Shown here: positions 1-64,000 of the stretch, piece by piece
How the letters are laid out: the number at the start of each line of letters is the position of its first letter
How positions within the stretch are numbered: the stretch's first letter is position 1
DNA from: Terebella lapidaria
Taxonomy: Eukaryota > Annelida > Polychaeta > Terebellida > Terebellidae
Direction of reading: 5' to 3'
NCBI GenBank assembly: GCA_949152475.1
Contig: OX424568.1
Span: forward strand, 3,509,667 to 3,573,666
DNA length: 64,000 nt
Made by a program: the position numbers and the translations under genes
Notes under the pieces: generated by a model
What the model saw: only the letters and a program-made list of their open reading frames with translations
What the model was told of the DNA's origin: nothing
Database searches by the model: none

Positions 1-291
1 TTGTGTTACGGTCCTAATTTTGTTATGACAGCCTTACGACAGGCGTTTCTCTTACGTGTGCTTTGAATGATGGGGGCCCAAGAGATTTGCCCGATCAGAA
101 AAAAACTCCTCTATTGAAATGATTAAACATTTTGATTCACAATTCTGCTAAAGAGTCATTGAAATGATCGTGCATAAAGTAGACTGAAACAAACATTCTG
201 ACTGGAAAATTGAAGAACTTTCGTGTTGGCAACGTAGAAGGAAGCTTACAACAGAAGAAGCTGTCAATGGACCAGTATGGAAGCTTGAAAC

Positions 292-834
292 GTGCTGACC
301 TATAATACTAAATATACGAACTGTAATGCATGCTTGCGAAAAAAAACTGCAGGACGAGCCACCGGTTCAATGTACACACGTCCTGTGCTAAAGACCCACG
401 TGCCTAAACTAGAGAGAACTTCATCAGGCCGCAAGATGGAGAACATACTCGGTCCATTTGACATCAATGGGAAGAATTCCGATGTGAATATAGAAATTGT
501 CCTTCAGAATTGGAACGCAAAGGATGTCCGACCAGTGCAGATATTGGAAATCACGGACCGGTCAGCTGTACGGGAATCCCCGGTCTGGCAATGTATTGCA
601 CGTAGGATGCCCAGCGACCAGTATGACTACAGAAATAGAACGTGCATGGACGTGAACTCTGCTGTGCAGGCTGTCAAAAACTTCTTCAAGTTCAGAGCTA
701 GGAAATGTCTAATTCCTATCTTGATTTTCAGTGGACATCCTACAGTTACAAATAACTTCATAGGCATAGTGCGCAAGGCAGTCCGTAAAGTTTTTCCGTA
801 TGATGGGGAATCAGACCGATCAAACTATCTATAA
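292..834 (+). CDS. Unassigned ORF, possible terminal exon
   Basis: This 180-codon open frame is in unique-looking sequence left of the first repeat. It opens on GTG. The first ATG in frame is codon 27 (about 370) and another is at about 436, so the upstream part may instead be an exon entered through a splice acceptor. The translation has a short basic N-terminus, several scattered cysteines and an alternating hydrophobic and charged C-terminal half ending at a TAA. I recognise no domain, signal peptide or membrane segment. It could be the last exon of a gene that starts left of the window, or chance. Codon use is unremarkable and nothing neighbouring helps. Confidence 0.3.
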   Translation: MLTYNTKYTNCNACLRKKTAGRATGSMYTRPVLKTHVPKLERTSSGRKMENILGPFDINGKNSDVNIEIVLQNWNAKDVRPVQILEITDRSAVRESPVWQCIARRMPSDQYDYRNRTCMDVNSAVQAVKNFFKFRARKCLIPILIFSGHPTVTNNFIGIVRKAVRKVFPYDGESDRSNYL

Positions 835-1326
835 TTTGTCATCATAATCTTTGTGAATCCTGCACTTTTGTAAATATTCTCGCTTCGAATATCGTTGAGA
901 TATTCATGTGCGAACTATGTGGCATTGTGAATGTTTTACGATTGATTCCGTCTGAAATTTTGTACAAAAATACCTAATAAATACTTCCAGGAAAAGGTTG
1001 TTTTTAGTTTTTTTTATTTTCGCATTTTTTTTTTCAAATTGGCGGCTATTTTGGACGAAAAATTTTGGACTTTCGTGGCCATTTTCTCAGAGTCTAATCA
1101 GTAATTGTTTTTCTCATTGATGCATAGGCCTAACACTCTTTATATACACCTGTGATGTGTATAAGTTTCGTTACCCTTGAATAGCTCAAAGTTAGCCATT
1201 TTGGCCCAAACTTGGCCCAAATGGGACTTTCCCATGTTAAATTCTCCTATGCTTTATAATGGGACACGTTATTCCAATTATCTCACGTAATATTGAGATT
1301 AGAGATTAGGAATCAATTGTGGACAT

Positions 1327-2061
1327 TGTAAAGTTATTGACTACCGTCCGCTCTTCGGGATCCTCGAGGATAGTCCTCTCTCATCCGAGTCCTTGCGGAC
1401 GCGCATCCGCTATTCCGGATCCTCGCGGCAGGGCCGCTCACCGGAGGTCGCGGCGGACACGGTAACTACTTCATCATTAACGGTAACCAGGTAACAGCCC
1501 ACCCGACACTCCCAGGCCTACGGACACCGTTCAGAAACTGGTTCATCACCACGGTGTTAACTGGCGGGGCCTGGCGAGCCGCGGTCTGCCTCGGGGACGG
1601 AACCCCGTACAGTCCGACATGCTGGCCAGAGCCTCTGTCACATGTCCCGGGAAGGGAGAGAGCTGGCGATCCACAGGGCCGAAGGCCCCCGAGTCAGCAA
1701 CTCGTCTCTCCCAGCCCGGGCCTCCCCACGGAAATCGTCCCCAGGGCTCTAGGAGCCCACTACTCAGACTCAGGGAACACAAAGCTCATGGCGAGCCTCG
1801 TGTGCGTCCTAGTCTCGATCTTGGACAATCTCCTCGAACGAGTCGCTTCCAGTGTATATATAATACACCAGAAACTGCAGGGCGCACGCGAGGTTAAATC
1901 GATCCATTGTTATAGTTTACTGGAACGTAAATTACAATACGTCGCCGTGGCAACGCACGCTCGAACGGAGCATGTCAAAACAAGGCCAAGTACAGAAAGG
2001 CCACATAAATGGCTTTTATGTTTACAATCACCTGCCGCGTGCTTAGGGCAAAATCGCCACA
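1327..2061 (-). repeat. 3' LTR of the Ty3/Gypsy element
   Basis: This 735-bp repeat matches 11331-12065 at a constant offset of 10,004. Reading both copies line by line I found no mismatch. It has TG...CA ends. It carries the same TATA-like stretch (about 1854-1866) as the 5' LTR. Small ORFs inside it are identical in both LTRs and are not genes. Confidence 0.95.
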
Positions 2062-2074
2062 TTACCCCCTTCTT
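2062..2074 (-). other. Polypurine tract of the LTR element
   Basis: Directly next to the 3' LTR the minus strand reads AAGAAGGGGGTAA and then the LTR's TG. A purine run touching the 3' LTR is where plus-strand DNA synthesis is primed in this superfamily. Confidence 0.75.
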
Positions 2075-4693
2075 ACAATGTTGGTCCCCAACATGTTCCG
2101 CCCGCGCCCAAAATGCTCGAAACCCGACGAAGGCTTCGCATGGCGGGGGCCGGAAGAAGGCACGATGGCAACGCCCGGAAGTCACGGCGCAAACACTAGG
2201 ACTTTAAGAGTCCCTTTTGGAAGAATGGGGAACTACCCCCGGACTTATGGAGTAAACTATAACGCGCTTTGCAATTTTGAATAAATCCTAATAAACAAGC
2301 TAAAATTTTGACCGAGGTGGTCCAAAACCGTGTGATGACCTTGGAAGGTCATCCGTTATAAAAGGACGGTGTGTCGAGTATTTGGAATATCTTTAAGGTT
2401 AAACTTTAAATTTAGAAATTTTATAAAACGACACACCGAGTGATCAAAAGTGATAGTACCTCTAAAAATGTTGCCGACCGCCCTGCCGGCCGGCTCCTCA
2501 GATCCGCAGAACGGGTCTGAGGCAGGGCGGAGCCGCGGGAGCGACTCCGGCACGCCCGCATGACATATGTACATCTAGCAGACACACATACACCTGCGGA
2601 CAGCTGTCGCAGACAGCTATCAAAGCCAACGCGGCAAGCCGCATCGACTGCCAGTACCTGTATACTGCAACCCGCACAGGCCTGTGTAAAGACACGCAGA
2701 TGGACGGACGTCTGCACTAACATGCAGCCGCCCGCCCGCCCGCACATCTCCAGCACGGCCCGCCTGGGGAATTTACAACTGGCAAAATCACCCGCATCTC
2801 GAACACCGGACACGCGGATCCCGCGGGATCCAGCGCGGCATCAGCGGACGAAATGCGAGTGGCACAAAACACATGTGCTACACATCTGGAGATTAATAAA
2901 AATCCGAGAACGACATTTTTACATATATATACATGTAACAAATGACAGCTATACTACACGTGCAGCAATGCACGCGGTGTCGCTGCAAAACTCTGTCCCC
3001 GGTCATACTGACACACGCCCGAACCAAAATACTTGCACTATTAGCTCATGCGGGTGCAATCATTTCCCTCCGGTGACTCCAAATCAAACCATGTATACGG
3101 GTAGAAAATAAATTTCTATCCCGGGGGACCTTGCAAATATCCTACAGTAGTTAAGATTAGTCATTCGCTTTTGCGTCCGCACCGGCGGTAAATGACGTAA
3201 AATTAACCACCCCAGCAAGGTAGAAATTGGGCATAAAATTGACAGTAACCACTAACTTGTGGCTTGTACGAATATGTCAGACGAAAACAACAATAAATTG
3301 CCGTTCTCCAGTCTTTTCAAATATCACAGCAATCCGTCACTGTCAAAATTAGCGCAATCCCTTACACCCCTCTAGCGAAAGCAGAAATCTCCCGATTTCT
3401 TACTCTCTTTTGCACCGGAAAGGAAATTTCACATACTTGTCTCACTTTGTATCAGTAAATGAGCAAGAACAGAATTCTCCAGAGACATGCCGCACACTTG
3501 TGGCTTATAATCCTCCCAATAAATAATAACTGAGATGGAAAATAAACAAAATCACTCCCCATAGCCGCTGGTACGCTTACAAGGCGATCGGACAAGCCCA
3601 TGACAGGCGGACAGACAATTGGGCGCCCTGTGGGCGTTCATGACGCGCCCACTAGCAACCCCAACGTACAGCCCGGCCGCGGAGCAAGCCCGGTCCAACC
3701 TAGAGCCCAAACGAACGACTACCGGAGCGCGGAGCCAATAGATTAGACGCGGAGCCGGCATGGTCCATAACCTCAATGGTTAGGGGGCGAACCCTTCATA
3801 CCGGCGCCCAATCTAGAGGCGCCCAAAGATGGTGAAAGCAATAGCCGGCGGACGTCCGGAGCTGCCCGCGGACGGAGTCCAGACCGGACGGCTACCATTG
3901 CACGGCGTATTGCCCTTATCCAATGAATATGAAATTGGAATTAAAAGCCACCACAAGTGTTGCGCATGTAATATACGACCCCCTTCTTAGAAGGAGGCCG
4001 GGGTTCCGGTCATTCCGGCCGGACCGCGTATTGTAAGGTACGATCCGGACGAGAATGAGCGTCACCCGCTGCCGCGGCTGGTCCGCACACGCGGACTTAA
4101 CAACCGCTCCATTATCATAATGGATAGTCGGTTTCCTGCCGTAAGAAACCTTAATTACTATAACCGTAATTATAGTAATGGCTCACGGGGGATAACTACA
4201 CCGAAGTGCGTCATCTTAAAGCGCCGCGGACGCCGGACGAGTCACGCGGACGAACCGCGGACATCAGTCCTCATCTGCGGACACTATCCCCGCGTCCAGA
4301 GCCAGTTCCCCAAATCCGTGGGAAGACGCTTCTCCCGTAGCGGACGTAAATCCCAACCTCAGTCTGGCCATATAAGAGGTTGTCCCGGGACCAGGGGCGC
4401 CCGGCCGAATCAGTAAATTCGTCCGGCCAGCGTAACCGTTGTACGGATTACGCCGGACAGCCGTCCACAAGGTGCGGACTGGCCATCCGCACGTCCCTGG
4501 CGCTAGAAACTACAGGAGGGCGGATGCGGAGCGGCGGCGTTACGACATGAAAGTCTCCGCGGACCTCAACTCCGAAGATGGCCACAAAGTAGCCACCCGC
4601 GGAGGTAAGTCGTGCGGACTCTCACGGAACGACCTAAAACCCGTCCGTAGTATGATAGACGGGTACCGCAGACGCATCCGCATGGGCGGAAGG
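2075..4693 (-). other. Long non-coding stretch between pol and the 3' LTR
   Basis: About 2.6 kb separates the pol stop from the polypurine tract. The sense (minus) strand holds only short ORFs (at most about 130 codons, 2421-2813), with no recognisable env, membrane segment or signal peptide. The longest frame here is antisense: 2560-3111 on the plus strand (183 codons, ATG start, low-complexity and rich in T, R and P). Short GC-rich motifs such as GCGGAC recur. This may be a long 3' untranslated region or a decayed third ORF. Confidence 0.6.
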
Positions 4694-7600
4694 TTATTCC
4701 CACCCATACCGGGCTGGCGCACGTGGTTTCCGGCGTGGCCGCCCGTCATCCGCGGGTACTGGAGGTAGTGGGGGTACCTGCGGATCGCCGTCATCTGGCT
4801 GATAGCCGCCCAGTCCATCATCTGACGGGTCAGAGAGGTCCGGGAGGCCCACCATACGGCGCACACGCTCGTCCGGAGTCCGCGGATGCTGACCAGACGG
4901 ATCCCATACGGGAGCATCATCCGGTTCCGCATCTTGAACGAGCGGATCCATGACAAGCGGGCCCTCGTACTTCTTCAGATTATCGATATGGACAACCAGA
5001 ACCCTGTCCGGATCGGAATCCCTCCGGATCCGGTAGTCCACATCTGTCACCTGTTTCAGTACCGTAAACGGGCCTATCCACGGCTTAGCAAATTTATTGC
5101 CTTGCTTAAGCGGCGGATAATAGTAGCGCACCTTGTCGCCTTCCGCAAAAGCTGGCCTACCCTTAGCATGGGCGTCATAGCCTCGCTTCTGCCGGATGGC
5201 AGACTTGTCCAGGCGCGCGCGCGCGAAATCATGGGCGTTCGCCAGGGCGCGGCGAATCCACTCCACGTATTCCGGACCGCACTGGGGTACTGCGCCGGTC
5301 TCTGCCGCAGTTGGATACATAATATCCACGGGCAAATTTAGCTCCCGGCCGTACAACATCGCGTGCGGAGTAACTCCGGTCGAAGAGTGGACCGACGACC
5401 TGTACGCCATTAAGACATACGGGAGGTGGTCATCCCAATCATTCGCACGATCGTTCACAAAGGCCGCCAGCATATTGAGGACCGATCGATTAAAGCGTTC
5501 GACCTGGCCATCAGACTGGGGCCTGTAGGGGGTGGTCCGCACCTTGGTACTGCCTAGCATCTGTGCTAGGTTTCGGAACAGGTTGCTCTCAAATTGCGTG
5601 CCCTGATCCGAATGTACCTGTTTAGGTACCCCATGGTACACCACCCATCTATTCACCAATAACCGAGCTACCTCGTCCGCAGTCTGGCGGCGCAGTGGGT
5701 AGGCGTCGGTATACTTGGTAAAATAGTCGGAAATCACCAGGATGTACCGGAAACCGCGCGGGGTGACCCGGTGGGTATCCAGTATATCCAAAGCTATCCG
5801 ATCAAACGGCGCGCCCGCCTTAACCGTGGTTAAGGGGTGGCGGCCAGGAGTCGGAACTCCTTTGCGAGCTTGACACCGAGGGCAGGCTGCGCACCACCGT
5901 TGCACGTCCAAGCTGCTACCAGGCCAATGAAAGCGCTGTTGTAGCCTATGGACGGTCCTCCGGATTCCCAAGTGACCGGTCACCCGGAGGTCATGCAACT
6001 GGTGGAGTACTTCTTTCCGCAGCTCCGCCGGAAGCACCAACTGCCATATTGGAGGCAGTGGGGTCGGTGGCTCATAGCGCCGGTATAAGAGGCCATCCCT
6101 CAAGGAGAGTCGTTCCCACTGAGATACTAGAGACAAGGTCTCCTCCCTGTAGGTCTTTCGCTCATCCTTCGAGGGCTTCTGGCCGGCCTCAAGGGCTGTA
6201 ATTACCGGTGCCAGAGCTCTGTCAGCTCTTTGCGTCGCAGCTATCTGCGCCGGAGAGTAGCCACCCAAGTAATTAGGCTCCTCATCCGTCGCGTCCGGCT
6301 GCGCCGCAGCGGCCATCACCACAGGGGGCAAGGACCGCTCATACTCAGACTCTCCAGAGGACGAGGGTACCCACGAGGAGTACACCGCCGGACTCGAGGA
6401 AGACTCGCTGGAGCTGAGCCGCACCTCCGCTTCATATGCGGGACGCCCTCGCCGATATCGGCGGGTCCGCGCGCGGAGATGAGCCCTAGACGCTCCGGCC
6501 GCCGTGTTGTTAGAGGGGGCGGCGGCCTGCGGTCTCCCCGGAACGTCCAATTCCAAGTCTGAGGACGAATCCGCGGCTTGCTGGAATGGCGCCATTCCTG
6601 CACAACCCGGATTCTTGCACTTATGACAACGGGACAGGCCGTCCGCGTTGCCGTGCAACTTACCAGCGCGATGCTCTATCTGCATGTCATACTCCTGGAG
6701 TTTGACGAGCCACCGCGCCACCAAGCCATCGGCCTCACTATAGTTGAGGAGCCATCTCAGCGAACTATGATCAGTCCGCAAGCGGAAATGGCGTCCCAAC
6801 AAATAGTGCCGGAAGCGCTTGGTCATCGTAACCACCGCGAGCAACTCGCGATGAGTGGTACAGTAGTTCATTTGAGAGCGGCTCAAGGCCACACTCGCAT
6901 AAGCTACTACCCGCTCTTGCCCGTCCACGATCTGCGAGAGGACACCGCCGAGTGCAAAGTTACTCGCGTCAGTGTCCAGGATGAACTCGCAGTCCGGACG
7001 AGGGTGCCGCAGCACCGGGGCCACTACCAAGGCCTGCCGGAGTCCCGAGAAGGCGTTAGCCTGCTCAGCGGACCAAACAAAATCGGCGCCCTTTTCCGTG
7101 AGGATAGTAAGGGGACGCGCGATCTCCGCAAAGCCGCGTATAAACCTGCGGTGGTAGCTCGCGAAGCCCAAGAAGGACCTCACGTCCGCCACGTTACATG
7201 GCGGAGGCCATTTCTGTACGGCCGCCACCTTTGCGGGGTCTGGTCTCACTCCGGTGCCCGTTACCATGAAGCCCAAGTACAGGATTTCCTGCGCGAATAG
7301 TTCGCACTTACTTGGCTTCAATTTAAGCCCTGCTCCGCGGATGCGATGGAGCACCATCTGGAGGTTGGTGAGGGTTTCCTCGAACGACCGGCCATACACG
7401 ACGACATCGTCGATGTAGACCATACATCGCTTCCAGAGGAACCCTTTAAGTACCATCTCCATGAGGCGCTCGAACGTCGCTGGTGCGTTACAGAGCCCGA
7501 ACGGCATTACCTTGAATTGGTAGAGCCCGTTCTTGGTAACGAAGGCAGTTTTCGCCCGATCACTCTCCTCCATCTCCACCTGCCAATACCCGGAGGCCAG

Positions 7601-8992
7601 ATCCAGAGCACAGAAATAGTGCGACCCGGCCAGGGCATCGAAGGTATCTTCAATGTGCGGGAGAGGATATGAGTCCTTCCGCGTGGCATCGTTGAGTTTC
7701 CGATAGTCCACGCAGAACCTCCACGAGCCGTCCTTCTTCTTCACCATAACCACAGGACTGGCCCAAGGGCTGTCACTGGGTTCGATGATGTCCAAGTCGA
7801 GCATCTTTTGCACCTCCTGGTCTATGACCTCTTGGTGCACTATCGCTGCCCGACGAAGACGCTGCTTGAGAGGACGCTCGTCCACGAGGTCGATGCGGTG
7901 TTTGGCGACGTCAGTCTTGCCAACCGCACCATCAGGACCCATGAACACATCCGCGTACTGCCGCAGCAGTCTGCGGAGCGCCTGGCGCTGCTCTTCATCC
8001 AACCGGTCCTTCGGAACCCGAGATTCCAAATGGTCCGGCAGGGTGAACGGGTCATCTCCGGCGGCCGCCGCCGCGCACGCAGCGCGGCAGACAGGATCGT
8101 CGGGGAGGACACGACTCGACGACGCGGGCGTAGCAGTAGCTGCCACGCAGCCGCGCCGCAGTACAACGGGAGCATCCGTAGGATTCACCACAAGGATGGG
8201 CATCGAGCGGGCGTCGGACTTGACCAGAGCCCCACCCAACACGAGTCCAGTTCCCTTGGCGAAACTGCTCACCGGTTGCACTATGCACGGACGACCATCG
8301 AGGGGCATGCGGGGACGACGCGGCCTCGCCTCAATGATCATCTCGCTCATCGGCGGCACAACCGTAGTGCGCGCCGCCCGCAATTGAAATGAATGCGCCG
8401 GACCCGTGCGGAAGAGGAAATGTGTGTCCTCTCCCATCCGGAATTCGCCAGCATTGAAATTGGCGGTCACCCGGTGGGTCCGGAGAAAATTCATCCCAAT
8501 AATCCCGGCCGCTCCGACATCCGCAACGATTGCCTCTGTTAGGTACACCTTGTCCCCAAGGGTAATAGGCAGATCGATGATGCCATGGATGCAGATGCGG
8601 TCATTACCCGCTCCGTAGAGCTTGTAAGGTCCGGGATCCCGCAACTCTAGGTTGCGGAGCGCGGGCTCCTTCTTAAACGTTCCTGCGGCAACGAGGGTCA
8701 CCTCCGAGCCAGAGTCCACGAGGAACCGGACCGGCTCCCGTCCGAAGGACAGGGGCAGGTACCAGCGGGGGTCCCTCACCAGTGCGCAGGTAAGGCGATA
8801 CCGTTCGCACGCGCTGGGCTCATCTACGGAGTCCTCACCATCCGCCTCAGCCGCGGAGGAGCTAGACTGATCTCCAAGGACTACTTCCGGAGAAGTCATA
8901 TCAACTTGGGGTTCGTCCTGCTCATCAGCGGGTGGGGCGGCATCTTTTGCCACGGAACAACTATCCCCGGACGTAGTGTTGGTCGCCACCAC
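4694..8992 (-). CDS. pol: Pol polyprotein: protease, reverse transcriptase, RNase H, integrase
   Basis: The open frame has 1,432 codons counted from a GTG at 8992, but it is open upstream to the gag-pol slip site (9004-9010), so it is probably made as a gag-pol fusion by -1 frameshifting. An aspartic protease has its DSG at residues 93-95. The reverse transcriptase spans about 370-630 with YIDD at 526-529. RNase H has D675, E715 and D741. After a serine-rich linker of about 100 residues with an extra Cys cluster near 789-797 comes the integrase: an HHCC zinc region (about 1000-1040) and a D1069, D1129, E1165 triad with the canonical 35 residues between the last two. A GPF-type motif lies near 1307. 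I see no chromodomain. All catalytic residues are present and no stop interrupts the frame. A small acidic-proline tail ends the protein. Confidence 0.95.
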   Translation of the reverse strand: MVATNTTSGDSCSVAKDAAPPADEQDEPQVDMTSPEVVLGDQSSSSAAEADGEDSVDEPSACERYRLTCALVRDPRWYLPLSFGREPVRFLVDSGSEVTLVAAGTFKKEPALRNLELRDPGPYKLYGAGNDRICIHGIIDLPITLGDKVYLTEAIVADVGAAGIIGMNFLRTHRVTANFNAGEFRMGEDTHFLFRTGPAHSFQLRAARTTVVPPMSEMIIEARPRRPRMPLDGRPCIVQPVSSFAKGTGLVLGGALVKSDARSMPILVVNPTDAPVVLRRGCVAATATPASSSRVLPDDPVCRAACAAAAAGDDPFTLPDHLESRVPKDRLDEEQRQALRRLLRQYADVFMGPDGAVGKTDVAKHRIDLVDERPLKQRLRRAAIVHQEVIDQEVQKMLDLDIIEPSDSPWASPVVMVKKKDGSWRFCVDYRKLNDATRKDSYPLPHIEDTFDALAGSHYFCALDLASGYWQVEMEESDRAKTAFVTKNGLYQFKVMPFGLCNAPATFERLMEMVLKGFLWKRCMVYIDDVVVYGRSFEETLTNLQMVLHRIRGAGLKLKPSKCELFAQEILYLGFMVTGTGVRPDPAKVAAVQKWPPPCNVADVRSFLGFASYHRRFIRGFAEIARPLTILTEKGADFVWSAEQANAFSGLRQALVVAPVLRHPRPDCEFILDTDASNFALGGVLSQIVDGQERVVAYASVALSRSQMNYCTTHRELLAVVTMTKRFRHYLLGRHFRLRTDHSSLRWLLNYSEADGLVARWLVKLQEYDMQIEHRAGKLHGNADGLSRCHKCKNPGCAGMAPFQQAADSSSDLELDVPGRPQAAAPSNNTAAGASRAHLRARTRRYRRGRPAYEAEVRLSSSESSSSPAVYSSWVPSSSGESEYERSLPPVVMAAAAQPDATDEEPNYLGGYSPAQIAATQRADRALAPVITALEAGQKPSKDERKTYREETLSLVSQWERLSLRDGLLYRRYEPPTPLPPIWQLVLPAELRKEVLHQLHDLRVTGHLGIRRTVHRLQQRFHWPGSSLDVQRWCAACPRCQARKGVPTPGRHPLTTVKAGAPFDRIALDILDTHRVTPRGFRYILVISDYFTKYTDAYPLRRQTADEVARLLVNRWVVYHGVPKQVHSDQGTQFESNLFRNLAQMLGSTKVRTTPYRPQSDGQVERFNRSVLNMLAAFVNDRANDWDDHLPYVLMAYRSSVHSSTGVTPHAMLYGRELNLPVDIMYPTAAETGAVPQCGPEYVEWIRRALANAHDFARARLDKSAIRQKRGYDAHAKGRPAFAEGDKVRYYYPPLKQGNKFAKPWIGPFTVLKQVTDVDYRIRRDSDPDRVLVVHIDNLKKYEGPLVMDPLVQDAEPDDAPVWDPSGQHPRTPDERVRRMVGLPDLSDPSDDGLGGYQPDDGDPQVPPLPPVPADDGRPRRKPRAPARYGWE

Positions 8993-9010
8993 GTCCGGAT
9001 CTAGTTTCCC
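8967..9010 (-). promoter_or_regulatory. Programmed -1 ribosomal frameshift signal between gag and pol
   Basis: On the minus strand the last gag codons form the heptamer G_GGA_AAC (9010-9004), immediately followed by the gag stop TAG (9003-9001). Slipping back one base puts the ribosome in the open pol frame. A 5-nt spacer leads to a hairpin: CCGGACGTGGT (8998-8988) pairs with ACTACGTCCGG (8977-8967), 11 bp with one G-U, across a 10-nt loop. X_XXY_YYZ plus a stem 5-9 nt away is the classic retroviral -1 signal. The signal is read directly; its use is inferred. Confidence 0.85.
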
Positions 9011-11217
9011 TGTCGCGGGTTCCGATTCTGCTGTCCCGGAGGATCAGACCGGAAGGAATTCCTCCGTTGCGGGCCAGGGAGAGCTCCCTGGTATCCGCGC
9101 GACCGCAGGCGTTCCAACAACTCCGGACACTTCAGCCAAAAGTGTCCCTGCTTTCCGCAGAAGTAGCAGGGACGGTTCTGAGCTGGTCCGGAAGTGAACG
9201 CGCAACATTCTGCGGGTCCCGGAGCCTCGAGCCCGGCGCAGTGCGCAATCATCTGCGCGGCGCCGAGGTCGTATTCCTCCATGTCGCACTCGTCCGAAGG
9301 CGAGCGCGGCGCGGCGACCGGTGCCGCATGTGCGGGCGCCCCTGTAGAGGGTGCCGGCGCACTAACCCACTGCTGGGTAGGTTCCCTGGCAGGTTCCCGG
9401 ACGACCGGGTCCTGCCACGGGGTTACCTGCGATGCCTTGACCGGAGGAGGAATCGCCGCCTGCGCGGGTACAGCCGAGGCCGGAGCCGGGGCTGGGGGCA
9501 ACTGTCTAGGACGGACAGCCATCTCAAGCGCAAGCGCGGAGTCTATTGCCTCCTCCATCGATCGCTTTTCATGGGTGGCCAGCCCGTACGCTAGGTGGTA
9601 AGGCTGGCCATCGATGAACTGATCGATCAGCATCGTCTCAAACCGTCTGGAGTCCATGTCCGGAAAAGCTCTCCGGCCGAGTATGCGTAAGCTGTACGCA
9701 TAGTCTGTCACGGACTCAGTCGGCTGGCGGATACGCGCCTTGAACTCTCGTTCAGACTGCCGCCGATTGGTCGTCGGCGGGAACAGCAGGCGAAGTTGGC
9801 GAGCAACCTCGCCGAACGTCACTGTTCCCACCGGCAGACACGGCATCACGCGGAGAGCTTTCCCTTCCAGGCTCCCCGCGAGGACGTGTCCAGCTTCATG
9901 CTGGGACCATCCTTCGTACACGGCGGTACGCCATACCTGGAGCAAGTAGTCCTCCAAGTCGGCGTTATCCCCGTTGAACCGTTTCCGCCACGAAGAGTGG
10001 TCGGGCCCGTCATCGCGTTTGCTACGCGCCCGACGTGCGGTCCCGGCTCCGGGGTCGTCCGTGTACTGCGGCAAGTTCCGCGCGCTTCCCACGCCTGCGG
10101 CGGAGTCTGCCGGAGCAAACATCGACGCCGCGGACATAGGAGCAGGGAAGCTCACGTTTGCCGCCGGGATCATTCCCGCTGAAAACCCACTCTGGCTAGG
10201 TGCGGGCGGGGCTCCCATCGAACCTACTGGGTAGGCTCCAGAAGGGGCGGCAAAGCTTGGGGCCGAAGCCGCCTGTTGCCACTGCCCGTCCGACACACTG
10301 TACGTGCCAGGGTAAGTCGACCACGCGGCTTGCGCTCCAACCGTCGGAACGGTCGACGCGGTCGCCAACGTGGTGCCTCCGAGCCGCGGGGCAGGCGCGG
10401 GTCCCATTGCGGGGGCCACTGGCGCCTGCGGACTCGGCAGGACTTGGGGAGGGGCTACTGGCCCAGACATCCCCGGACTTAGGGTGACCGACGGGTCAAC
10501 GCTCGAATGCAGCTGATTCCGCTTGAACAGTACAAGCGCCTCGGAAATCAGCCACCTCTCCCTCTCCGTCAAAGGCCCCGAGTTGCCTTGTGACAGCGGA
10601 GAAGGGGAGCGGTTCCGCCGGTCTGATCGTCCCTGATGGGGCGACCGGGCGCGGTCATAGCGCCCGAGGGGAGCCAGCTCACCAAGTGCGTCGGTGAGCT
10701 GATCCACCACACTGCCCGGTGCGGACCGACCAGAACCCATGCCAGAGGCCCGCGAGGGAGCCCACCCGGCCGGGTGCGGCATCTGGTAGGACTGGTCCGC
10801 TCGTCCAGAAGGACCCGCATGCATCGGCGCTCGATTCCGGACGCTCGAAGGCGTCTTATGGAAGGGTGCCGATTGCCACGGATCTGTTCTGGGCGCGGGC
10901 GGGCGCGGCGTAGAGCCGTTGCCAGCTCCACCCACCGCGCCTAACACGTCAAGGTCCGGCCTTGACGGCAACTCCTGCTGCGGCCCCGCGGGGCCCGACT
11001 CTACGTCCGAAGACGGAGCCAGGGACGCCGGAGTCGTCTCCGCGGACGGGGTCTTGTCCACGGAGGTTTCCGCGCGTTCCTTGCGGCCGCCGGAGTCGTC
11101 CGGAGACGTCTCACGGGGGCTGTCGCGTGACCGGGTGTGGTCCGCGACACTTCCACCCTTATCCCTCCCCTTGGATTCATCGGCCTTATCTTTGGCCTTC
11201 TCTTTCGCTCTCGTCAT
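9001..11217 (-). CDS. gag: Gag polyprotein
   Basis: Structural protein of the LTR element. The open frame reaches up to 11322, but that first codon is GTG and overlaps the primer-binding site. I choose the first ATG at 11217-11215, giving 738 residues and a 113-nt leader. The N-terminal half is low-complexity and rich in P, S, A and G. The middle (around the RRARSKRDDG stretch) looks like a capsid domain with W-rich helices. Near the C-terminus is one CCHC zinc knuckle, CX2CX4HX4C, at C719, C722, H727 and C732 in whole-frame numbering. The frame ends at TAG 9003-9001, directly behind the slip heptamer. It is long for a Ty3/Gypsy Gag, mostly because of the disordered N-terminal region. Confidence 0.9.
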   Translation of the reverse strand: MTRAKEKAKDKADESKGRDKGGSVADHTRSRDSPRETSPDDSGGRKERAETSVDKTPSAETTPASLAPSSDVESGPAGPQQELPSRPDLDVLGAVGGAGNGSTPRPPAPRTDPWQSAPFHKTPSSVRNRAPMHAGPSGRADQSYQMPHPAGWAPSRASGMGSGRSAPGSVVDQLTDALGELAPLGRYDRARSPHQGRSDRRNRSPSPLSQGNSGPLTERERWLISEALVLFKRNQLHSSVDPSVTLSPGMSGPVAPPQVLPSPQAPVAPAMGPAPAPRLGGTTLATASTVPTVGAQAAWSTYPGTYSVSDGQWQQAASAPSFAAPSGAYPVGSMGAPPAPSQSGFSAGMIPAANVSFPAPMSAASMFAPADSAAGVGSARNLPQYTDDPGAGTARRARSKRDDGPDHSSWRKRFNGDNADLEDYLLQVWRTAVYEGWSQHEAGHVLAGSLEGKALRVMPCLPVGTVTFGEVARQLRLLFPPTTNRRQSEREFKARIRQPTESVTDYAYSLRILGRRAFPDMDSRRFETMLIDQFIDGQPYHLAYGLATHEKRSMEEAIDSALALEMAVRPRQLPPAPAPASAVPAQAAIPPPVKASQVTPWQDPVVREPAREPTQQWVSAPAPSTGAPAHAAPVAAPRSPSDECDMEEYDLGAAQMIAHCAGLEAPGPAECCAFTSGPAQNRPCYFCGKQGHFWLKCPELLERLRSRGYQGALPGPQRRNSFRSDPPGQQNRNPRQGN

Positions 11218-11311
11218 TTTTTCGAGACGTCCTTGAGGAGCGGGCGATCCCCAGGGACTAAGGAGGCGACAACACTGTGACGGTAGGCTGCGATGGAACA
11301 CTGTCGGACTG

Positions 11312-11329
11312 ATCCTGGTCACGGCACCA
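11312..11329 (-). other. Primer-binding site, complementary to tRNA-His
   Basis: One base inside the 5' LTR, the minus strand reads TGGTGCCGTGACCAGGAT. Its complement, ATCCTGGTCACGGCACCA, is the 3' end of an animal tRNA-His with CCA (GCCGTGA acceptor stem; the Drosophila tRNA-His ends the same way). All 18 bases fit. The tRNA assignment comes from recalled sequence. Confidence 0.85.
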
Positions 11330-11330
11330 A

Positions 11331-12065
11331 TGTAAAGTTATTGACTACCGTCCGCTCTTCGGGATCCTCGAGGATAGTCCTCTCTCATCCGAGTCCTTGC
11401 GGACGCGCATCCGCTATTCCGGATCCTCGCGGCAGGGCCGCTCACCGGAGGTCGCGGCGGACACGGTAACTACTTCATCATTAACGGTAACCAGGTAACA
11501 GCCCACCCGACACTCCCAGGCCTACGGACACCGTTCAGAAACTGGTTCATCACCACGGTGTTAACTGGCGGGGCCTGGCGAGCCGCGGTCTGCCTCGGGG
11601 ACGGAACCCCGTACAGTCCGACATGCTGGCCAGAGCCTCTGTCACATGTCCCGGGAAGGGAGAGAGCTGGCGATCCACAGGGCCGAAGGCCCCCGAGTCA
11701 GCAACTCGTCTCTCCCAGCCCGGGCCTCCCCACGGAAATCGTCCCCAGGGCTCTAGGAGCCCACTACTCAGACTCAGGGAACACAAAGCTCATGGCGAGC
11801 CTCGTGTGCGTCCTAGTCTCGATCTTGGACAATCTCCTCGAACGAGTCGCTTCCAGTGTATATATAATACACCAGAAACTGCAGGGCGCACGCGAGGTTA
11901 AATCGATCCATTGTTATAGTTTACTGGAACGTAAATTACAATACGTCGCCGTGGCAACGCACGCTCGAACGGAGCATGTCAAAACAAGGCCAAGTACAGA
12001 AAGGCCACATAAATGGCTTTTATGTTTACAATCACCTGCCGCGTGCTTAGGGCAAAATCGCCACA
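11331..12065 (-). repeat. 5' LTR of the Ty3/Gypsy element
   Basis: This 735-bp LTR holds the promoter for the minus-strand transcript. It begins TGTGGCG and ends CTTTACA on that strand. I found no difference from the 3' LTR. Flanking ACAT at 12066-12069 is the target duplication. Confidence 0.95.
11858..11870 (-). promoter_or_regulatory. TATA-like box in the 5' LTR
   Basis: The minus strand reads GTATTATATATAC, an AT-rich island in a GC-rich LTR. It is the best candidate core promoter for the element. It repeats at about 1854-1866 in the 3' LTR. Confidence 0.5.
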
Positions 12066-12738
12066 ACATGTAGCAAATGATATATACTGAATATTTTTCG
12101 CGTCCTTGAATTTTCAAGGTCACAAGACAAAATGGCATATCTCTCTTATCGACTCTACAGTCTAGGAGTCAATTGTGGACATATAGGAAATGGTATATGC
12201 TGAATGAATCACTTATTATCGACTTTACAGCTTAGGAATCCATAGTGAACATACTATAAATGATATATGCTGAATATTCTCGTGACTTTGATTTGACCAA
12301 TGATCTTATTTTCGAGATCATGGGACAAAGGCTAATAATATCTGAAATATATATTGTCCGGTAACCTTTCTTAGCCTTTGGGCTAATTTTTGAAAACCTA
12401 ATCATAATTGTGACTCACTGATATATTCAGTGTCCACATGCGATTTATTGTAGATGGAAAATGGTTGCGATAGTCAAAGTGTATGAATTGTTACTATAAT
12501 TGTGATATTTCAGATATGTGCACTTTTATTATAATTGTGATATTCCAGACTTGTGAACTGTTGGTATAATTATGATGTTTTAGATGTATGATTTGTTTAT
12601 ATATTTGTGATATTTCAATTGTTTTGATTATATATAAAATTGTGATATTTCAGGTGCGTGAATTGAGGCATTTCGCCATAAAATTTTATAGTTTTGTAGG
12701 AATTTTTCTTCTTTTTGTTTTCTTTTTTTTTTTTTTTT

Positions 12739-12955
12739 TGACCTTTGACTTCATTCTAAAGGTCACAGGACAAAATTGTTATTATTGAATTTACAGCTAG
12801 GCAATCAATTGTGGATATATAAATGATATAAACTGAATATTCTCGTGACCTTGAATTTGACCAGTGACCTTATTTTCAAGTTCACGCGACAAAGTGGTTA
12901 ATATTTAAAATATAAAAACATCTATTGTCCGCTAACCTTCCTTAGCCTTTGGGTT
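12739..12955 (+). repeat. 3'-end fragment of the Helentron-like family
   Basis: One and a half core units (TGACCTTTGAC..., then CAATTGTGGATATATAAATG...) run into a diverged family end: GTCCGCTAACC and a TTAGCC...GGGTTA hairpin. A poly-T run of about 20 precedes it. Confidence 0.65.
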
Positions 12956-13948
12956 ATTTTTGCTTACTAGTTTCTCCGGTTCCCTCCCACTTTAATGACC
13001 ACCCTTAGAGTTTAGAGATTCTCTAACTCTCAAAACCCAGGCGTGTTATTTGTTAATATTATGTCATATCCCAGGCTTGTTAACTGATCAACTGAGTGAA
13101 TCGTTGATATAAGTAGAACATTTTGGTTTGACATGCAGAAAGGCAGATTCCTTTGTGTGATTGAATTTCAACTGAACATAAGATGAGACCAGTCTTGTTG
13201 GCACGTTATTATTCCAATAAACTCTAAAACTAAAACACGGTAGCTTTGCTTTCACTCGGATTTGGGATTGGAAGTTTGGAGAATGTAATGTAATAAATAT
13301 CGAATTTCTTAAAAATATTAAAATATTAAGTTTTCGTATTTAAAGATCGAGTTAGCTCCAGGTCCCGCCGACCGGTGGACATTTACGCTCCCATGTGACC
13401 GGGGCATGACGCGTTCGTGTGTAATGTAGGATTTTGTTTGAAAATAATGTTCAGCAGATACCTTTCGCGAGGTGAATCTTTTCTCCTGTCACTCAAGCAA
13501 CAAGAGGTGGTCCAATTTGCAAATGAAAGGTCGTAGTTTTTTTTTCGATATAAGATGCCATCACGCCTGACGTGTTCCCGACACGCTTTGGTTGACAAGC
13601 CATGAAGCAGGCAGTAGACAGGGCTACAGGTAGCTCACGACCGATATTTCGAATGTATTTATCGCGGAGTGCACAGTAGTAATGTCATACATAGGGGTCC
13701 GTTTATACAAATTAAATGTGCATGGAAGCATCCCTGTTCATCAAAAGAAAAGAACGATATAAGTACAAGATCCACGTATGTGAGTGGTGCTGCATGGTGT
13801 ACAGGTCTACTGTAATATTATCAACAGGCATGTGTTCGTTTTGCTTGACAAATTTATTTTTCACAGGAGAATCTTCGGTTCTGAAGTAAATGAGATCGTG
13901 TTCATTTTTCACGGATAAAAATAGGAAGTATCAAGGATAGCTGTTACC

Positions 13949-15520
13949 ATGGAGATGTCGGATGTGCACGCGCCACTCAGCGACAATGACGATGGCGATG
14001 TCGACCTCCCTTTGGCACAGGGCGCAGACTCCAAACACTCACTGCTTCAGAGTAAAAATGACCATCCCAGTGATCTAGGCTACGGTTCCATCCCGTCTGA
14101 GACCTCCTGGCATCGACCTACCACCCCCGACTGTAGCAGTGGTGGGATGACCTGGACTGCTGTATTCACTCGATACAAGCACGAGATTCTGGTGACGACT
14201 GTCGCTATCCTAGGCGGGGTGTGTTTTGGAATTCCCTTCTCGTTCACGTCATCAGTGGTGCCGGCCTTGAAGCAAGAGGGTGTCCTCAGTGGTCAAGAGG
14301 CTTCGGTGTTCGAGTCCCTCTTGTTGCTCGGTGGACTCACCGGGAGCCTGATATCTGTCGTTCTCGTGGAGTTTGTAGGCCGGAGGATAACCATGCTCCT
14401 GTCTCTGCCCCCGTACCTAATCGGTTGGACGTCCCTCGCTGCAGGCCATGAGAAGCCCGCACTCTACGTTGGTCGCTTTCTGACGGGCCTAGGGGATGGA
14501 GTTAATATCATTTCGTTCGCGATGTACACGGCGGAGGTGATATCTTTGAACATTCGGGGAGGCGTGATGGTGAGCACTCATGTGGGTACGACCCTAGGGA
14601 TAGTGACTGGATACCTGCTGGGTCTCAGCCTGGACAGGAGCTGGCTAGCTGGGTGCTCCATGCTGCCGGTCGTGGTGGTCCTGGCGATAACCGTCTTGCT
14701 GCCTGAGTCACCCCGCTGGCTTCTACTGAAGGGCAGGTCGGGCGAGGCACGGACTTCGCTCATCTGGCTACGCAATGGAAACCTCGAGGATATCCAGACC
14801 GAGTTCACGGAGATGGAGGAAAACGCCAAACGGGACAAGGATGCCACCAGTGCCTTTACGGAGGTCATTGGGGAGTTCAAACGGGCATTGCGACCAATTG
14901 GTATAGCATTATCCCTAGTTGTCCTGAACCAAATGTCAGGCATAAGCCTTGTATTGTTTAACCTGCAGGAGATATTTGACCGAGCTGGGTTCCCGACCGG
15001 CTCAGAACAGTCCAGGAGAGCCGTTGTGATCGTCAGTGTTGTCAAACTGGCCATAGCCAGCATGAGTGCCACCATCGTGGACAAACTCGGCCGCAAGCCT
15101 CTCTTCGTCTTTGGCGGGGTCATGATGGGCGTGGGAGGTCTAACTTTCGGTTTCTACTTTCACTACTCGGTCTCACTGGGGGACAGTAACCGCTGGATAC
15201 CCGTTCTCTCCCTCGTGCTCTACACCGTGGGATACGGGCTCGGCTGGGGCGGCGTCGTTTGGCTCATCATTCCCGAGATCCTGCCCATCAGGATCAGGGG
15301 CTACATCTCTGGATTGTCCTCGGCCTTGGCCTGGTTGCTGGGATTTGTGTTTGTAGCAGAGTACCAGGCCATGCTGGAGGCGGTTTCCATGGCCGGCCTC
15401 TTCTGGATTTTCGGAGCCATGTGTCTCCTAGGTGCTGTCTATGCTTATATTGTGTTACCGGAAACCAAACAAAAATCTTTGGAACAGATAGAATTGTCCG
15501 TTTCCAAAACTGACAGATAA
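13949..15520 (+). CDS. SLC2/GLUT-type facilitated sugar transporter, single exon
   Basis: A 523-residue major facilitator protein, probably a plasma-membrane or endosomal hexose or trehalose carrier of the GLUT6/GLUT8/Tret1-like branch. The start has an excellent Kozak context (ACCATGG). The N-terminal tail of about 75 residues is acidic and cytosolic, with an LL pair at 32-33. About twelve hydrophobic segments follow. Family signatures are present: GRR at 144-146 (loop 2-3), PESPRW at 252-257 (end of helix 6), NQMSGI at 327-332 (helix 7), DKLGRK at 378-383 (loop 8-9), PEILP at 442-446 (helix 10) and PETK at 504-507 at the C-terminus. The helix-10 motif GLGWGGVVW lacks the GPGPIPW prolines of classical GLUTs. 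The frame has no intron, which is unusual for this family; a retrocopy or an intron in the 5' UTR are both possible. Exact substrate and paralogue cannot be assigned. Confidence 0.9.
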   Translation: MEMSDVHAPLSDNDDGDVDLPLAQGADSKHSLLQSKNDHPSDLGYGSIPSETSWHRPTTPDCSSGGMTWTAVFTRYKHEILVTTVAILGGVCFGIPFSFTSSVVPALKQEGVLSGQEASVFESLLLLGGLTGSLISVVLVEFVGRRITMLLSLPPYLIGWTSLAAGHEKPALYVGRFLTGLGDGVNIISFAMYTAEVISLNIRGGVMVSTHVGTTLGIVTGYLLGLSLDRSWLAGCSMLPVVVVLAITVLLPESPRWLLLKGRSGEARTSLIWLRNGNLEDIQTEFTEMEENAKRDKDATSAFTEVIGEFKRALRPIGIALSLVVLNQMSGISLVLFNLQEIFDRAGFPTGSEQSRRAVVIVSVVKLAIASMSATIVDKLGRKPLFVFGGVMMGVGGLTFGFYFHYSVSLGDSNRWIPVLSLVLYTVGYGLGWGGVVWLIIPEILPIRIRGYISGLSSALAWLLGFVFVAEYQAMLEAVSMAGLFWIFGAMCLLGAVYAYIVLPETKQKSLEQIELSVSKTDR

Positions 15521-15560
15521 AAAACGACTGCATATACAATTTTAGCCAGGAACTGTTATT

Positions 15561-15566
15561 AATAAA
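15561..15566 (+). promoter_or_regulatory. Polyadenylation signal for the sugar transporter
   Basis: AATAAA lies about 40 bp after the TAA stop. It is the first canonical signal downstream and would give a very short 3' UTR. Confidence 0.6.
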
Positions 15567-15599
15567 TAATATGCACTAGAAATACAACAAGACTCGTGA

Positions 15600-18107
15600 T
15601 TTCCTGATGTTATTTTCATTATTATGATTTTAGTGCCTATATATATATTTTTTAAATGTTATTTATCACGGTATACACGGTCTACATGTTGTTTATCACG
15701 GTCTTTTTTATCGCTGAATATATATCGACGTCTGCAAATGTATGAATATTAACGATACATGTAATTGCTCCAAGAATTTTGCATATTGTGAAGTATATTA
15801 CTATGCATGTATTATAATACGATGAATGACATCTTGATCGTCAGTGATTGTCGGGTATAACCAACAGGTACATTACCAGTAGGTTGAGTTAAAAAAGTTG
15901 TCCCGAAAGTTGGTCGATACAGGAACATAATGCAGCAGTGCATTTTGTTTTCGAACTGACTTTCAATGATTCCAGATGCAAGTACAAAAAAGTATGCATG
16001 TTTGTTGAGATTGTTAATATGCAGAATTGGTGGGAAGGTTCGATAAAGATGACCTGTGTCTTGATTGATCTTCACAGTTCTGGATCAACCAGAATGGTCG
16101 GTTTTCTGATTGGTCAATCAGCAACCAGTTATCCCGAAATCGCGGCACCAATTATACACATTTCGGTTTTTCTAGTGCCTTTTGATGAGAATGACCTTCA
16201 AGTTCACGTTGTTTTGTGTCACGTAATGGTTCATAATTCCTTCCTTCTCTAAGTTCTCTTGGAATAATGTTTAAGGACGAACTGCATGTAAAATCCCGAA
16301 TCTGGAATGCGCCAGTTATCCATTCACTTATACTGTAAATATAAAGGTGACAAAATCATGAACTTGCAAACATCCATTTGGCACCCACCAGAATTTACTG
16401 TGGCGACCTATACCCATCAAGGATCACCAACCGAGACTTGGTTCTTGACTAAATATGATTAATTGTCTGATAATTGTCATTTTCAAATGTCATTTTGTGA
16501 CTTATTTCTCAAAAGACAAGGTACACTCAAAACATACCTAACGGCAGGATTATTTCTTACTCCGCACAACCAGTAATGCTATTAAAGCTCAATAATGAGT
16601 TGCGCTCGGGTGCACCAAATCCGCCTATTGTATTCCTCTCGCAGAAATTCAAGTCGTATATGCATCTATTATTGAATGGTCACACAACAAAACGTACATA
16701 CCAAAAACAGCTTGTTTGTAACGCTGAAGATACGACGCCTTGTTTGTTGACGCGTGTAAAAGTAATATCTGTAATCATCAATTGTACAATTCCTGTGATA
16801 CTTTTTATAGAACAATGTCTCGGTTCATCATCCATGGGTATACATATCTCTGTTAATGAAGTTTCGGGAAGAAAGTTGGGTAGTCTTGCTGATTTTGTTA
16901 CCTTTATGTTTACATAATAAATGAATGGAACAGTGGTTCACTGCAGTGTTTAAGATTGAGTATCGAGCACGATCCACGCAATTTCAATGGTTTCATACCA
17001 CGTGCAATGATGGTTCATATCTCTGCCGTTTCATAACAAATTTACATGAAATTTGGAATATATTATCTGTATATATCTATGAAGCTGACTTGAATAAGAG
17101 ATTGAAGATTTCATTGATAACTTAGTATATAAATGGAGTTGAATGTTGCTCGAACAAATGTAACTTACGTTGCGTACACGAAGCATTACATGGTGTAGTT
17201 TCTTAACTGCAGCGAGTGCACATATCCGTGAACAATAACCTACCCTTATATTTTAAGTATCCCATCGAAAATCATGTCAAATTGATGCGCAAATGTGTAT
17301 ATCTATTGCAATCCCGCGAAAATGTCTTGTGCCGCTCATCAGTGAAGCGCTAAGTACAGATCAGCGGATTATTCGTATGGCAAATACCGTCAATGCTCAG
17401 CTGTCGAGAACGTTGTACTCAGGAGTGAGATGTTGTTGTGATTTTGGTTCTATACTGCACTTAGAAAATATTAGAGTCGCTGATGTCTTCATGTTGTTTG
17501 CGGTTGAGTTTACAATGCCAACGGATATAGACGTTATTAGTACGATTGACAATCAATTTTTTTTCGCCCAGTGTATTTTCAATGCGAATGGTACATAACA
17601 TGCTATTTTCACCATCAAACTCCCATCAAGTGTTTAGGTAAATCCCAAAACAGGCAGTAGGTTATTGTTCTATGATAGGTAAACTAACCATAGTCAAGAA
17701 ACTGTACCCTAAAACGCTGTCAGTTTTCTATGTAAGTTACATTTGATTGGCGGTGTATAACGTTCAGGATCTGTATGAATATCGACTGAGTCTTCAATAT
17801 GGCCATTGGACAAGCATTGTAGTCGTGGATATGACCTACACAACAATTTTTAGCGCAATCCATTACCAAACTGCAGAGTTATAGGCCAAACAAAACATAC
17901 CAGAATTCTGCTGATAAGGCATGGATCCTGACTGATAAGCATCCTTAACAAACCATGTACCAATAGTTGTTCTGTACGGTGACTCATATACACCAGATGG
18001 AGGAATACAATGTATGCATCACTCAGGCGAATATGAGCCACCGTAGTTCTGGAACATTGACTCTTGCCAATACTGTAAAATTCATGGAAAGAAATGGCTA
18101 ATTTTTA
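15600..18107. other. Intergenic, no gene seen
   Basis: AT-rich sequence downstream of the transporter. Open frames here are all near 100 codons or less, without domains, and look like chance. I see no clear repeat. Confidence 0.5.
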
Positions 18108-19342
18108 GGTTACCGTCCCTTTGGTCCGATAACCTACATATATATTGCCGTGGCGTTGCGTCCGTCGGCGTCGTCGTCCGTCTACATTTTTATCTTTAAC
18201 GTTTACGGTCGAATCTTTCTGAAATTTTGCACAAAAATACTTGAAAATATTTCAAGAGGGAGGTATTTTTTATTTTTTTAATTTTCGCATTTTTTTCAAA
18301 ATGATGGCCATTTTTGACGAAAAATCTGTTCAGTATTTTCTTTTCTTATTGATGCATAACACTCCTTATATATGCCTCTGTGACGTGTATAAGTTTCGTT
18401 GCCCTTGAATCGCTCGAAGTGGGCCATTTTGACCCTAACTCGGCCTAAATGGGACTTTCCCATGTTAAATTCTCCTATGCTTTATAATGGGACACATTAT
18501 CTGATTATGCTTTATATCTTACTTAATATTAAGAATAGAGACTAGGTATCAATTATGGACATATGGGAAATGATATATGCTGAATATTCTCGTGACCTTG
18601 AATTTGACCTTTGATCTAATTTTCAAGGTCATAGTACAAAGTGGCTATTATCTCGTTTATTATCGACTTCACAGCTTAGGAATTAATTGTGGACCTATAG
18701 GAAATGATACATGCTGAATATTGTCATGACCTTGAATTTGACCTCATTTTCAAGGTCAGAGCACAAAATGGCTACTATCTCGCTTATTATCGACTTTACA
18801 GCTTGGGAATCAATTTTATAGGAAATGATGTATGCCGAATATTTTGATGACCTTGAATTTGACCTCTGACCTTATTTTCAAGGTCGAAGGGCAAAATGGC
18901 TGATATTTCGCCTATTGTCGACTTTACAGCTAAGGTAATGTTTTACATGCTGAAAATTCTCATGACCTTCAACTTGACCTTAAACCTCATTTTCAAGGTG
19001 AAAGCACAAAATGGGTAATATATCGCTTATTATCGACTTCACAGATTAGAAATACATACATACACCGAATATTCTGATGACCTTGAACTTGACCTTCGAC
19101 CTTATTTTCAAGATCAGAGCACAAAATGGCTGGTATCTCGCTTAATATCAGCTTAACAGCTTAGGAATCAATTACGGACATATAGGAAATGATAGATGCC
19201 GAATATTCTGATGACCTTGTATTTGACCTTTGACCTTATTTTCAAGGTCATAGCACAAAATGGCTAATATCTCGCTTATTATCGACTTTACAGCTTAGGA
19301 ATCAATTGCGGAAATACATGAAATGATATATGCTGAATATTC
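18108..19342 (+). mobile_element. Helentron-like element, 3'-truncated
   Basis: It starts with the family's left hairpin (GGTTACC...GGTCCGATAACC, 18108-about 18133), then the GTCC/GTCG-rich stretch, the left flank, and about six diverged ~134-bp core units in which TGACCTTGAA...TTCAAGGTCA recurs. Perfect DR1 motifs occur at 18860-18872 and 19224-19236. The family 3' end is missing: at 19341 it runs abruptly into the duplicated block that follows. Confidence 0.75.
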
Positions 19343-19701
19343 TAAAATATAAACATGTGTGCCTGATAATAATATTTTCAAACATTTCAACCAGAATGTG
19401 CTTCGTAGAGCGGATTTTTTTTTTTTGGGGGGGAGGGGGGGCGGGGGTATCCAAATGTCATATCGTATTATAATTTAGAAAACTTCACCTGGGAATCAAA
19501 CGGCAATTTTCTACCGAATTTCAGTCTAAAATATAAACATGTGTGCCTGATAATAATATTTTCAAACATTTCAACCAAAATGTGCTTCGTAGAGCGGATT
19601 TTTTTTTTTTTGGGGGGGGGGGTATTCAAATGCCATATCTTATTATAATTTAGAAAACTTCACCTGGGAATCAAACGGCAATTTTCTACCGAATTTCAGT
19701 C
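19341..19701 (+). repeat. Tandem duplication, two ~180-bp units
   Basis: Unit 1 (about 19343-19526) and unit 2 (19527-19701) are nearly identical. They differ mainly in the lengths of an internal poly-T then poly-G run. They begin TAAAATATAAACATGTG and end GAATTTCAGTC. Origin unknown. Confidence 0.85.
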
Positions 19702-20722
19702 GTCTGTCGCAAAAATCGGGAAAAAGTTGGCAATCTACAGGTTGTTGTGCATGTGGCCAGTCGTGATAATAGAAATAACAGGTAGATCTATCTGTGGTAC
19801 GTGGAGATTATTCAAAACAATTCCGCAGTCGTTACAATTCAAGACCTGTATATGTACAAAAAAAAAAAAAAAAAAAAAAGCCCCGACATTTTGAGTTACG
19901 CGTATATTGGTTTACATATTGGATTACATAATATAAATATCAATCCTAGAAGGGAGTGTTATATAAGTAGAAATGGATACAAAGACAAGTTCATATTCCA
20001 ACACCGAATCCATCTGGACGAATTATACAAAATCAATGTGTGTGGTCAAATCTGTGCGATACTAAAGTATCAAAGTCAAAGCCATGTGAACATCACAGAC
20101 ACCCAGCCAGCTGAGTGTGAGATCAGGCGCTCCGAAAGAGTGAGTTTCTCCTGCCCCGCATACGCCACCCCGTTGCGATTTCCACACTGGCAAATTGAGA
20201 CGGAAATTTATATGTATGCACAAAACTATATATCTTCCAGCATATATGTGACAGGCTTGACGTGACCTTCGACCAGATCATAGTGCCGACCATAAAACTT
20301 CCTGAATGTCGACCTCAGGATAGGCATTACGAATCCTTGTTTGAGCAGTTTGGAATTTTACAGCAAATATGTTTGTAAATTCTGATTAGTGGCTGTTAAT
20401 TCATACATTGCTAATACACTCCATATGCTACGCTTCATACACTCCAGATCCGCGCCCTGATACGGCATGTGGTATGTATTGTATACATTTCGACAAAAAA
20501 CAGTCACGCCAACACTCAGATTAAGTCTAGAATTCGAATTGAAAGAGACGAGCGTCAACTCACATTTTATCGGCCGAAAGATATGTACAATAAGTTCTGG
20601 AACACTGTCACATAATTACTTTCAACACCTCCAGAAATACAAGTAATTATTATGTTCCGGGGTGGTTCAGAAAAAAATCAAATTACAACATGTCAAACTA
20701 TGTATTTCATATGAAGTATCGG
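19702..20722. other. Intergenic, no gene seen
   Basis: Contains a 20-base poly-A (about 19859-19879). The 154-codon frame through it (19801-20265) has no domain and a lysine run made by the poly-A, so I do not call it. Confidence 0.5.
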
Positions 20723-21724
20723 TCACTGTTGATCAGTTGACACAAGCACCTGTCGGAGTGCCTCCCAGCGCGGATCCAGCGACATGTCCACGTGACTGCG
20801 CCTCTTGCACCTCTCCAGCATCCGGCTCTGACTAGCGAGCGCCACCTTGTTCCTCTCCTGATTCGCTTTCATCATCAGCGACTGTGGCAGCGTTCTCGTG
20901 ATCCGCTTCACAACTGCATCGTCATAGAGTGACCTGTGTCCGGACGTGTTGTGCTGTACCCTGCAGTGTCCAGGTGGAGACTGAGAGAGGGTCGTGCTAT
21001 CTGGCGCAGATGCACGTATGAGTCCGTGAGGTCGCAATGTAATATGGGGAAGTGAGATCGATTTCTCAATCGAGACAAATCCTTGATCGATAACTGGTCG
21101 GTTTATCACTTCCACCGAGTGCCTACGAGCTGCATTCTCCTTGCACTCAGGAACAACAAGGTCTGTGATTATTCGATTATCATCAGTCATGTCGTTTTTA
21201 GGAACACTGCTTGTGTATTGCCCATCTTCTTTGATGCTTGTTGGTCCTCGATCCTTCTGCGCCAGTAGTCTTGGCTTGCTCAAAGCCTTTATAAATATCC
21301 CAGAGCTCGTGGTAGACGTGATGCCAGGCAGTTTGTCACCGCTGTTCTCGCTCCCCTTGTCATCACTAAGTCTCCCTTCCTCGATGAAACTCCTTCGTTC
21401 TGCGCTGAACCTGAGTCCGTAGTCCTGGGTGAAGATCTGTTTGACAAAGAAGTGGCGCTGGTTCCAGTCCAGTGTCTTTTGGCGCCTGGCCCGCTCTCGG
21501 TGTATGTGGCCGAGCTGTCTGCTCAGTTCTCGATCCTCCCAGGGGTTGTTTGTGAGTAGCACTCCCGATAGATGAGTCTTGACGGGAACTCTCACCAGGG
21601 GTGGATTTCTTCCGTCTCTCGTACCAAGTTCTGCGTCCAGTTTCTTCAGAACTGGATCGGCGTGTGTGCTGCCTGCATGTACGTTGAGAGTGTTGGAAGA
21701 TTTCGATAACTTATCCATATTCAT
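20723..21724 (-). CDS. Uncharacterised 333-residue basic protein
   Basis: A single uninterrupted frame of 333 codons with an ATG start and TGA stop, clearly richer in GC than its flanks, as expected of coding DNA here. I do not recognise the family. The protein is hydrophilic, with no signal peptide or membrane segment. A basic stretch near residues 70-95 (RQLGHIHRERARRQKT) is followed by an aromatic patch (WNQRHFFVKQIF). The middle is rich in S, T and D and looks disordered. A second basic cluster (LERCKRRSH) is near the C-terminus. Nuclear or cytoskeletal roles are possible, but nothing proves one. It appears intronless. The next gene to the right on the same strand is 3 kb away. Confidence 0.65.
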   Translation of the reverse strand: MNMDKLSKSSNTLNVHAGSTHADPVLKKLDAELGTRDGRNPPLVRVPVKTHLSGVLLTNNPWEDRELSRQLGHIHRERARRQKTLDWNQRHFFVKQIFTQDYGLRFSAERRSFIEEGRLSDDKGSENSGDKLPGITSTTSSGIFIKALSKPRLLAQKDRGPTSIKEDGQYTSSVPKNDMTDDNRIITDLVVPECKENAARRHSVEVINRPVIDQGFVSIEKSISLPHITLRPHGLIRASAPDSTTLSQSPPGHCRVQHNTSGHRSLYDDAVVKRITRTLPQSLMMKANQERNKVALASQSRMLERCKRRSHVDMSLDPRWEALRQVLVSTDQQ

Positions 21725-22664
21725 TTCTGGTCCTTGGGTTGAAGTGATGTTGATTTAACAATACATGATGATACGTGTATCTAGTCATTTGAGTTTCAAG
21801 CCCTTCCAGCCATCACGAATATGTCAAGGCCCACCTGTTTGACACACTGCTGTCACGTGAACATACATACCGTGATCAACTAATACTGTTGTCACTTGGA
21901 CATGTCATTATTAATGATTCATTCATGTACAGATGTAAATGCACAGTATGCCTTGCCCATGGTTATGTCAACTTGAATAACCATAGTTATCCTTCAAGTC
22001 TCTACGCATTGCTGCAAAACAGAATAACAGTCCAGTTTCAATAACGAGCCCACTTTTATATTTTCCAAGTTTCCAAACTGTGACACATGGCGGACAAGAC
22101 TAAACCTTTTATAGCACCAATTGCGTCTCATATCTAGACGCTTCTCACAAACTGATACCCCCCTAATCGGCTTAGGGATGTTTACAGGTTTGCAACCAGC
22201 AAACGGGTCAATTAATCTGTCGTCAGAGTCAGTGTGATAGCCTAGTGTCATATAGGGGAATCAATCAACCCTAAAAGCATCCCGTTGTTTTAGACCCGGG
22301 GTGTAAAATATGAACGTCACTGTATCAACCGATATACGACACGGTGGGGGCATTATCATAGGATATCATGTTTGCTGCCATGGCTGCTCAAAATATACAT
22401 CACACACATACACACACCAAGAGGAATCGATCCATAAATCTTTTTTATATGAACACATGAAACAACCTCAGGAACTGAACTCTTCCGTCAGGATATTTGA
22501 CCATGCGCACAATAGTTGGCGGGAACTGCTTACAGGCACACGGTTATGACGTCAGCAGGTGTAAATCCATTATCTCAATACCAACCTAATGGCTCTAAGT
22601 GCGAAACGAATTGGCCTTTCCAACTCAATGATACATGTACCTAAATGGTCTTACGTTGGTTCTC
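21725..22664. other. Intergenic, upstream of the 333-residue gene
   Basis: It should hold the promoter of the minus-strand gene ending at 20723. I see no clear TATA box. An 85-codon minus frame (21994-22251) has no recognisable domain. Confidence 0.45.
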
Positions 22665-23330
22665 CTTAGCACCTTTCTGAAAAGGGCTAAGACAGGTTAC
22701 CGGACAATTTTGGTTTAAGCATCACAGGTGAGATATGACGTTGACATTTACCAATCGAGGTCAGCTTTGTGAACTTCAATGTCACCATTACGTGTGCTGT
22801 ATACACAACGTATGTACAAATATAAGCTCTATCTACAAGATTGGATAACGGACCCTGTTTTGTTCGCTCGGGATACTTAATACCGGGTATTGATTCTACG
22901 TCCATTGTATGTGGAGGCCAATTTACATATTTCATATTAGGTGTAACCTTGAGATCTAGCCTTCCATGTCGCCTGAAGTCCCTATATGTTTATAAAGCAA
23001 CCCAGCAACCCTAAGCTGTATGTGAAGGTGTAAAAGCCCCTGAGGCCAATTTACACAATTCATGTCAAACGTCACATTGATATTTAGCACTCAAGGTAAT
23101 CTGAATTTAAGTTTAAGGTCACCAAAGATGTGCTATAAGCGACCTCCTATTTGCTCATAATACAAACATACGCCCTACCTACAAACGCTTGTATGTAGAG
23201 GCCAATTTACACATTTGAGGTCCGAGTGACCTGATATTCAGCCTTCACGATGCACCATATATGACTTTCTATATGCCTGTAATACAAACCAAAGCCCTGT
23301 GTACGAGCGTTTTGGCATTATATGGCAATT
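22665..23330 (-). mobile_element. Diverged Helentron-like element, inverse orientation
   Basis: At 22665-22712 lies the reverse complement of the family's 3' end (GTCCGGTAACC, then a hairpin closing with GCTAAG). To its right the core resembles that of the copy at 49264-50030 rather than the 134-bp type: 'GGCCAATTTACAC' or close variants recur at about 22914, 23044 and 23199, with AAGGTCACC and similar half-sites between. Confidence 0.55.
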
Positions 23331-23339
23331 TGAGCATAT

Positions 23340-23780
23340 CAGATCTTTTGGAGCCTTTTGAGCCCACAAACCAGGCCTATTCAGCAATTTAAGGCACTCC
23401 ATCTTTATACCCAACGTCGAGGACCACAATTAGCATGTTCTGAACGAAAAATCTCGAAACTGATCACAGTTTTTGAGAAAACGGCCAAAAACACTAATCA
23501 AAACGCTTTTTGGGCCTATCGATCGATTCACGGCATTCCATCTTCAAACAAAATGTCAAAAACCCAATTAGCATGTTTTGAAACAAAAATCTCAAAACTG
23601 ATCATATAGTTGTTTTAAAAAATACAGCCCAAAACTGAATTTTGGGCCTTTTTGAGACTAGATTCGAGTCCTGAGGCGATTCAAGGCACTCCTTTTTTAT
23701 ACACAATGTCTAGGACCCCAATTACCATGTTTTGAAATGAATATCTCTGAACTAATAAGATATTTTTCGAGAAAACAGCC
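23340..23780. repeat. Degenerate tandem repeat, three ~150-bp units
   Basis: Three successive blocks begin near 23382, 23524 and 23678 with variants of 'TTCAAGGCACTCC'. Each contains 'AATTAGCATGTTTTGAA' and 'CTGATCA...TTTTGAGAAAACGGCC'-like segments. Confidence 0.65.
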
Positions 23781-24673
23781 ACCGGTATGCATTGATGTAT
23801 GGAGTATTTACTATTTTTAACAGACGTATAACATATTCCACAATATATTCCAATCTTGTAGCAATCGTCATACATTTATTTTTGCTTAACACTGAAATTT
23901 TTAGCGATAACAGCTGTGTAATTCAGTGGGAAAAAAATCCTTTTCTTTGTAATGTTATTATAGCCTTTCACAGACTGCAGACTACTAATCATCTTATATG
24001 GAGGCAAGGGTAGAAATAAAAATACTGGTATAAAATATGCACTGTTTATTGATTCTCAATGTACAGAAAATACATGTTGAAATTGAGTTCTACCGAAAAA
24101 TATAACATACTCCAGTGCCATCATCATGTACGGTTCATGAAACTTGAATACAAGAACAGAAACTCAAACGGGAAGTTCACGTATCTCAATTTCAAACAAA
24201 CATACACAACAGCAAAGTGACTCAGCTATTTCTCTGAAACATCGAATTATACAAACGTTACATCAGACATGTATGTACATCCTGATTACACTCACAATCA
24301 GCCAGCATGTTCATGAACATATATTCCATTTGGGTAGTGCTAACTGAAATAAGTCGGCATTTGTTCAGAAATGGAAGTAACGACTGGATACTGGTCAAAT
24401 TACCGTGCATCATTGCACCCTTTTATTACACCATATCAGATCACATACACGAATGTACTCGTTGGATTCAGCCAGAAAATAGCACCAGAACAATGGGGAG
24501 AGATAGTTGAAATGAAACACAACATTACTTATGACAACCTCATTCCCACAACAAGATCAATGCAACAAAAACTCTATCACTATGAGTTCTCAGAATGTAC
24601 ACACACACGAAAAAATGATTGGTGACTCTTCCATACAGAAAATGAAAACATCTATGCGTTGGCGATGACATCA

Positions 24674-26161
24674 TCACGATTCTCCGTTCCTGAACTCTAA
24701 CTCCTCTTTGTGCGCCTTGCTCAGCATGTGCGCCTGGTACGGCTTGGGCCCGTTCAACTGTTTCTCGCAGACCTCGCAGTAGAACTCGCGCGTGTCAGAC
24801 TTGCTTGCGAGCTCTTTGTGGTCATAGGTGGAGCGGTAGGGGCGAGCACTCGCTGCAGGGGTAAAACATGGCAGCAGTCAGTGGGGGGAAAATACACAGA
24901 AAAATAGTCTTGACTTGATTTCTTCAGCAGTAATGTTTTTTCTTTTTTCTTTTTTGGAGTTTAGATGTTCATTTGGCTTATCAATACATGTACACATGGA
25001 TAATATTAGTTACATACATTTGACATGGATCAGACCAATCAGCAGTGAAGTTACATTGGTTCCTCACGATAATGTATTATCATGTTATGCCTCAACTTGC
25101 AAACTCCCACATGACAATGTAATGTGAATATTGATCACTACAATTTTCTATTCTGTCACACTCAGACAGGAAGAATAAGTTCTGAACTGACGTTTTTCTG
25201 GAGCGCCGAAAGCGTTGTTTCCACCAGTCTGCTCCTCCTCTGGTGCTCGGTTTTTGAGCCACGGAAGTCCGGACGGCTTCTCATCCAGTAGCTACGGGCA
25301 ACAGAGCAAACATTAATGTGGTGTCTGACACGTCCAAATCATAACACAAATACAATCATGAAAAATGTTCATATACACATGTACATACTAGTGTATGAAC
25401 AAGAACTGTTACTTGTATGTTGGTAGGCAGAACTTCTGGTACACAATCTTGTACATGCAAACACAGTAAACGGATAGCCCACAAAAAATATTCCCAGGGC
25501 AACTTACAGCCTTATAGTAGAGTAAATACCAGTCCTCATGACAACGTACCATCATGTAGTTGGCAGGGACGTAGCCGACTTTGCCGTCGCTGTTCTCCGC
25601 GAGCCACCAGGCCTCGTTCTCATCGTGTTCCTTGATGAAGATCAGTCGATCTTTCTGCTGGACGCTAAGCTCAGAGCCGAGCGGACTGTTTGGATTACAC
25701 TTGTATGTATACTTGGCCATCATCGGCTTTCGCACGGACTCTGCTGAACAAGAAGCAAAGGGATATTCAATATTGCTGGGGTATCACACCGAGATGGTCA
25801 TTTCACATATATTTTATTCATTGATCCTGTTAATTTCTCATCATGTGCATATTTCCCCAACCAGAAAATAATTCGCGCAAGATGAATAAATAATCATTAG
25901 ATAAACAACAATATTACAATATGGATATTTTCTCTGTTCGATGACTTAACCTTTTGAATTCTTATGGATACATTATGCTTGCAAGAGTTGGCATTTGTTG
26001 TAGCACCGTTTCACCTTGTTTTGCCTGTGTTGCAGTGGTCCCTGGCTGTTGTACCTCGGAGTCCTTCTCACCCGGCTGTCGAAGCGGGCCCCAGTCCTGT
26101 AGTCCATAGATCCCACGCTGACATCCTTGCAGTCTTCCGGGACACATCCTGACAGTGACTG
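24674..26161 (-). CDS. SH3 domain plus U1-type zinc finger protein (3' exons)
   Basis: Spliced minus-strand gene. Exons: 26015-26161 (less certain), 25550-25740, 25192-25291 and 24674-24852, all with AG/GT borders whose phases join (1 base carried, 2 carried, phase 0, 1 carried). Exon 25550-25740 encodes most of an SH3 domain: the AKYTYK strand replaces ALYDY, then the EAWWLAEN tryptophans and the GYVPANY end. The next exon is a polar, acidic linker. The last exon encodes a U1/matrin-type zinc finger, CX2CX12HX5H (the FYCEVCEKQL... segment), ending LEFRNGES and TGA. SH3 binds proline-rich partners; U1-type fingers usually bind double-stranded RNA. The pairing suggests an RNA-linked adaptor, which is inference. 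The 5' exons are not found, and I do not know a named orthologue. Confidence 0.7.
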
Positions 26162-26388
26162 CTGAGGAATGTACATGTATATACATGAAGTATATATTCA
26201 TGACCATGATGGTTGATTCTGGACATATCACTTCTGGCCACCTATATGAATACATTTAACGTACGTATCAAGCCCTGTACTACATGTACTAATTCTTGTT
26301 CCGAACCTGGGACAATGAAGAACCTACTGAGTAATCAGGTAAATGACCACCAGGATCGCAAAGTCACTCAAATAAAAATTGGTAGATC

Positions 26389-26718
26389 TAGACTAGATCT
26401 AAGTGAAAAACTTAAATCTAGATTGGCTATTGGCTATTTGGAAAACACTCGTTAGCAGCAAAATTCTCGTTAAATTAAAGAATCCTTGTTAATAACGAGG
26501 GTTTATCAATCACTAAGATTTCCATCGTTAAAAATGCTTGTTGTATCCATCATTAACAATATGTTGTCATAGTTATTTTTGTGTTTTTATTTCCATTGTT
26601 ATAAACTTCAATGAGGACTTTATATAACGAGCTCGCTATCTTAGTGAAACGGACCCCTAGACTAGATCTAAGTGAAAAACTTGAATCTATATTGGCTATT
26701 GGCTATTTGGAAAACACT
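26389..26718 (+). repeat. Two direct repeats of ~60 bp
   Basis: The stretch CTAGACTAGATCTAAGTGAA... through GGCTATTTGGAAAACACT occurs at 26389-26448 and again at 26658-26718 with few changes. The segment between (about 210 bp) is rich in CGTTA/AACGA words. It could be a small element with terminal repeats. Confidence 0.6.
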
Positions 26719-27315
26719 TATCATCAAATGATCAAAAAATGTTTCCGTCGTCACACAGACAAAATTATTTCATTATAAGTGTTGACTCTTTGTGGTGTGG
26801 GTCCAGAGATGATTACTTCGATTTGCCTTGAGTTTGAGCCAATTAAATATTATCAGAACTTAGAAGCTTGTTTTGTGGAAAATAAATTACTGGAACGAAG
26901 ATTGGATATCAGAGTCTCGATTGACGATCGACTTGTTAGTTTTATTTACATTACAAGGCCTGAAATCCACGTTGGTGAATTTGGGAATGCGGCAAATTTA
27001 GGATATATGGCTCGTAGTGATTTCCCTTCCCATGATTTCCATTTCCCTTCCCTTGCCTTTGGCACATGAAATATACAACTGATTATCGAAGCAGATCGTT
27101 TCTGAAGTTATCTGAGCGGGGAAGACTTTAGTTACAATAATTTGAAAGCATGGCTCGTTCATGATGGTACTCGTGTGATTGAAAAGTTAAAAACATGATG
27201 ATTAACGCCTACTTCAGCTAAAGCCGGGAGTGAGAACTTGATCAAGTATTTCATCCCCAGGTCGCACCACCGGAGGTTCGATAGGGGTCGAGTTGGAATC
27301 CTTGGGTAATAAGCA

Positions 27316-27536
27316 AGTTCGGAAATGTTTCTAGATCAGGTCCAGTGGTATAAACAAATCGTTTGTACGCACAACGAGAGTAACGACTCGCGGGATAAAC
27401 TCGAAGTGAACAAAGTACTAACTCGTTCAGGCAAAATCGAGTAGAGTGTCAGTGACAGTGACTCGACAATGGTAGCGTGACAACACGAGGTGGCTTTGTT
27501 TATAACACTTGACCTGACCTAAAAACATTTCCGAAC
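27316..27536. mobile_element. MITE A, copy 1
   Basis: A 221-bp element with terminal inverted repeats of about 39 bp and about 5 mismatches: left GTTCGGAAATGTTTCTAG..., right ...AAAAACATTTCCGAAC. A second copy is at 58698-58906. Both share the core CAGTGACTCGACAATGGTAG. No target duplication is obvious. There is no coding capacity. Confidence 0.8.
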
Positions 27537-28013
27537 ACGGGTATAGCTGGGTATAGAACGCACTCTTGAGGGTATAAGCCAGAAATAGACTTGGGGATGC
27601 CTCACACATTGAGGATTCCGTTTCAAGTGACGTCATTTCGCCAGATGTATGGTTGCCTAGGGAGACAATGCGAAGCGATATTGATCCACGTGCTGGTTTA
27701 TTTTGCGCATGTGAAAGTCTGGTTTTGGGAAAAGCATAAATTCCGATGGAATCCCCTGGGATTTGGAGTAGAGAAAGGTTTTGCTGAATGTATGCTATGT
27801 CGGCAATTGCGATCTGAAAACGAGCTAAATTGACAGGGGTCCTGTTCAACGTCATTTTATGAAAAATTGGTACTATCATGCTCTATAGTGACCTAGATTT
27901 TATTGAAGTACTATGATTATACTATCACACCCTGTCAACCGTTAAGCCCTAATTTTTTTTGGAAAGGTGTAACGCACACCCGAAGTTGCCCAATTTAACA
28001 TTGATTTAAATGT

Positions 28014-28078
28014 AGTTATCCAAGCCTAACCAATTACTAGGTATTCAATACCTAGTAATTGGTTAGGCTTGGATAACT
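28014..28078. repeat. Perfect palindrome, 32-bp arms
   Basis: The arm AGTTATCCAAGCCTAACCAA... (28014-28045) is followed by one base and then its exact reverse complement (28047-28078). Both sides continue into an AATTTAAAT or GATTTAAAT sequence. It would extrude as a hairpin. Confidence 0.9.
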
Positions 28079-30594
28079 AATTTAAATGCAGCCAATAATT
28101 GGTCATTTCAACCCTTGAGCCTAGGGCAGATGGGCGATAATAGAGTGATATCATGGAATTCATACAAATGACATGGGCATACGGGTCGTTTTCAGCAAAC
28201 ATTGGGACGGTATTCAGTGTGAGAGGTTTCAAATTAAAATAAACACCCACTTTTGTAACGTGTAATGAGCTGTCAACCAAATAATATACAGAATTCCAAG
28301 TTTTTTCCTGAGCACGCTCGCGCCTAATGACCGACAGGCGGCGCTCCAATTGGCGGTATGCCAGGTGGCAGCACTTGTGACAATCATTCCCGCCAAAACA
28401 CAGTGGATCCATACGTCCATGATCCATAGCTATCCATGAGGTGTCGATGTGAGCACATGATGTACATGTAGTACTGAATGTTTCAATATTATCAGAATAT
28501 ACATACTCTTTATGTATTTCTGATATTATTGATTATATCAAAGCAAAAATGAGAATGTGAAAAATACAAAATTCTCCAACCTAAAACCGTTCATCTTACT
28601 AATAGGGGGGGGGGGGGGGGCTAATAATTTTTTCCTGCATTATTCTTTGAAGTCAGATCCATCTCAGCGAGCTTTGATATAATCCAACATTTTGGCGCTG
28701 CATGTACATGTAGACTGCGTATGTTCCGTGGAATATGGGTAATGAACACATATCTTTAGAATAATATACAAGTATGTTACTGTAGGCCTATGCAGCCTAC
28801 ATGTATGTTGAAACATATGATATATTAATATGTTAAAAGGCATTTAGTTATGCAACATGAATGAATTAGATTAGCATAAAAGAGCTTCTGCAGTGAATTT
28901 TGGTTATTGGTACATGTCTTTGCAAATATACCGATATAGGACAACTTTGAACGTGTTGAGTGTTTCACAGGAGTTCCCGAGTGACACTCATATTTCACAA
29001 ATCCCGGAAATAACATTATCGCACAGTTCAATGATCATTTATTGTATATATACAGTAAATCAGATCTACATTTTAAATGTAGATCATACAAACGACTTAA
29101 ATATAGGAATACATACATATGTAACATGTATTTTGCAAATGCTAAAGACAATACATATCTACTTTCCAATTCAACTCTTCACTCTTCCAATTCAATACTA
29201 GCCTTAGTACAGGCATACAGGTACATATATACTTACCCTAAGACATGGTACCTCCAAACTTCACTGAGACAGTCAATGTTATCTGACGTATCACATGTAG
29301 CTGAATCCAACCGCTAAACACGATCATAATCACTGCTTTTGATATATCAAGTGTCCACGAGTCTCAAATAAACATTAAGCCATTCCTGTTTAATTCATTG
29401 TTTCTCGTTCCACAAGCTTAGTTTTTTGCCAAATTTGCAGAAGAAAACCCAAAATAAATATATACTCAGTATTATGGTGGAAATAAATGCGATTTTGACA
29501 CACACAATTCTGCCAATCTCCGTAAAGCCCACATATCGTGGTCTCGCAGCACCACTCAAGGAGTATCCTGAGTTTTGCCCAGAATACACATATCATTTTA
29601 AATAAACAGTTCTTACCATAAATAAGGTTTAAATTTAATATGGAACTACAGAACATTATTAAATACTTATAGACAAACCCCAACATCGTTTGCAAATTCA
29701 GTGATTCATTGCAAGGTATTTTTTTTGAGGGTTCGTTCATTTTTTCAGTCCTTCCTACTAGATTTCAATTTTTCAAAGGACGAGAAACGAAAAATCTGTC
29801 ATGAGTGGCCTATGATCTCTGCGTTTTCAGATATATCATGCATATTGAGGAACCAAATAAATGCACTCATGTCGGAGTTTTAATATGTACCTTGCACCCT
29901 GTACACATACAGTGTTTACTCGCACCTCCTGACTTATATAATTACTCAGAGATAAACACTGAACATATCATTCCACAAAACAATTGTGTTAGTTGCTTTT
30001 ACAATTGAACAGTACATGTGAGGTATGTCCATTATTATTGTAATGTAGTGCAATGGTTTATTTTATTAAATTCCCAAAATAATATTCCGGAGTACATTGT
30101 TGAAATACCATCTTGTCAGTCTCAAGATTGAACAGATTCATTCTTAAGAAAGAACTAGATCCTGTAAGTTGGTTAAATCATAAGGGAATACGATTTTGGA
30201 TTTCATGTCCATCCCCTGTAAACTACTGTACACAGTATTTAATTTTGTGAGGATATCATCACTTTGTCTTAGGTGTTAGTTTCGCACTGTTCACGAAAAA
30301 TTACATGAAGTTTATATGTACTTGTATTGAGTTAAACAAAACACACATAATACCAGGCTACCAGCGTACATATATTCCAGAAAGAGCTGAACATGTCCCG
30401 ATAACAACAACAATTTCTAGCCATGGTAAGCTAGTGGACGGCTTGAGGCTATTACATGAAACCATACATTGTACAATATACCATTTTGTTATCATAGAAA
30501 TTTCTACAATGACTTGGCACAATACTTGGTAGGTGTTTGCAAGAAATACAGACTCAGGTAGCACAACGGAAACAGGAACAACAAACATGAACAA
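28079..30594. other. Intergenic, no gene established
   Basis: Mostly AT-rich, with a poly-G run (about 28604-28620). A GC-rich island at 28295-28430 has an open minus frame (28077-28427, 116 codons, Cys/His near the start) and may be an isolated exon, but I see no matching splice donor. An AATAAA on the minus strand at about 30057-30062 could serve FBXO36. Confidence 0.4.
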
Positions 30595-33500
30595 TCACTC
30601 AATCTGTTCTGTGATGAAGGTCTCTGCGGCGTGTTCTGATTGCCCGCCGTGTCCGTCAGGTTCTGTCGGTGAGAGGTCAGACAGAGGCGTCCCGTACGCT
30701 GTGTCCTCACTATCACCGTCCTCCTCACTCGTCCTAGACACAGTCAACCGCCGCATCTGCATCTGTTACAAACAAACAAATACACTCAAAATGAATCCCA
30801 TGATAATTTTTACTTTTTCCCTGAATGATTCATTAGTTTTATTTTACTTTGATTTCTTTATTCTTTATGATTATTTTTATGGTTTGATTGATTGATTGAT
30901 TTATTGATTTATTGATTGATTGATTGATTATGTGATTGATCATTACATGTATATGATTCATTACATGTATATGATTGATTTGATTTTATTTTATTAATCA
31001 TTTGAGCAAGACACAATGCACACATGAACACCATACATTTTAATAACTACAATGATGTAGTCCCTACCTGAAGCTGTAGCTTGTTGGTAAAGAAGAGTTT
31101 GCGCCAGCCGATGGCTTCAGCGAGTGACTCCATCTCCTCCGACACGGGAGTCTCGCTCTGGGCACGGTAAATCTGCCGCCACAACTCATCACTTCGACAC
31201 AGCTGATAATAGAACAGCACAATTATAAAATATCATATACTCAAATTGCATTAAATTGGTTCAGGTTTTGGATACCGGGTATGTATATCTGTATTGACCA
31301 TGATGTGAAGGAAATCTACTGAAATTGTCCACATCTACATGTGCAGACATGAGTATGAACATTATCTTATTCAAGCTAGAAAACTGATAATCAGAGTCTG
31401 AAAGAAAACTCTCTCCAACCTCCCAGAAGAACTTGGATGTGAGTGACAGTCGCGAGATGTCCTCAAGGTCCAGACGACGTATCACAGACAGCAGCAGATC
31501 CCTTGGTAACCGTGGTAACCAATCCACCTGACCCCGGGTCAGCCCCTTGATGTACTCCAACATTGACTTGCCAAACACACGGTGCACCTCCCCTGAACAT
31601 GGACATCACCAGAATATAAGTAGTTAGGTCCCAATATATTAAATAACTAAATTGATTATTGCCCCCCCCCCCCCCCCCCATAGGAGTATGTACACAATAT
31701 GGCTGGTACTTTGAAATAGTTTCACTATGTGACTGCATCTTGAAAATGTGCTCACAGGTCAACACGATTTTGTTGAGTGCAGGACAGAAACACTGACACT
31801 GACCTTGTACTCGGTCATCATAAAGGAAATCTTCATGAGTGTCTTTGACTTCTGTCGGATTGACCTTGGCATCAGTGCGAAGTGAAATCTTCCACAGTCG
31901 AAACACCACCTGAGGCCGAATAGATCTTTACATTATAAATGTACAAACATTTAGAGGTGTCTTGATCGAGGAAAGTTTAACTGAGCCAAAATAATATAAA
32001 CATTCAAATGTATCAAAGGTAACCAATACACTGATATTTGGTAACAAAAAAAACCATCATCATAGAGATATTAATACATGTGTATTGCAATATGCCATGC
32101 CCACTGCCCCCCCCCCCCCCCCCCCCCTCACAAAAATCTCTGATATCTCAGACTAGGGAGAGCACTGTTTTTGACATACCGGTATATGGAAAAACCCCAC
32201 GCATTGTACACCATTTCGTTATTCAGTGCACCAACTTGTCGAACCAGCGTAATATATGTATGAACAAAACAGTGTGGAAATATGATGACAGAAATTGTGG
32301 AAAAAAATGTATATCTTGGAGGAAGATTGCTTTTTATAACTTGACCAGGAACAAATCATTTTATGTTGATACAATTTATTACACAATAAGCAAGAATATC
32401 ACCCCCATTTCAAAATTTGTTCAGGGAAACATACCTTATTGGGATTCAGATTCAGAAGATATACATGTATGTTGTATGTGGACAGAAATACGTATTCATC
32501 ATGTATTCATCATGTATTTCAGATGTGGATTATATTGTGTCAAATTGTTTGTTGTTGTTGTGTTGTATACTGTAAACATACTATTTACCATGGTAGATTT
32601 ACCCTGGTAGAACAAAACTGTTAAGAGATTTCCTACAAAATTAAGAACTGTGTAAATGGAGTAGCATGTAGGGCAGGGAAATTTTTATAATTGCAAGTAA
32701 TAATCCTTGTAAAACACTCTGAGGTAAAAAGCCACAAAATTAATCCCTGTAAAAAATTGTAAGCTTACACTATTGAAATGTACATACTGTTTTCAAAACG
32801 GAATAAAGAACAAACATAATAAACATGCAAAATCCAGATTGTTTCCCTTAGGTTAGATTCAACTGTAAAACGACTAATTTTGGCAGACGATTTATTCGAC
32901 GGATTCGGCGATAGGAGAAAAACCGCCAAATTAACTAGCCCCACCGTGGCCAATTACAGTCTCACCGTCTACCGACTGACTGTCACGGTGGGGCTACAAA
33001 TTAACTAGACTATGATAAGAAATCTATGTGGTTTTAAAACCGCCAAACTAAATCTCCCCAACTAACGTGGGGCTCACAGGGGCGGGTTTAGGGGGGGGGG
33101 GGGCAAGGGGGCCTTGCCGCCCCCCCCCCCCAAAAGGAAAAAGAGAAGAAGAAAAAAGAAGGAAAAGGAGAAAAAAGAGGGGAGGAAGTGTTTTCAAGAT
33201 AAAGTACACAGGGAAGTAGCTCTAACTTCTGGGGCCCCATGTCGCGTGCAATGTATTCACCCTATAACCAACCGACCTGTTCTCAGTGGAAGCATTTTAT
33301 GCCTTCTACCTTCTATAAATGATTTGAGAGCATTAAATGGCCAAATGCACTTGACCATTTGATGGGGCCTAAAACTAAGTAATTTTTTATGTCATATTTT
33401 GTTTCAATTACAGTGATCATGCATTTATGGGTGTTAAGTAATGCTTGATAGTTAGATCCAGGAGAACTCTGGGATGCTGTATTAGGCACTCGAATATCGC

Positions 33501-35092
33501 CAGCTTCTGGGGCCCTTGAGCGGGCCCCAGACCCTTGACCAACAGGGGCTTGCTTCAACTTGCCTAGCAACATTTCAGAACTATACTTTCTTTTAAAATC
33601 CTAGATTTGCCTGAACCAGCCATACAACACACTCTTTAGGGGGATGGAAAATGAACCAAAAGGAACCTGTAAAACACACCACTGCATATCCCTTCAGCTT
33701 CTGGGCCCTCAAGCGGGTCTCAGACCTTCGGTTTTCACCACCTCGCTTCACGACATTTCATATCTTGGCCTTCCTTCAGAATCCTGGATTCACGCAAGAT
33801 CAGGTATTCATAAACTCTCCAAGGCCATGGATATTGGACCAAGGAGAGCCCTAGAACACATCATTGGGGATGCATAAACCTTCAGCGTCTGGGGCCCTTA
33901 AGGTAGTTCGCTTCAAACAGTGAGGGGAGGGGGGTCAAAGAGTTTTTTAACATAAATAACTGTGTCAACATAATCTAGAGCTTCAAAATGATATATGTTA
34001 TAGAGTAACTGTTCAGCATCCTAAAACTGAAAAGAAAATAGGGGGTCACCGTAATCCGTTCTCATGGAAAACACGATGCAAGATGTGAATATGGACGAAA
34101 AAATTTGCAAAAATGCCAGAATTTATGTCATTTTAGGTAAATATGTGTGATTTTGATCGAATATGTAGAAGAAACGAGCACGGTGACCCCCTATTTTCTT
34201 TTCAGTATTAGGATGCTGATCATTTACTCTATAAAATAATTTCATTTTGAAGAGATAATATTCAAGAAATGACTTTTCTATTTTGACTCTCCGTTACCTC
34301 CATGTTTGTAGCGGACTACGTTAAGCGGAGGCCCCAGACCCACGGCCGACATAGGCTCGCTTCGCACACGGGCCTCAGGGCTTCGCAACATTTCATATCT
34401 TGGCCCTCCTTCAGAACACTCGATCCCCCCCCCCCCCCCCCAGATCAGGCATTCATAAACTCTCCAAGGCCATGAAATTGGTCCAAGGAGAGCCCTAGAA
34501 CACACCATTGGGCATGCATAAACCTTCAGCGTCTCGGGCCCTTAAGCGGGCCCCAGACCCCCGGGCGACATGGGCTCGCTTTGCTCGCCGCTTTGTCGAT
34601 CAAAAGTTTTGCCCCCCCCCCCCCCCTCCCAAAATCCTATACCCGCCCCTAAAAGTCCAACCGCAAAGGCTCACAACCGCTAAATTTAATACCCGTCAAA
34701 ATTAGTCATTTAATTTACACTATTTTACAGTGTACGAGTAGATCTATACAGAGAGTAGTAGAACAGGGAAACATATTCTATTTTGTGTGATACATGCTGA
34801 AATGGGAATCTGCTAACTGGTCTTGATTCTGAATCTCATGACCAGATCATGACATGTTCATGTTACAGTTACAGATGAGATGAGTACTGTGAAGTTTGAG
34901 TGAGCGATAATAGGGGTGTTATCAATACATAACATCGTTTTGTAATATTCAATGTGAAGGAATTGTTCCTGGTAATCGAACATGGCCAACCTTATCAAGA
35001 TCAACAATAATTTGACAATAATCTTTGGATGGAGACGGTGCAACTGCTGCATGATTCAGTAAAACTCCGTTTTTCGGAATCAACGACTCCAT
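30595..35092 (-). CDS. FBXO36: F-box only protein 36 (FBXO36), five exons
   Basis: Complete coding sequence. Exons: 34991-35092, 31804-31909, 31420-31592, 31068-31202 and 30595-30762. Every border is AG/GT and the 684 nt total is in frame (227 residues). F-box proteins link substrates to SKP1-CUL1 ubiquitin ligases. Exon 1 encodes ...SPSKDYCQI, as in the vertebrate N-terminus. Exon 2 has FRLWKISLR and THEDFL, a FBXO36 hallmark. Exon 3 carries the F-box (LPRDLLLSVIRRLDLEDISR...). Exon 4 ends GWRKLFFTNKLQLQ, almost the same as the human protein by recall. The final 55 residues are acidic and S/T-rich, unlike the short basic human tail, making it about 40 residues longer. Intron 1 (3.1 kb) is full of repeats. 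The substrate is unknown. Confidence 0.92.
30884..30935. repeat. ATTG/ATTT microsatellite
   Basis: A tetranucleotide run, (GATT)n with ATTT interruptions, lies in the last intron of FBXO36. Confidence 0.85.
32936..32996. repeat. Inverted repeat, 13-bp arms
   Basis: TAGCCCCACCGTG (32936-32948) and its exact complement CACGGTGGGGCTA (32984-32996) enclose 35 bp. AAATTAACTAG lies outside or next to both arms. It is within intron 1 of FBXO36. Confidence 0.75.
33487..34640. repeat. ~200-bp tandem repeat inside FBXO36 intron 1, split by a MITE
   Basis: Units start near 33487, 33686, 33880 and 34524 with CTTCAGCGTCTGGGGCCC-like words and share 'AAGCGGGCCCCAGACC', 'CATTTCATATCTTGGCC' and 'CATAAACTCTCCAAGGCCATG'. 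The unit starting at 33880 is interrupted by the MITE 33902-34320. Poly-C runs at about 34425-34441 and 34611-34626 mark the units. Confidence 0.75.
33902..34320. mobile_element. Foldback MITE B with TTAA target duplication
   Basis: A 419-bp element flanked by TTAA (33898-33901, 34321-34324). Its ends are inverted: GGTAGTTCGCTTCAAACAG on the left matches the complement of the right end (CGTAGTCCGCTACAAACA). Near the centre is a strong inverted pair, CTGAAAAGAAAATAGGGGGT (about 34026) and its complement (about 34185). TTAA is the piggyBac target, so it is probably a piggyBac-derived MITE; that is inference. The related unit at about 34524 has the uninterrupted GGGCCCTTAAGCGGG. A partial second copy lies at 53776-54096. 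Confidence 0.85.
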
Positions 35093-35241
35093 CTTGTTTA
35101 CTTTGTTGCCATCCGTAAAAAGTACAGCGCATGGTCAAAATTATTCGTAACCGATCGACTCAAGTCCCAATCCAGTCGATATCCATTTAAATAATGCTCA
35201 CGAACCAAACAGCGGCGTACCCAAGGGGGCGAATGGGGATA

Positions 35242-37081
35242 GACTGTAGGTGACCTCGGCCCATGGTGACCTCGGCCCGGTGATGTCGGCCCGCCCTACA
35301 TACAACAGACCGGTGATGTCGGCCCGCCTTGCTACGGCGATATTTCATCACGTTATGATGAAATCACCGAAGGCAATCAATGTCTCAACGAATATCTATA
35401 GCTTACATAACTTCTGCAGTATTTTTTGGTGTTTCGTAATACGTTTGTGAGACATGTTTATTGTTTTTTACAGTATTACTCATTTTGTTTATTCACACTT
35501 ATATTCTTCTTATAATTTTTTTATCTCTGTTCACTTTGATGTTCACTCGATATTAAAAAATGTTTATTTTTGTATGTTGAAAATAAAGATATTTGAATGA
35601 ATTGAATTGTCTCCATGATACTTCAATGCACAAACTGAGAATCAATAGAGGCATCCTGGGTATGTGAATTGCAATTAACTTTGATCTGCTCAGGTTACCG
35701 AGAATCTGGTTAAGCAATTCTCATTGAGTTTGCTTGATCTGTTGATGTGCTCAAGTTGGCATTACCAGTTACTTCAATGACCAAACTGAGCATCAATAGA
35801 GGCATCCCGGTAATGTGTATTGCAATTAAAATTTGACCTGCTCCATTTACCTGCTGATTTGCCACCAGCTCCTCATGTTGTGTCATACCAAATCATAGCG
35901 GGCACCTCCATTCGCCAGAAAGATAAACTCTTTGACTCTGTTGGATATTCTTACACTGTAAAGCGTCGCACAGGACAGTCGACGTCATGGAGGTGCTCGT
36001 GGATGAACAGCATATTCCCGACGACTTCCTTATCGATGACATAACTGTTGATGACACCCGCCATCTTCTTTTCGCAACTCCCGCACAGCTACAGCTACTG
36101 CAGTCTGCCAAAACTTGGTATCTCGATGGTACGTTCAAGTTGGTGAAACGGCCCTTCAAGCAGCTATTCTCCATCAACAGTTTTCTCAAGCATGGTGACG
36201 CGATGAAGCAGGTAAAAATTATGTAATATTCACATCAATGTCAAATATTCTATTGCTATCTTTTCATCATTTCCCCATATATTCACATACTCTTATAAAC
36301 ATATATTTCTATATTTCACGTATTCTGTCTTTGCAGGTGCCCTTGATGATGTGCTTGATGACGAGACGAACCAAGAAAGACTACATCGCTGTCCTGCGAT
36401 CTGTTCTTGAACACCTTCCCAGTCCCCCCATTGTCCAGCGTCTGGTACTGGACTTTGAAGACGCCCTGTGGAGAGCTGCCCGACGAGTCCTCCCTGATGT
36501 TGAACGTAAAGGCTGTGCCTTCCACTTTGCACAGGTATATATTAGTTTGTGCCTATTACCGCCATGTATATTAGTTTTTGTCTGTTTTACTGCAATGTTT
36601 GTCTATATGTATATGTAATCGTTATCTCCGTCTTTGTACCTTTGCACCACATGCTCATAAAGCCTATTTTTTAAATAAAAAAATTAATCCATATTGAATT
36701 CTTAGCTTATTTATTTTTATGACAAGGTCAAACAAATATAAGACAACACGATGGATTACAACTGGTTTAATTCTGACGAAACAAATAACAGTATTGATAC
36801 TAATCACAGAAAAGGTGACAAACCCAGAAAATGTCTACATACAATTTGATGATGGCAAAATCGTGAACATGAACAGTGCAATCAATTAGCCTACATCAGA
36901 CGCTTCATAATTGGGTTGACTAACAGTATGAACAACAATCGAGACTTGCCATGCACAGTGATAGTTGTAACAACGTAAATATCCATTTGCCGCCTGCCGC
37001 CCTAACACTATTAATTGCAATCTACTGGGCGGGCCGAAGTCACCGGTCCGAGATCACCATGGGCCGAGGTCACTGCACCCC
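35242..37081 (+). mobile_element. MULE-type DNA transposon with 9-bp target duplication
   Basis: ATGGGGATA occurs at 35233-35241 and 37082-37090, fitting the 8-10 bp duplications of Mutator-like elements. Just inside are inverted repeats of 47 bp with about 4 mismatches: GTGACCTCGGCCCATGGTGA... at 35250-35296 and its complement at 37027-37073. The outermost ~8 bp are less well matched. The interior has transposase remnants (next entry). A perfect-length duplication suggests a fairly young insertion, but the coding region is degraded. It lies about 150 bp upstream of the FBXO36 start codon. Confidence 0.85.
35820..36534 (+). pseudogene. FLYWCH/MULE transposase remnant
   Basis: The 5' part encodes the start of a FLYWCH zinc finger (LFDSVGYSYTVKRRTGQSTSWRC), which is cut off and changes frame. 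From about 35987 a MULE-domain frame reads WYLDGTFKLVKRPFKQLF and then KHGDAMKQ, followed by a GT donor at 36213. After an AG at about 36335 it resumes [28 protein letters not shown] and GCAFHFAQ, and another GT donor follows at about 36535. The DGTF and DFE-A acidic residues of the DDE core are visible. The remaining C-terminal part and the rest of the FLYWCH finger are missing. It is a broken, intron-bearing transposase, not a working host gene. Confidence 0.75.
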
Positions 37082-37620
37082 ATGGGGATAAGCCCCCCCC
37101 CCCCCCATTTGTCCTCCAAACTGCCTTCTATAAATCCGTGAAGTTTTTTTTAGGGGGGAGGGTAGTTGTCCCAGGGTTGCGAAACTAGGGGGAGGGGGGA
37201 GATTGTCAGGTTTGAACCATATTGATCACCGTATCAGCATCCAGATTTCACGCCCGCCTCTGAATGTTTGTAATCAGAGCACCTGTTCACGTTTATTATT
37301 TTTTATTGAGTATTTCCTACTACTTTGACACCAGTTAAATTACATTGGCTTATATTTACGATGCTAGAATGCGTCAGAACACAAAAAAATTGCTGGGAAA
37401 AGAAATAAACCGTTACTGCCTGGGAATAAAATACACAGGGGCAGATCCATGGTTTTATTGAGGGAACCATTAGGGTCATGACAAATACACATACTGACTG
37501 GAACACAATGAAAATTTCTATAATGAGAATGCAAACGTGTTTATTTAAATCAATTACGGGAGCAGTATATAACGGGAGAGTATATAGATTTTTCGATCGT
37601 CTTCTTTATTGTCATATCTT

Positions 37621-38102
37621 TTAAAGCAGCTGCCTTCGAAAACAGGCAATATTTTCTGAAAACTGTATTTCATAAGTAACTGAATGAGACGTACTGACAT
37701 CAATTGTTATGGCTACAACCAGTCTTGGGGGGGGGGGGGGGTTCGCTAATTATTGCAGGTAGTTCACGCGTCAATACAGGAACTGTATCTATCACACGCA
37801 GATGAAAACAAAAGCATAAAAGTGCAAAATGGACTGACAATTCCACGCACACCATCGTATATCACTGATTATTGTCTCATAACTACACTATATATGCAGA
37901 TACAACCTGAAAAATGTGCTCGATTTGGACTTTTAAAGGCAATTTGTACATTTGTTTACATTCGGGCTTGATGGATAAATCTCGGACGGACTGTAATCGT
38001 CAAAATCAATGTACATATGTTTTGTTATAACGTATTAGATGATTTGAACTGAAATTTAGTTTCGAAAAAAGTATTGCATTCATTCGAAGGCAGCTGCTTT
38101 AA
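37621..38102. mobile_element. MITE C with TTAA ends
   Basis: TTAA (37621-37624, 38099-38102) flanks inverted ends AGCAGCTGCCTTCGAA and TTCGAAGGCAGCTGCT. Inverted repeats including TTAA are about 22 bp and perfect. The element is about 480 bp with an internal poly-G (about 37727-37741). There is no coding capacity. Confidence 0.75.
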
Positions 38103-38868
38103 AACTTTATTTGTATGGTTATATCATGAGATGATTCCTATACGCTGATAAAAGGTAGAACAAATTATGAACTTCTATACTTAGGGTCATCCTTTTTACT
38201 TTTCATTAGTTTTTTATAATGTAACATCATGCCATAGGCAATACGCGGATTATCTGCATCAGAACGGCATAACACTCCAACAGATAGACCTAATTTCTCT
38301 GTGGCATATCAAGATATTTATTCAAACTATATCTCGTTATTCTAACGTTCCTAGTGTTGTAAAACATATTTAGGAATTGACAAAGTTCCATACCAATCGT
38401 TCCCCGCCCGTAATGAACGTCTATGGACGCGAAACTCAAAATAGAGATTACTGTGAGGCCTTTATTTTGACCAAGTGTGTACTCATGTTTCGAAACCGGA
38501 AATGACCTTCACGATGGTTTTACGCAGAAAACTGGGTCAGGCCAAGCATCAAAATAACCCAAAAGGAGGTTCAGCGAAGAAATGAGGATGGTACAGTGGG
38601 ATGCGTGTCCCATTGTACCCATGGCAACCGGACCTCTTTCTGTGCGTGCGCGATAGCTGAGGGATCATTTATTTTCTTAGAGTGATTGAAAAAAAACCAG
38701 CTTGATTCGACATGGACGAGCCGAGCAGGAGATGACCTGGCTGAGCTCTATGCCACATGCAGAAACCTGTGTTTTTGCACTACACCATGCCAGAAATGTC
38801 CAAGTCACTGGACAATCGCATTATGCTCTGGGGCGGTTAAATCGGTTTTCGGCTAAAGGGTACAATAC

Positions 38869-39262
38869 AAAATTTGTTAGCATCGAAACATTACGTACAC
38901 AGTGCGGTTCGCCTAGACAGTAAGTAAGTAACGGCTTGCTTCGAACCATTAAAATTTGCAGAAAATGACGAGACCTTGGTGAAAACCTTCTCACCTAGGT
39001 GAAAACCTTCTCACTTAGGTGAAAACCTTCTCACCCAGGTGAAAACCTTCTCACCTAGGTGAAAACCTTCTCACTTAGGTGAAAACCTTCTCACCCAGGT
39101 GAAAACCTTCTCACCCCGGTGAATACCTTCTCAAAATTTGTTAGCATCGAAACATTACGTACACAGTGCGGTTCGCCTAGACAGTAAGTAAGTAACGCCT
39201 TGCTTCGAACCATTAAAATTTGCAGAAAATGACGAGACCTTGGTGAAAACCTTCTCACCAAG
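38869..39262 (+). repeat. Tandem duplication of ~120 bp at the minisatellite edge
   Basis: AAAATTTGTTAGCATCGAAA... through GACGAGACCTTGGTG is found at about 38869 and again at 39133, 264 bp apart, with one clear difference. The second copy is embedded in the minisatellite, so the array's left edge has been duplicated together with some units. Confidence 0.85.
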
Positions 39263-39758
39263 GTGAAAACCTTCTCACTTAGGTGAAAACCTTCTCACCC
39301 CGGTGAGAACCTTCTCACCCCGGTGAATACCTTCTCACCCTGGTGAGAACCTTCTCACCCCGGTGAAAAGCTTCTCACCCCGGTGAAAACCTTCTCACCT
39401 AGGTGAAAACCTTCTTACCCCGGTGAAAACCTCACTCCGGTGAAAACCTTCTCAACCCGGTGAAAACCTTATCACCTAGGTGAGAACCTTCTCACCTCGG
39501 TGAAAACCTTCTCACCCCGGTGAAAACCTTCTCACCTCGGTGAAAACCTTCTCACCCCATTGAAAACCTCACCTTGGTGAAAACCGTCTCACTCCAGTGA
39601 AAACCTTCTCACCTCGGTGAAAACCTTCTCACCCTGGTGAGAACTTTCTCACCCCGGTGAAAACCTTCTCACCTCGATGAAAACCTTCTCACCCTGGTGA
39701 GAACTTTCTCACCCCAGTGAAAACCTTCTCACCTCTGTGAAAACCTCTGTGAAAACCG
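38978..39758 (+). repeat. 20-bp minisatellite, forward half
   Basis: About 30 units of GGTGAAAACCTTCTCACCYN. Each unit is itself nearly palindromic (GGTGA...TCACC). Variants differ mainly in the two bases before GGTGA. Confidence 0.95.
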
Positions 39759-41064
39759 GTGTGAGAAAGTATTCACGGGGGTGAGAAGGTTTTCACCGAG
39801 GCGAGAAGGATTTCACCGGTTTGAGAAGGATTTCACTGAGGTGAGAAGGTTTTCACCGGGGTGAGAATGTTTTCACCTAGGTGAGAAGGTTTTCACTGGG
39901 GTGAGAAGGTTTTCACCGAGGTGAGAAGGTTTTCACCGGGGTGAGAAGGTTTTCACCTAGGTGAAAAGGTTTTAACGGGGTGAGAAGGTTTTCACCGGGA
40001 TGAGAAGGTTTGCATTGGGGTGAGAAGGTTCTCACCGGGGTGAGAAGGTTCTCACTAGGTTCTCACTGGGGTAAGAAGGTATTCACTGGGGTGAGAAGAA
40101 TTTCACCAGGGTGAGAAGGTTTTCACCGGGGTGAGAAGGTTTTCACCTCGGTGAAAAGGTTTTCACCGGGGTGAGAAGGTTTTCAATAGGATGGGAAGGT
40201 TTGCATCGGGGTGAGAAGGTTCTCACCGGGGTGAGAAGGTTCTCACTAGGTTCTTACCGGGGTGAGAAGGTATTCACCGGGGTGAGAAGGTTTTCACCAG
40301 GGTTAGAAGGTTTTCACCGGGGTGAGAAGGTTTTCACCAGAGTGAGAAGGTTTTCACCGAGGTGAGAAGGTTTTCACCTAGGTGAGAGGTTCCCACTGGG
40401 GTGAGAAGGTTCTCACCAGGGTGAGAAAGTTTTCACCGGGGTGAGAAAGTTTTCACCTAGGTGTGAAGGTTTTCACCGGGATGAAAATGTTTCCACCGAG
40501 GTGAGAAGGTTTTCACCGGGGTGAGAAGGTTTTCACCTAGGTGAGAAGGTTTTCACCTAGGTGAGGAGGTTTTCACCTAGATGAGAAGGTTTTCACCTAG
40601 GTGAGAAGGTTCTCACCGGGGTGAGAATGTTTTCACCGGGGTGAGAAGGTATACACCTATGTGATTAGGTTTTAACCGGAGTGAGAAGGTTTCCACTGGG
40701 GTGAGAAGGTTTTCAAATAGGTAAGAAGGTTCTCACCGGGGTGAGAAGGCTTTCACCGGGGTAAGAAAGTTTTCACCTAGGTGTGAAGGTTTTCACCGGG
40801 GTGAAAATGTTTCCATCGAGGTGAGAAAGTTTTCACCGGGGTGAGAAGGTTTTCACCGGGATGAGGTTTTCACCTAGGTGAGAAGGTTTTCACCTAGGTG
40901 AGAAGGTTTTCACCTAGGTGAGAAGGTTCTCACCGGGGTGAGAAGGTATACACCTAGGTGATTAGGTTTTCACCGGAGTGAGAAGGTTTTCACCAGGGTG
41001 AGAAGGTTCTCACCGGGATGAGAAGGTTCTCACGGGGGTGAGAAGGTTTTCACCAGGGTGAGAA
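39759..41064 (-). repeat. 20-bp minisatellite, inverted half
   Basis: About 65 units of GGTGAGAAGGTTTTCACCGG, the reverse complement of the forward half. The switch is abrupt at about 39758. Since 20 is not a multiple of 3, the array creates artefactual 20-residue repeat ORFs (for example 40171-40365); these are not genes. Confidence 0.95.
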
Positions 41065-41312
41065 AGCACAAGCTCACTCCGAAGCACCAGTTCAACACAA
41101 GCTCGCTTAGCGTGTCATCGGTAATTAATAAATGATCCCTGTCTGGCAGAAGGCGGTCCCACTGGGACCAGTGTGTCCCACTAGACCATCCGCACTTCTT
41201 CGCTGTACCTCCTCTCGGTTTTACTTGAAACTGGGTCAGGTCAAGCATCAAAATAATGGAACCGTGAAGAGATTAGCGCAGAGAACAACAATATTCTTCC
41301 GTTTTAGACAAA

Positions 41313-43270
41313 ATGCCACGTTGTTTCGAAAACCTGAACAGTTCAACATTGCAGGAAATGTGTTCATGTCGTTCTGGATCCAAAGGACAAACTCAAACGG
41401 ACAACATGATAGAACGAAAGCGGATGAGATATCTGTTATTGGCCACTTTTTGTGTATTCGTGGTTGGAGTCATTTATTTGGGATATTTTTGTCCGGAAAG
41501 AAACTGTGCATTTACCTCAAGCACTAAACCCACAGTTCTAAGTTATACGCATTCATATGACAGTGGACCCCAAAGTATAGCGAGTAGTAAAACGTTACAA
41601 ACAGCTAGATCTAGTCAAAAATACTCATTTTGTGATTGGGATGAAGTTGTAAATGATAAGACAGATTTTGAAAATTATACACATGGGAAAATCATGCATC
41701 AAAATTATTCGCATTCAACATTGAGTCATCGATATACATTTGACATTGACAATGACCATGATGTTTTGGTGTTTTTACACGTACAAAAAACTGGTGGAAC
41801 AACATTCGGTCGACATCTTGTTCATGATATTCAACTGTCGAAGCCATGTGTCTGTTACCGTAAAAGGAAGAAGTGCGACTGTGAGAATCACTATAATCAC
41901 GTGTGGCTGGTGAGCAGATATTCGACAGGTTGGCGGTGCGGTCTGCATGCCGACTTCACGGAACTCACGAGCTGTGCCAATGGAATGCTCGACAAGTTGG
42001 AAGAACGGACTCGATTTCGAAGGTAGGTGACATGGCTGATCAGTTATGCAAAGTACAGCCTACATGATTAGATGATGTTTATACAAATATATTGTCCAAT
42101 AAAATCAGAAATAGAATATCATTACCAACTCCTCACAATTTCGTTACAAAACATTCCAGACCTGTGTATTAATGATGTTTTGACAGGTTCCTGTACATAA
42201 CGATGTTACGAGACCCCTATCAGCGATACCTGAGTGAATTCAAGCACGTCCGTAGAGGTGCCACTTGGCAAGGTGCCAGACTTCAGTGTGATGGACGACA
42301 AGCCACACTTTCTGAAGTTCCTTTCTGCTACAGAGGTACAGATGTTTGAAATATTTGTTTTTCTACATTGTTACATACATGTCAAGATTCAAATACGGCT
42401 ATGAAATGCTCATTAATTTTCTAATATTCTGTAATATTTCACATAAATATATGTTAAATTTATTCATGAAAAATAAATTTTTGAACATATTGCTTTTCAA
42501 CATGTTCAATGCAAGCAATAATGTTGACGAATGTGGCTAATCTTATCACTGAACAGTGATAAAATAAAAGGAAAATAAAAGGAAACCAGAGCTTGTATTC
42601 AGTGACAGATAACGTGTGTCTGTTTGCCGCAGGTGAAGACTGGACTGATGTATCATTGGAGGAATTTATCTCGTGTCCGCACAACTTGGCTATCAACAGA
42701 CAGACCCGAATGCTCGCCAACCTCAGCCTCAGTGGCTGTTACAGTCGCGGTGTAATGTCTCAGGAACAGCGCGATTGTATCATGCTGAGGAGCGCTAAGG
42801 AAAACTTGCGTCGGTTCGCTTTCTTCGGACTCACGGAGTACCAAAGGGAGACCCAATACATGTTTGAGAGAACATTTGGCTTGCAGTTCAAAAACGACTT
42901 TTTCCAATACAACAGAACACATGCTACTGCTCTGAAAGTCACTGGAGAACAACACGCTAGAATCGTGGACATGAACATGTTGGATATAGAGTTGTATCGT
43001 TATGCAAAGACACTGTTCTTCCAGAGGCTGAGGAAGTTCCAGGAGGAAGATTTAGAATCTCAGATTAAATTATCCACAGCTGAAGTAGAGCGGAAGTACG
43101 ATCCTGATGATTATGAGGAAGGTGAAGAGAACTTTGCGGAGGATGACTTGTACAATCAAAGACTTGATAATGAGAACATCAAACTTTCCAAACGGGACGT
43201 TAAATCAAATTCGAGACATGGGTATGAATACAGTGATAAACGTAGACACAAAGTGAAACATCAATCATGA
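41313..43270 (+). CDS. HS6ST: Heparan sulfate 6-O-sulfotransferase
   Basis: Complete in three exons: 41313-42022, 42187-42335 and 42633-43270. Borders are GT-AG and phases join, giving 1,497 nt or 498 residues. It transfers sulfate from PAPS to the 6-O of glucosamine in heparan sulfate, as a type II Golgi membrane enzyme. The signal anchor is at about 40-58, after a basic N-tail; Met32 or Met38 could be the start. The 5'-phosphosulfate loop HVQKTGGTTFGRH is at 156-168. STGWRCGLHADFTELTSC closes exon 1. Exon 2 carries the 3'-phosphate motif (LRDPYQRYLSEFKH). Exon 3 has CPHNLAINRQ and the conserved FFGLTEYQ and YMFERTF blocks. The acidic C-terminal tail is variable in the family. All PAPS-site elements are present. 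The 20-bp minisatellite ends about 250 bp upstream. Confidence 0.93.
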
Positions 43271-44725
43271 AAGAAGTTATTGTTGTATTTCTGTCATGTC
43301 AACTAATATTTAAATATTGTCATTGTATTGTTCAGTCTAGAGCTGTTTTTAGTGAAATATTCATAGGTTATTACTTATAATAAGTAGATACAAAATATGT
43401 GTAAATGATAAACCAATTACCGGGGTAGTATGCTTTCAAAAAAACATGTCACAATGGTATATTTCTCTACACCTAGGACACTGCCTTTCATTTACTTTTA
43501 TTCAGGTTGCCAATCTTATTGGACAGAGCTCTATATTGATCGAACTGTGTTGTGATATTCTGGTATAGGAACATGATGAATACTCTTTAAATAGCAATGA
43601 TGAAGAGTAATGAAATATATCTGGTTATATATTAGAGTACAATGTATACTGGTATTACACCGTAGTCAATCAAATCATGATTTGAAAAGACCTGAGACCA
43701 TGTACTTGACCTGTCTGTTTAGTGAACCATTCTTGAAGATACACTATGAGACTACCTCCACATTTGTACTTTAATACTGGTTTGTAAACACATGACAAAT
43801 GTGATAATGAGTTTAAAAGTACCAGTGATTTGCTAAACTCCTGAGTAGAATTTTTTAAAAAAATGGAATATATAAATGGTGTAAACTAGTAGTCTCATAT
43901 TCTCAGGCACAGTTCAGTAAAGACATGGATGAGTTATTCATGAAGATGTCTGGTACATCTGTGGTGTTTTTTTCTAGTGTATGTATTGTGAACTTACATA
44001 TGTTTGACATATTTGCATGTGTATTACATGTACATGTATGTAATTCAATGGCACAAATTGTACTTTTCATGACATAAAGGTCAATATTATTTGCAGACGC
44101 TTTCTCTATTTACATTGATCAGTCACCCGCAGTGTGAACTACTGTAGTTTAAATTAATCTTTGTTTAGTTTCTGCCTCATCCAGTTCAGTTACAGTACAA
44201 ATATTCGCAGTAAGACCTGTGTAAACTTCTATCCAAATGTACAATAATGATATTATCTTTTCACCCAAGTCAAAAAGTTTGTATCTGGGCACAGTTTGTG
44301 GTGAATGCAACCTTGAGTTCAAATTGATACCTTAGCCAATTAGGCCACTCCTGATTAATTTTCTGTTTGTCGTCCTTTGAAAAGTAAAAAGCTAGGAGGG
44401 AGGGGGGAGAAAAAACAAACGAACCCTCAAACAAACAAAAACATATACTTTGCTTTGCTATTTTTGTTTGTTTTTTTCTCAGAATTTCGTCAATAGTTAG
44501 GCACGCCTTGCCTTATTTTAACGTTATGATATCGATCCGCGAGCTGGTGATCATAACGTTCTACTCATACACCACCCAAGATGCCCATTCAGTCGGGGGG
44601 CTGAGGCTCATTCTGATGCTTTAAATGGACTAAAATTTATGATTCCCACCTTTGGCGGTTGCAGAACCACAAATCTATTTCAATAATATAACGATTTATA
44701 GCTATTTGAAAACCCGGATCCTCTA
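43271..44725. other. 3' UTR and intergenic region
   Basis: AT-rich, no ORF of note. The early part is likely HS6ST 3' UTR. I could not pick a polyadenylation signal with confidence. A small inverted pair, TAACGTTATGAT/ATCATAACGTT, is near 44520-44560. Confidence 0.45.
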
Positions 44726-45470
44726 GTGAATTCGGTCTCACCTGGACAAGCCGCAGTGTGAGACCTACTAGAGCCATGGATTCATCAATCTCCAAGCCTG
44801 AAGCTAAGTCTGATGTTGAGTCGATTGCTGAGGTTCGACTCTGGTTACACGAGTGGTTCCTGGAAGGGATGGAACATTTTAATGACTAGTACACGTCTGG
44901 GTGACAGGATGATGGACCCATCCCAGGCATCTCTTTCGCCTGCCTTGATCCCTTGATCCAAGGGTCTCTACAATGTTCATACCATGGTGGAGGACATCAT
45001 CCATTCTTGGCAGGGCAACAGGGTCCTCCAAGTTGACAAATTTGGGCCATATTTCCAGGGTTACCTACCGCAATACACCTTGATGAGAAACCTGTACATA
45101 CCCTCATGATAACGCCGTCCGTCAGGACTACAGGGACAACTCTATCTTCTATGGTCACCTTGCCAGCTTTGATGACCACCGTGGCAACTGGGGGCGTTCA
45201 GACTATGGGTCATGTAATTGGCGAGCCCTCATTCGCCAACCACACATGAAATATGGGTGAAAAAGCTAAAACGAAGTTAGCTGGTCCGTTTAGACCCTGC
45301 GCTATAAATGGTAGTTACCTGAGCAGTTCACCCTCCGTGTGGTAGCATGATCGTGCCGGTCCACTGCCTCCCAGTTCACTTTTGTTTTTGGCAAGCTCCT
45401 GTCAACAACAACACTGCGTCGCTCGCGATTGCCCTTTGAAGTTTTGAAGTTGGAACTTTGCTGTTTCTAC

Positions 45471-46476
45471 GATGGAGTCGTCGTCTATCAGGAGATGTGC
45501 CAATTGTGGACACTTTTTGGTTCCTTCGGATGTCGACCCACACGACGTTGTCCTTCCTGCAGGCCGTTTGTTTGCTGTTCGTCTCAGATCTGTGAATCTT
45601 GGTCTGCAGATAGGTTCGACGTGATCGATCAACGTAGGATCGACAGAGAGAAGAAGCGATCTCGTTCTGCTGATCGGTGATCAGTAGATTCTTCCTCCTC
45701 TCGTCTCGATTCTCTCGAACAGACTGTCGGGAATCTTCAGACGTCTATCGCCTCCATGTCAGCGATGTTATCGTCTTTGGTGGAAAGAGGAGTTGCTACC
45801 CCGGCCACCCCCACGGCGGATGAAGTACCGGAGCCGCTTATCTCCTGTGACCCGTTCGTCGGCGGCAACCCCCCGCGCAACAGCCCTGCTGAGCCTTCGT
45901 GTTCCTGGGGATTACCGTCTCTCGACCCGATCTTCTCTGAGGCAGCTGACGCATCGACAGTGGATTCCCGTTCCCAGGCTGCCGGGACCGGCGGGTCGGT
46001 CTCGGGTGATCAGTCTGGTGAAGGCAGGGGCCCCGTTGGTCGCACTTAGTCTGGCCCCCCGGACTACGCCACCGTACAGCTCTCCGACGGCCCTGTCGAT
46101 GTTGTTATTGTGGACAAGTCGCTTGATGGTAGCCTGGGCCGTGTTCAGCATCGTGACGTCTCTACTGCCCAGGCTTCTTCTTCTCCCGCCGCTGCGGTGC
46201 CTCGCGGGTGTTAACCCGACCGTGACCGTGATCAGCAGCCAGCGGTGGCCAGCCCGCAGGGCTCTCAGCGCAGTGTTCCCCCCCGCGATCAGCCACCGGC
46301 CGACCGTCAGTCTGCAGACTGCTGTTCGTCTGGTCAAGCCTGCTGAGCCCAAGCAGCAGCAGTCTTCCCAGTATTCCAAGAAGTTCGACAAGAACAAGAA
46401 GGCGTCGAATTCTTCTCGTGGAGGTCGCGGCGGCAGTGGATCCTCGTCTTCTGCCAAGCCTCAGCCCCGCTCCTGA
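45471..46476 (+). pseudogene. DIRS gag-like region, frameshifted
   Basis: An ATG at 45471 begins MESSSIRRCANCGHFLVPSD, a zinc-ribbon-like start (CX2C). The continuation with the second pair (CPSCR) lies in another frame (to 45680), so a frameshift has occurred. Downstream frames (45756-46049, 45793-46476) are rich in S, P, A and Q and end in a lysine/glycine-rich tail, as in DIRS gag-like ORFs. Confidence 0.5.
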
Positions 46477-46623
46477 TGTGCTCCAGACGCTCCCACGGAA
46501 CCAAGCTTTGGATGAATCCCCCATGGGAGCTCGTCTTTAGGCCTTCTGGCCAGCCTGGGATACGGAATTCGGGGACTCTCTAGTAACTGCCACACTGCGT
46601 CACGGGTACCGGATTCCCTTCAG

Positions 46624-48495
46624 TCATACGCCACCCCTCTCCCCATCGCGTTCGCATCCTACGCTCCATGGTCGGAGAAGTTTGCGGTCCTGGACGCTCT
46701 TGTGTCCGAGATGCTCCTCAAGCAAGCCACGGAGGAAGTGACTCGGAACTCTCCGGGCTTCTACAGTCGCCTGTTTGTCGTCCCCAAGCTCATGGGCGGT
46801 TGGCGACCGATTATCGACCCCAGTCCTCTGAACAAGTTCGTCTCCAAGGAGAGCTTCTCCATGGAGTGTCCACGGACGGTCCTCCTGTCTGTCCGCAGCG
46901 GGGATTGGATGATCTGGAGGATGCCTATTTTCACATCCCGATTCATCCCTCATCAAGGCCCTACCTACGTTTTCAGTGGGGCAACGTGGTGTTTCAGTTC
47001 CGCGCTCTGTGTTTTGGCCTCTCTACCGCCCCGTTCCTGTTCACCCGGGTTTTTCAGCCGGTGTCGGCCTGGGCTCATCGCAGGGGCATTCGCCTCACGA
47101 GGTATCTAGACGATTGGCTGATTACGGCCGCGGATCAGCAGACCATGGCTTCGCACACAGGGATGATTGTTCAGCTTTGTCAGCGGGTCGGTCTCGTGAT
47201 CAATTTCAAGAAGTCCGACTTGGTGCCCACCCTGCGTGTTACCTACCTCGGGATGGACATCGACACGCAGTCCTACCTGACCCGACCGATGGCGGATCGT
47301 ATTCAACAATTGAACGGTGTTCTACGGTGTTTCTCCATCGGGGTCCCTGTCGCGGCGGTAGTTTTTCTACGGCTCCTCGGTCATATGGTATTGCTGGAGA
47401 AGATTGTCCCTCGCACCCGGCTGCGCATGCGGACGGTCCAATTTCATCTCAGGGATCACTGGGATGCCGAGCAGGATCTGTCGACTCTAGTTCCGGTGGT
47501 CTCAACACTTCAGTCAGATCTCCTTTGGTGGTCCGATCCTGTCAATCTGCTGCGGGGTCATCCGATTCACGAGCTGGAGGCCAATTTTCTCCTGTTTTCC
47601 GACGCTTCTCGCCTTGGTTGGGGTACTCACCTCGGCGAAAGTCAAGTCTCCGGTCCCTGGTCAGCAGCCAATCTTCGCCATCACATCAATTGGCTAGAAC
47701 TTCGGGCGGTTTGGTTAAGCCTCCGCCATTTTCAACAGACGGTTGCCGGGTCCACAGTCCTGGCCATGACCGACAACACAACGGTTGTCGGCTGTATCAA
47801 GAACCAGGGGGGGGGGACACAGTCAAGGGAGCTAAGCAACTTGACTCGGAAGATTTTGGAGTGGGCAGAGTCGCAGGATGTCAGTCTTCTGGCCCGTCAC
47901 ATCCCGGGCTCCTTGAACACCATCGCCGACGCCCTATCTCGAAGAGGACCGGTCTCCTCGAACTGGTCTCTGAACCCCCAGATTTGCAGTCACCTGTGGC
48001 GTCTTTGGGGTCAACCTCACTTGGACCTGTTCGCCACGTTCCCGAACAATCGTCTGCCTCTCTATGTGTCCCCGTTCCCAGACCCTCATGCCTGGGTGGT
48101 CGACGCTCTCGCTCAGGATTGGTCCGTCCTTTGGGCGTACTCTTTTCCACCGTTCTCTCTGATTCCCGTGGTTCTGCAGAGGATTCGATCAAGCATGGCT
48201 CAAATCATCCTGGTAGCTCCCAATTGGCCAGCCAAGCCTTGGTTTCCGGAGCTTCTGGATCTGCTAGTGGATCTTCCGCGGTCTTTGCTGCCGATCCCAG
48301 TCTTCTGCGTCAGGGACGTCAGTTTCACGAGCATCTCGACGTCCTGCATCTTCACGCATGGAGATTATTCGGCGTTCTTTCAGAAAGGCTGGTTTTTCAA
48401 AGAACGCTGCCAAACGGATGTCCAGAACAGTTCGATCATCCTCCGAACGCTTGTATCAAGCCAAGTGGAAAGTCTTCTCTTCTTGGTGTAGTCGA
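46624..48495 (+). pseudogene. DIRS reverse transcriptase-RNase H, frameshifted
   Basis: RT begins in one frame (46702-46908, NSPGFYSRLFVVPK, GGWRPIIDPSPLN) and after a frameshift near 46908 continues in the frame ending at 48491 (DLEDAYFHIPIHPSSR, FGLSTAPFLFTR). The catalytic box is YLDDWLI. RNase H follows with FSDASRLGWG, LELRAVWLSL and MTDNTT, then IADALSR. Key residues of both domains remain, but the frameshift prevents one continuous product. The frame runs into the recombinase region with overlap. Confidence 0.8.
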
Positions 48496-48964
48496 CGGCA
48501 AGTTGGTCCACGCCGTCCCACTCTCCCTACGGTAGCGGTTGAGAGTTGTCTGGTTGAGAGACAAACGCAAGCGCGCTCTTACTACTGTGAAGGGATATCG
48601 TGCCGCCTTGACTAATGTCCTGGCTTCTCACGGTTTGGACATTTCTTCTTCGCGGGAGATTTCTGCGCTGTTCAAGTCCTTCGCTCAGGATTTGCCTCCG
48701 GTCTCCCGTACACCGAAGTGGGACTTGTCTTTGGTCCTGTCCAGTCTTAATGAACCTCCATACGAACTTCTCGAGGAAGCAGAGCTTCGTTTCTCCGTGC
48801 ATAAGACTGTGTTCCTGTTGACCCTTGCTTCCGCGAAGCAGGTCAGTGAGCTTCAGGGGCTGTCTGCAGAGGTATTGCACCCGGAAGATTGGTCTTCTGT
48901 TATCCTTAAGTACCATCCGGGCTGTAAGATCGATGGATTCATCAATCTTCAAGGCCTAAGGTAA
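48358..48964 (+). pseudogene. DIRS tyrosine recombinase, truncated
   Basis: The N-terminal SAM-like domain is split over two frames (48358-48535, then 48539-48964; RLYQAKWKVFSSWC and KRALTTVKGYRAAL). The motif that should carry the first catalytic Arg reads SAKQVSEL, with Q where relatives have R. The HxxR and Tyr parts are absent. A second fragment of a related recombinase, FAKRVRELQ, with the Arg intact, is at 49146-49222. Confidence 0.7.
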
Positions 48965-49263
48965 GTTCGTCGCCTGGATCCTTTGCCTAGGATTCCTTGG
49001 GTCCGTCGCCCAGGATTTGCCATTGGTCTTTGGTATCTTGTGTTCCGCCGAATGGGATGTCTTTCTTTCTTGTGAGTCTCAACAAAACGAAACTCCATAT
49101 GATCTGTGCTTTCCTACTCAGAAGACACCTACTATTATCAATTTTTCCTACTGGCTCATGCTTTTGCCAAGCGAGTCAGAGAACTGCAACGGTTTCCATC
49201 TGAAGTTATGCGTCCAGATAATTGATCATAAGCATTTTCAAATGTTTGGTACCTGATATATTA

Positions 49264-50030
49264 GGTTACCGGACCTTTGGTCAGATAACCTATTGGCATG
49301 GCTTTGCGTCCGTCATCCGTCCGTCCGTCCACATTTTTAGGTTACCGGACCTATGGTCCGATAACCTATTGCCGTCACGTTACGTCCGTCCGTCCGTCCA
49401 CATTTTTATCTTTTAAGTGTACGGTCCAGTCTTTTTGAAAATTTAGAAAAAGATACCTTAAAATAATTCAAGGAGTTTTTTTTTTATTTTTTTTATTATT
49501 TTCAATTTTTTCTCAAAATGGCAATCGTTTTCATCGAAAAACGCTCAATTTTGAATTTTGGCGGCCATTCTCTCAAAAACTGTCTGATCAGTTTTTGACA
49601 TTTTTGTTTGAAAAGATTCCTCTTATATACCTTTGTGACGTGTATAAGTTTTGTTGCCCTTGAATCGCCGGTCTCCATGTGGCGGCCATTTTGAATTTTT
49701 GACGAGTCGGCGAAAAAAAAATTTTCAATGCTTGCAGATGGGGCTTATGTTTGCATTATGAACATATAGGAAGACATACATGGCACAACTAACGATGACC
49801 TTGAACTTGACCTCAGATGACCTTGAGTGCCAAATGTCTGACTCGGAATGTGTAAATTGGCGTATTATGAACAAATGCCGCACACCTACATGTAATGGTG
49901 ATATTGAAGATAACATGGATGACCTTGATTGGTAAATCTCAAGGTCATATTTTCACACTGATAACCTTGATTGGTAAATCTCAAGGTCTGTTACCTGCCA
50001 TAATCCAAACCAAACTTGCCTTTGGGCTAA
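49264..50030 (+). mobile_element. Helentron-like element with a doubled left end
   Basis: Two left ends in tandem (GGTTACCGGACC hairpins at 49264 and 49340, each followed by (GTCC)n) precede one left flank. A short core of a different subtype follows (TGACCTTGATTGGTAAATCTCAAGG; related to 22665-23330). It ends with a 3' hairpin piece TTTGGGCTAA at 50030. Only 10 bp separate it from the next element. Confidence 0.75.
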
Positions 50031-50040
50031 CTTATTTTTA

Positions 50041-52640
50041 GGTTACCGGACCTTTGGTCCGATAACCTATTGCCGTGGCGTTGCGTCCGTCGTCCGTCGT
50101 CCGTCGTCCGGCGTCCGTCCGTCCGTCCACATTTTTATCATTAAAGTTTACAGGCGAATATTTCTGAAATTTTGCACAAAAATACCTAAAAATATTTCCA
50201 GGAAAGGTTTTTTTTAGTTTTTCGATTTTCACATTTTTTTCAAAATGGCGGCCGTTTTCGTCGAAAAATGGCCAATTTTGGACTTTGACGGTCGTTTTCT
50301 CAAAATCTGTTCAGTAACTTTTTTTCTTATTGATGCATGACACTCCTGTGACATGTATAAATTTCGTTGCCCTTGAATCGCTCGAAGTGGGCCATTTTGG
50401 GCCCAAACTCTGCCCAAATGGGACTTTCCCATGTTAAATTCTCCTATGCTTTATAATGGGACACATTAAAGCCTAATATCTCACTTAATATTGAGATTAG
50501 AGACTAGGAATCAATTGTGGACATATAGGAAATGATATATGCTGAATATTGTCGTGACCTTGAATTTGACCTCTGACTTTGGTTTCAAGGTCAGAGCGGC
50601 CGTTTTCGTCGAAAAATGGCCAATTTTGGACTTCGACGGTCGTTTTCTCAAAATCTGTTCAGTAACTTTTTTTTCTTATTGATGAAAAACACTCCTCATA
50701 TGTACCCCTGTGACATGTATAAATTTCGTTGCGCTTGAATCGCTTGAAGTGGGCCATTTTGGGCCCAAACTCGGCCCAAATGTGACTTTCCCATGTTAAA
50801 TTTTCCTATGCATTATAATGGCACACATTAAGCCTAATATCTCACTTAATATTGAAATTAGAGACTAGGAATGAATTGTGGACATATAGGAAATGATATA
50901 TGCTGAATATTCTTGTGACCTTGAATTTGACTTTTGACCTCATTTTCAAGGTCACAGGACAAAATGGCTAATATCTCGCTTATTATCGACTTTACAGCTT
51001 AGGAATCAGTTGTGAACATATTGGAAATGATATATGCTGAATATTCTTGTGACCTTGAATTTGACCTTTGACCTCATTTTCAAGGTCACATGACAAAATG
51101 GCTAATATCTCGCTTATTATCGACTTTACAGCTTAGGAATCAATTGTGAACATATAGGAAATGATATATGCTGAATATTCTCGTGGCCTTGAATTTGACC
51201 TTTGACCTCATTTCCAAGGTCGCAGGACAAAATTGCTAATATCTCGCTTATTATCGACTTTACAGCTTAGGAATCAATTGTGAACATATAAGAAATGATA
51301 TATGCTGAATATTCTCGTGGCCTTGAATTTGACCTTTGACCTCATTTCCAAGGTCGCAGGACAAAATTGCTAATATCTCGCTTATTATCGACTTTACAGC
51401 TTAGGAATCAATTGTGGACATATAGGGAATGATATATGCCGAACATTGTCGTGACCTTGAATTTGACCTTTGACCTCGGGTTCAAGGTCACATTACAAAA
51501 TGGCTAATATCTCGCTTATTATCGACTTTACAGCTTAGGAATCAATTGTGAACATATAGGAAATGATTTATGCTGAATATTCTCGTGACCTTGAATTTGA
51601 CCTTTGACCTCATTTTCAAGGTCACAGGACGACATGGCTAATATCTCGCTTATTATTGACTTTACAGCTTAGGAATCAATTGTGAACATATAGGAAATGA
51701 TATATGCTGAATATTCTCGTGACCTTGAATTTGACCTTTGACCTCATTTCCAAGGTCACAGGACAAAATTGATAATATCTCGCTTATTATCGACTTTACA
51801 GCTTAGGAATCAATTGTGAACATATAGGAAATGATATATGCTGAATATTCTCGTGACCTTGAATTTGACCTTTGACCTCATTTTCAAGGTCACAGGACAA
51901 AATGGCCAATATCTTGCTTATTTTCGACTTTACAGCTTAGGAATCAATTGTGAACATATAGGAAATGATATATGCTGAATATTCTCGTGACCTTGAATTT
52001 GACTTTGACCTCATTTTCAAGGTGAACAGGACAAAATGGCTAATATCTTGCTTATTATCGACTTTACAGCTTAGGAATCAATTGTGAACATATAGGAAAT
52101 GATATATTCTGAATATTTTCATGACCTTGAATATGACTTTCACCTAATTTTCAAGGTCAGTCATTTTATTTTCAAGGTCAGAATACAAAATGGCTTATAT
52201 CTCGCTTATTATCGAATTTACAGCTTTGGAGTCCATAGTGAACATATAGGAAATGATGTATGCTGAATATTTTGGTGATCTAGAATTTGACCTTTGATCC
52301 CATTTTCAAGGTCAGAGAACAAAATTGCTAATATGTCGCTTATTATCAACTTTAAAGCTTAGGAATCAATTGCGAATATAGAGGAAATGATATATGCTGA
52401 ATTTTTTCATGACTTTGAACTTGAACTTTGACCTAATTTTCGTTGTTACATCACAGAATGGCTAATATCTAACTTATTATCGACTCTATAGCTTAGGAAT
52501 TTATCGTGGACAAGTGATATATTTGTTGAAAATTTCATGGCCTTGAATTTAAATCAGTGACTTTATTTTCAAGGTCACTGGACAAAAGGCTATATCTAAA
52601 ATGTATATTGTCCGGTAACCTTTCTTAGCCCTTGGGCTAA
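50041..52640 (+). mobile_element. Helentron-like (pearl-type) element, full length
   Basis: It starts with a hairpin (GGTTACCGGACC TTT GGTCCGATAACC), then (GTC)n/(GTCC)n to about 50128, a ~350-bp left flank (partly repeated at 50595-50880), a tandem core (about 50500-52600), and the 3' end GTCCGGTAACC (52610-52620) with the hairpin TTAGCCCTTGGGCTAA (52625-52640). The first and last 11 bp are inverted: GGTTACCGGAC and GTCCGGTAACC. No coding region. A 5' hairpin, tetranucleotide microsatellite, tandem core and 3' hairpin is the layout described for oyster pearl elements and other non-autonomous Helentrons. The class assignment is inference. Confidence 0.75.
50500..52600 (+). repeat. 134-bp tandem core array with nuclear-receptor-like motifs
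   Basis: About 15 units. The central ones are nearly identical and exactly 134 bp apart: the TGACCTTTGACCT motif starts at 51062, 51196, 51330, 51464, 51598, 51732 and 51866; diverged versions are at 50928 and 52000. Each unit has TGACCTTGAA and TTCAAGGTCA as an inverted pair around that motif, then CTTATTATCGACTTTACAGC and GGAAATGATATATGCTGAAT. Units diverge towards the right end. Spacing does not keep a reading frame and I see no ORF. Confidence 0.95.
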
Positions 52641-53291
52641 TTTTTTTTCTTCTGCTGGAACATCCCATACCCCTAGCAACGACAGTTACTGATAATTGAA
52701 TCTCAACAATTTCGATCTCAGTGAAAAAGTTTTCTGCCTCAAAATGTTTTTCATGCGATCAAAACAATTTAATGTATAGTCAAATATCAAGTACATGTTC
52801 ATGTTTCAGTCACCACGTACAAGAAATGAAGCATAACACTCCGGAAGTACAATCTATATTTCCTCTGTTCATGCGACTGATGCCAGACAGTATTCCCGGG
52901 AACCACGGCGTCATGCCGTGACACGAGGATAAACAACCGGACACTGATCATGACGTGGTGGTAGCGGGCTGCATGCTTCCTTCCTGATCGGTCTGCCGAG
53001 GTTTGACTGTCTCTCGGCACGCCACATACATATCTATATCACACCCGTGCACCTCCCCGCAACTGTCACTCCAAATCCGAGCAGTAGGACGAAAAAAAGC
53101 AGTAGCCTTTTGTGTTACATTGATTGAACGATCGAGTCTTTTTCGCCAGGCAAAGGAGCACACAAAAGGCCTTTGTCAATGAACGTAAACGATGTTATTG
53201 ACTGAGGCGCATGATATCCAATGAACTGCAGCACTTGACGTATCAATTATTTACGGCTATGAACACCTCTGGCGTGTGTTTTCATTACCAG
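52641..53291. repeat. Duplicated block 1 (pair with 59121-59736)
   Basis: This ~640-bp block downstream of a Helentron-like 3' end matches 59121-59736 closely. It contains a short minus frame (52948-53163, 71 codons, MCSFAWRK...) also present in the other copy, where small indels shift part of it. I see no known domain. Confidence 0.8.
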
Positions 53292-53769
53292 CTATTAATG
53301 GTGCTAATTGGGCTGTAGCTACTCACAAGTGCTTGCTTATCTCGCCACAGACATTCTCCTAGATAAAACATGAATACCCCACCTGCCCCCCCCCCCCTTC
53401 CTGTCGGATCTTTAACTTGTAATAACAGCTTGTAGCGGTTTTCACAATGGCCGAACCATTGCTAGTATTTATGAGAATGAATTTGACTATTGTCAGATGA
53501 TTTGCATTTTCGGGAACATCTTGGGTTATGTCATTAACCATGGCGATGGGACAATTTTTTCAGGAGTGTGGAAGAAAATATTTAAGGATATTACAACACA
53601 GGATCTCTACAGTTTTAAAATGTACACCGACATGGTCAGAAAGTTTTGCGGTACTTCTTTTTAGAACACCCTGTATACTATTCGCTTAAATAACAAGCAA
53701 TAAGCTTTATTCTCCACTCAAACCCATGACCTGAGAACCTACAAACATATACTAGTAGGTTTTTGGCGC

Positions 53770-54100
53770 CCTTTAAGGTAGTCCGCTCCAAACAGTGAGG
53801 CGAGGGGGTCAAAAAGTTTTTTAAAATAAATAACTGTATCAACATTTTCTAGAGCTTCAAAATGACATACTCTGTAGAGTAACTCATCACCATTCTAAAA
53901 CTGAAAAGAAAATAGGGGGTCACCGTATCCGTTCGCATGGAAAACACGATGCAAGATGTATGGACAAAAAAAAATTGCAAAAATGTCATAATTTATGTCA
54001 TTTTAGGTAAAGGTGTGTGATTTTGATCGAATATGTCGAATAAACCAGCACAGTAACCCCCTATTTTCTTTACATTATTAGGATGCTGATCAATTATACC
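53770..54100. mobile_element. MITE B, partial second copy
   Basis: It begins after TTAA (about 53775) with GGTAGTCCGCTCCAAACAG and follows 33902-34220 closely, including the CTGAAAAGAAAATAGGGGGT inverted pair. Homology stops near 54096, so the right end is missing. Confidence 0.8.
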
Positions 54101-54536
54101 ACCTAGAAAACTACCACGAGGGTCTTCCTGAACCTGCACGTTATCTCTGCCTTTTTGTTAATCTGAAACTGGGGCAAGTGGTGGTTGAGGGCTACGCCAG
54201 TGTTCGGTACTTTGATCACAAACTATCCTCAGTTTAACCTCCTTCGTGGGAAGATACACCCCCAAACTGAGCAAATAATGTAATCCTCTTGGAAGACTTC
54301 TCGCCTGTGTCTTCCCAGGTACTCTCAGTGTCCTGGGTGTGTTCAGTCTGACACCTCCCAGCTTGATGTCCAGCTAGTCTCTTGTTGAAAAACTTCGGAG
54401 TCTTATTAACAGTCAGTAATATTCTGGTTGCATCATATGTCCAACTGCGCCATAAAATCCTCCTGGACCAGCAGTTGTGTCGAGATGGTGCTGGTCTTGA
54501 TGATCCAGTGGATCATGAAGACCATCAAGACTTCAC

Positions 54537-54718
54537 AGCTCAGGAATCAATTGTGGACATATAGGAAGTGATATATGCTGAATAATTTCGTGACCTTGAA
54601 TTTGACCTTTGAACTCATTTTCATGGTCAGAGCACAAAATGGTTAATATCTCGCTGATTATCGACTTTACAGGCAATTACAGCTTAGGAATCAATTGTGA
54701 ACCTATAGGAAATGATAA
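54537..54718 (+). repeat. Helentron-like core fragment
   Basis: About one and a third 134-bp-type units (CAATTGTGGACATATAGG..., TGACCTTTGAAC..., CTTTACAG...). It ends in GATAAGATAAGATAA, which runs into a different A-rich tail. Confidence 0.75.
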
Positions 54719-54783
54719 GATAAGATAAAACTTTATTTAATGTCGGGGTATAATAAAACAAATAACATTAGCACTTGTGGTGC

Positions 54784-55297
54784 TACAGTACCGATTTCGC
54801 AAAACCTCACTAGCCATGGGAATGCTACATGCTAAATGCTAGGCCGTGCGATTACGTGGGACTTGATGCTAGCATCAAATCGCATGGTGCGACCAGTGGG
54901 CGTGATGCCATCGCATCAGGCGGCCGTCTCAGTTGAACGGGCGAGCATTGTCTCGCACAGATGCGCGCATCCTTTATTTCGGACGCAAATACTGACTTTG
55001 ATTTGAACTGAACTTAAACACTGCATTTTCCCATACGATCTACATGATACAGACTGTCTATAAACCACTCGACCATGTGTTTGCGAGCATTTGCAAGTAT
55101 ATAATGGCCTTCACAAAAAAATGCGAAATGCTTTCAGTGTACCACAGTGCCAAGAAGCAATGCTAGCATCGAGGGATGCTCGCACACACAATGCTAGCAT
55201 CAAATCGCATGATACTACGTCAGGCGAAGTTGGGCGTGCTAAATGCCAGGTGTCCCGTGCTAGCATTTTGGTGAGGTTTTGCGAAATCGGTACTGTA
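54784..55297. mobile_element. Tc1/mariner-like MITE with 27-bp perfect inverted ends
   Basis: TACAGTACCGATTTCGCAAA... (54784-54810) is exactly inverted at 55271-55297. The outermost TA fits a TA target duplication, leaving 25-bp inverted repeats starting CAGTACCG. The 514-bp interior contains several palindromes with ATGCTAGCAT and repeated TCAAATCGCAT, and no transposase. Confidence 0.85.
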
Positions 55298-55679
55298 TTC
55301 ACCGACAGGGTGACATAATGAATATATACTATGAAGATATGAAAGATATATACAACTAGACGCTTCCGGTCGCCTACGACCGCTTGGGTGTATCCCCCGT
55401 AGCCCTATCATCTCTGTTGCCCCAAATATATCACTGTCAATTGTGAAAAACTAGAGTAAGGGCTAAAAAAGATTACCAGAGAAATGTTAAATCTCAAGTC
55501 ACAACTGTATTCTTTTCCCCACCAAAATTGCTGCACTGATTTTCCGAGGTTATTGAAGGTCGAATTCAAAATCACCACTGAAATCTCTTTATATGAATTT
55601 CCATTCGACATGTTTGATAAAATAACGAAAATACAGATAGATCAATCTTTTCACCTATTTATATTTCAACTCAGAATAT

Positions 55680-56580
55680 TTTACAAACTTGGTTCCGAGT
55701 TGAAATTCAAAGTAAAATTTGACCAAAAATGCATTTCAAGATGACAAAATTGGAGCTAGATTGAACTTCTCACCATAAGTTATATTTCGATCCATAATAC
55801 ATGTATGTGCCAAACATGGTTTCAAGTTGAAATTCAAAGTAAAAGGTAATCAAAACTGCATTTCAAGATGACAAAATTGGAGCCAGATCAAACTTTTCGT
55901 CATGAGCTATATTTTAACTCATAATACCTGCCCAACTTGATTTCAAGTTGAAATTCAAACTAAAAGTTTACCAAAACTGCATTTTAAGATGACGAAATTG
56001 GACCCAGATCAAACTTTTCGCCATGAGTTATATTTCAACTCATAATATGTGCCAAACTTGGTATTAAGTTGAAATTCAATGTAAAAGTTGACCAAAACTG
56101 CATTTCAAGATGACGAAATTGGAGCCAGATAGAACTTTTCGTCATAAGTTATATTTTAACTCATAATATGTGCCAAACTTGGTTTCAAGTTGAAATTCAA
56201 GCTAAAAGTTTACCAAAACTGCATTTCAAGATGAAGAAATTGGAGCCAGATCGAACTTTCCATCATAAGTTATATTTTAACTCATAATATGTGCCAAACT
56301 TGGTTTCAAGTTGAAATTCAAACTAAAAATTGACCAAAACTGCATTTCAAGATGACGAAAATGGAGCCAAATCGAACTTTTCACCATAAGTTATATTTCG
56401 ACTCATAATATGTGCCAAACATGCTTTCAAGTTGAAATTCAAAGTAAAAGTTGACCAAAACTGCATTTCAAGATGACAAAATTGGAGCCAGATCGAATTT
56501 TTCACCATAAGTTATATTTTAACTCATAATTTGAGCCAAACATGGTCTCAAGTTGAAATTCAAAGTAAAAATTGATCAAT
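55680..56580. repeat. ~120-bp satellite-like tandem repeat
   Basis: About seven units. ACTGCATTTCAAGATGACGA recurs every ~120 bp (near 55854, 55974, 56094, 56214, 56335, 56456), with TTTCAAGTTGAAATTCAA (itself palindromic) between. Confidence 0.9.
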
Positions 56581-56584
56581 GTTT

Positions 56585-57475
56585 TCATAAAAAGCTATTG
56601 TGATCAATAATAGACTTAACTAGCAAAAAAATAATGTTGACTTATTTGGTCACAGCCATAAAATCTCTACTGGACAAAGCCTTCACCTTGTTGAGCCCAA
56701 TAATAAATATTTCTTGTCTTAACTATTTTCATTGTCGTCACTTATAGACTTAACATGTAAAAATAAAGTTAACTTATTCGGTTACACCCAGAAATTTCTA
56801 CCGGACAAAACCTTAACCTTGTTGAGCTCAATAATAATTGTTTCTCATCTTAACTATTTTTATTGAGGTCAATAATAGACTTAACTAGCAAAAAAAATGT
56901 TAACTTATTTGGTTACAGACATAAAATGTCTACTGGACAGAATCTTTACCTTGTTGAGCCCAATGATAAATATTTCTTGTCTTAACTATTTTTATTGTAG
57001 TCAATAATAGACTAAACTAGTAAAAATAATGTTAACTTATTCAGTACACCCATGAAATCTGTACTGGACATACTTTCACCTTGTTGAGCTTAATAATAAA
57101 TATTTCTCATCTTAACTATTTTTATTGTGGTCAATAATAGACTTAACTATTTTTATTGTGGTCAATAATAGACTTAACTAGTGAAAATAATGTTAACTTA
57201 TTCAGTTACACCAATTAAATTTGTACTGGACAAAACATTTACCTTGTTGAGGTTAATAATAAATATTTCTTGTCTTAACTATTTTTATTGTGGTCAATAA
57301 TAGACTTAACTATTAAAAATAATGTTAACTTATTCAGTTACACCCATGAAATTTGTACTGGACAAAACCTTTACCTTGTTGAGCTTAATAATAAACGTTT
57401 CTCGTCTTAACTATTTTTATTGTGGACAATAATAGACTTAACTAATAGAACTAATGTTAACTTATTCAGTAATAT
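56585..57475. repeat. ~130-bp tandem repeat, different family
   Basis: About seven units. CTTAACTATTTTTATTG recurs near 56850, 56981, 57111, 57273 and 57406, with ACTGGACAAAACCTT and CTTGTTGAGC in each. It directly abuts the previous array but shares no sequence with it. Confidence 0.9.
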
Positions 57476-57726
57476 TGTCCTGTTTTCACTGGAAACTTCA
57501 GTTCTCCATTCTGAACAAGAAACCAGTGTCATTACCTTCCACTGTACAGGCTATTGGAATGATCGTACATGTCAAAATGGATATTTCAAAATTCTGTAAT
57601 AAGTTAGGCTGTTAACATATTAATATGTATATGATCATTCTAAAAAACGATTGGTTTCGTGTGACAGCCCTTCCCAACAACACTTCCAAATATTATCGAG
57701 ATTCGTCAAAAATTGCCATCTGTAGA

Positions 57727-58073
57727 GCGTTCACAAGCCATGTGTCTCAAACAGGCTGTTTTCAATGCAAAATGTGTCCCCAAACGACCAATTCAGTTGC
57801 CACGGCAACCAAAATCGATTGGTGTCGGGATCTTACCATAATATATGTGCCTGCGAAAAATAATGGTGATCGGGTGAGAATTGCGGCCTATAGCGCGTTC
57901 ACAAGCCATGTGTCTCAAACAGGCTGTTTTCAATGCAAAATGTGTCCCCAAACGACCAATTCAGTTGCCACGGCAACCAAAATCGATTGGTGTCGGGATC
58001 TTACCATTATATATGTGCCTGCAAAAAATAATGGTGATCGGATGAGAATTGCGGCCTGTAGCGCGTTCACAAG
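57727..58073 (+). repeat. Two 168-bp units that keep a reading frame
   Basis: Units at 57727-57894 and 57895-58062, plus 11 bp of a third, are almost identical. 168 is 56 codons, so the plus frame 57625-58155 (176 codons, ATG) reads through with a 56-residue repeat (GCFQCKMCPQT... with CX2CX2C). The frame then enters (GCGGAC)n. It may be coding or a by-product of the duplication. Confidence 0.7.
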
Positions 58074-58082
58074 AAAATCTCT

Positions 58083-58138
58083 GCGGACGCGGACACGGAC
58101 GCGGACGCGGACGCGGGCGCGGACGCGGACGCGGACGA
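58083..58138 (+). repeat. (GCGGAC)n hexanucleotide run
   Basis: About nine units of GCGGAC with small variants in otherwise AT-rich DNA. A short hairpin, ATCCGCCGAAC...GTTCGGGGGAT, follows at about 58157-58180. Confidence 0.9.
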
Positions 58139-58349
58139 CGAAGCCAAATCCATAGTATCCGCCGAACTTTGTTCGGGGGATACAATGATAACGACAAAAA
58201 TGCAGAACATTGTGCAGAACATTAGTTTTAGGCGGGGTACTTTATGGAAAATCAAAACGTGTCAGTGATAGTTAAACTACTAGTATATACATTCATATTT
58301 TCAACAACGTAAGGCAGGGTACTCCATGACATATCATATCGCGTCAACG

Positions 58350-59120
58350 ATATTTGAAATGATATATGCTGCACATTGTTGTGACCTTGAATTTGACCTT
58401 TGACTTTATTTTCAAGGTCAGAGCACAAAATGACTAATATATTGTTCATTATCGACTCTACAGTTTGGAAATAGGTTGTGTACTTGTGGAAAATTATATA
58501 TGCTGAGTATTCTCATGACCTTGAACTTGACCTTTGACCTTATTTTCAAGATCGGAGCACAAAATGGCTAATATCTTGTTTGTTATCAACTTAACGGCTT
58601 GGGAATCAATTGTGAACATACATGAAATAATATATGGTGAATATTGTTATGACCTTGAATTTGACCTTTGACCTCATTTTTCCTTCATGATCAGCCAGTT
58701 CGGAGTGTTTCTAGGTCAGGTCAAGTGGTATAAAGTGACGCGGTGAACCCAAAGTAAACAAAGTATTTAGTATTGTACAAGCGAAATTGAGTAATGCGTT
58801 GATGACAGTGACTCGACAATGGTAGCGTGACAGCATGGATTTGCTATGTTCATACCACTTGACCCTGACCCAATCCCACTGACCTAACCTGAAAACATTT
58901 CCGAACTCACGTATGGGAGCTGTATAAAGTAAACTCGTAAAATACTTCAAGATAGACCTCAAATATTGGCAGTATCAAATGGGAAATCATATTGCAGTGT
59001 CAATGGTAATCTTTGATTTCACCTTCAATGACCATGAAAGGTCAATATGAATGTTGATGAAAAATTTAATGGTTTAAAACTGAACATTTTTCCGGTAACC
59101 TCTTTAAGCACTTGGGCTAA
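58350..59120 (+). mobile_element. Helentron-like element, 5'-truncated, with MITE inserted
   Basis: About four diverged core units, perfect DR1 motifs at 58528-58540 and 58662-58674, and the 3' end TCCGGTAACC with CTTGGGCTAA closing at 59120. MITE A copy 2 (58698-58906) interrupts the core. Confidence 0.75.
58698..58906. mobile_element. MITE A, copy 2
   Basis: Ends GTTCGGAGTGTTTCTAGGTC and GAAAACATTTCCGAAC. It shares inverted ends and the CAGTGACTCGACAATGGTAG core with 27316-27536. Confidence 0.8.
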
Positions 59121-59736
59121 TTTTTTTCTTTTGCTGGCACATCCCATACCTCGAGCAACGAAAATTAATGATAAATAAATCTCAACAGTTTTGATCTCAG
59201 TGAAAAAGTTTTCTGTTTAGTAAAATATCAAGTACATGTTCGTGTTTCAGTCATCAAGTACAAGAAATGAAGCATAACACTCCGGAAGTACAATCTATAT
59301 TTCCTCCGTTCATGCGACTGATGCGAGACAGTATTCCCGGGAGCCACGGGGTCATGCCGTGACACGGAGGATAAACGATCTCCACCTGACACTGATCATG
59401 ACGCGGTAGTGGCGGGCTGCATGCTTCCTTCCTGATCGGTCTGCCAAGGTTTGACTGTCTCTCGGCACGCCACATACATATCTATATCACACCCGTGCAC
59501 CGTCCTGCAAGTGTCATTCCAAATCCGAGCAGTAGGACGAAAAAGGCAGTAGCCTTTTTGTGTTACATTGATTGAATGATCAAGTGTTTTTCGCCAGGCA
59601 AAGGAGCACACAAAAGGCCTTTGTCAATGAACGTAAACGATGTTATTGACCGAGGCGCATGATATCCAATGAACTGCAGCACTTGATGTATCAATTATTC
59701 ACGGCTATGAACACCTCTGGTGGGTGTTTTCATATT
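59121..59736. repeat. Duplicated block 2 (pair with 52641-53291)
   Basis: It again starts exactly at a Helentron-like 3' end and carries the same 71-codon minus frame (59396-59611) with changes. The right edge of homology is near GAACACCTCTGG. Confidence 0.8.
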
Positions 59737-62017
59737 CCTGGTGTTTTGTGCTCCTCAATCTGGCAAATATGAGCCATCGAATATGAGCGACTGTAAATAA
59801 CTGTTATATTACAAATTAGGTTGGTTATTCATTATGTTCGTGTATTCGATTGGATACCTGTATGGTCCGAAGCGTACCCGAATGTCCAAAGCGGATTGAA
59901 TCAGACCATTCATTATTTGATTGATATAAATACCCGTTACACTAAAATTGTATTCTCTCAGTGTTTTGATTTCATATGGCTATGAATTCTACTTTTTTGA
60001 AAACTTTATCCAAGTTGTCAAGTTCAAGGTCACCAACTTGTGCATTATGTATGGCATCATAACAGTTTCTAATACCGAAACTTGTAACCAAAAAAATTAT
60101 CAAGTTACACATTTTGCAGTAGATACACGTTTACCTCGATTTTAGATATGTGGTCAAATGCAGGCAGGATACACCATATCTATGAATATACATGAACATG
60201 TATGTTCTGTCTACAGGTGCTTACATATCGATAGATCACTCAACATATTTCGAGGTTGACGTGACCTCGAGTCTGAGAAATCAGGGTCTTCTGTGGTCAA
60301 GTTTATGTGTCCACGGATCTTTTACCCTTTTTTAGGTAGATCAACCTTAATTAGAAGCTCAAGAACATCCGAGGTCGAGTCACGGTCACCAAAGATGCCC
60401 ATTTTACAACTGCATGCTTATAGTACTCAAACAGTTATATACTCCCAAGCAATTAGTGTCTGAAGCCCAATTTTGTACCTATTTTAGGCCTTTTGACCAA
60501 TTCAAGTCTGACCATTTAAAAATTTGGTATTATGTCATCCTCCGTCAAAATTCATAGGACAATAAATTATATATGGTAGATCCTTAGACTGAGCAGATCA
60601 GCCAAAAAATTGAACAAAAATTTTGAGAGGTATCATTTTATTCTTGTTCAAATGTCCAGTTATAGTCATATGTACAAAACAACCAGTTGGCTTCGTACAA
60701 AGAACATTTATACATGTGTGACGTGTTTTCCTGTGAAAATGATACAGAGCTGGACATAGCAGACATGCAGACGTTTGGGTTAATGGTGCCGCATTCATGT
60801 TTTCGTCTTTTTCACAAGCATGTTTACATAATTTTGTCTCATAGTCACAACAGTTCTATCGTCGATTTTTATGATATACTCCCAAAAAGCTCTTCCGAAA
60901 TCAGTTCGAAATGCACTATTCGTAAAACACTTCTCAACAAACAATTAAAATCAAAAGTTTGGGTAGTCAATCGATCGCCAAATTGTTTTCGCATACCTGG
61001 TACAAATTGGCAAATTTCAGGGGTGTTTGTTTGTGTATGAATACTTACGGAAATTCCATGACAACACAGAACAAAATGATCACTATTGTCCAGTACAGCA
61101 CTCTCGTATCAAACACCGAAACAAAACTAAAACCAGATTTTAAAATGAAAACAAAACAAACATATCAACAATAACTGAAGTATAACTTTTAGTTTTCAAC
61201 ACGCAAAAATTGCTCAACATGACTGGCTCTCCACAACGGTTATCTGACTGCTGTGGTTGTTTGTAAGTCAACGATTGCAACAACAAAATTTACCTCATAA
61301 CAACAAAAGTTGGCAATAATAAACAACAATTATGCACCTGTTTTGTTTTTTCTCAGTGGAGGGACAAATGACATTTTCCTATTTACAGAATTGATGATAA
61401 CAATCTTGCATACTTAGTAACGTGCAGTAACAACAAAGTGTTCATTTTTAGTGTTTGGACGAATGCCTTGTTTTGAACCAGTCATACCCTAAATGGACTT
61501 GTGTTAATTGCATTCAATACAAAAGGCACATGAGCCTTGTGTGCTTGCAACCCTGGAAAACCAACTTGGACGATGTAAATAAATACCGCTGGAAATTCTG
61601 ACACAGCATTGCACACATCATTCCTTTGTGTGATCTTGAATGCAGACGTTTTTCTTGGAAATACGCATGGACAATGTGACAAGTATATACTGGAGAATAT
61701 TTGTGCCAGAGCAAGACATTACATTACACTCGAGATCCAGAATACTTATTCTGTTGCCTAGTCAACAATACGCCTTCCTGGACATTATGTCTGCATTGCA
61801 TAACTCCTTTTGGAATGTAAATCTGAACAATTTCCTAACAACACTGTCAATTTGTAGTCAATCAATTCTACATACTAATTCACAGTGAGTGACCACGCCA
61901 CAAAATATCTGTGGAAGTTTAACTCTTTTGGACAATGGTGTACATCGGCAAACACAATTGGTGAACAGTTGAAGGTCCATGACTGATTTACTGAAGAGAC
62001 ATGACCTCGGCCCTGTG
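59737..62017. other. Intergenic or NALF-like 3' UTR, no gene seen
   Basis: AT-rich. Between about 60010 and 60500 scattered AAGGTCACC and GGTCGAG words resemble a very old copy of the 22665-23330 repeat. The open frames have no domains. The right part may be the 3' UTR of the minus-strand gene ending at 62018. Confidence 0.45.
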
Positions 62018-63948
62018 CTATGACTGTATTAGTGAGACTTTGACCAAGTATCCAAGGACCAGTCCTATGGTGGAAATGATGAATACAGACAAGCCGTTAG
62101 CGTGAAGGACGGCTGCGACGTTTGGCGCTGTGCCGTTTGTGGGCAAGTCTTGTGTCGAGGAGTCGGTGAGCTGCTGTGGGGGAACGGTCGAGGCGGGGCC
62201 CGTTGCCATGGCGTCAGGGATCCACTCAGGCTCCTTGACAGTCACAACACCGCTCAGCTCCTGGATGTGGTGACACCGCTCTGTCTGTGGGATATCTTCA
62301 TTTCTCGTGTATTTGTCTGCAAAATAATGAGTAACAATTGATTTTTATTATGAAGAAGGAAAAAACATGACATTGTGTACCAACATAAGGTCAATATGAA
62401 GGGTATTTTTTTTTAGATTACAAAGTCACCCTTGTTATAATGGACTTTGTAAGATATTATATATTTATATGTAGGTCTATATCATCACATAACACAGGAA
62501 TCGTGTCAACATTTCACACACAAAAAAACATCCTTGTTTGAAACCAAAGGGATACTCATTATATGCGTCTTGCTTCACAGTTTCAGCTCTGCTTTGATAT
62601 CATAATGTTACCATGCATACAACGACAGCCCATATCAATTCTAAGAACGCTATTTTTACAAACTGATGTGTCTGGATGATTGCATTATGATCATCATGGT
62701 CCCTATGCTACACTGTAAACTTGGGGGACAATAAGGCAAAAGTTACATGTTTTCAATTCTTTCGTTTACAGGACCGCTAGCCCAAAACAAACAATTCAAA
62801 TAAATTTCAACCGCATGACTGCAGTTAGTAATTACTGGATTTTCTCCCGCATATTTTGGTGAATTCAGCACAGAAAGATGATGCAGATATATACGATACA
62901 CCTGAGGATGTTACAAACTTAGTAACCTGTACCTGTTTCCTGCTAGGATCTAAATGTTAAGGATTTGTGTGTAATTTGCCATCGATTTCTCTCTGAACTT
63001 GAGAACTTGGGAGGTTCTGCAACATAATCTCTTCATTCTTGGTAAATATTGATTTCCTCGGAGAAATCTACACCACGTGTAACATGTGTAAATTTATGTC
63101 AACTGATCTGTAATATCAGATACTGGACAAGCAATGTGTGCGAATAGTTTTAGTGGATGATCCGATAGCAACAGGCAAAAAATGTTGCAACTGACTTGTA
63201 CTATGTTGACATTGCATTCAGGCCAATAATGTATTTTTTTCTCGAAAAAGTGTGATGATTATTTCAGTGATCATACATTACAGATCTTGTGCCTTAATGT
63301 GTTCTAAAACTGTGGGATGATGGGATGGAGCGACAGAGATACACCACAAACAATATGATTAAATCTACAATTTTCAAATGGATTGAGAGTTATATTTTTT
63401 TGGTATTAATCTTGTGCTTTCAAAAGAACCGTGATTTTTCATTTGGGTATTCTTTTTTTTTTTTCTTATGGATTTGTCCAAAAAAAAATGTATCAGAATG
63501 ATATTCGGATTAAAGATTTGGATACATTTACCAGTATATGTATAGTGTATATGCCTAGAAGAGATCTTTTTAAAACAATATGTCAATGATTCGGGTTGAG
63601 AGCCACTGCTGGTTTCAGATTTACCTCTGTCCCATGATAAAAACAAAAACTTTGGGTTAATCTCCTGTGGGTTTCAAGTTATGTTCTCCACCCTCCTACA
63701 TGTCATAGTATCCCTCCCTGACCCCCCCCCCCCCAGTCACACCCCCCCCCCCCCATCCCCCCCCCCACCCACAATAATTTACCTGTACAGAAGAAGGTTG
63801 GTTCTCCAGCGTAGGTATCCAAGAAGTGAGGTTTGAAATATGGACATTTATTCTCGACCTGTTCACAGTACGAGCCACAAGGTTGCACTAGCTCATCGCC
63901 ACGGTAATATGGAACCGTCATGGAGCACACCCAGTCCCTGTACGCATC
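62018..63948 (-). CDS. FAM155/NALF-like protein, last two exons (partial)
   Basis: Minus-strand exons 63783-63948 and 62018-62316, joined in phase (one base carried over), stop TAG at 62020. The rest of the gene is beyond the right edge. The first exon encodes a cysteine-rich module: WVCSMTVPYY, QPCGSYCEQVENKCPYF and YAGEPTFFC. This spacing resembles the WLCS...PC..YC..V...CP...GG..SFIC block of FAM155A/NALF1 and nematode NLF-1, which help fold and deliver the NALCN sodium-leak channel from the ER. The last exon has a polar linker and one C-terminal hydrophobic segment (LSVFIISTIGLVLGYLV), which fits the family's C-terminal membrane segment. Family assignment rests on recalled sequence; a different cysteine-rich membrane protein is possible. 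Confidence 0.6.
63722..63773. repeat. Poly-C tracts
   Basis: Three or four runs of 7-13 C in 52 bp, in the intron of the NALF-like gene just after the exon's donor. Similar runs are at about 31664, 32106, 33093, 34425, 34611, 37090 and 53385. Confidence 0.9.
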
Positions 63949-64000
63949 CTGTCAAAACATAGACGAAAAAACATCAATCAGATAATGATCAGTTGATGTT

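Follow-up and report, generated by a model that had tools for sequence, protein, structure and literature searches.

Non-autonomous Helentrons with satellite-like central repeats, the HINEs, have been described in Crassostrea gigas (PMC7492417). As outlined in that source, Cg_HINE elements possess a 5' subterminal inverted repeat (subTIR) of 11-12 bp with a complementary inverted repeat a few bases off, followed by a GTCC/GTCY-type microsatellite, a spacer, central tandem repeats, a 3' subTIR and a palindrome. The element located at 50040-52640 of the window analyzed here (a stretch of 64,000 nucleotides from the annelid Terebella lapidaria) resembles the described layout of Cg_HINE in each of these respects. 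Similarly, the Pearl elements of bivalves (as given in PMC7492417) and Drosophila DINE-1 (PMC4067079) are like this element in having subTIRs, a 3' palindrome and, in some of them, central repeats. Pearl arrays are described as comprising at most six repeats of ~160 bp each (PMC7492417), whereas the unit is here of 134 bp and present in ~13 copies.

It is already known that mobile repeats can carry sites for receptors or other proteins. Alu elements with HNF4alpha sites (PMC3252374) or DR2 sites (PMC1785376) are, as here, a mobile repeat spreading nuclear-receptor motifs, and the ISX helitron of Drosophila miranda (PMC4384637) is, as here, of Helitron type with many copies of a protein-binding motif. 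MSL sites and putative transcription-factor sites are likewise attributed to DINE-1-like elements (PMC4067079). According to these sources, binding has been demonstrated for Alu, which is a SINE, and binding, selection and function for ISX, whereas the present element is Helentron-like and its receptor sites are motif matches. Among the titles and abstracts of the open-access papers listed, none described nuclear-receptor motifs in the central repeats of a Helentron. The main text of PMC7492417 contains neither "nuclear receptor" nor "transcription factor"; the former term is also absent from the main texts of PMC4067079 and PMC12628747, and the latter from PMC11136912.

A Helentron-type element and its relatives in the window

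The array of 134-bp units is most likely the ordinary core of a HINE, its receptor-like motifs being largely incidental. The element is organized as follows:

50040..50052, plus strand: 5' subTIR AGGTTACCGGACC, exact match, of which 12 bp recur in reverse complement at the 3' subTIR
50056..50068, plus strand: inverted repeat complementary to the 5' subTIR, 3 bp from it, with 1 mismatch
50084..50128, plus strand: CGTC/CGTCCGT microsatellite (TRF)
50248..50957, plus strand: tandem duplicate of ~350-360 bp, comprising leader and first unit (blastn, sequence)
50470..50596, plus strand: first (boundary) unit, without perfect DR1 (unit alignment)
50834..52597, plus strand: central tandem array, 134-bp period, 13.1 copies (TRF, unit alignment)
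52485..52597, plus strand: last (boundary) unit, without DR1 (unit alignment)
52609..52621, plus strand: 3' subTIR TGTCCGGTAACCT (sequence comparison)
52625..52640, plus strand: 3' palindrome TTAGCCCTTGGGCTAA, then a T-run (sequence, fold)

A HINE is recognized by subTIRs that are identical over 11 bp or more at its two ends, and AGGTTACCGGAC is present here at 50040 and, as its reverse complement, at 52609-52621. The other hallmarks of HINEs are an inverted repeat complementary to the nearby 5' subTIR (here 50056-50068), a short microsatellite in the left flank (50084-50128), a palindrome beyond the 3' subTIR (TTAGCCCTTGGGCTAA) and a lack of coding capacity; of the 53 listed reading frames, all of 120 aa or longer, none falls within 50040-52640. 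The succession of subTIR, inverted repeat, microsatellite, central repeats, 3' subTIR and palindrome is that reported for HINEs (PMC7492417; PMC4067079), for which insertion into T-rich sequence is also described; T-runs flank both ends of the present element. The 5' subTIR and its adjacent inverted repeat could form a stem (DNA fold of -10.6 kcal/mol, equalled in 0 of 200 shuffles), and the fold of the palindrome is modest (equalled in 18 of 200). A canonical Helitron, which has a 5' TC and a 3' CTRR with a palindrome ~11 bp upstream, does not fit: the 5' end consists of a T-run and then AGGTTACC, and CTAA is present only within the palindrome itself. No Rfam match was obtained across 49200-52700.

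Further copies and relatives are dispersed in the window:

12058..12391, plus strand: 3' part of a copy (units and tail), without DR1
12737..12961, plus strand: 3' part of a copy (units and tail), without perfect DR1
18107..19343, plus strand: a second family member that retains its 5' end and whose array contains a single perfect DR1, at 19224
49339..50036, plus strand: neighbouring related element, different core with TGACCTTGATTGGTAAATCTCAAGGTCA, without DR1; leader 70% identical, 3' limit set by eye
54529..54717, plus strand: isolated units, DR1 at one mismatch
58343..58680, plus strand: three-unit fragment with two perfect DR1s (58528, 58662)

By blastn, the leader of the 50040 element recurs at 18107 (75% identity), 951 (80%) and 49339 (70%), and its tail at 12323, 12915 and 59088 as well as, on the minus strand, at 22708 and weakly (E 2e-4) at 55483. 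The 3' end of the second element (18107..19343) was not found. A related Helentron-like subfamily with a different core is represented at 22685-23700 (minus strand) and at 49339-50036. The two fragments in 12058-12961, neither with a perfect DR1, are located ~1-2 kb upstream of a sugar-transporter (MFS) frame (13925-15520), and a GCGGAC hexamer repeat (9.2 copies, 58083-58137, TRF) is located just ahead of another element fragment.

The window contains several other repeats and genes. TRF identified two adjoining 20-bp minisatellite arrays (38.8 and 66.7 copies) at 38973-41064, the units of one looking nearly like the reverse complement of those of the other, so that orientation seems to switch at ~39750, and adjoining tandem arrays of 121-bp and ~132-bp units at 55639-57470, which by eye are unrelated to the 134-bp unit. 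A Gypsy-type LTR retrotransposon with long open frames, the first of which contains reverse transcriptase, RNase H and integrase, occupies 4694-11337 on the minus strand, and its pol domain has a 99% identical protein in a public contig. Upstream of the element cluster is a retroelement reverse transcriptase frame (RVT_1, 46587-48491), and two frames at 41277-43270 match Sulfotransfer_2 and probably belong to a single sulfotransferase gene or pseudogene.

Receptor-like motifs and homogenization of the array

We take TGACCTTTGACCT to be a DR1 and TCAAGGTCA to be a site of the ERR/FTZ-F1 type. Each 134-bp unit contains TGACCT three times and its inverted copy once, the DR1 being formed by two neighbouring copies 1 bp apart, and the unit consensus includes the flanking extended half-sites TGACCTTGA and TCAAGGTCA. 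RGKTCA-based definitions of such direct repeats have been published (PMC1785376). By exact matching, TGACCTTTGACCT is present at 10 positions of the window:

51062, 51196, 51330, 51464, 51598, 51732 and 51866: seven exact DR1 sites, separated by six intervals of exactly 134 bp each and spanning 51062..51878, plus strand
19224, 58528 and 58662: three further exact copies

The original prediction mentioned seven perfect DR1s at 134-bp spacing and these three, and also counted 18860 among the DR1s; this last site is TGACCTCTGACCT, with two perfect half-sites but a spacer base unlike that of TGACCTTTGACCT. The extended half-sites described on either side of the DR1 do belong to the unit consensus; both are exact in 4 of the 9 perfect-DR1 units in which the whole block is readable. 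When up to 2 mismatches to TGACCTTTGACCT are allowed, 29 matches are present in the window versus a shuffle mean of 1.78, and 29 was reached in 0 of 100 shuffles. RGGTCA-N-RGGTCA pairs number 11 within the HINE-derived intervals (6,970 bp, with limits drawn by hand) and 0 within the other 57,030 bp, and direct repeats of RGGTCA with a 6-bp spacer number 17 and 0, respectively; one DR0 and one DR8 were found outside these intervals and one DR4 inside. Since DR1 and 6-bp-spacer pairs are confined to the HINE-derived intervals, the motif concentration is real and is a property of the repeat family. Together with the HINE ends and the dispersed copies, this confinement bears out the initial proposal that the repeat is part of a family of mobile elements and that the motif has spread along with it.

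Outside the window, TGACCTTGAATTTGACCT was found at 6 loci of a viral contig collection. As the 134-bp unit matched 0 of these 6 loci by blastn, they are chance word matches. Other sequence patterns of the repeat had 0 matches in the viral contigs, and a scan of a genome contig collection for repeat patterns also gave 0 matches.

Identity to the 134-bp unit is 92.5-97.8% for units 50991-51929 of the main array and lower for the boundary units. The perfect DR1 is missing from the first units at 18534, 50496 and 50857 (the latter two being a duplicate pair) and from the last units at 12224, 12790 and 52485. By eye, the first units of different loci are alike, and so are the last units. Because the seven perfect DR1s are located in one homogenized run, they are not seven independent survivals, which rules out reading them as seven independent conservations. 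This pattern of units and the ~350-bp tandem duplicate, whose halves (50248-50596 and 50596-50957) are 90% identical by blastn, are what would be expected if expansion and homogenization had proceeded from the middle.

Retention of the DR1 and of the half-sites

Seven array regions were aligned to the periodic unit, giving 34 rows of which 9 come from the homogenized core; as two of these regions lie in the main element, they represent at most six insertions. Fragments of fewer than 20 bases are absent from the unit tables, as are the related elements located at 951-1326, 22.7 kb and 49.7 kb. For each word, the count of intact copies was compared with an expectation that takes account of the divergence and base composition of the individual copies, and the word was given its rank within the 134 circular placements (1 = most conserved) in six treatments. 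These retention tests concern few loci in one 64-kb window, with copies partly related by descent. In an earlier test based on blastn local alignments, the ranks of the DR1 columns in four subsets were 88-117 of 134, with 1 again the most conserved; since the ends of local alignments bias conservation ranks, the periodic alignment was used instead.

By the test proposed in the original prediction, a comparison with neighbouring bases, better retention of the DR1 as such is not supported. Of 20 non-core copies, 3 have the 13-mer intact versus 3.1 expected (rank 38, gapped copies scored as broken), and over the six treatments its rank among the 134 placements lies between 15 and 38 (z between -0.05 and 1.78), at most a little better than the middle of the ranking. 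Its columns rank 14-35 of 134 when gaps are ignored and 90-105 when they are counted, and distinct substitution events per locus are not clearly fewer in them than in composition-matched columns (P 0.18). The half-site that completes the DR1 exhibits no excess retention (z 0.13); taken as separate words, the two half-sites of the DR1 rank 4-9 of 134 over the six treatments. A relaxed DR1 (RGKTCA-N-RGKTCA) is present in 5 of 14 ungapped copies, where 2.1 would be expected (P 0.036); for ungapped copies outside the main array, the figures are 4 of 10 and 1.2 (P 0.020). This ungapped-copy test drops gapped copies, takes copies as independent and gave very small P values, and the calibrated placements were preferred. 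The DR1 is not clearly kept and decays at roughly the background rate; it is probably without function.

The half-sites behave differently when considered as a set. In non-core copies, with gapped copies scored as broken, the four AGGTCA words are intact in 43 of 78 cases versus 31.1 expected (rank 1). Of 19 copies, 11 retain the first extended half-site (rank 3) and 9 the second (rank 7), versus 5.3 expected for each. The set ranks 1 of 134 in all six treatments and in 8 of 8 leave-one-locus-out runs (the run with none dropped included), and its columns have fewer locus-level substitution events than composition-matched columns (39 events, P 0.0044). The rank of 1 for the set and of 4-9 for the DR1 half-sites mean that not all of the block looks neutral. 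The excess is uneven, the z values of the single half-sites, from first to fourth, being 2.76, 2.01, 0.13 and 0.95. It also depends on the loci included: the z of the set is 2.91 with all loci, 1.55 without locus B and 1.66 without locus E, and among 4000 sets of four randomly drawn 6-mers, the number that do as well is 30 with none dropped, 142 without B and 156 without E. Finally, the half-site columns rank 35-37 of 134 when deleted columns are counted singly and 1-3 when gaps are ignored. The retention signal is weak, and the seven array regions behind it represent no more than six insertions. Retention of the half-sites is supported in part: the set ranks first, mostly through its first two members, which may be under some constraint, but the third and fourth contribute little and the signal weakens without B or E.

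Origin of the array and of the half-site signal

The array is very probably a HINE core in which the DR1, present in the family consensus, would have been multiplied with the array and would have decayed afterwards at about the ordinary rate. The Rep/helicase of an autonomous Helentron located elsewhere in the genome would recognize the 5' subTIR with its inverted repeat and the 3' subTIR with the palindrome, and rolling-circle replication would have carried the element into T-rich sites. The central units would later have expanded and become homogenized through slippage, unequal exchange or conversion.

The better retention of the half-sites could be accounted for in several ways. There is a little less than an even chance that it is an artefact of small numbers, of conversion or slippage between TGACCT words, or of alignment quality. 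The small number of insertions and the dependence of its strength on loci B and E are consistent with this, and short direct repeats permit slippage, as illustrated by a 7-bp loss in unit 18668; the set nevertheless keeps its first rank whichever locus is dropped and whether gapped copies are scored as broken or omitted. It is unlikely that the AGGTCA half-sites are real host ERR/FTZ-F1, HNF4/COUP-TF or RXR sites through whose binding the element would gain or be kept, for instance in open germ-line chromatin. The first rank of the set in all treatments, its rarity among random sets, the deficit of substitution events and the first extended half-site, where retention is clearest, argue for such sites, as do the precedents cited above for Alu (HNF4 and DR2), ISX (MSL) and DINE-1-like elements. 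However, the low z of the third and fourth words, the fall of z without B or E, the rank of 35-37 and the non-independence of copies within an array argue against them. Beside the fourth AGGTCA, moreover, TTCAAG and ATTTTC are among the best-kept words and the core is not, the opposite of what receptor contact predicts. The divergent neighbour at 49.8 kb also has TGACCTTGAA-C-TTGACCT in common with the unit, but the bases it shares include non-motif ones, so that common descent suffices to account for this likeness.

The extended half-sites are also the arms of an inverted repeat (TGTGACCTTGAA ... TTCAAGGTCACA) with the DR1 in its loop, and it is doubtful, at best, that they act as a hairpin or cruciform aiding replication, strand exchange or array expansion. 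In the unit, 51048-51092 can form a 12-bp stem (-12 kcal/mol, equalled in 0 of 200 shuffles), the arms rank 1-6 of 134 in the six treatments, and the related element retains the same arms around a different loop (TGACCTTGA-10 bp-TCAAGGTCA at 49920). On the other side, among 258 ungapped arm-pair cells, 229 show no change, a change on one side breaks 28, and 1 differs on both sides without pairing; the absence of any compensatory change among the 29 changed arm pairs argues against a hairpin under pairing selection. In addition, the arms of the minus-strand relative (~22760) are mutated (by eye), and the fold of the whole 134-bp unit is not unusually good (z -1.63).

Compared with an ordinary HINE core, it appears improbable that a Helentron-type element selectively keeps the half-site cluster, mainly TGACCTTGAA-TTGACC, and so would spread candidate receptor docking sites or use a receptor to enter open germ-line chromatin, the perfect DR1 being a by-product. 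If the half-sites proved to be kept genome-wide, this family would be another mobile element, beside Alu and ISX, that spreads protein-binding sites, in this case in tandem and for nuclear receptors. If they are not kept, the locus would serve as a warning that seven perfect motifs in one homogenized array amount to about one event.
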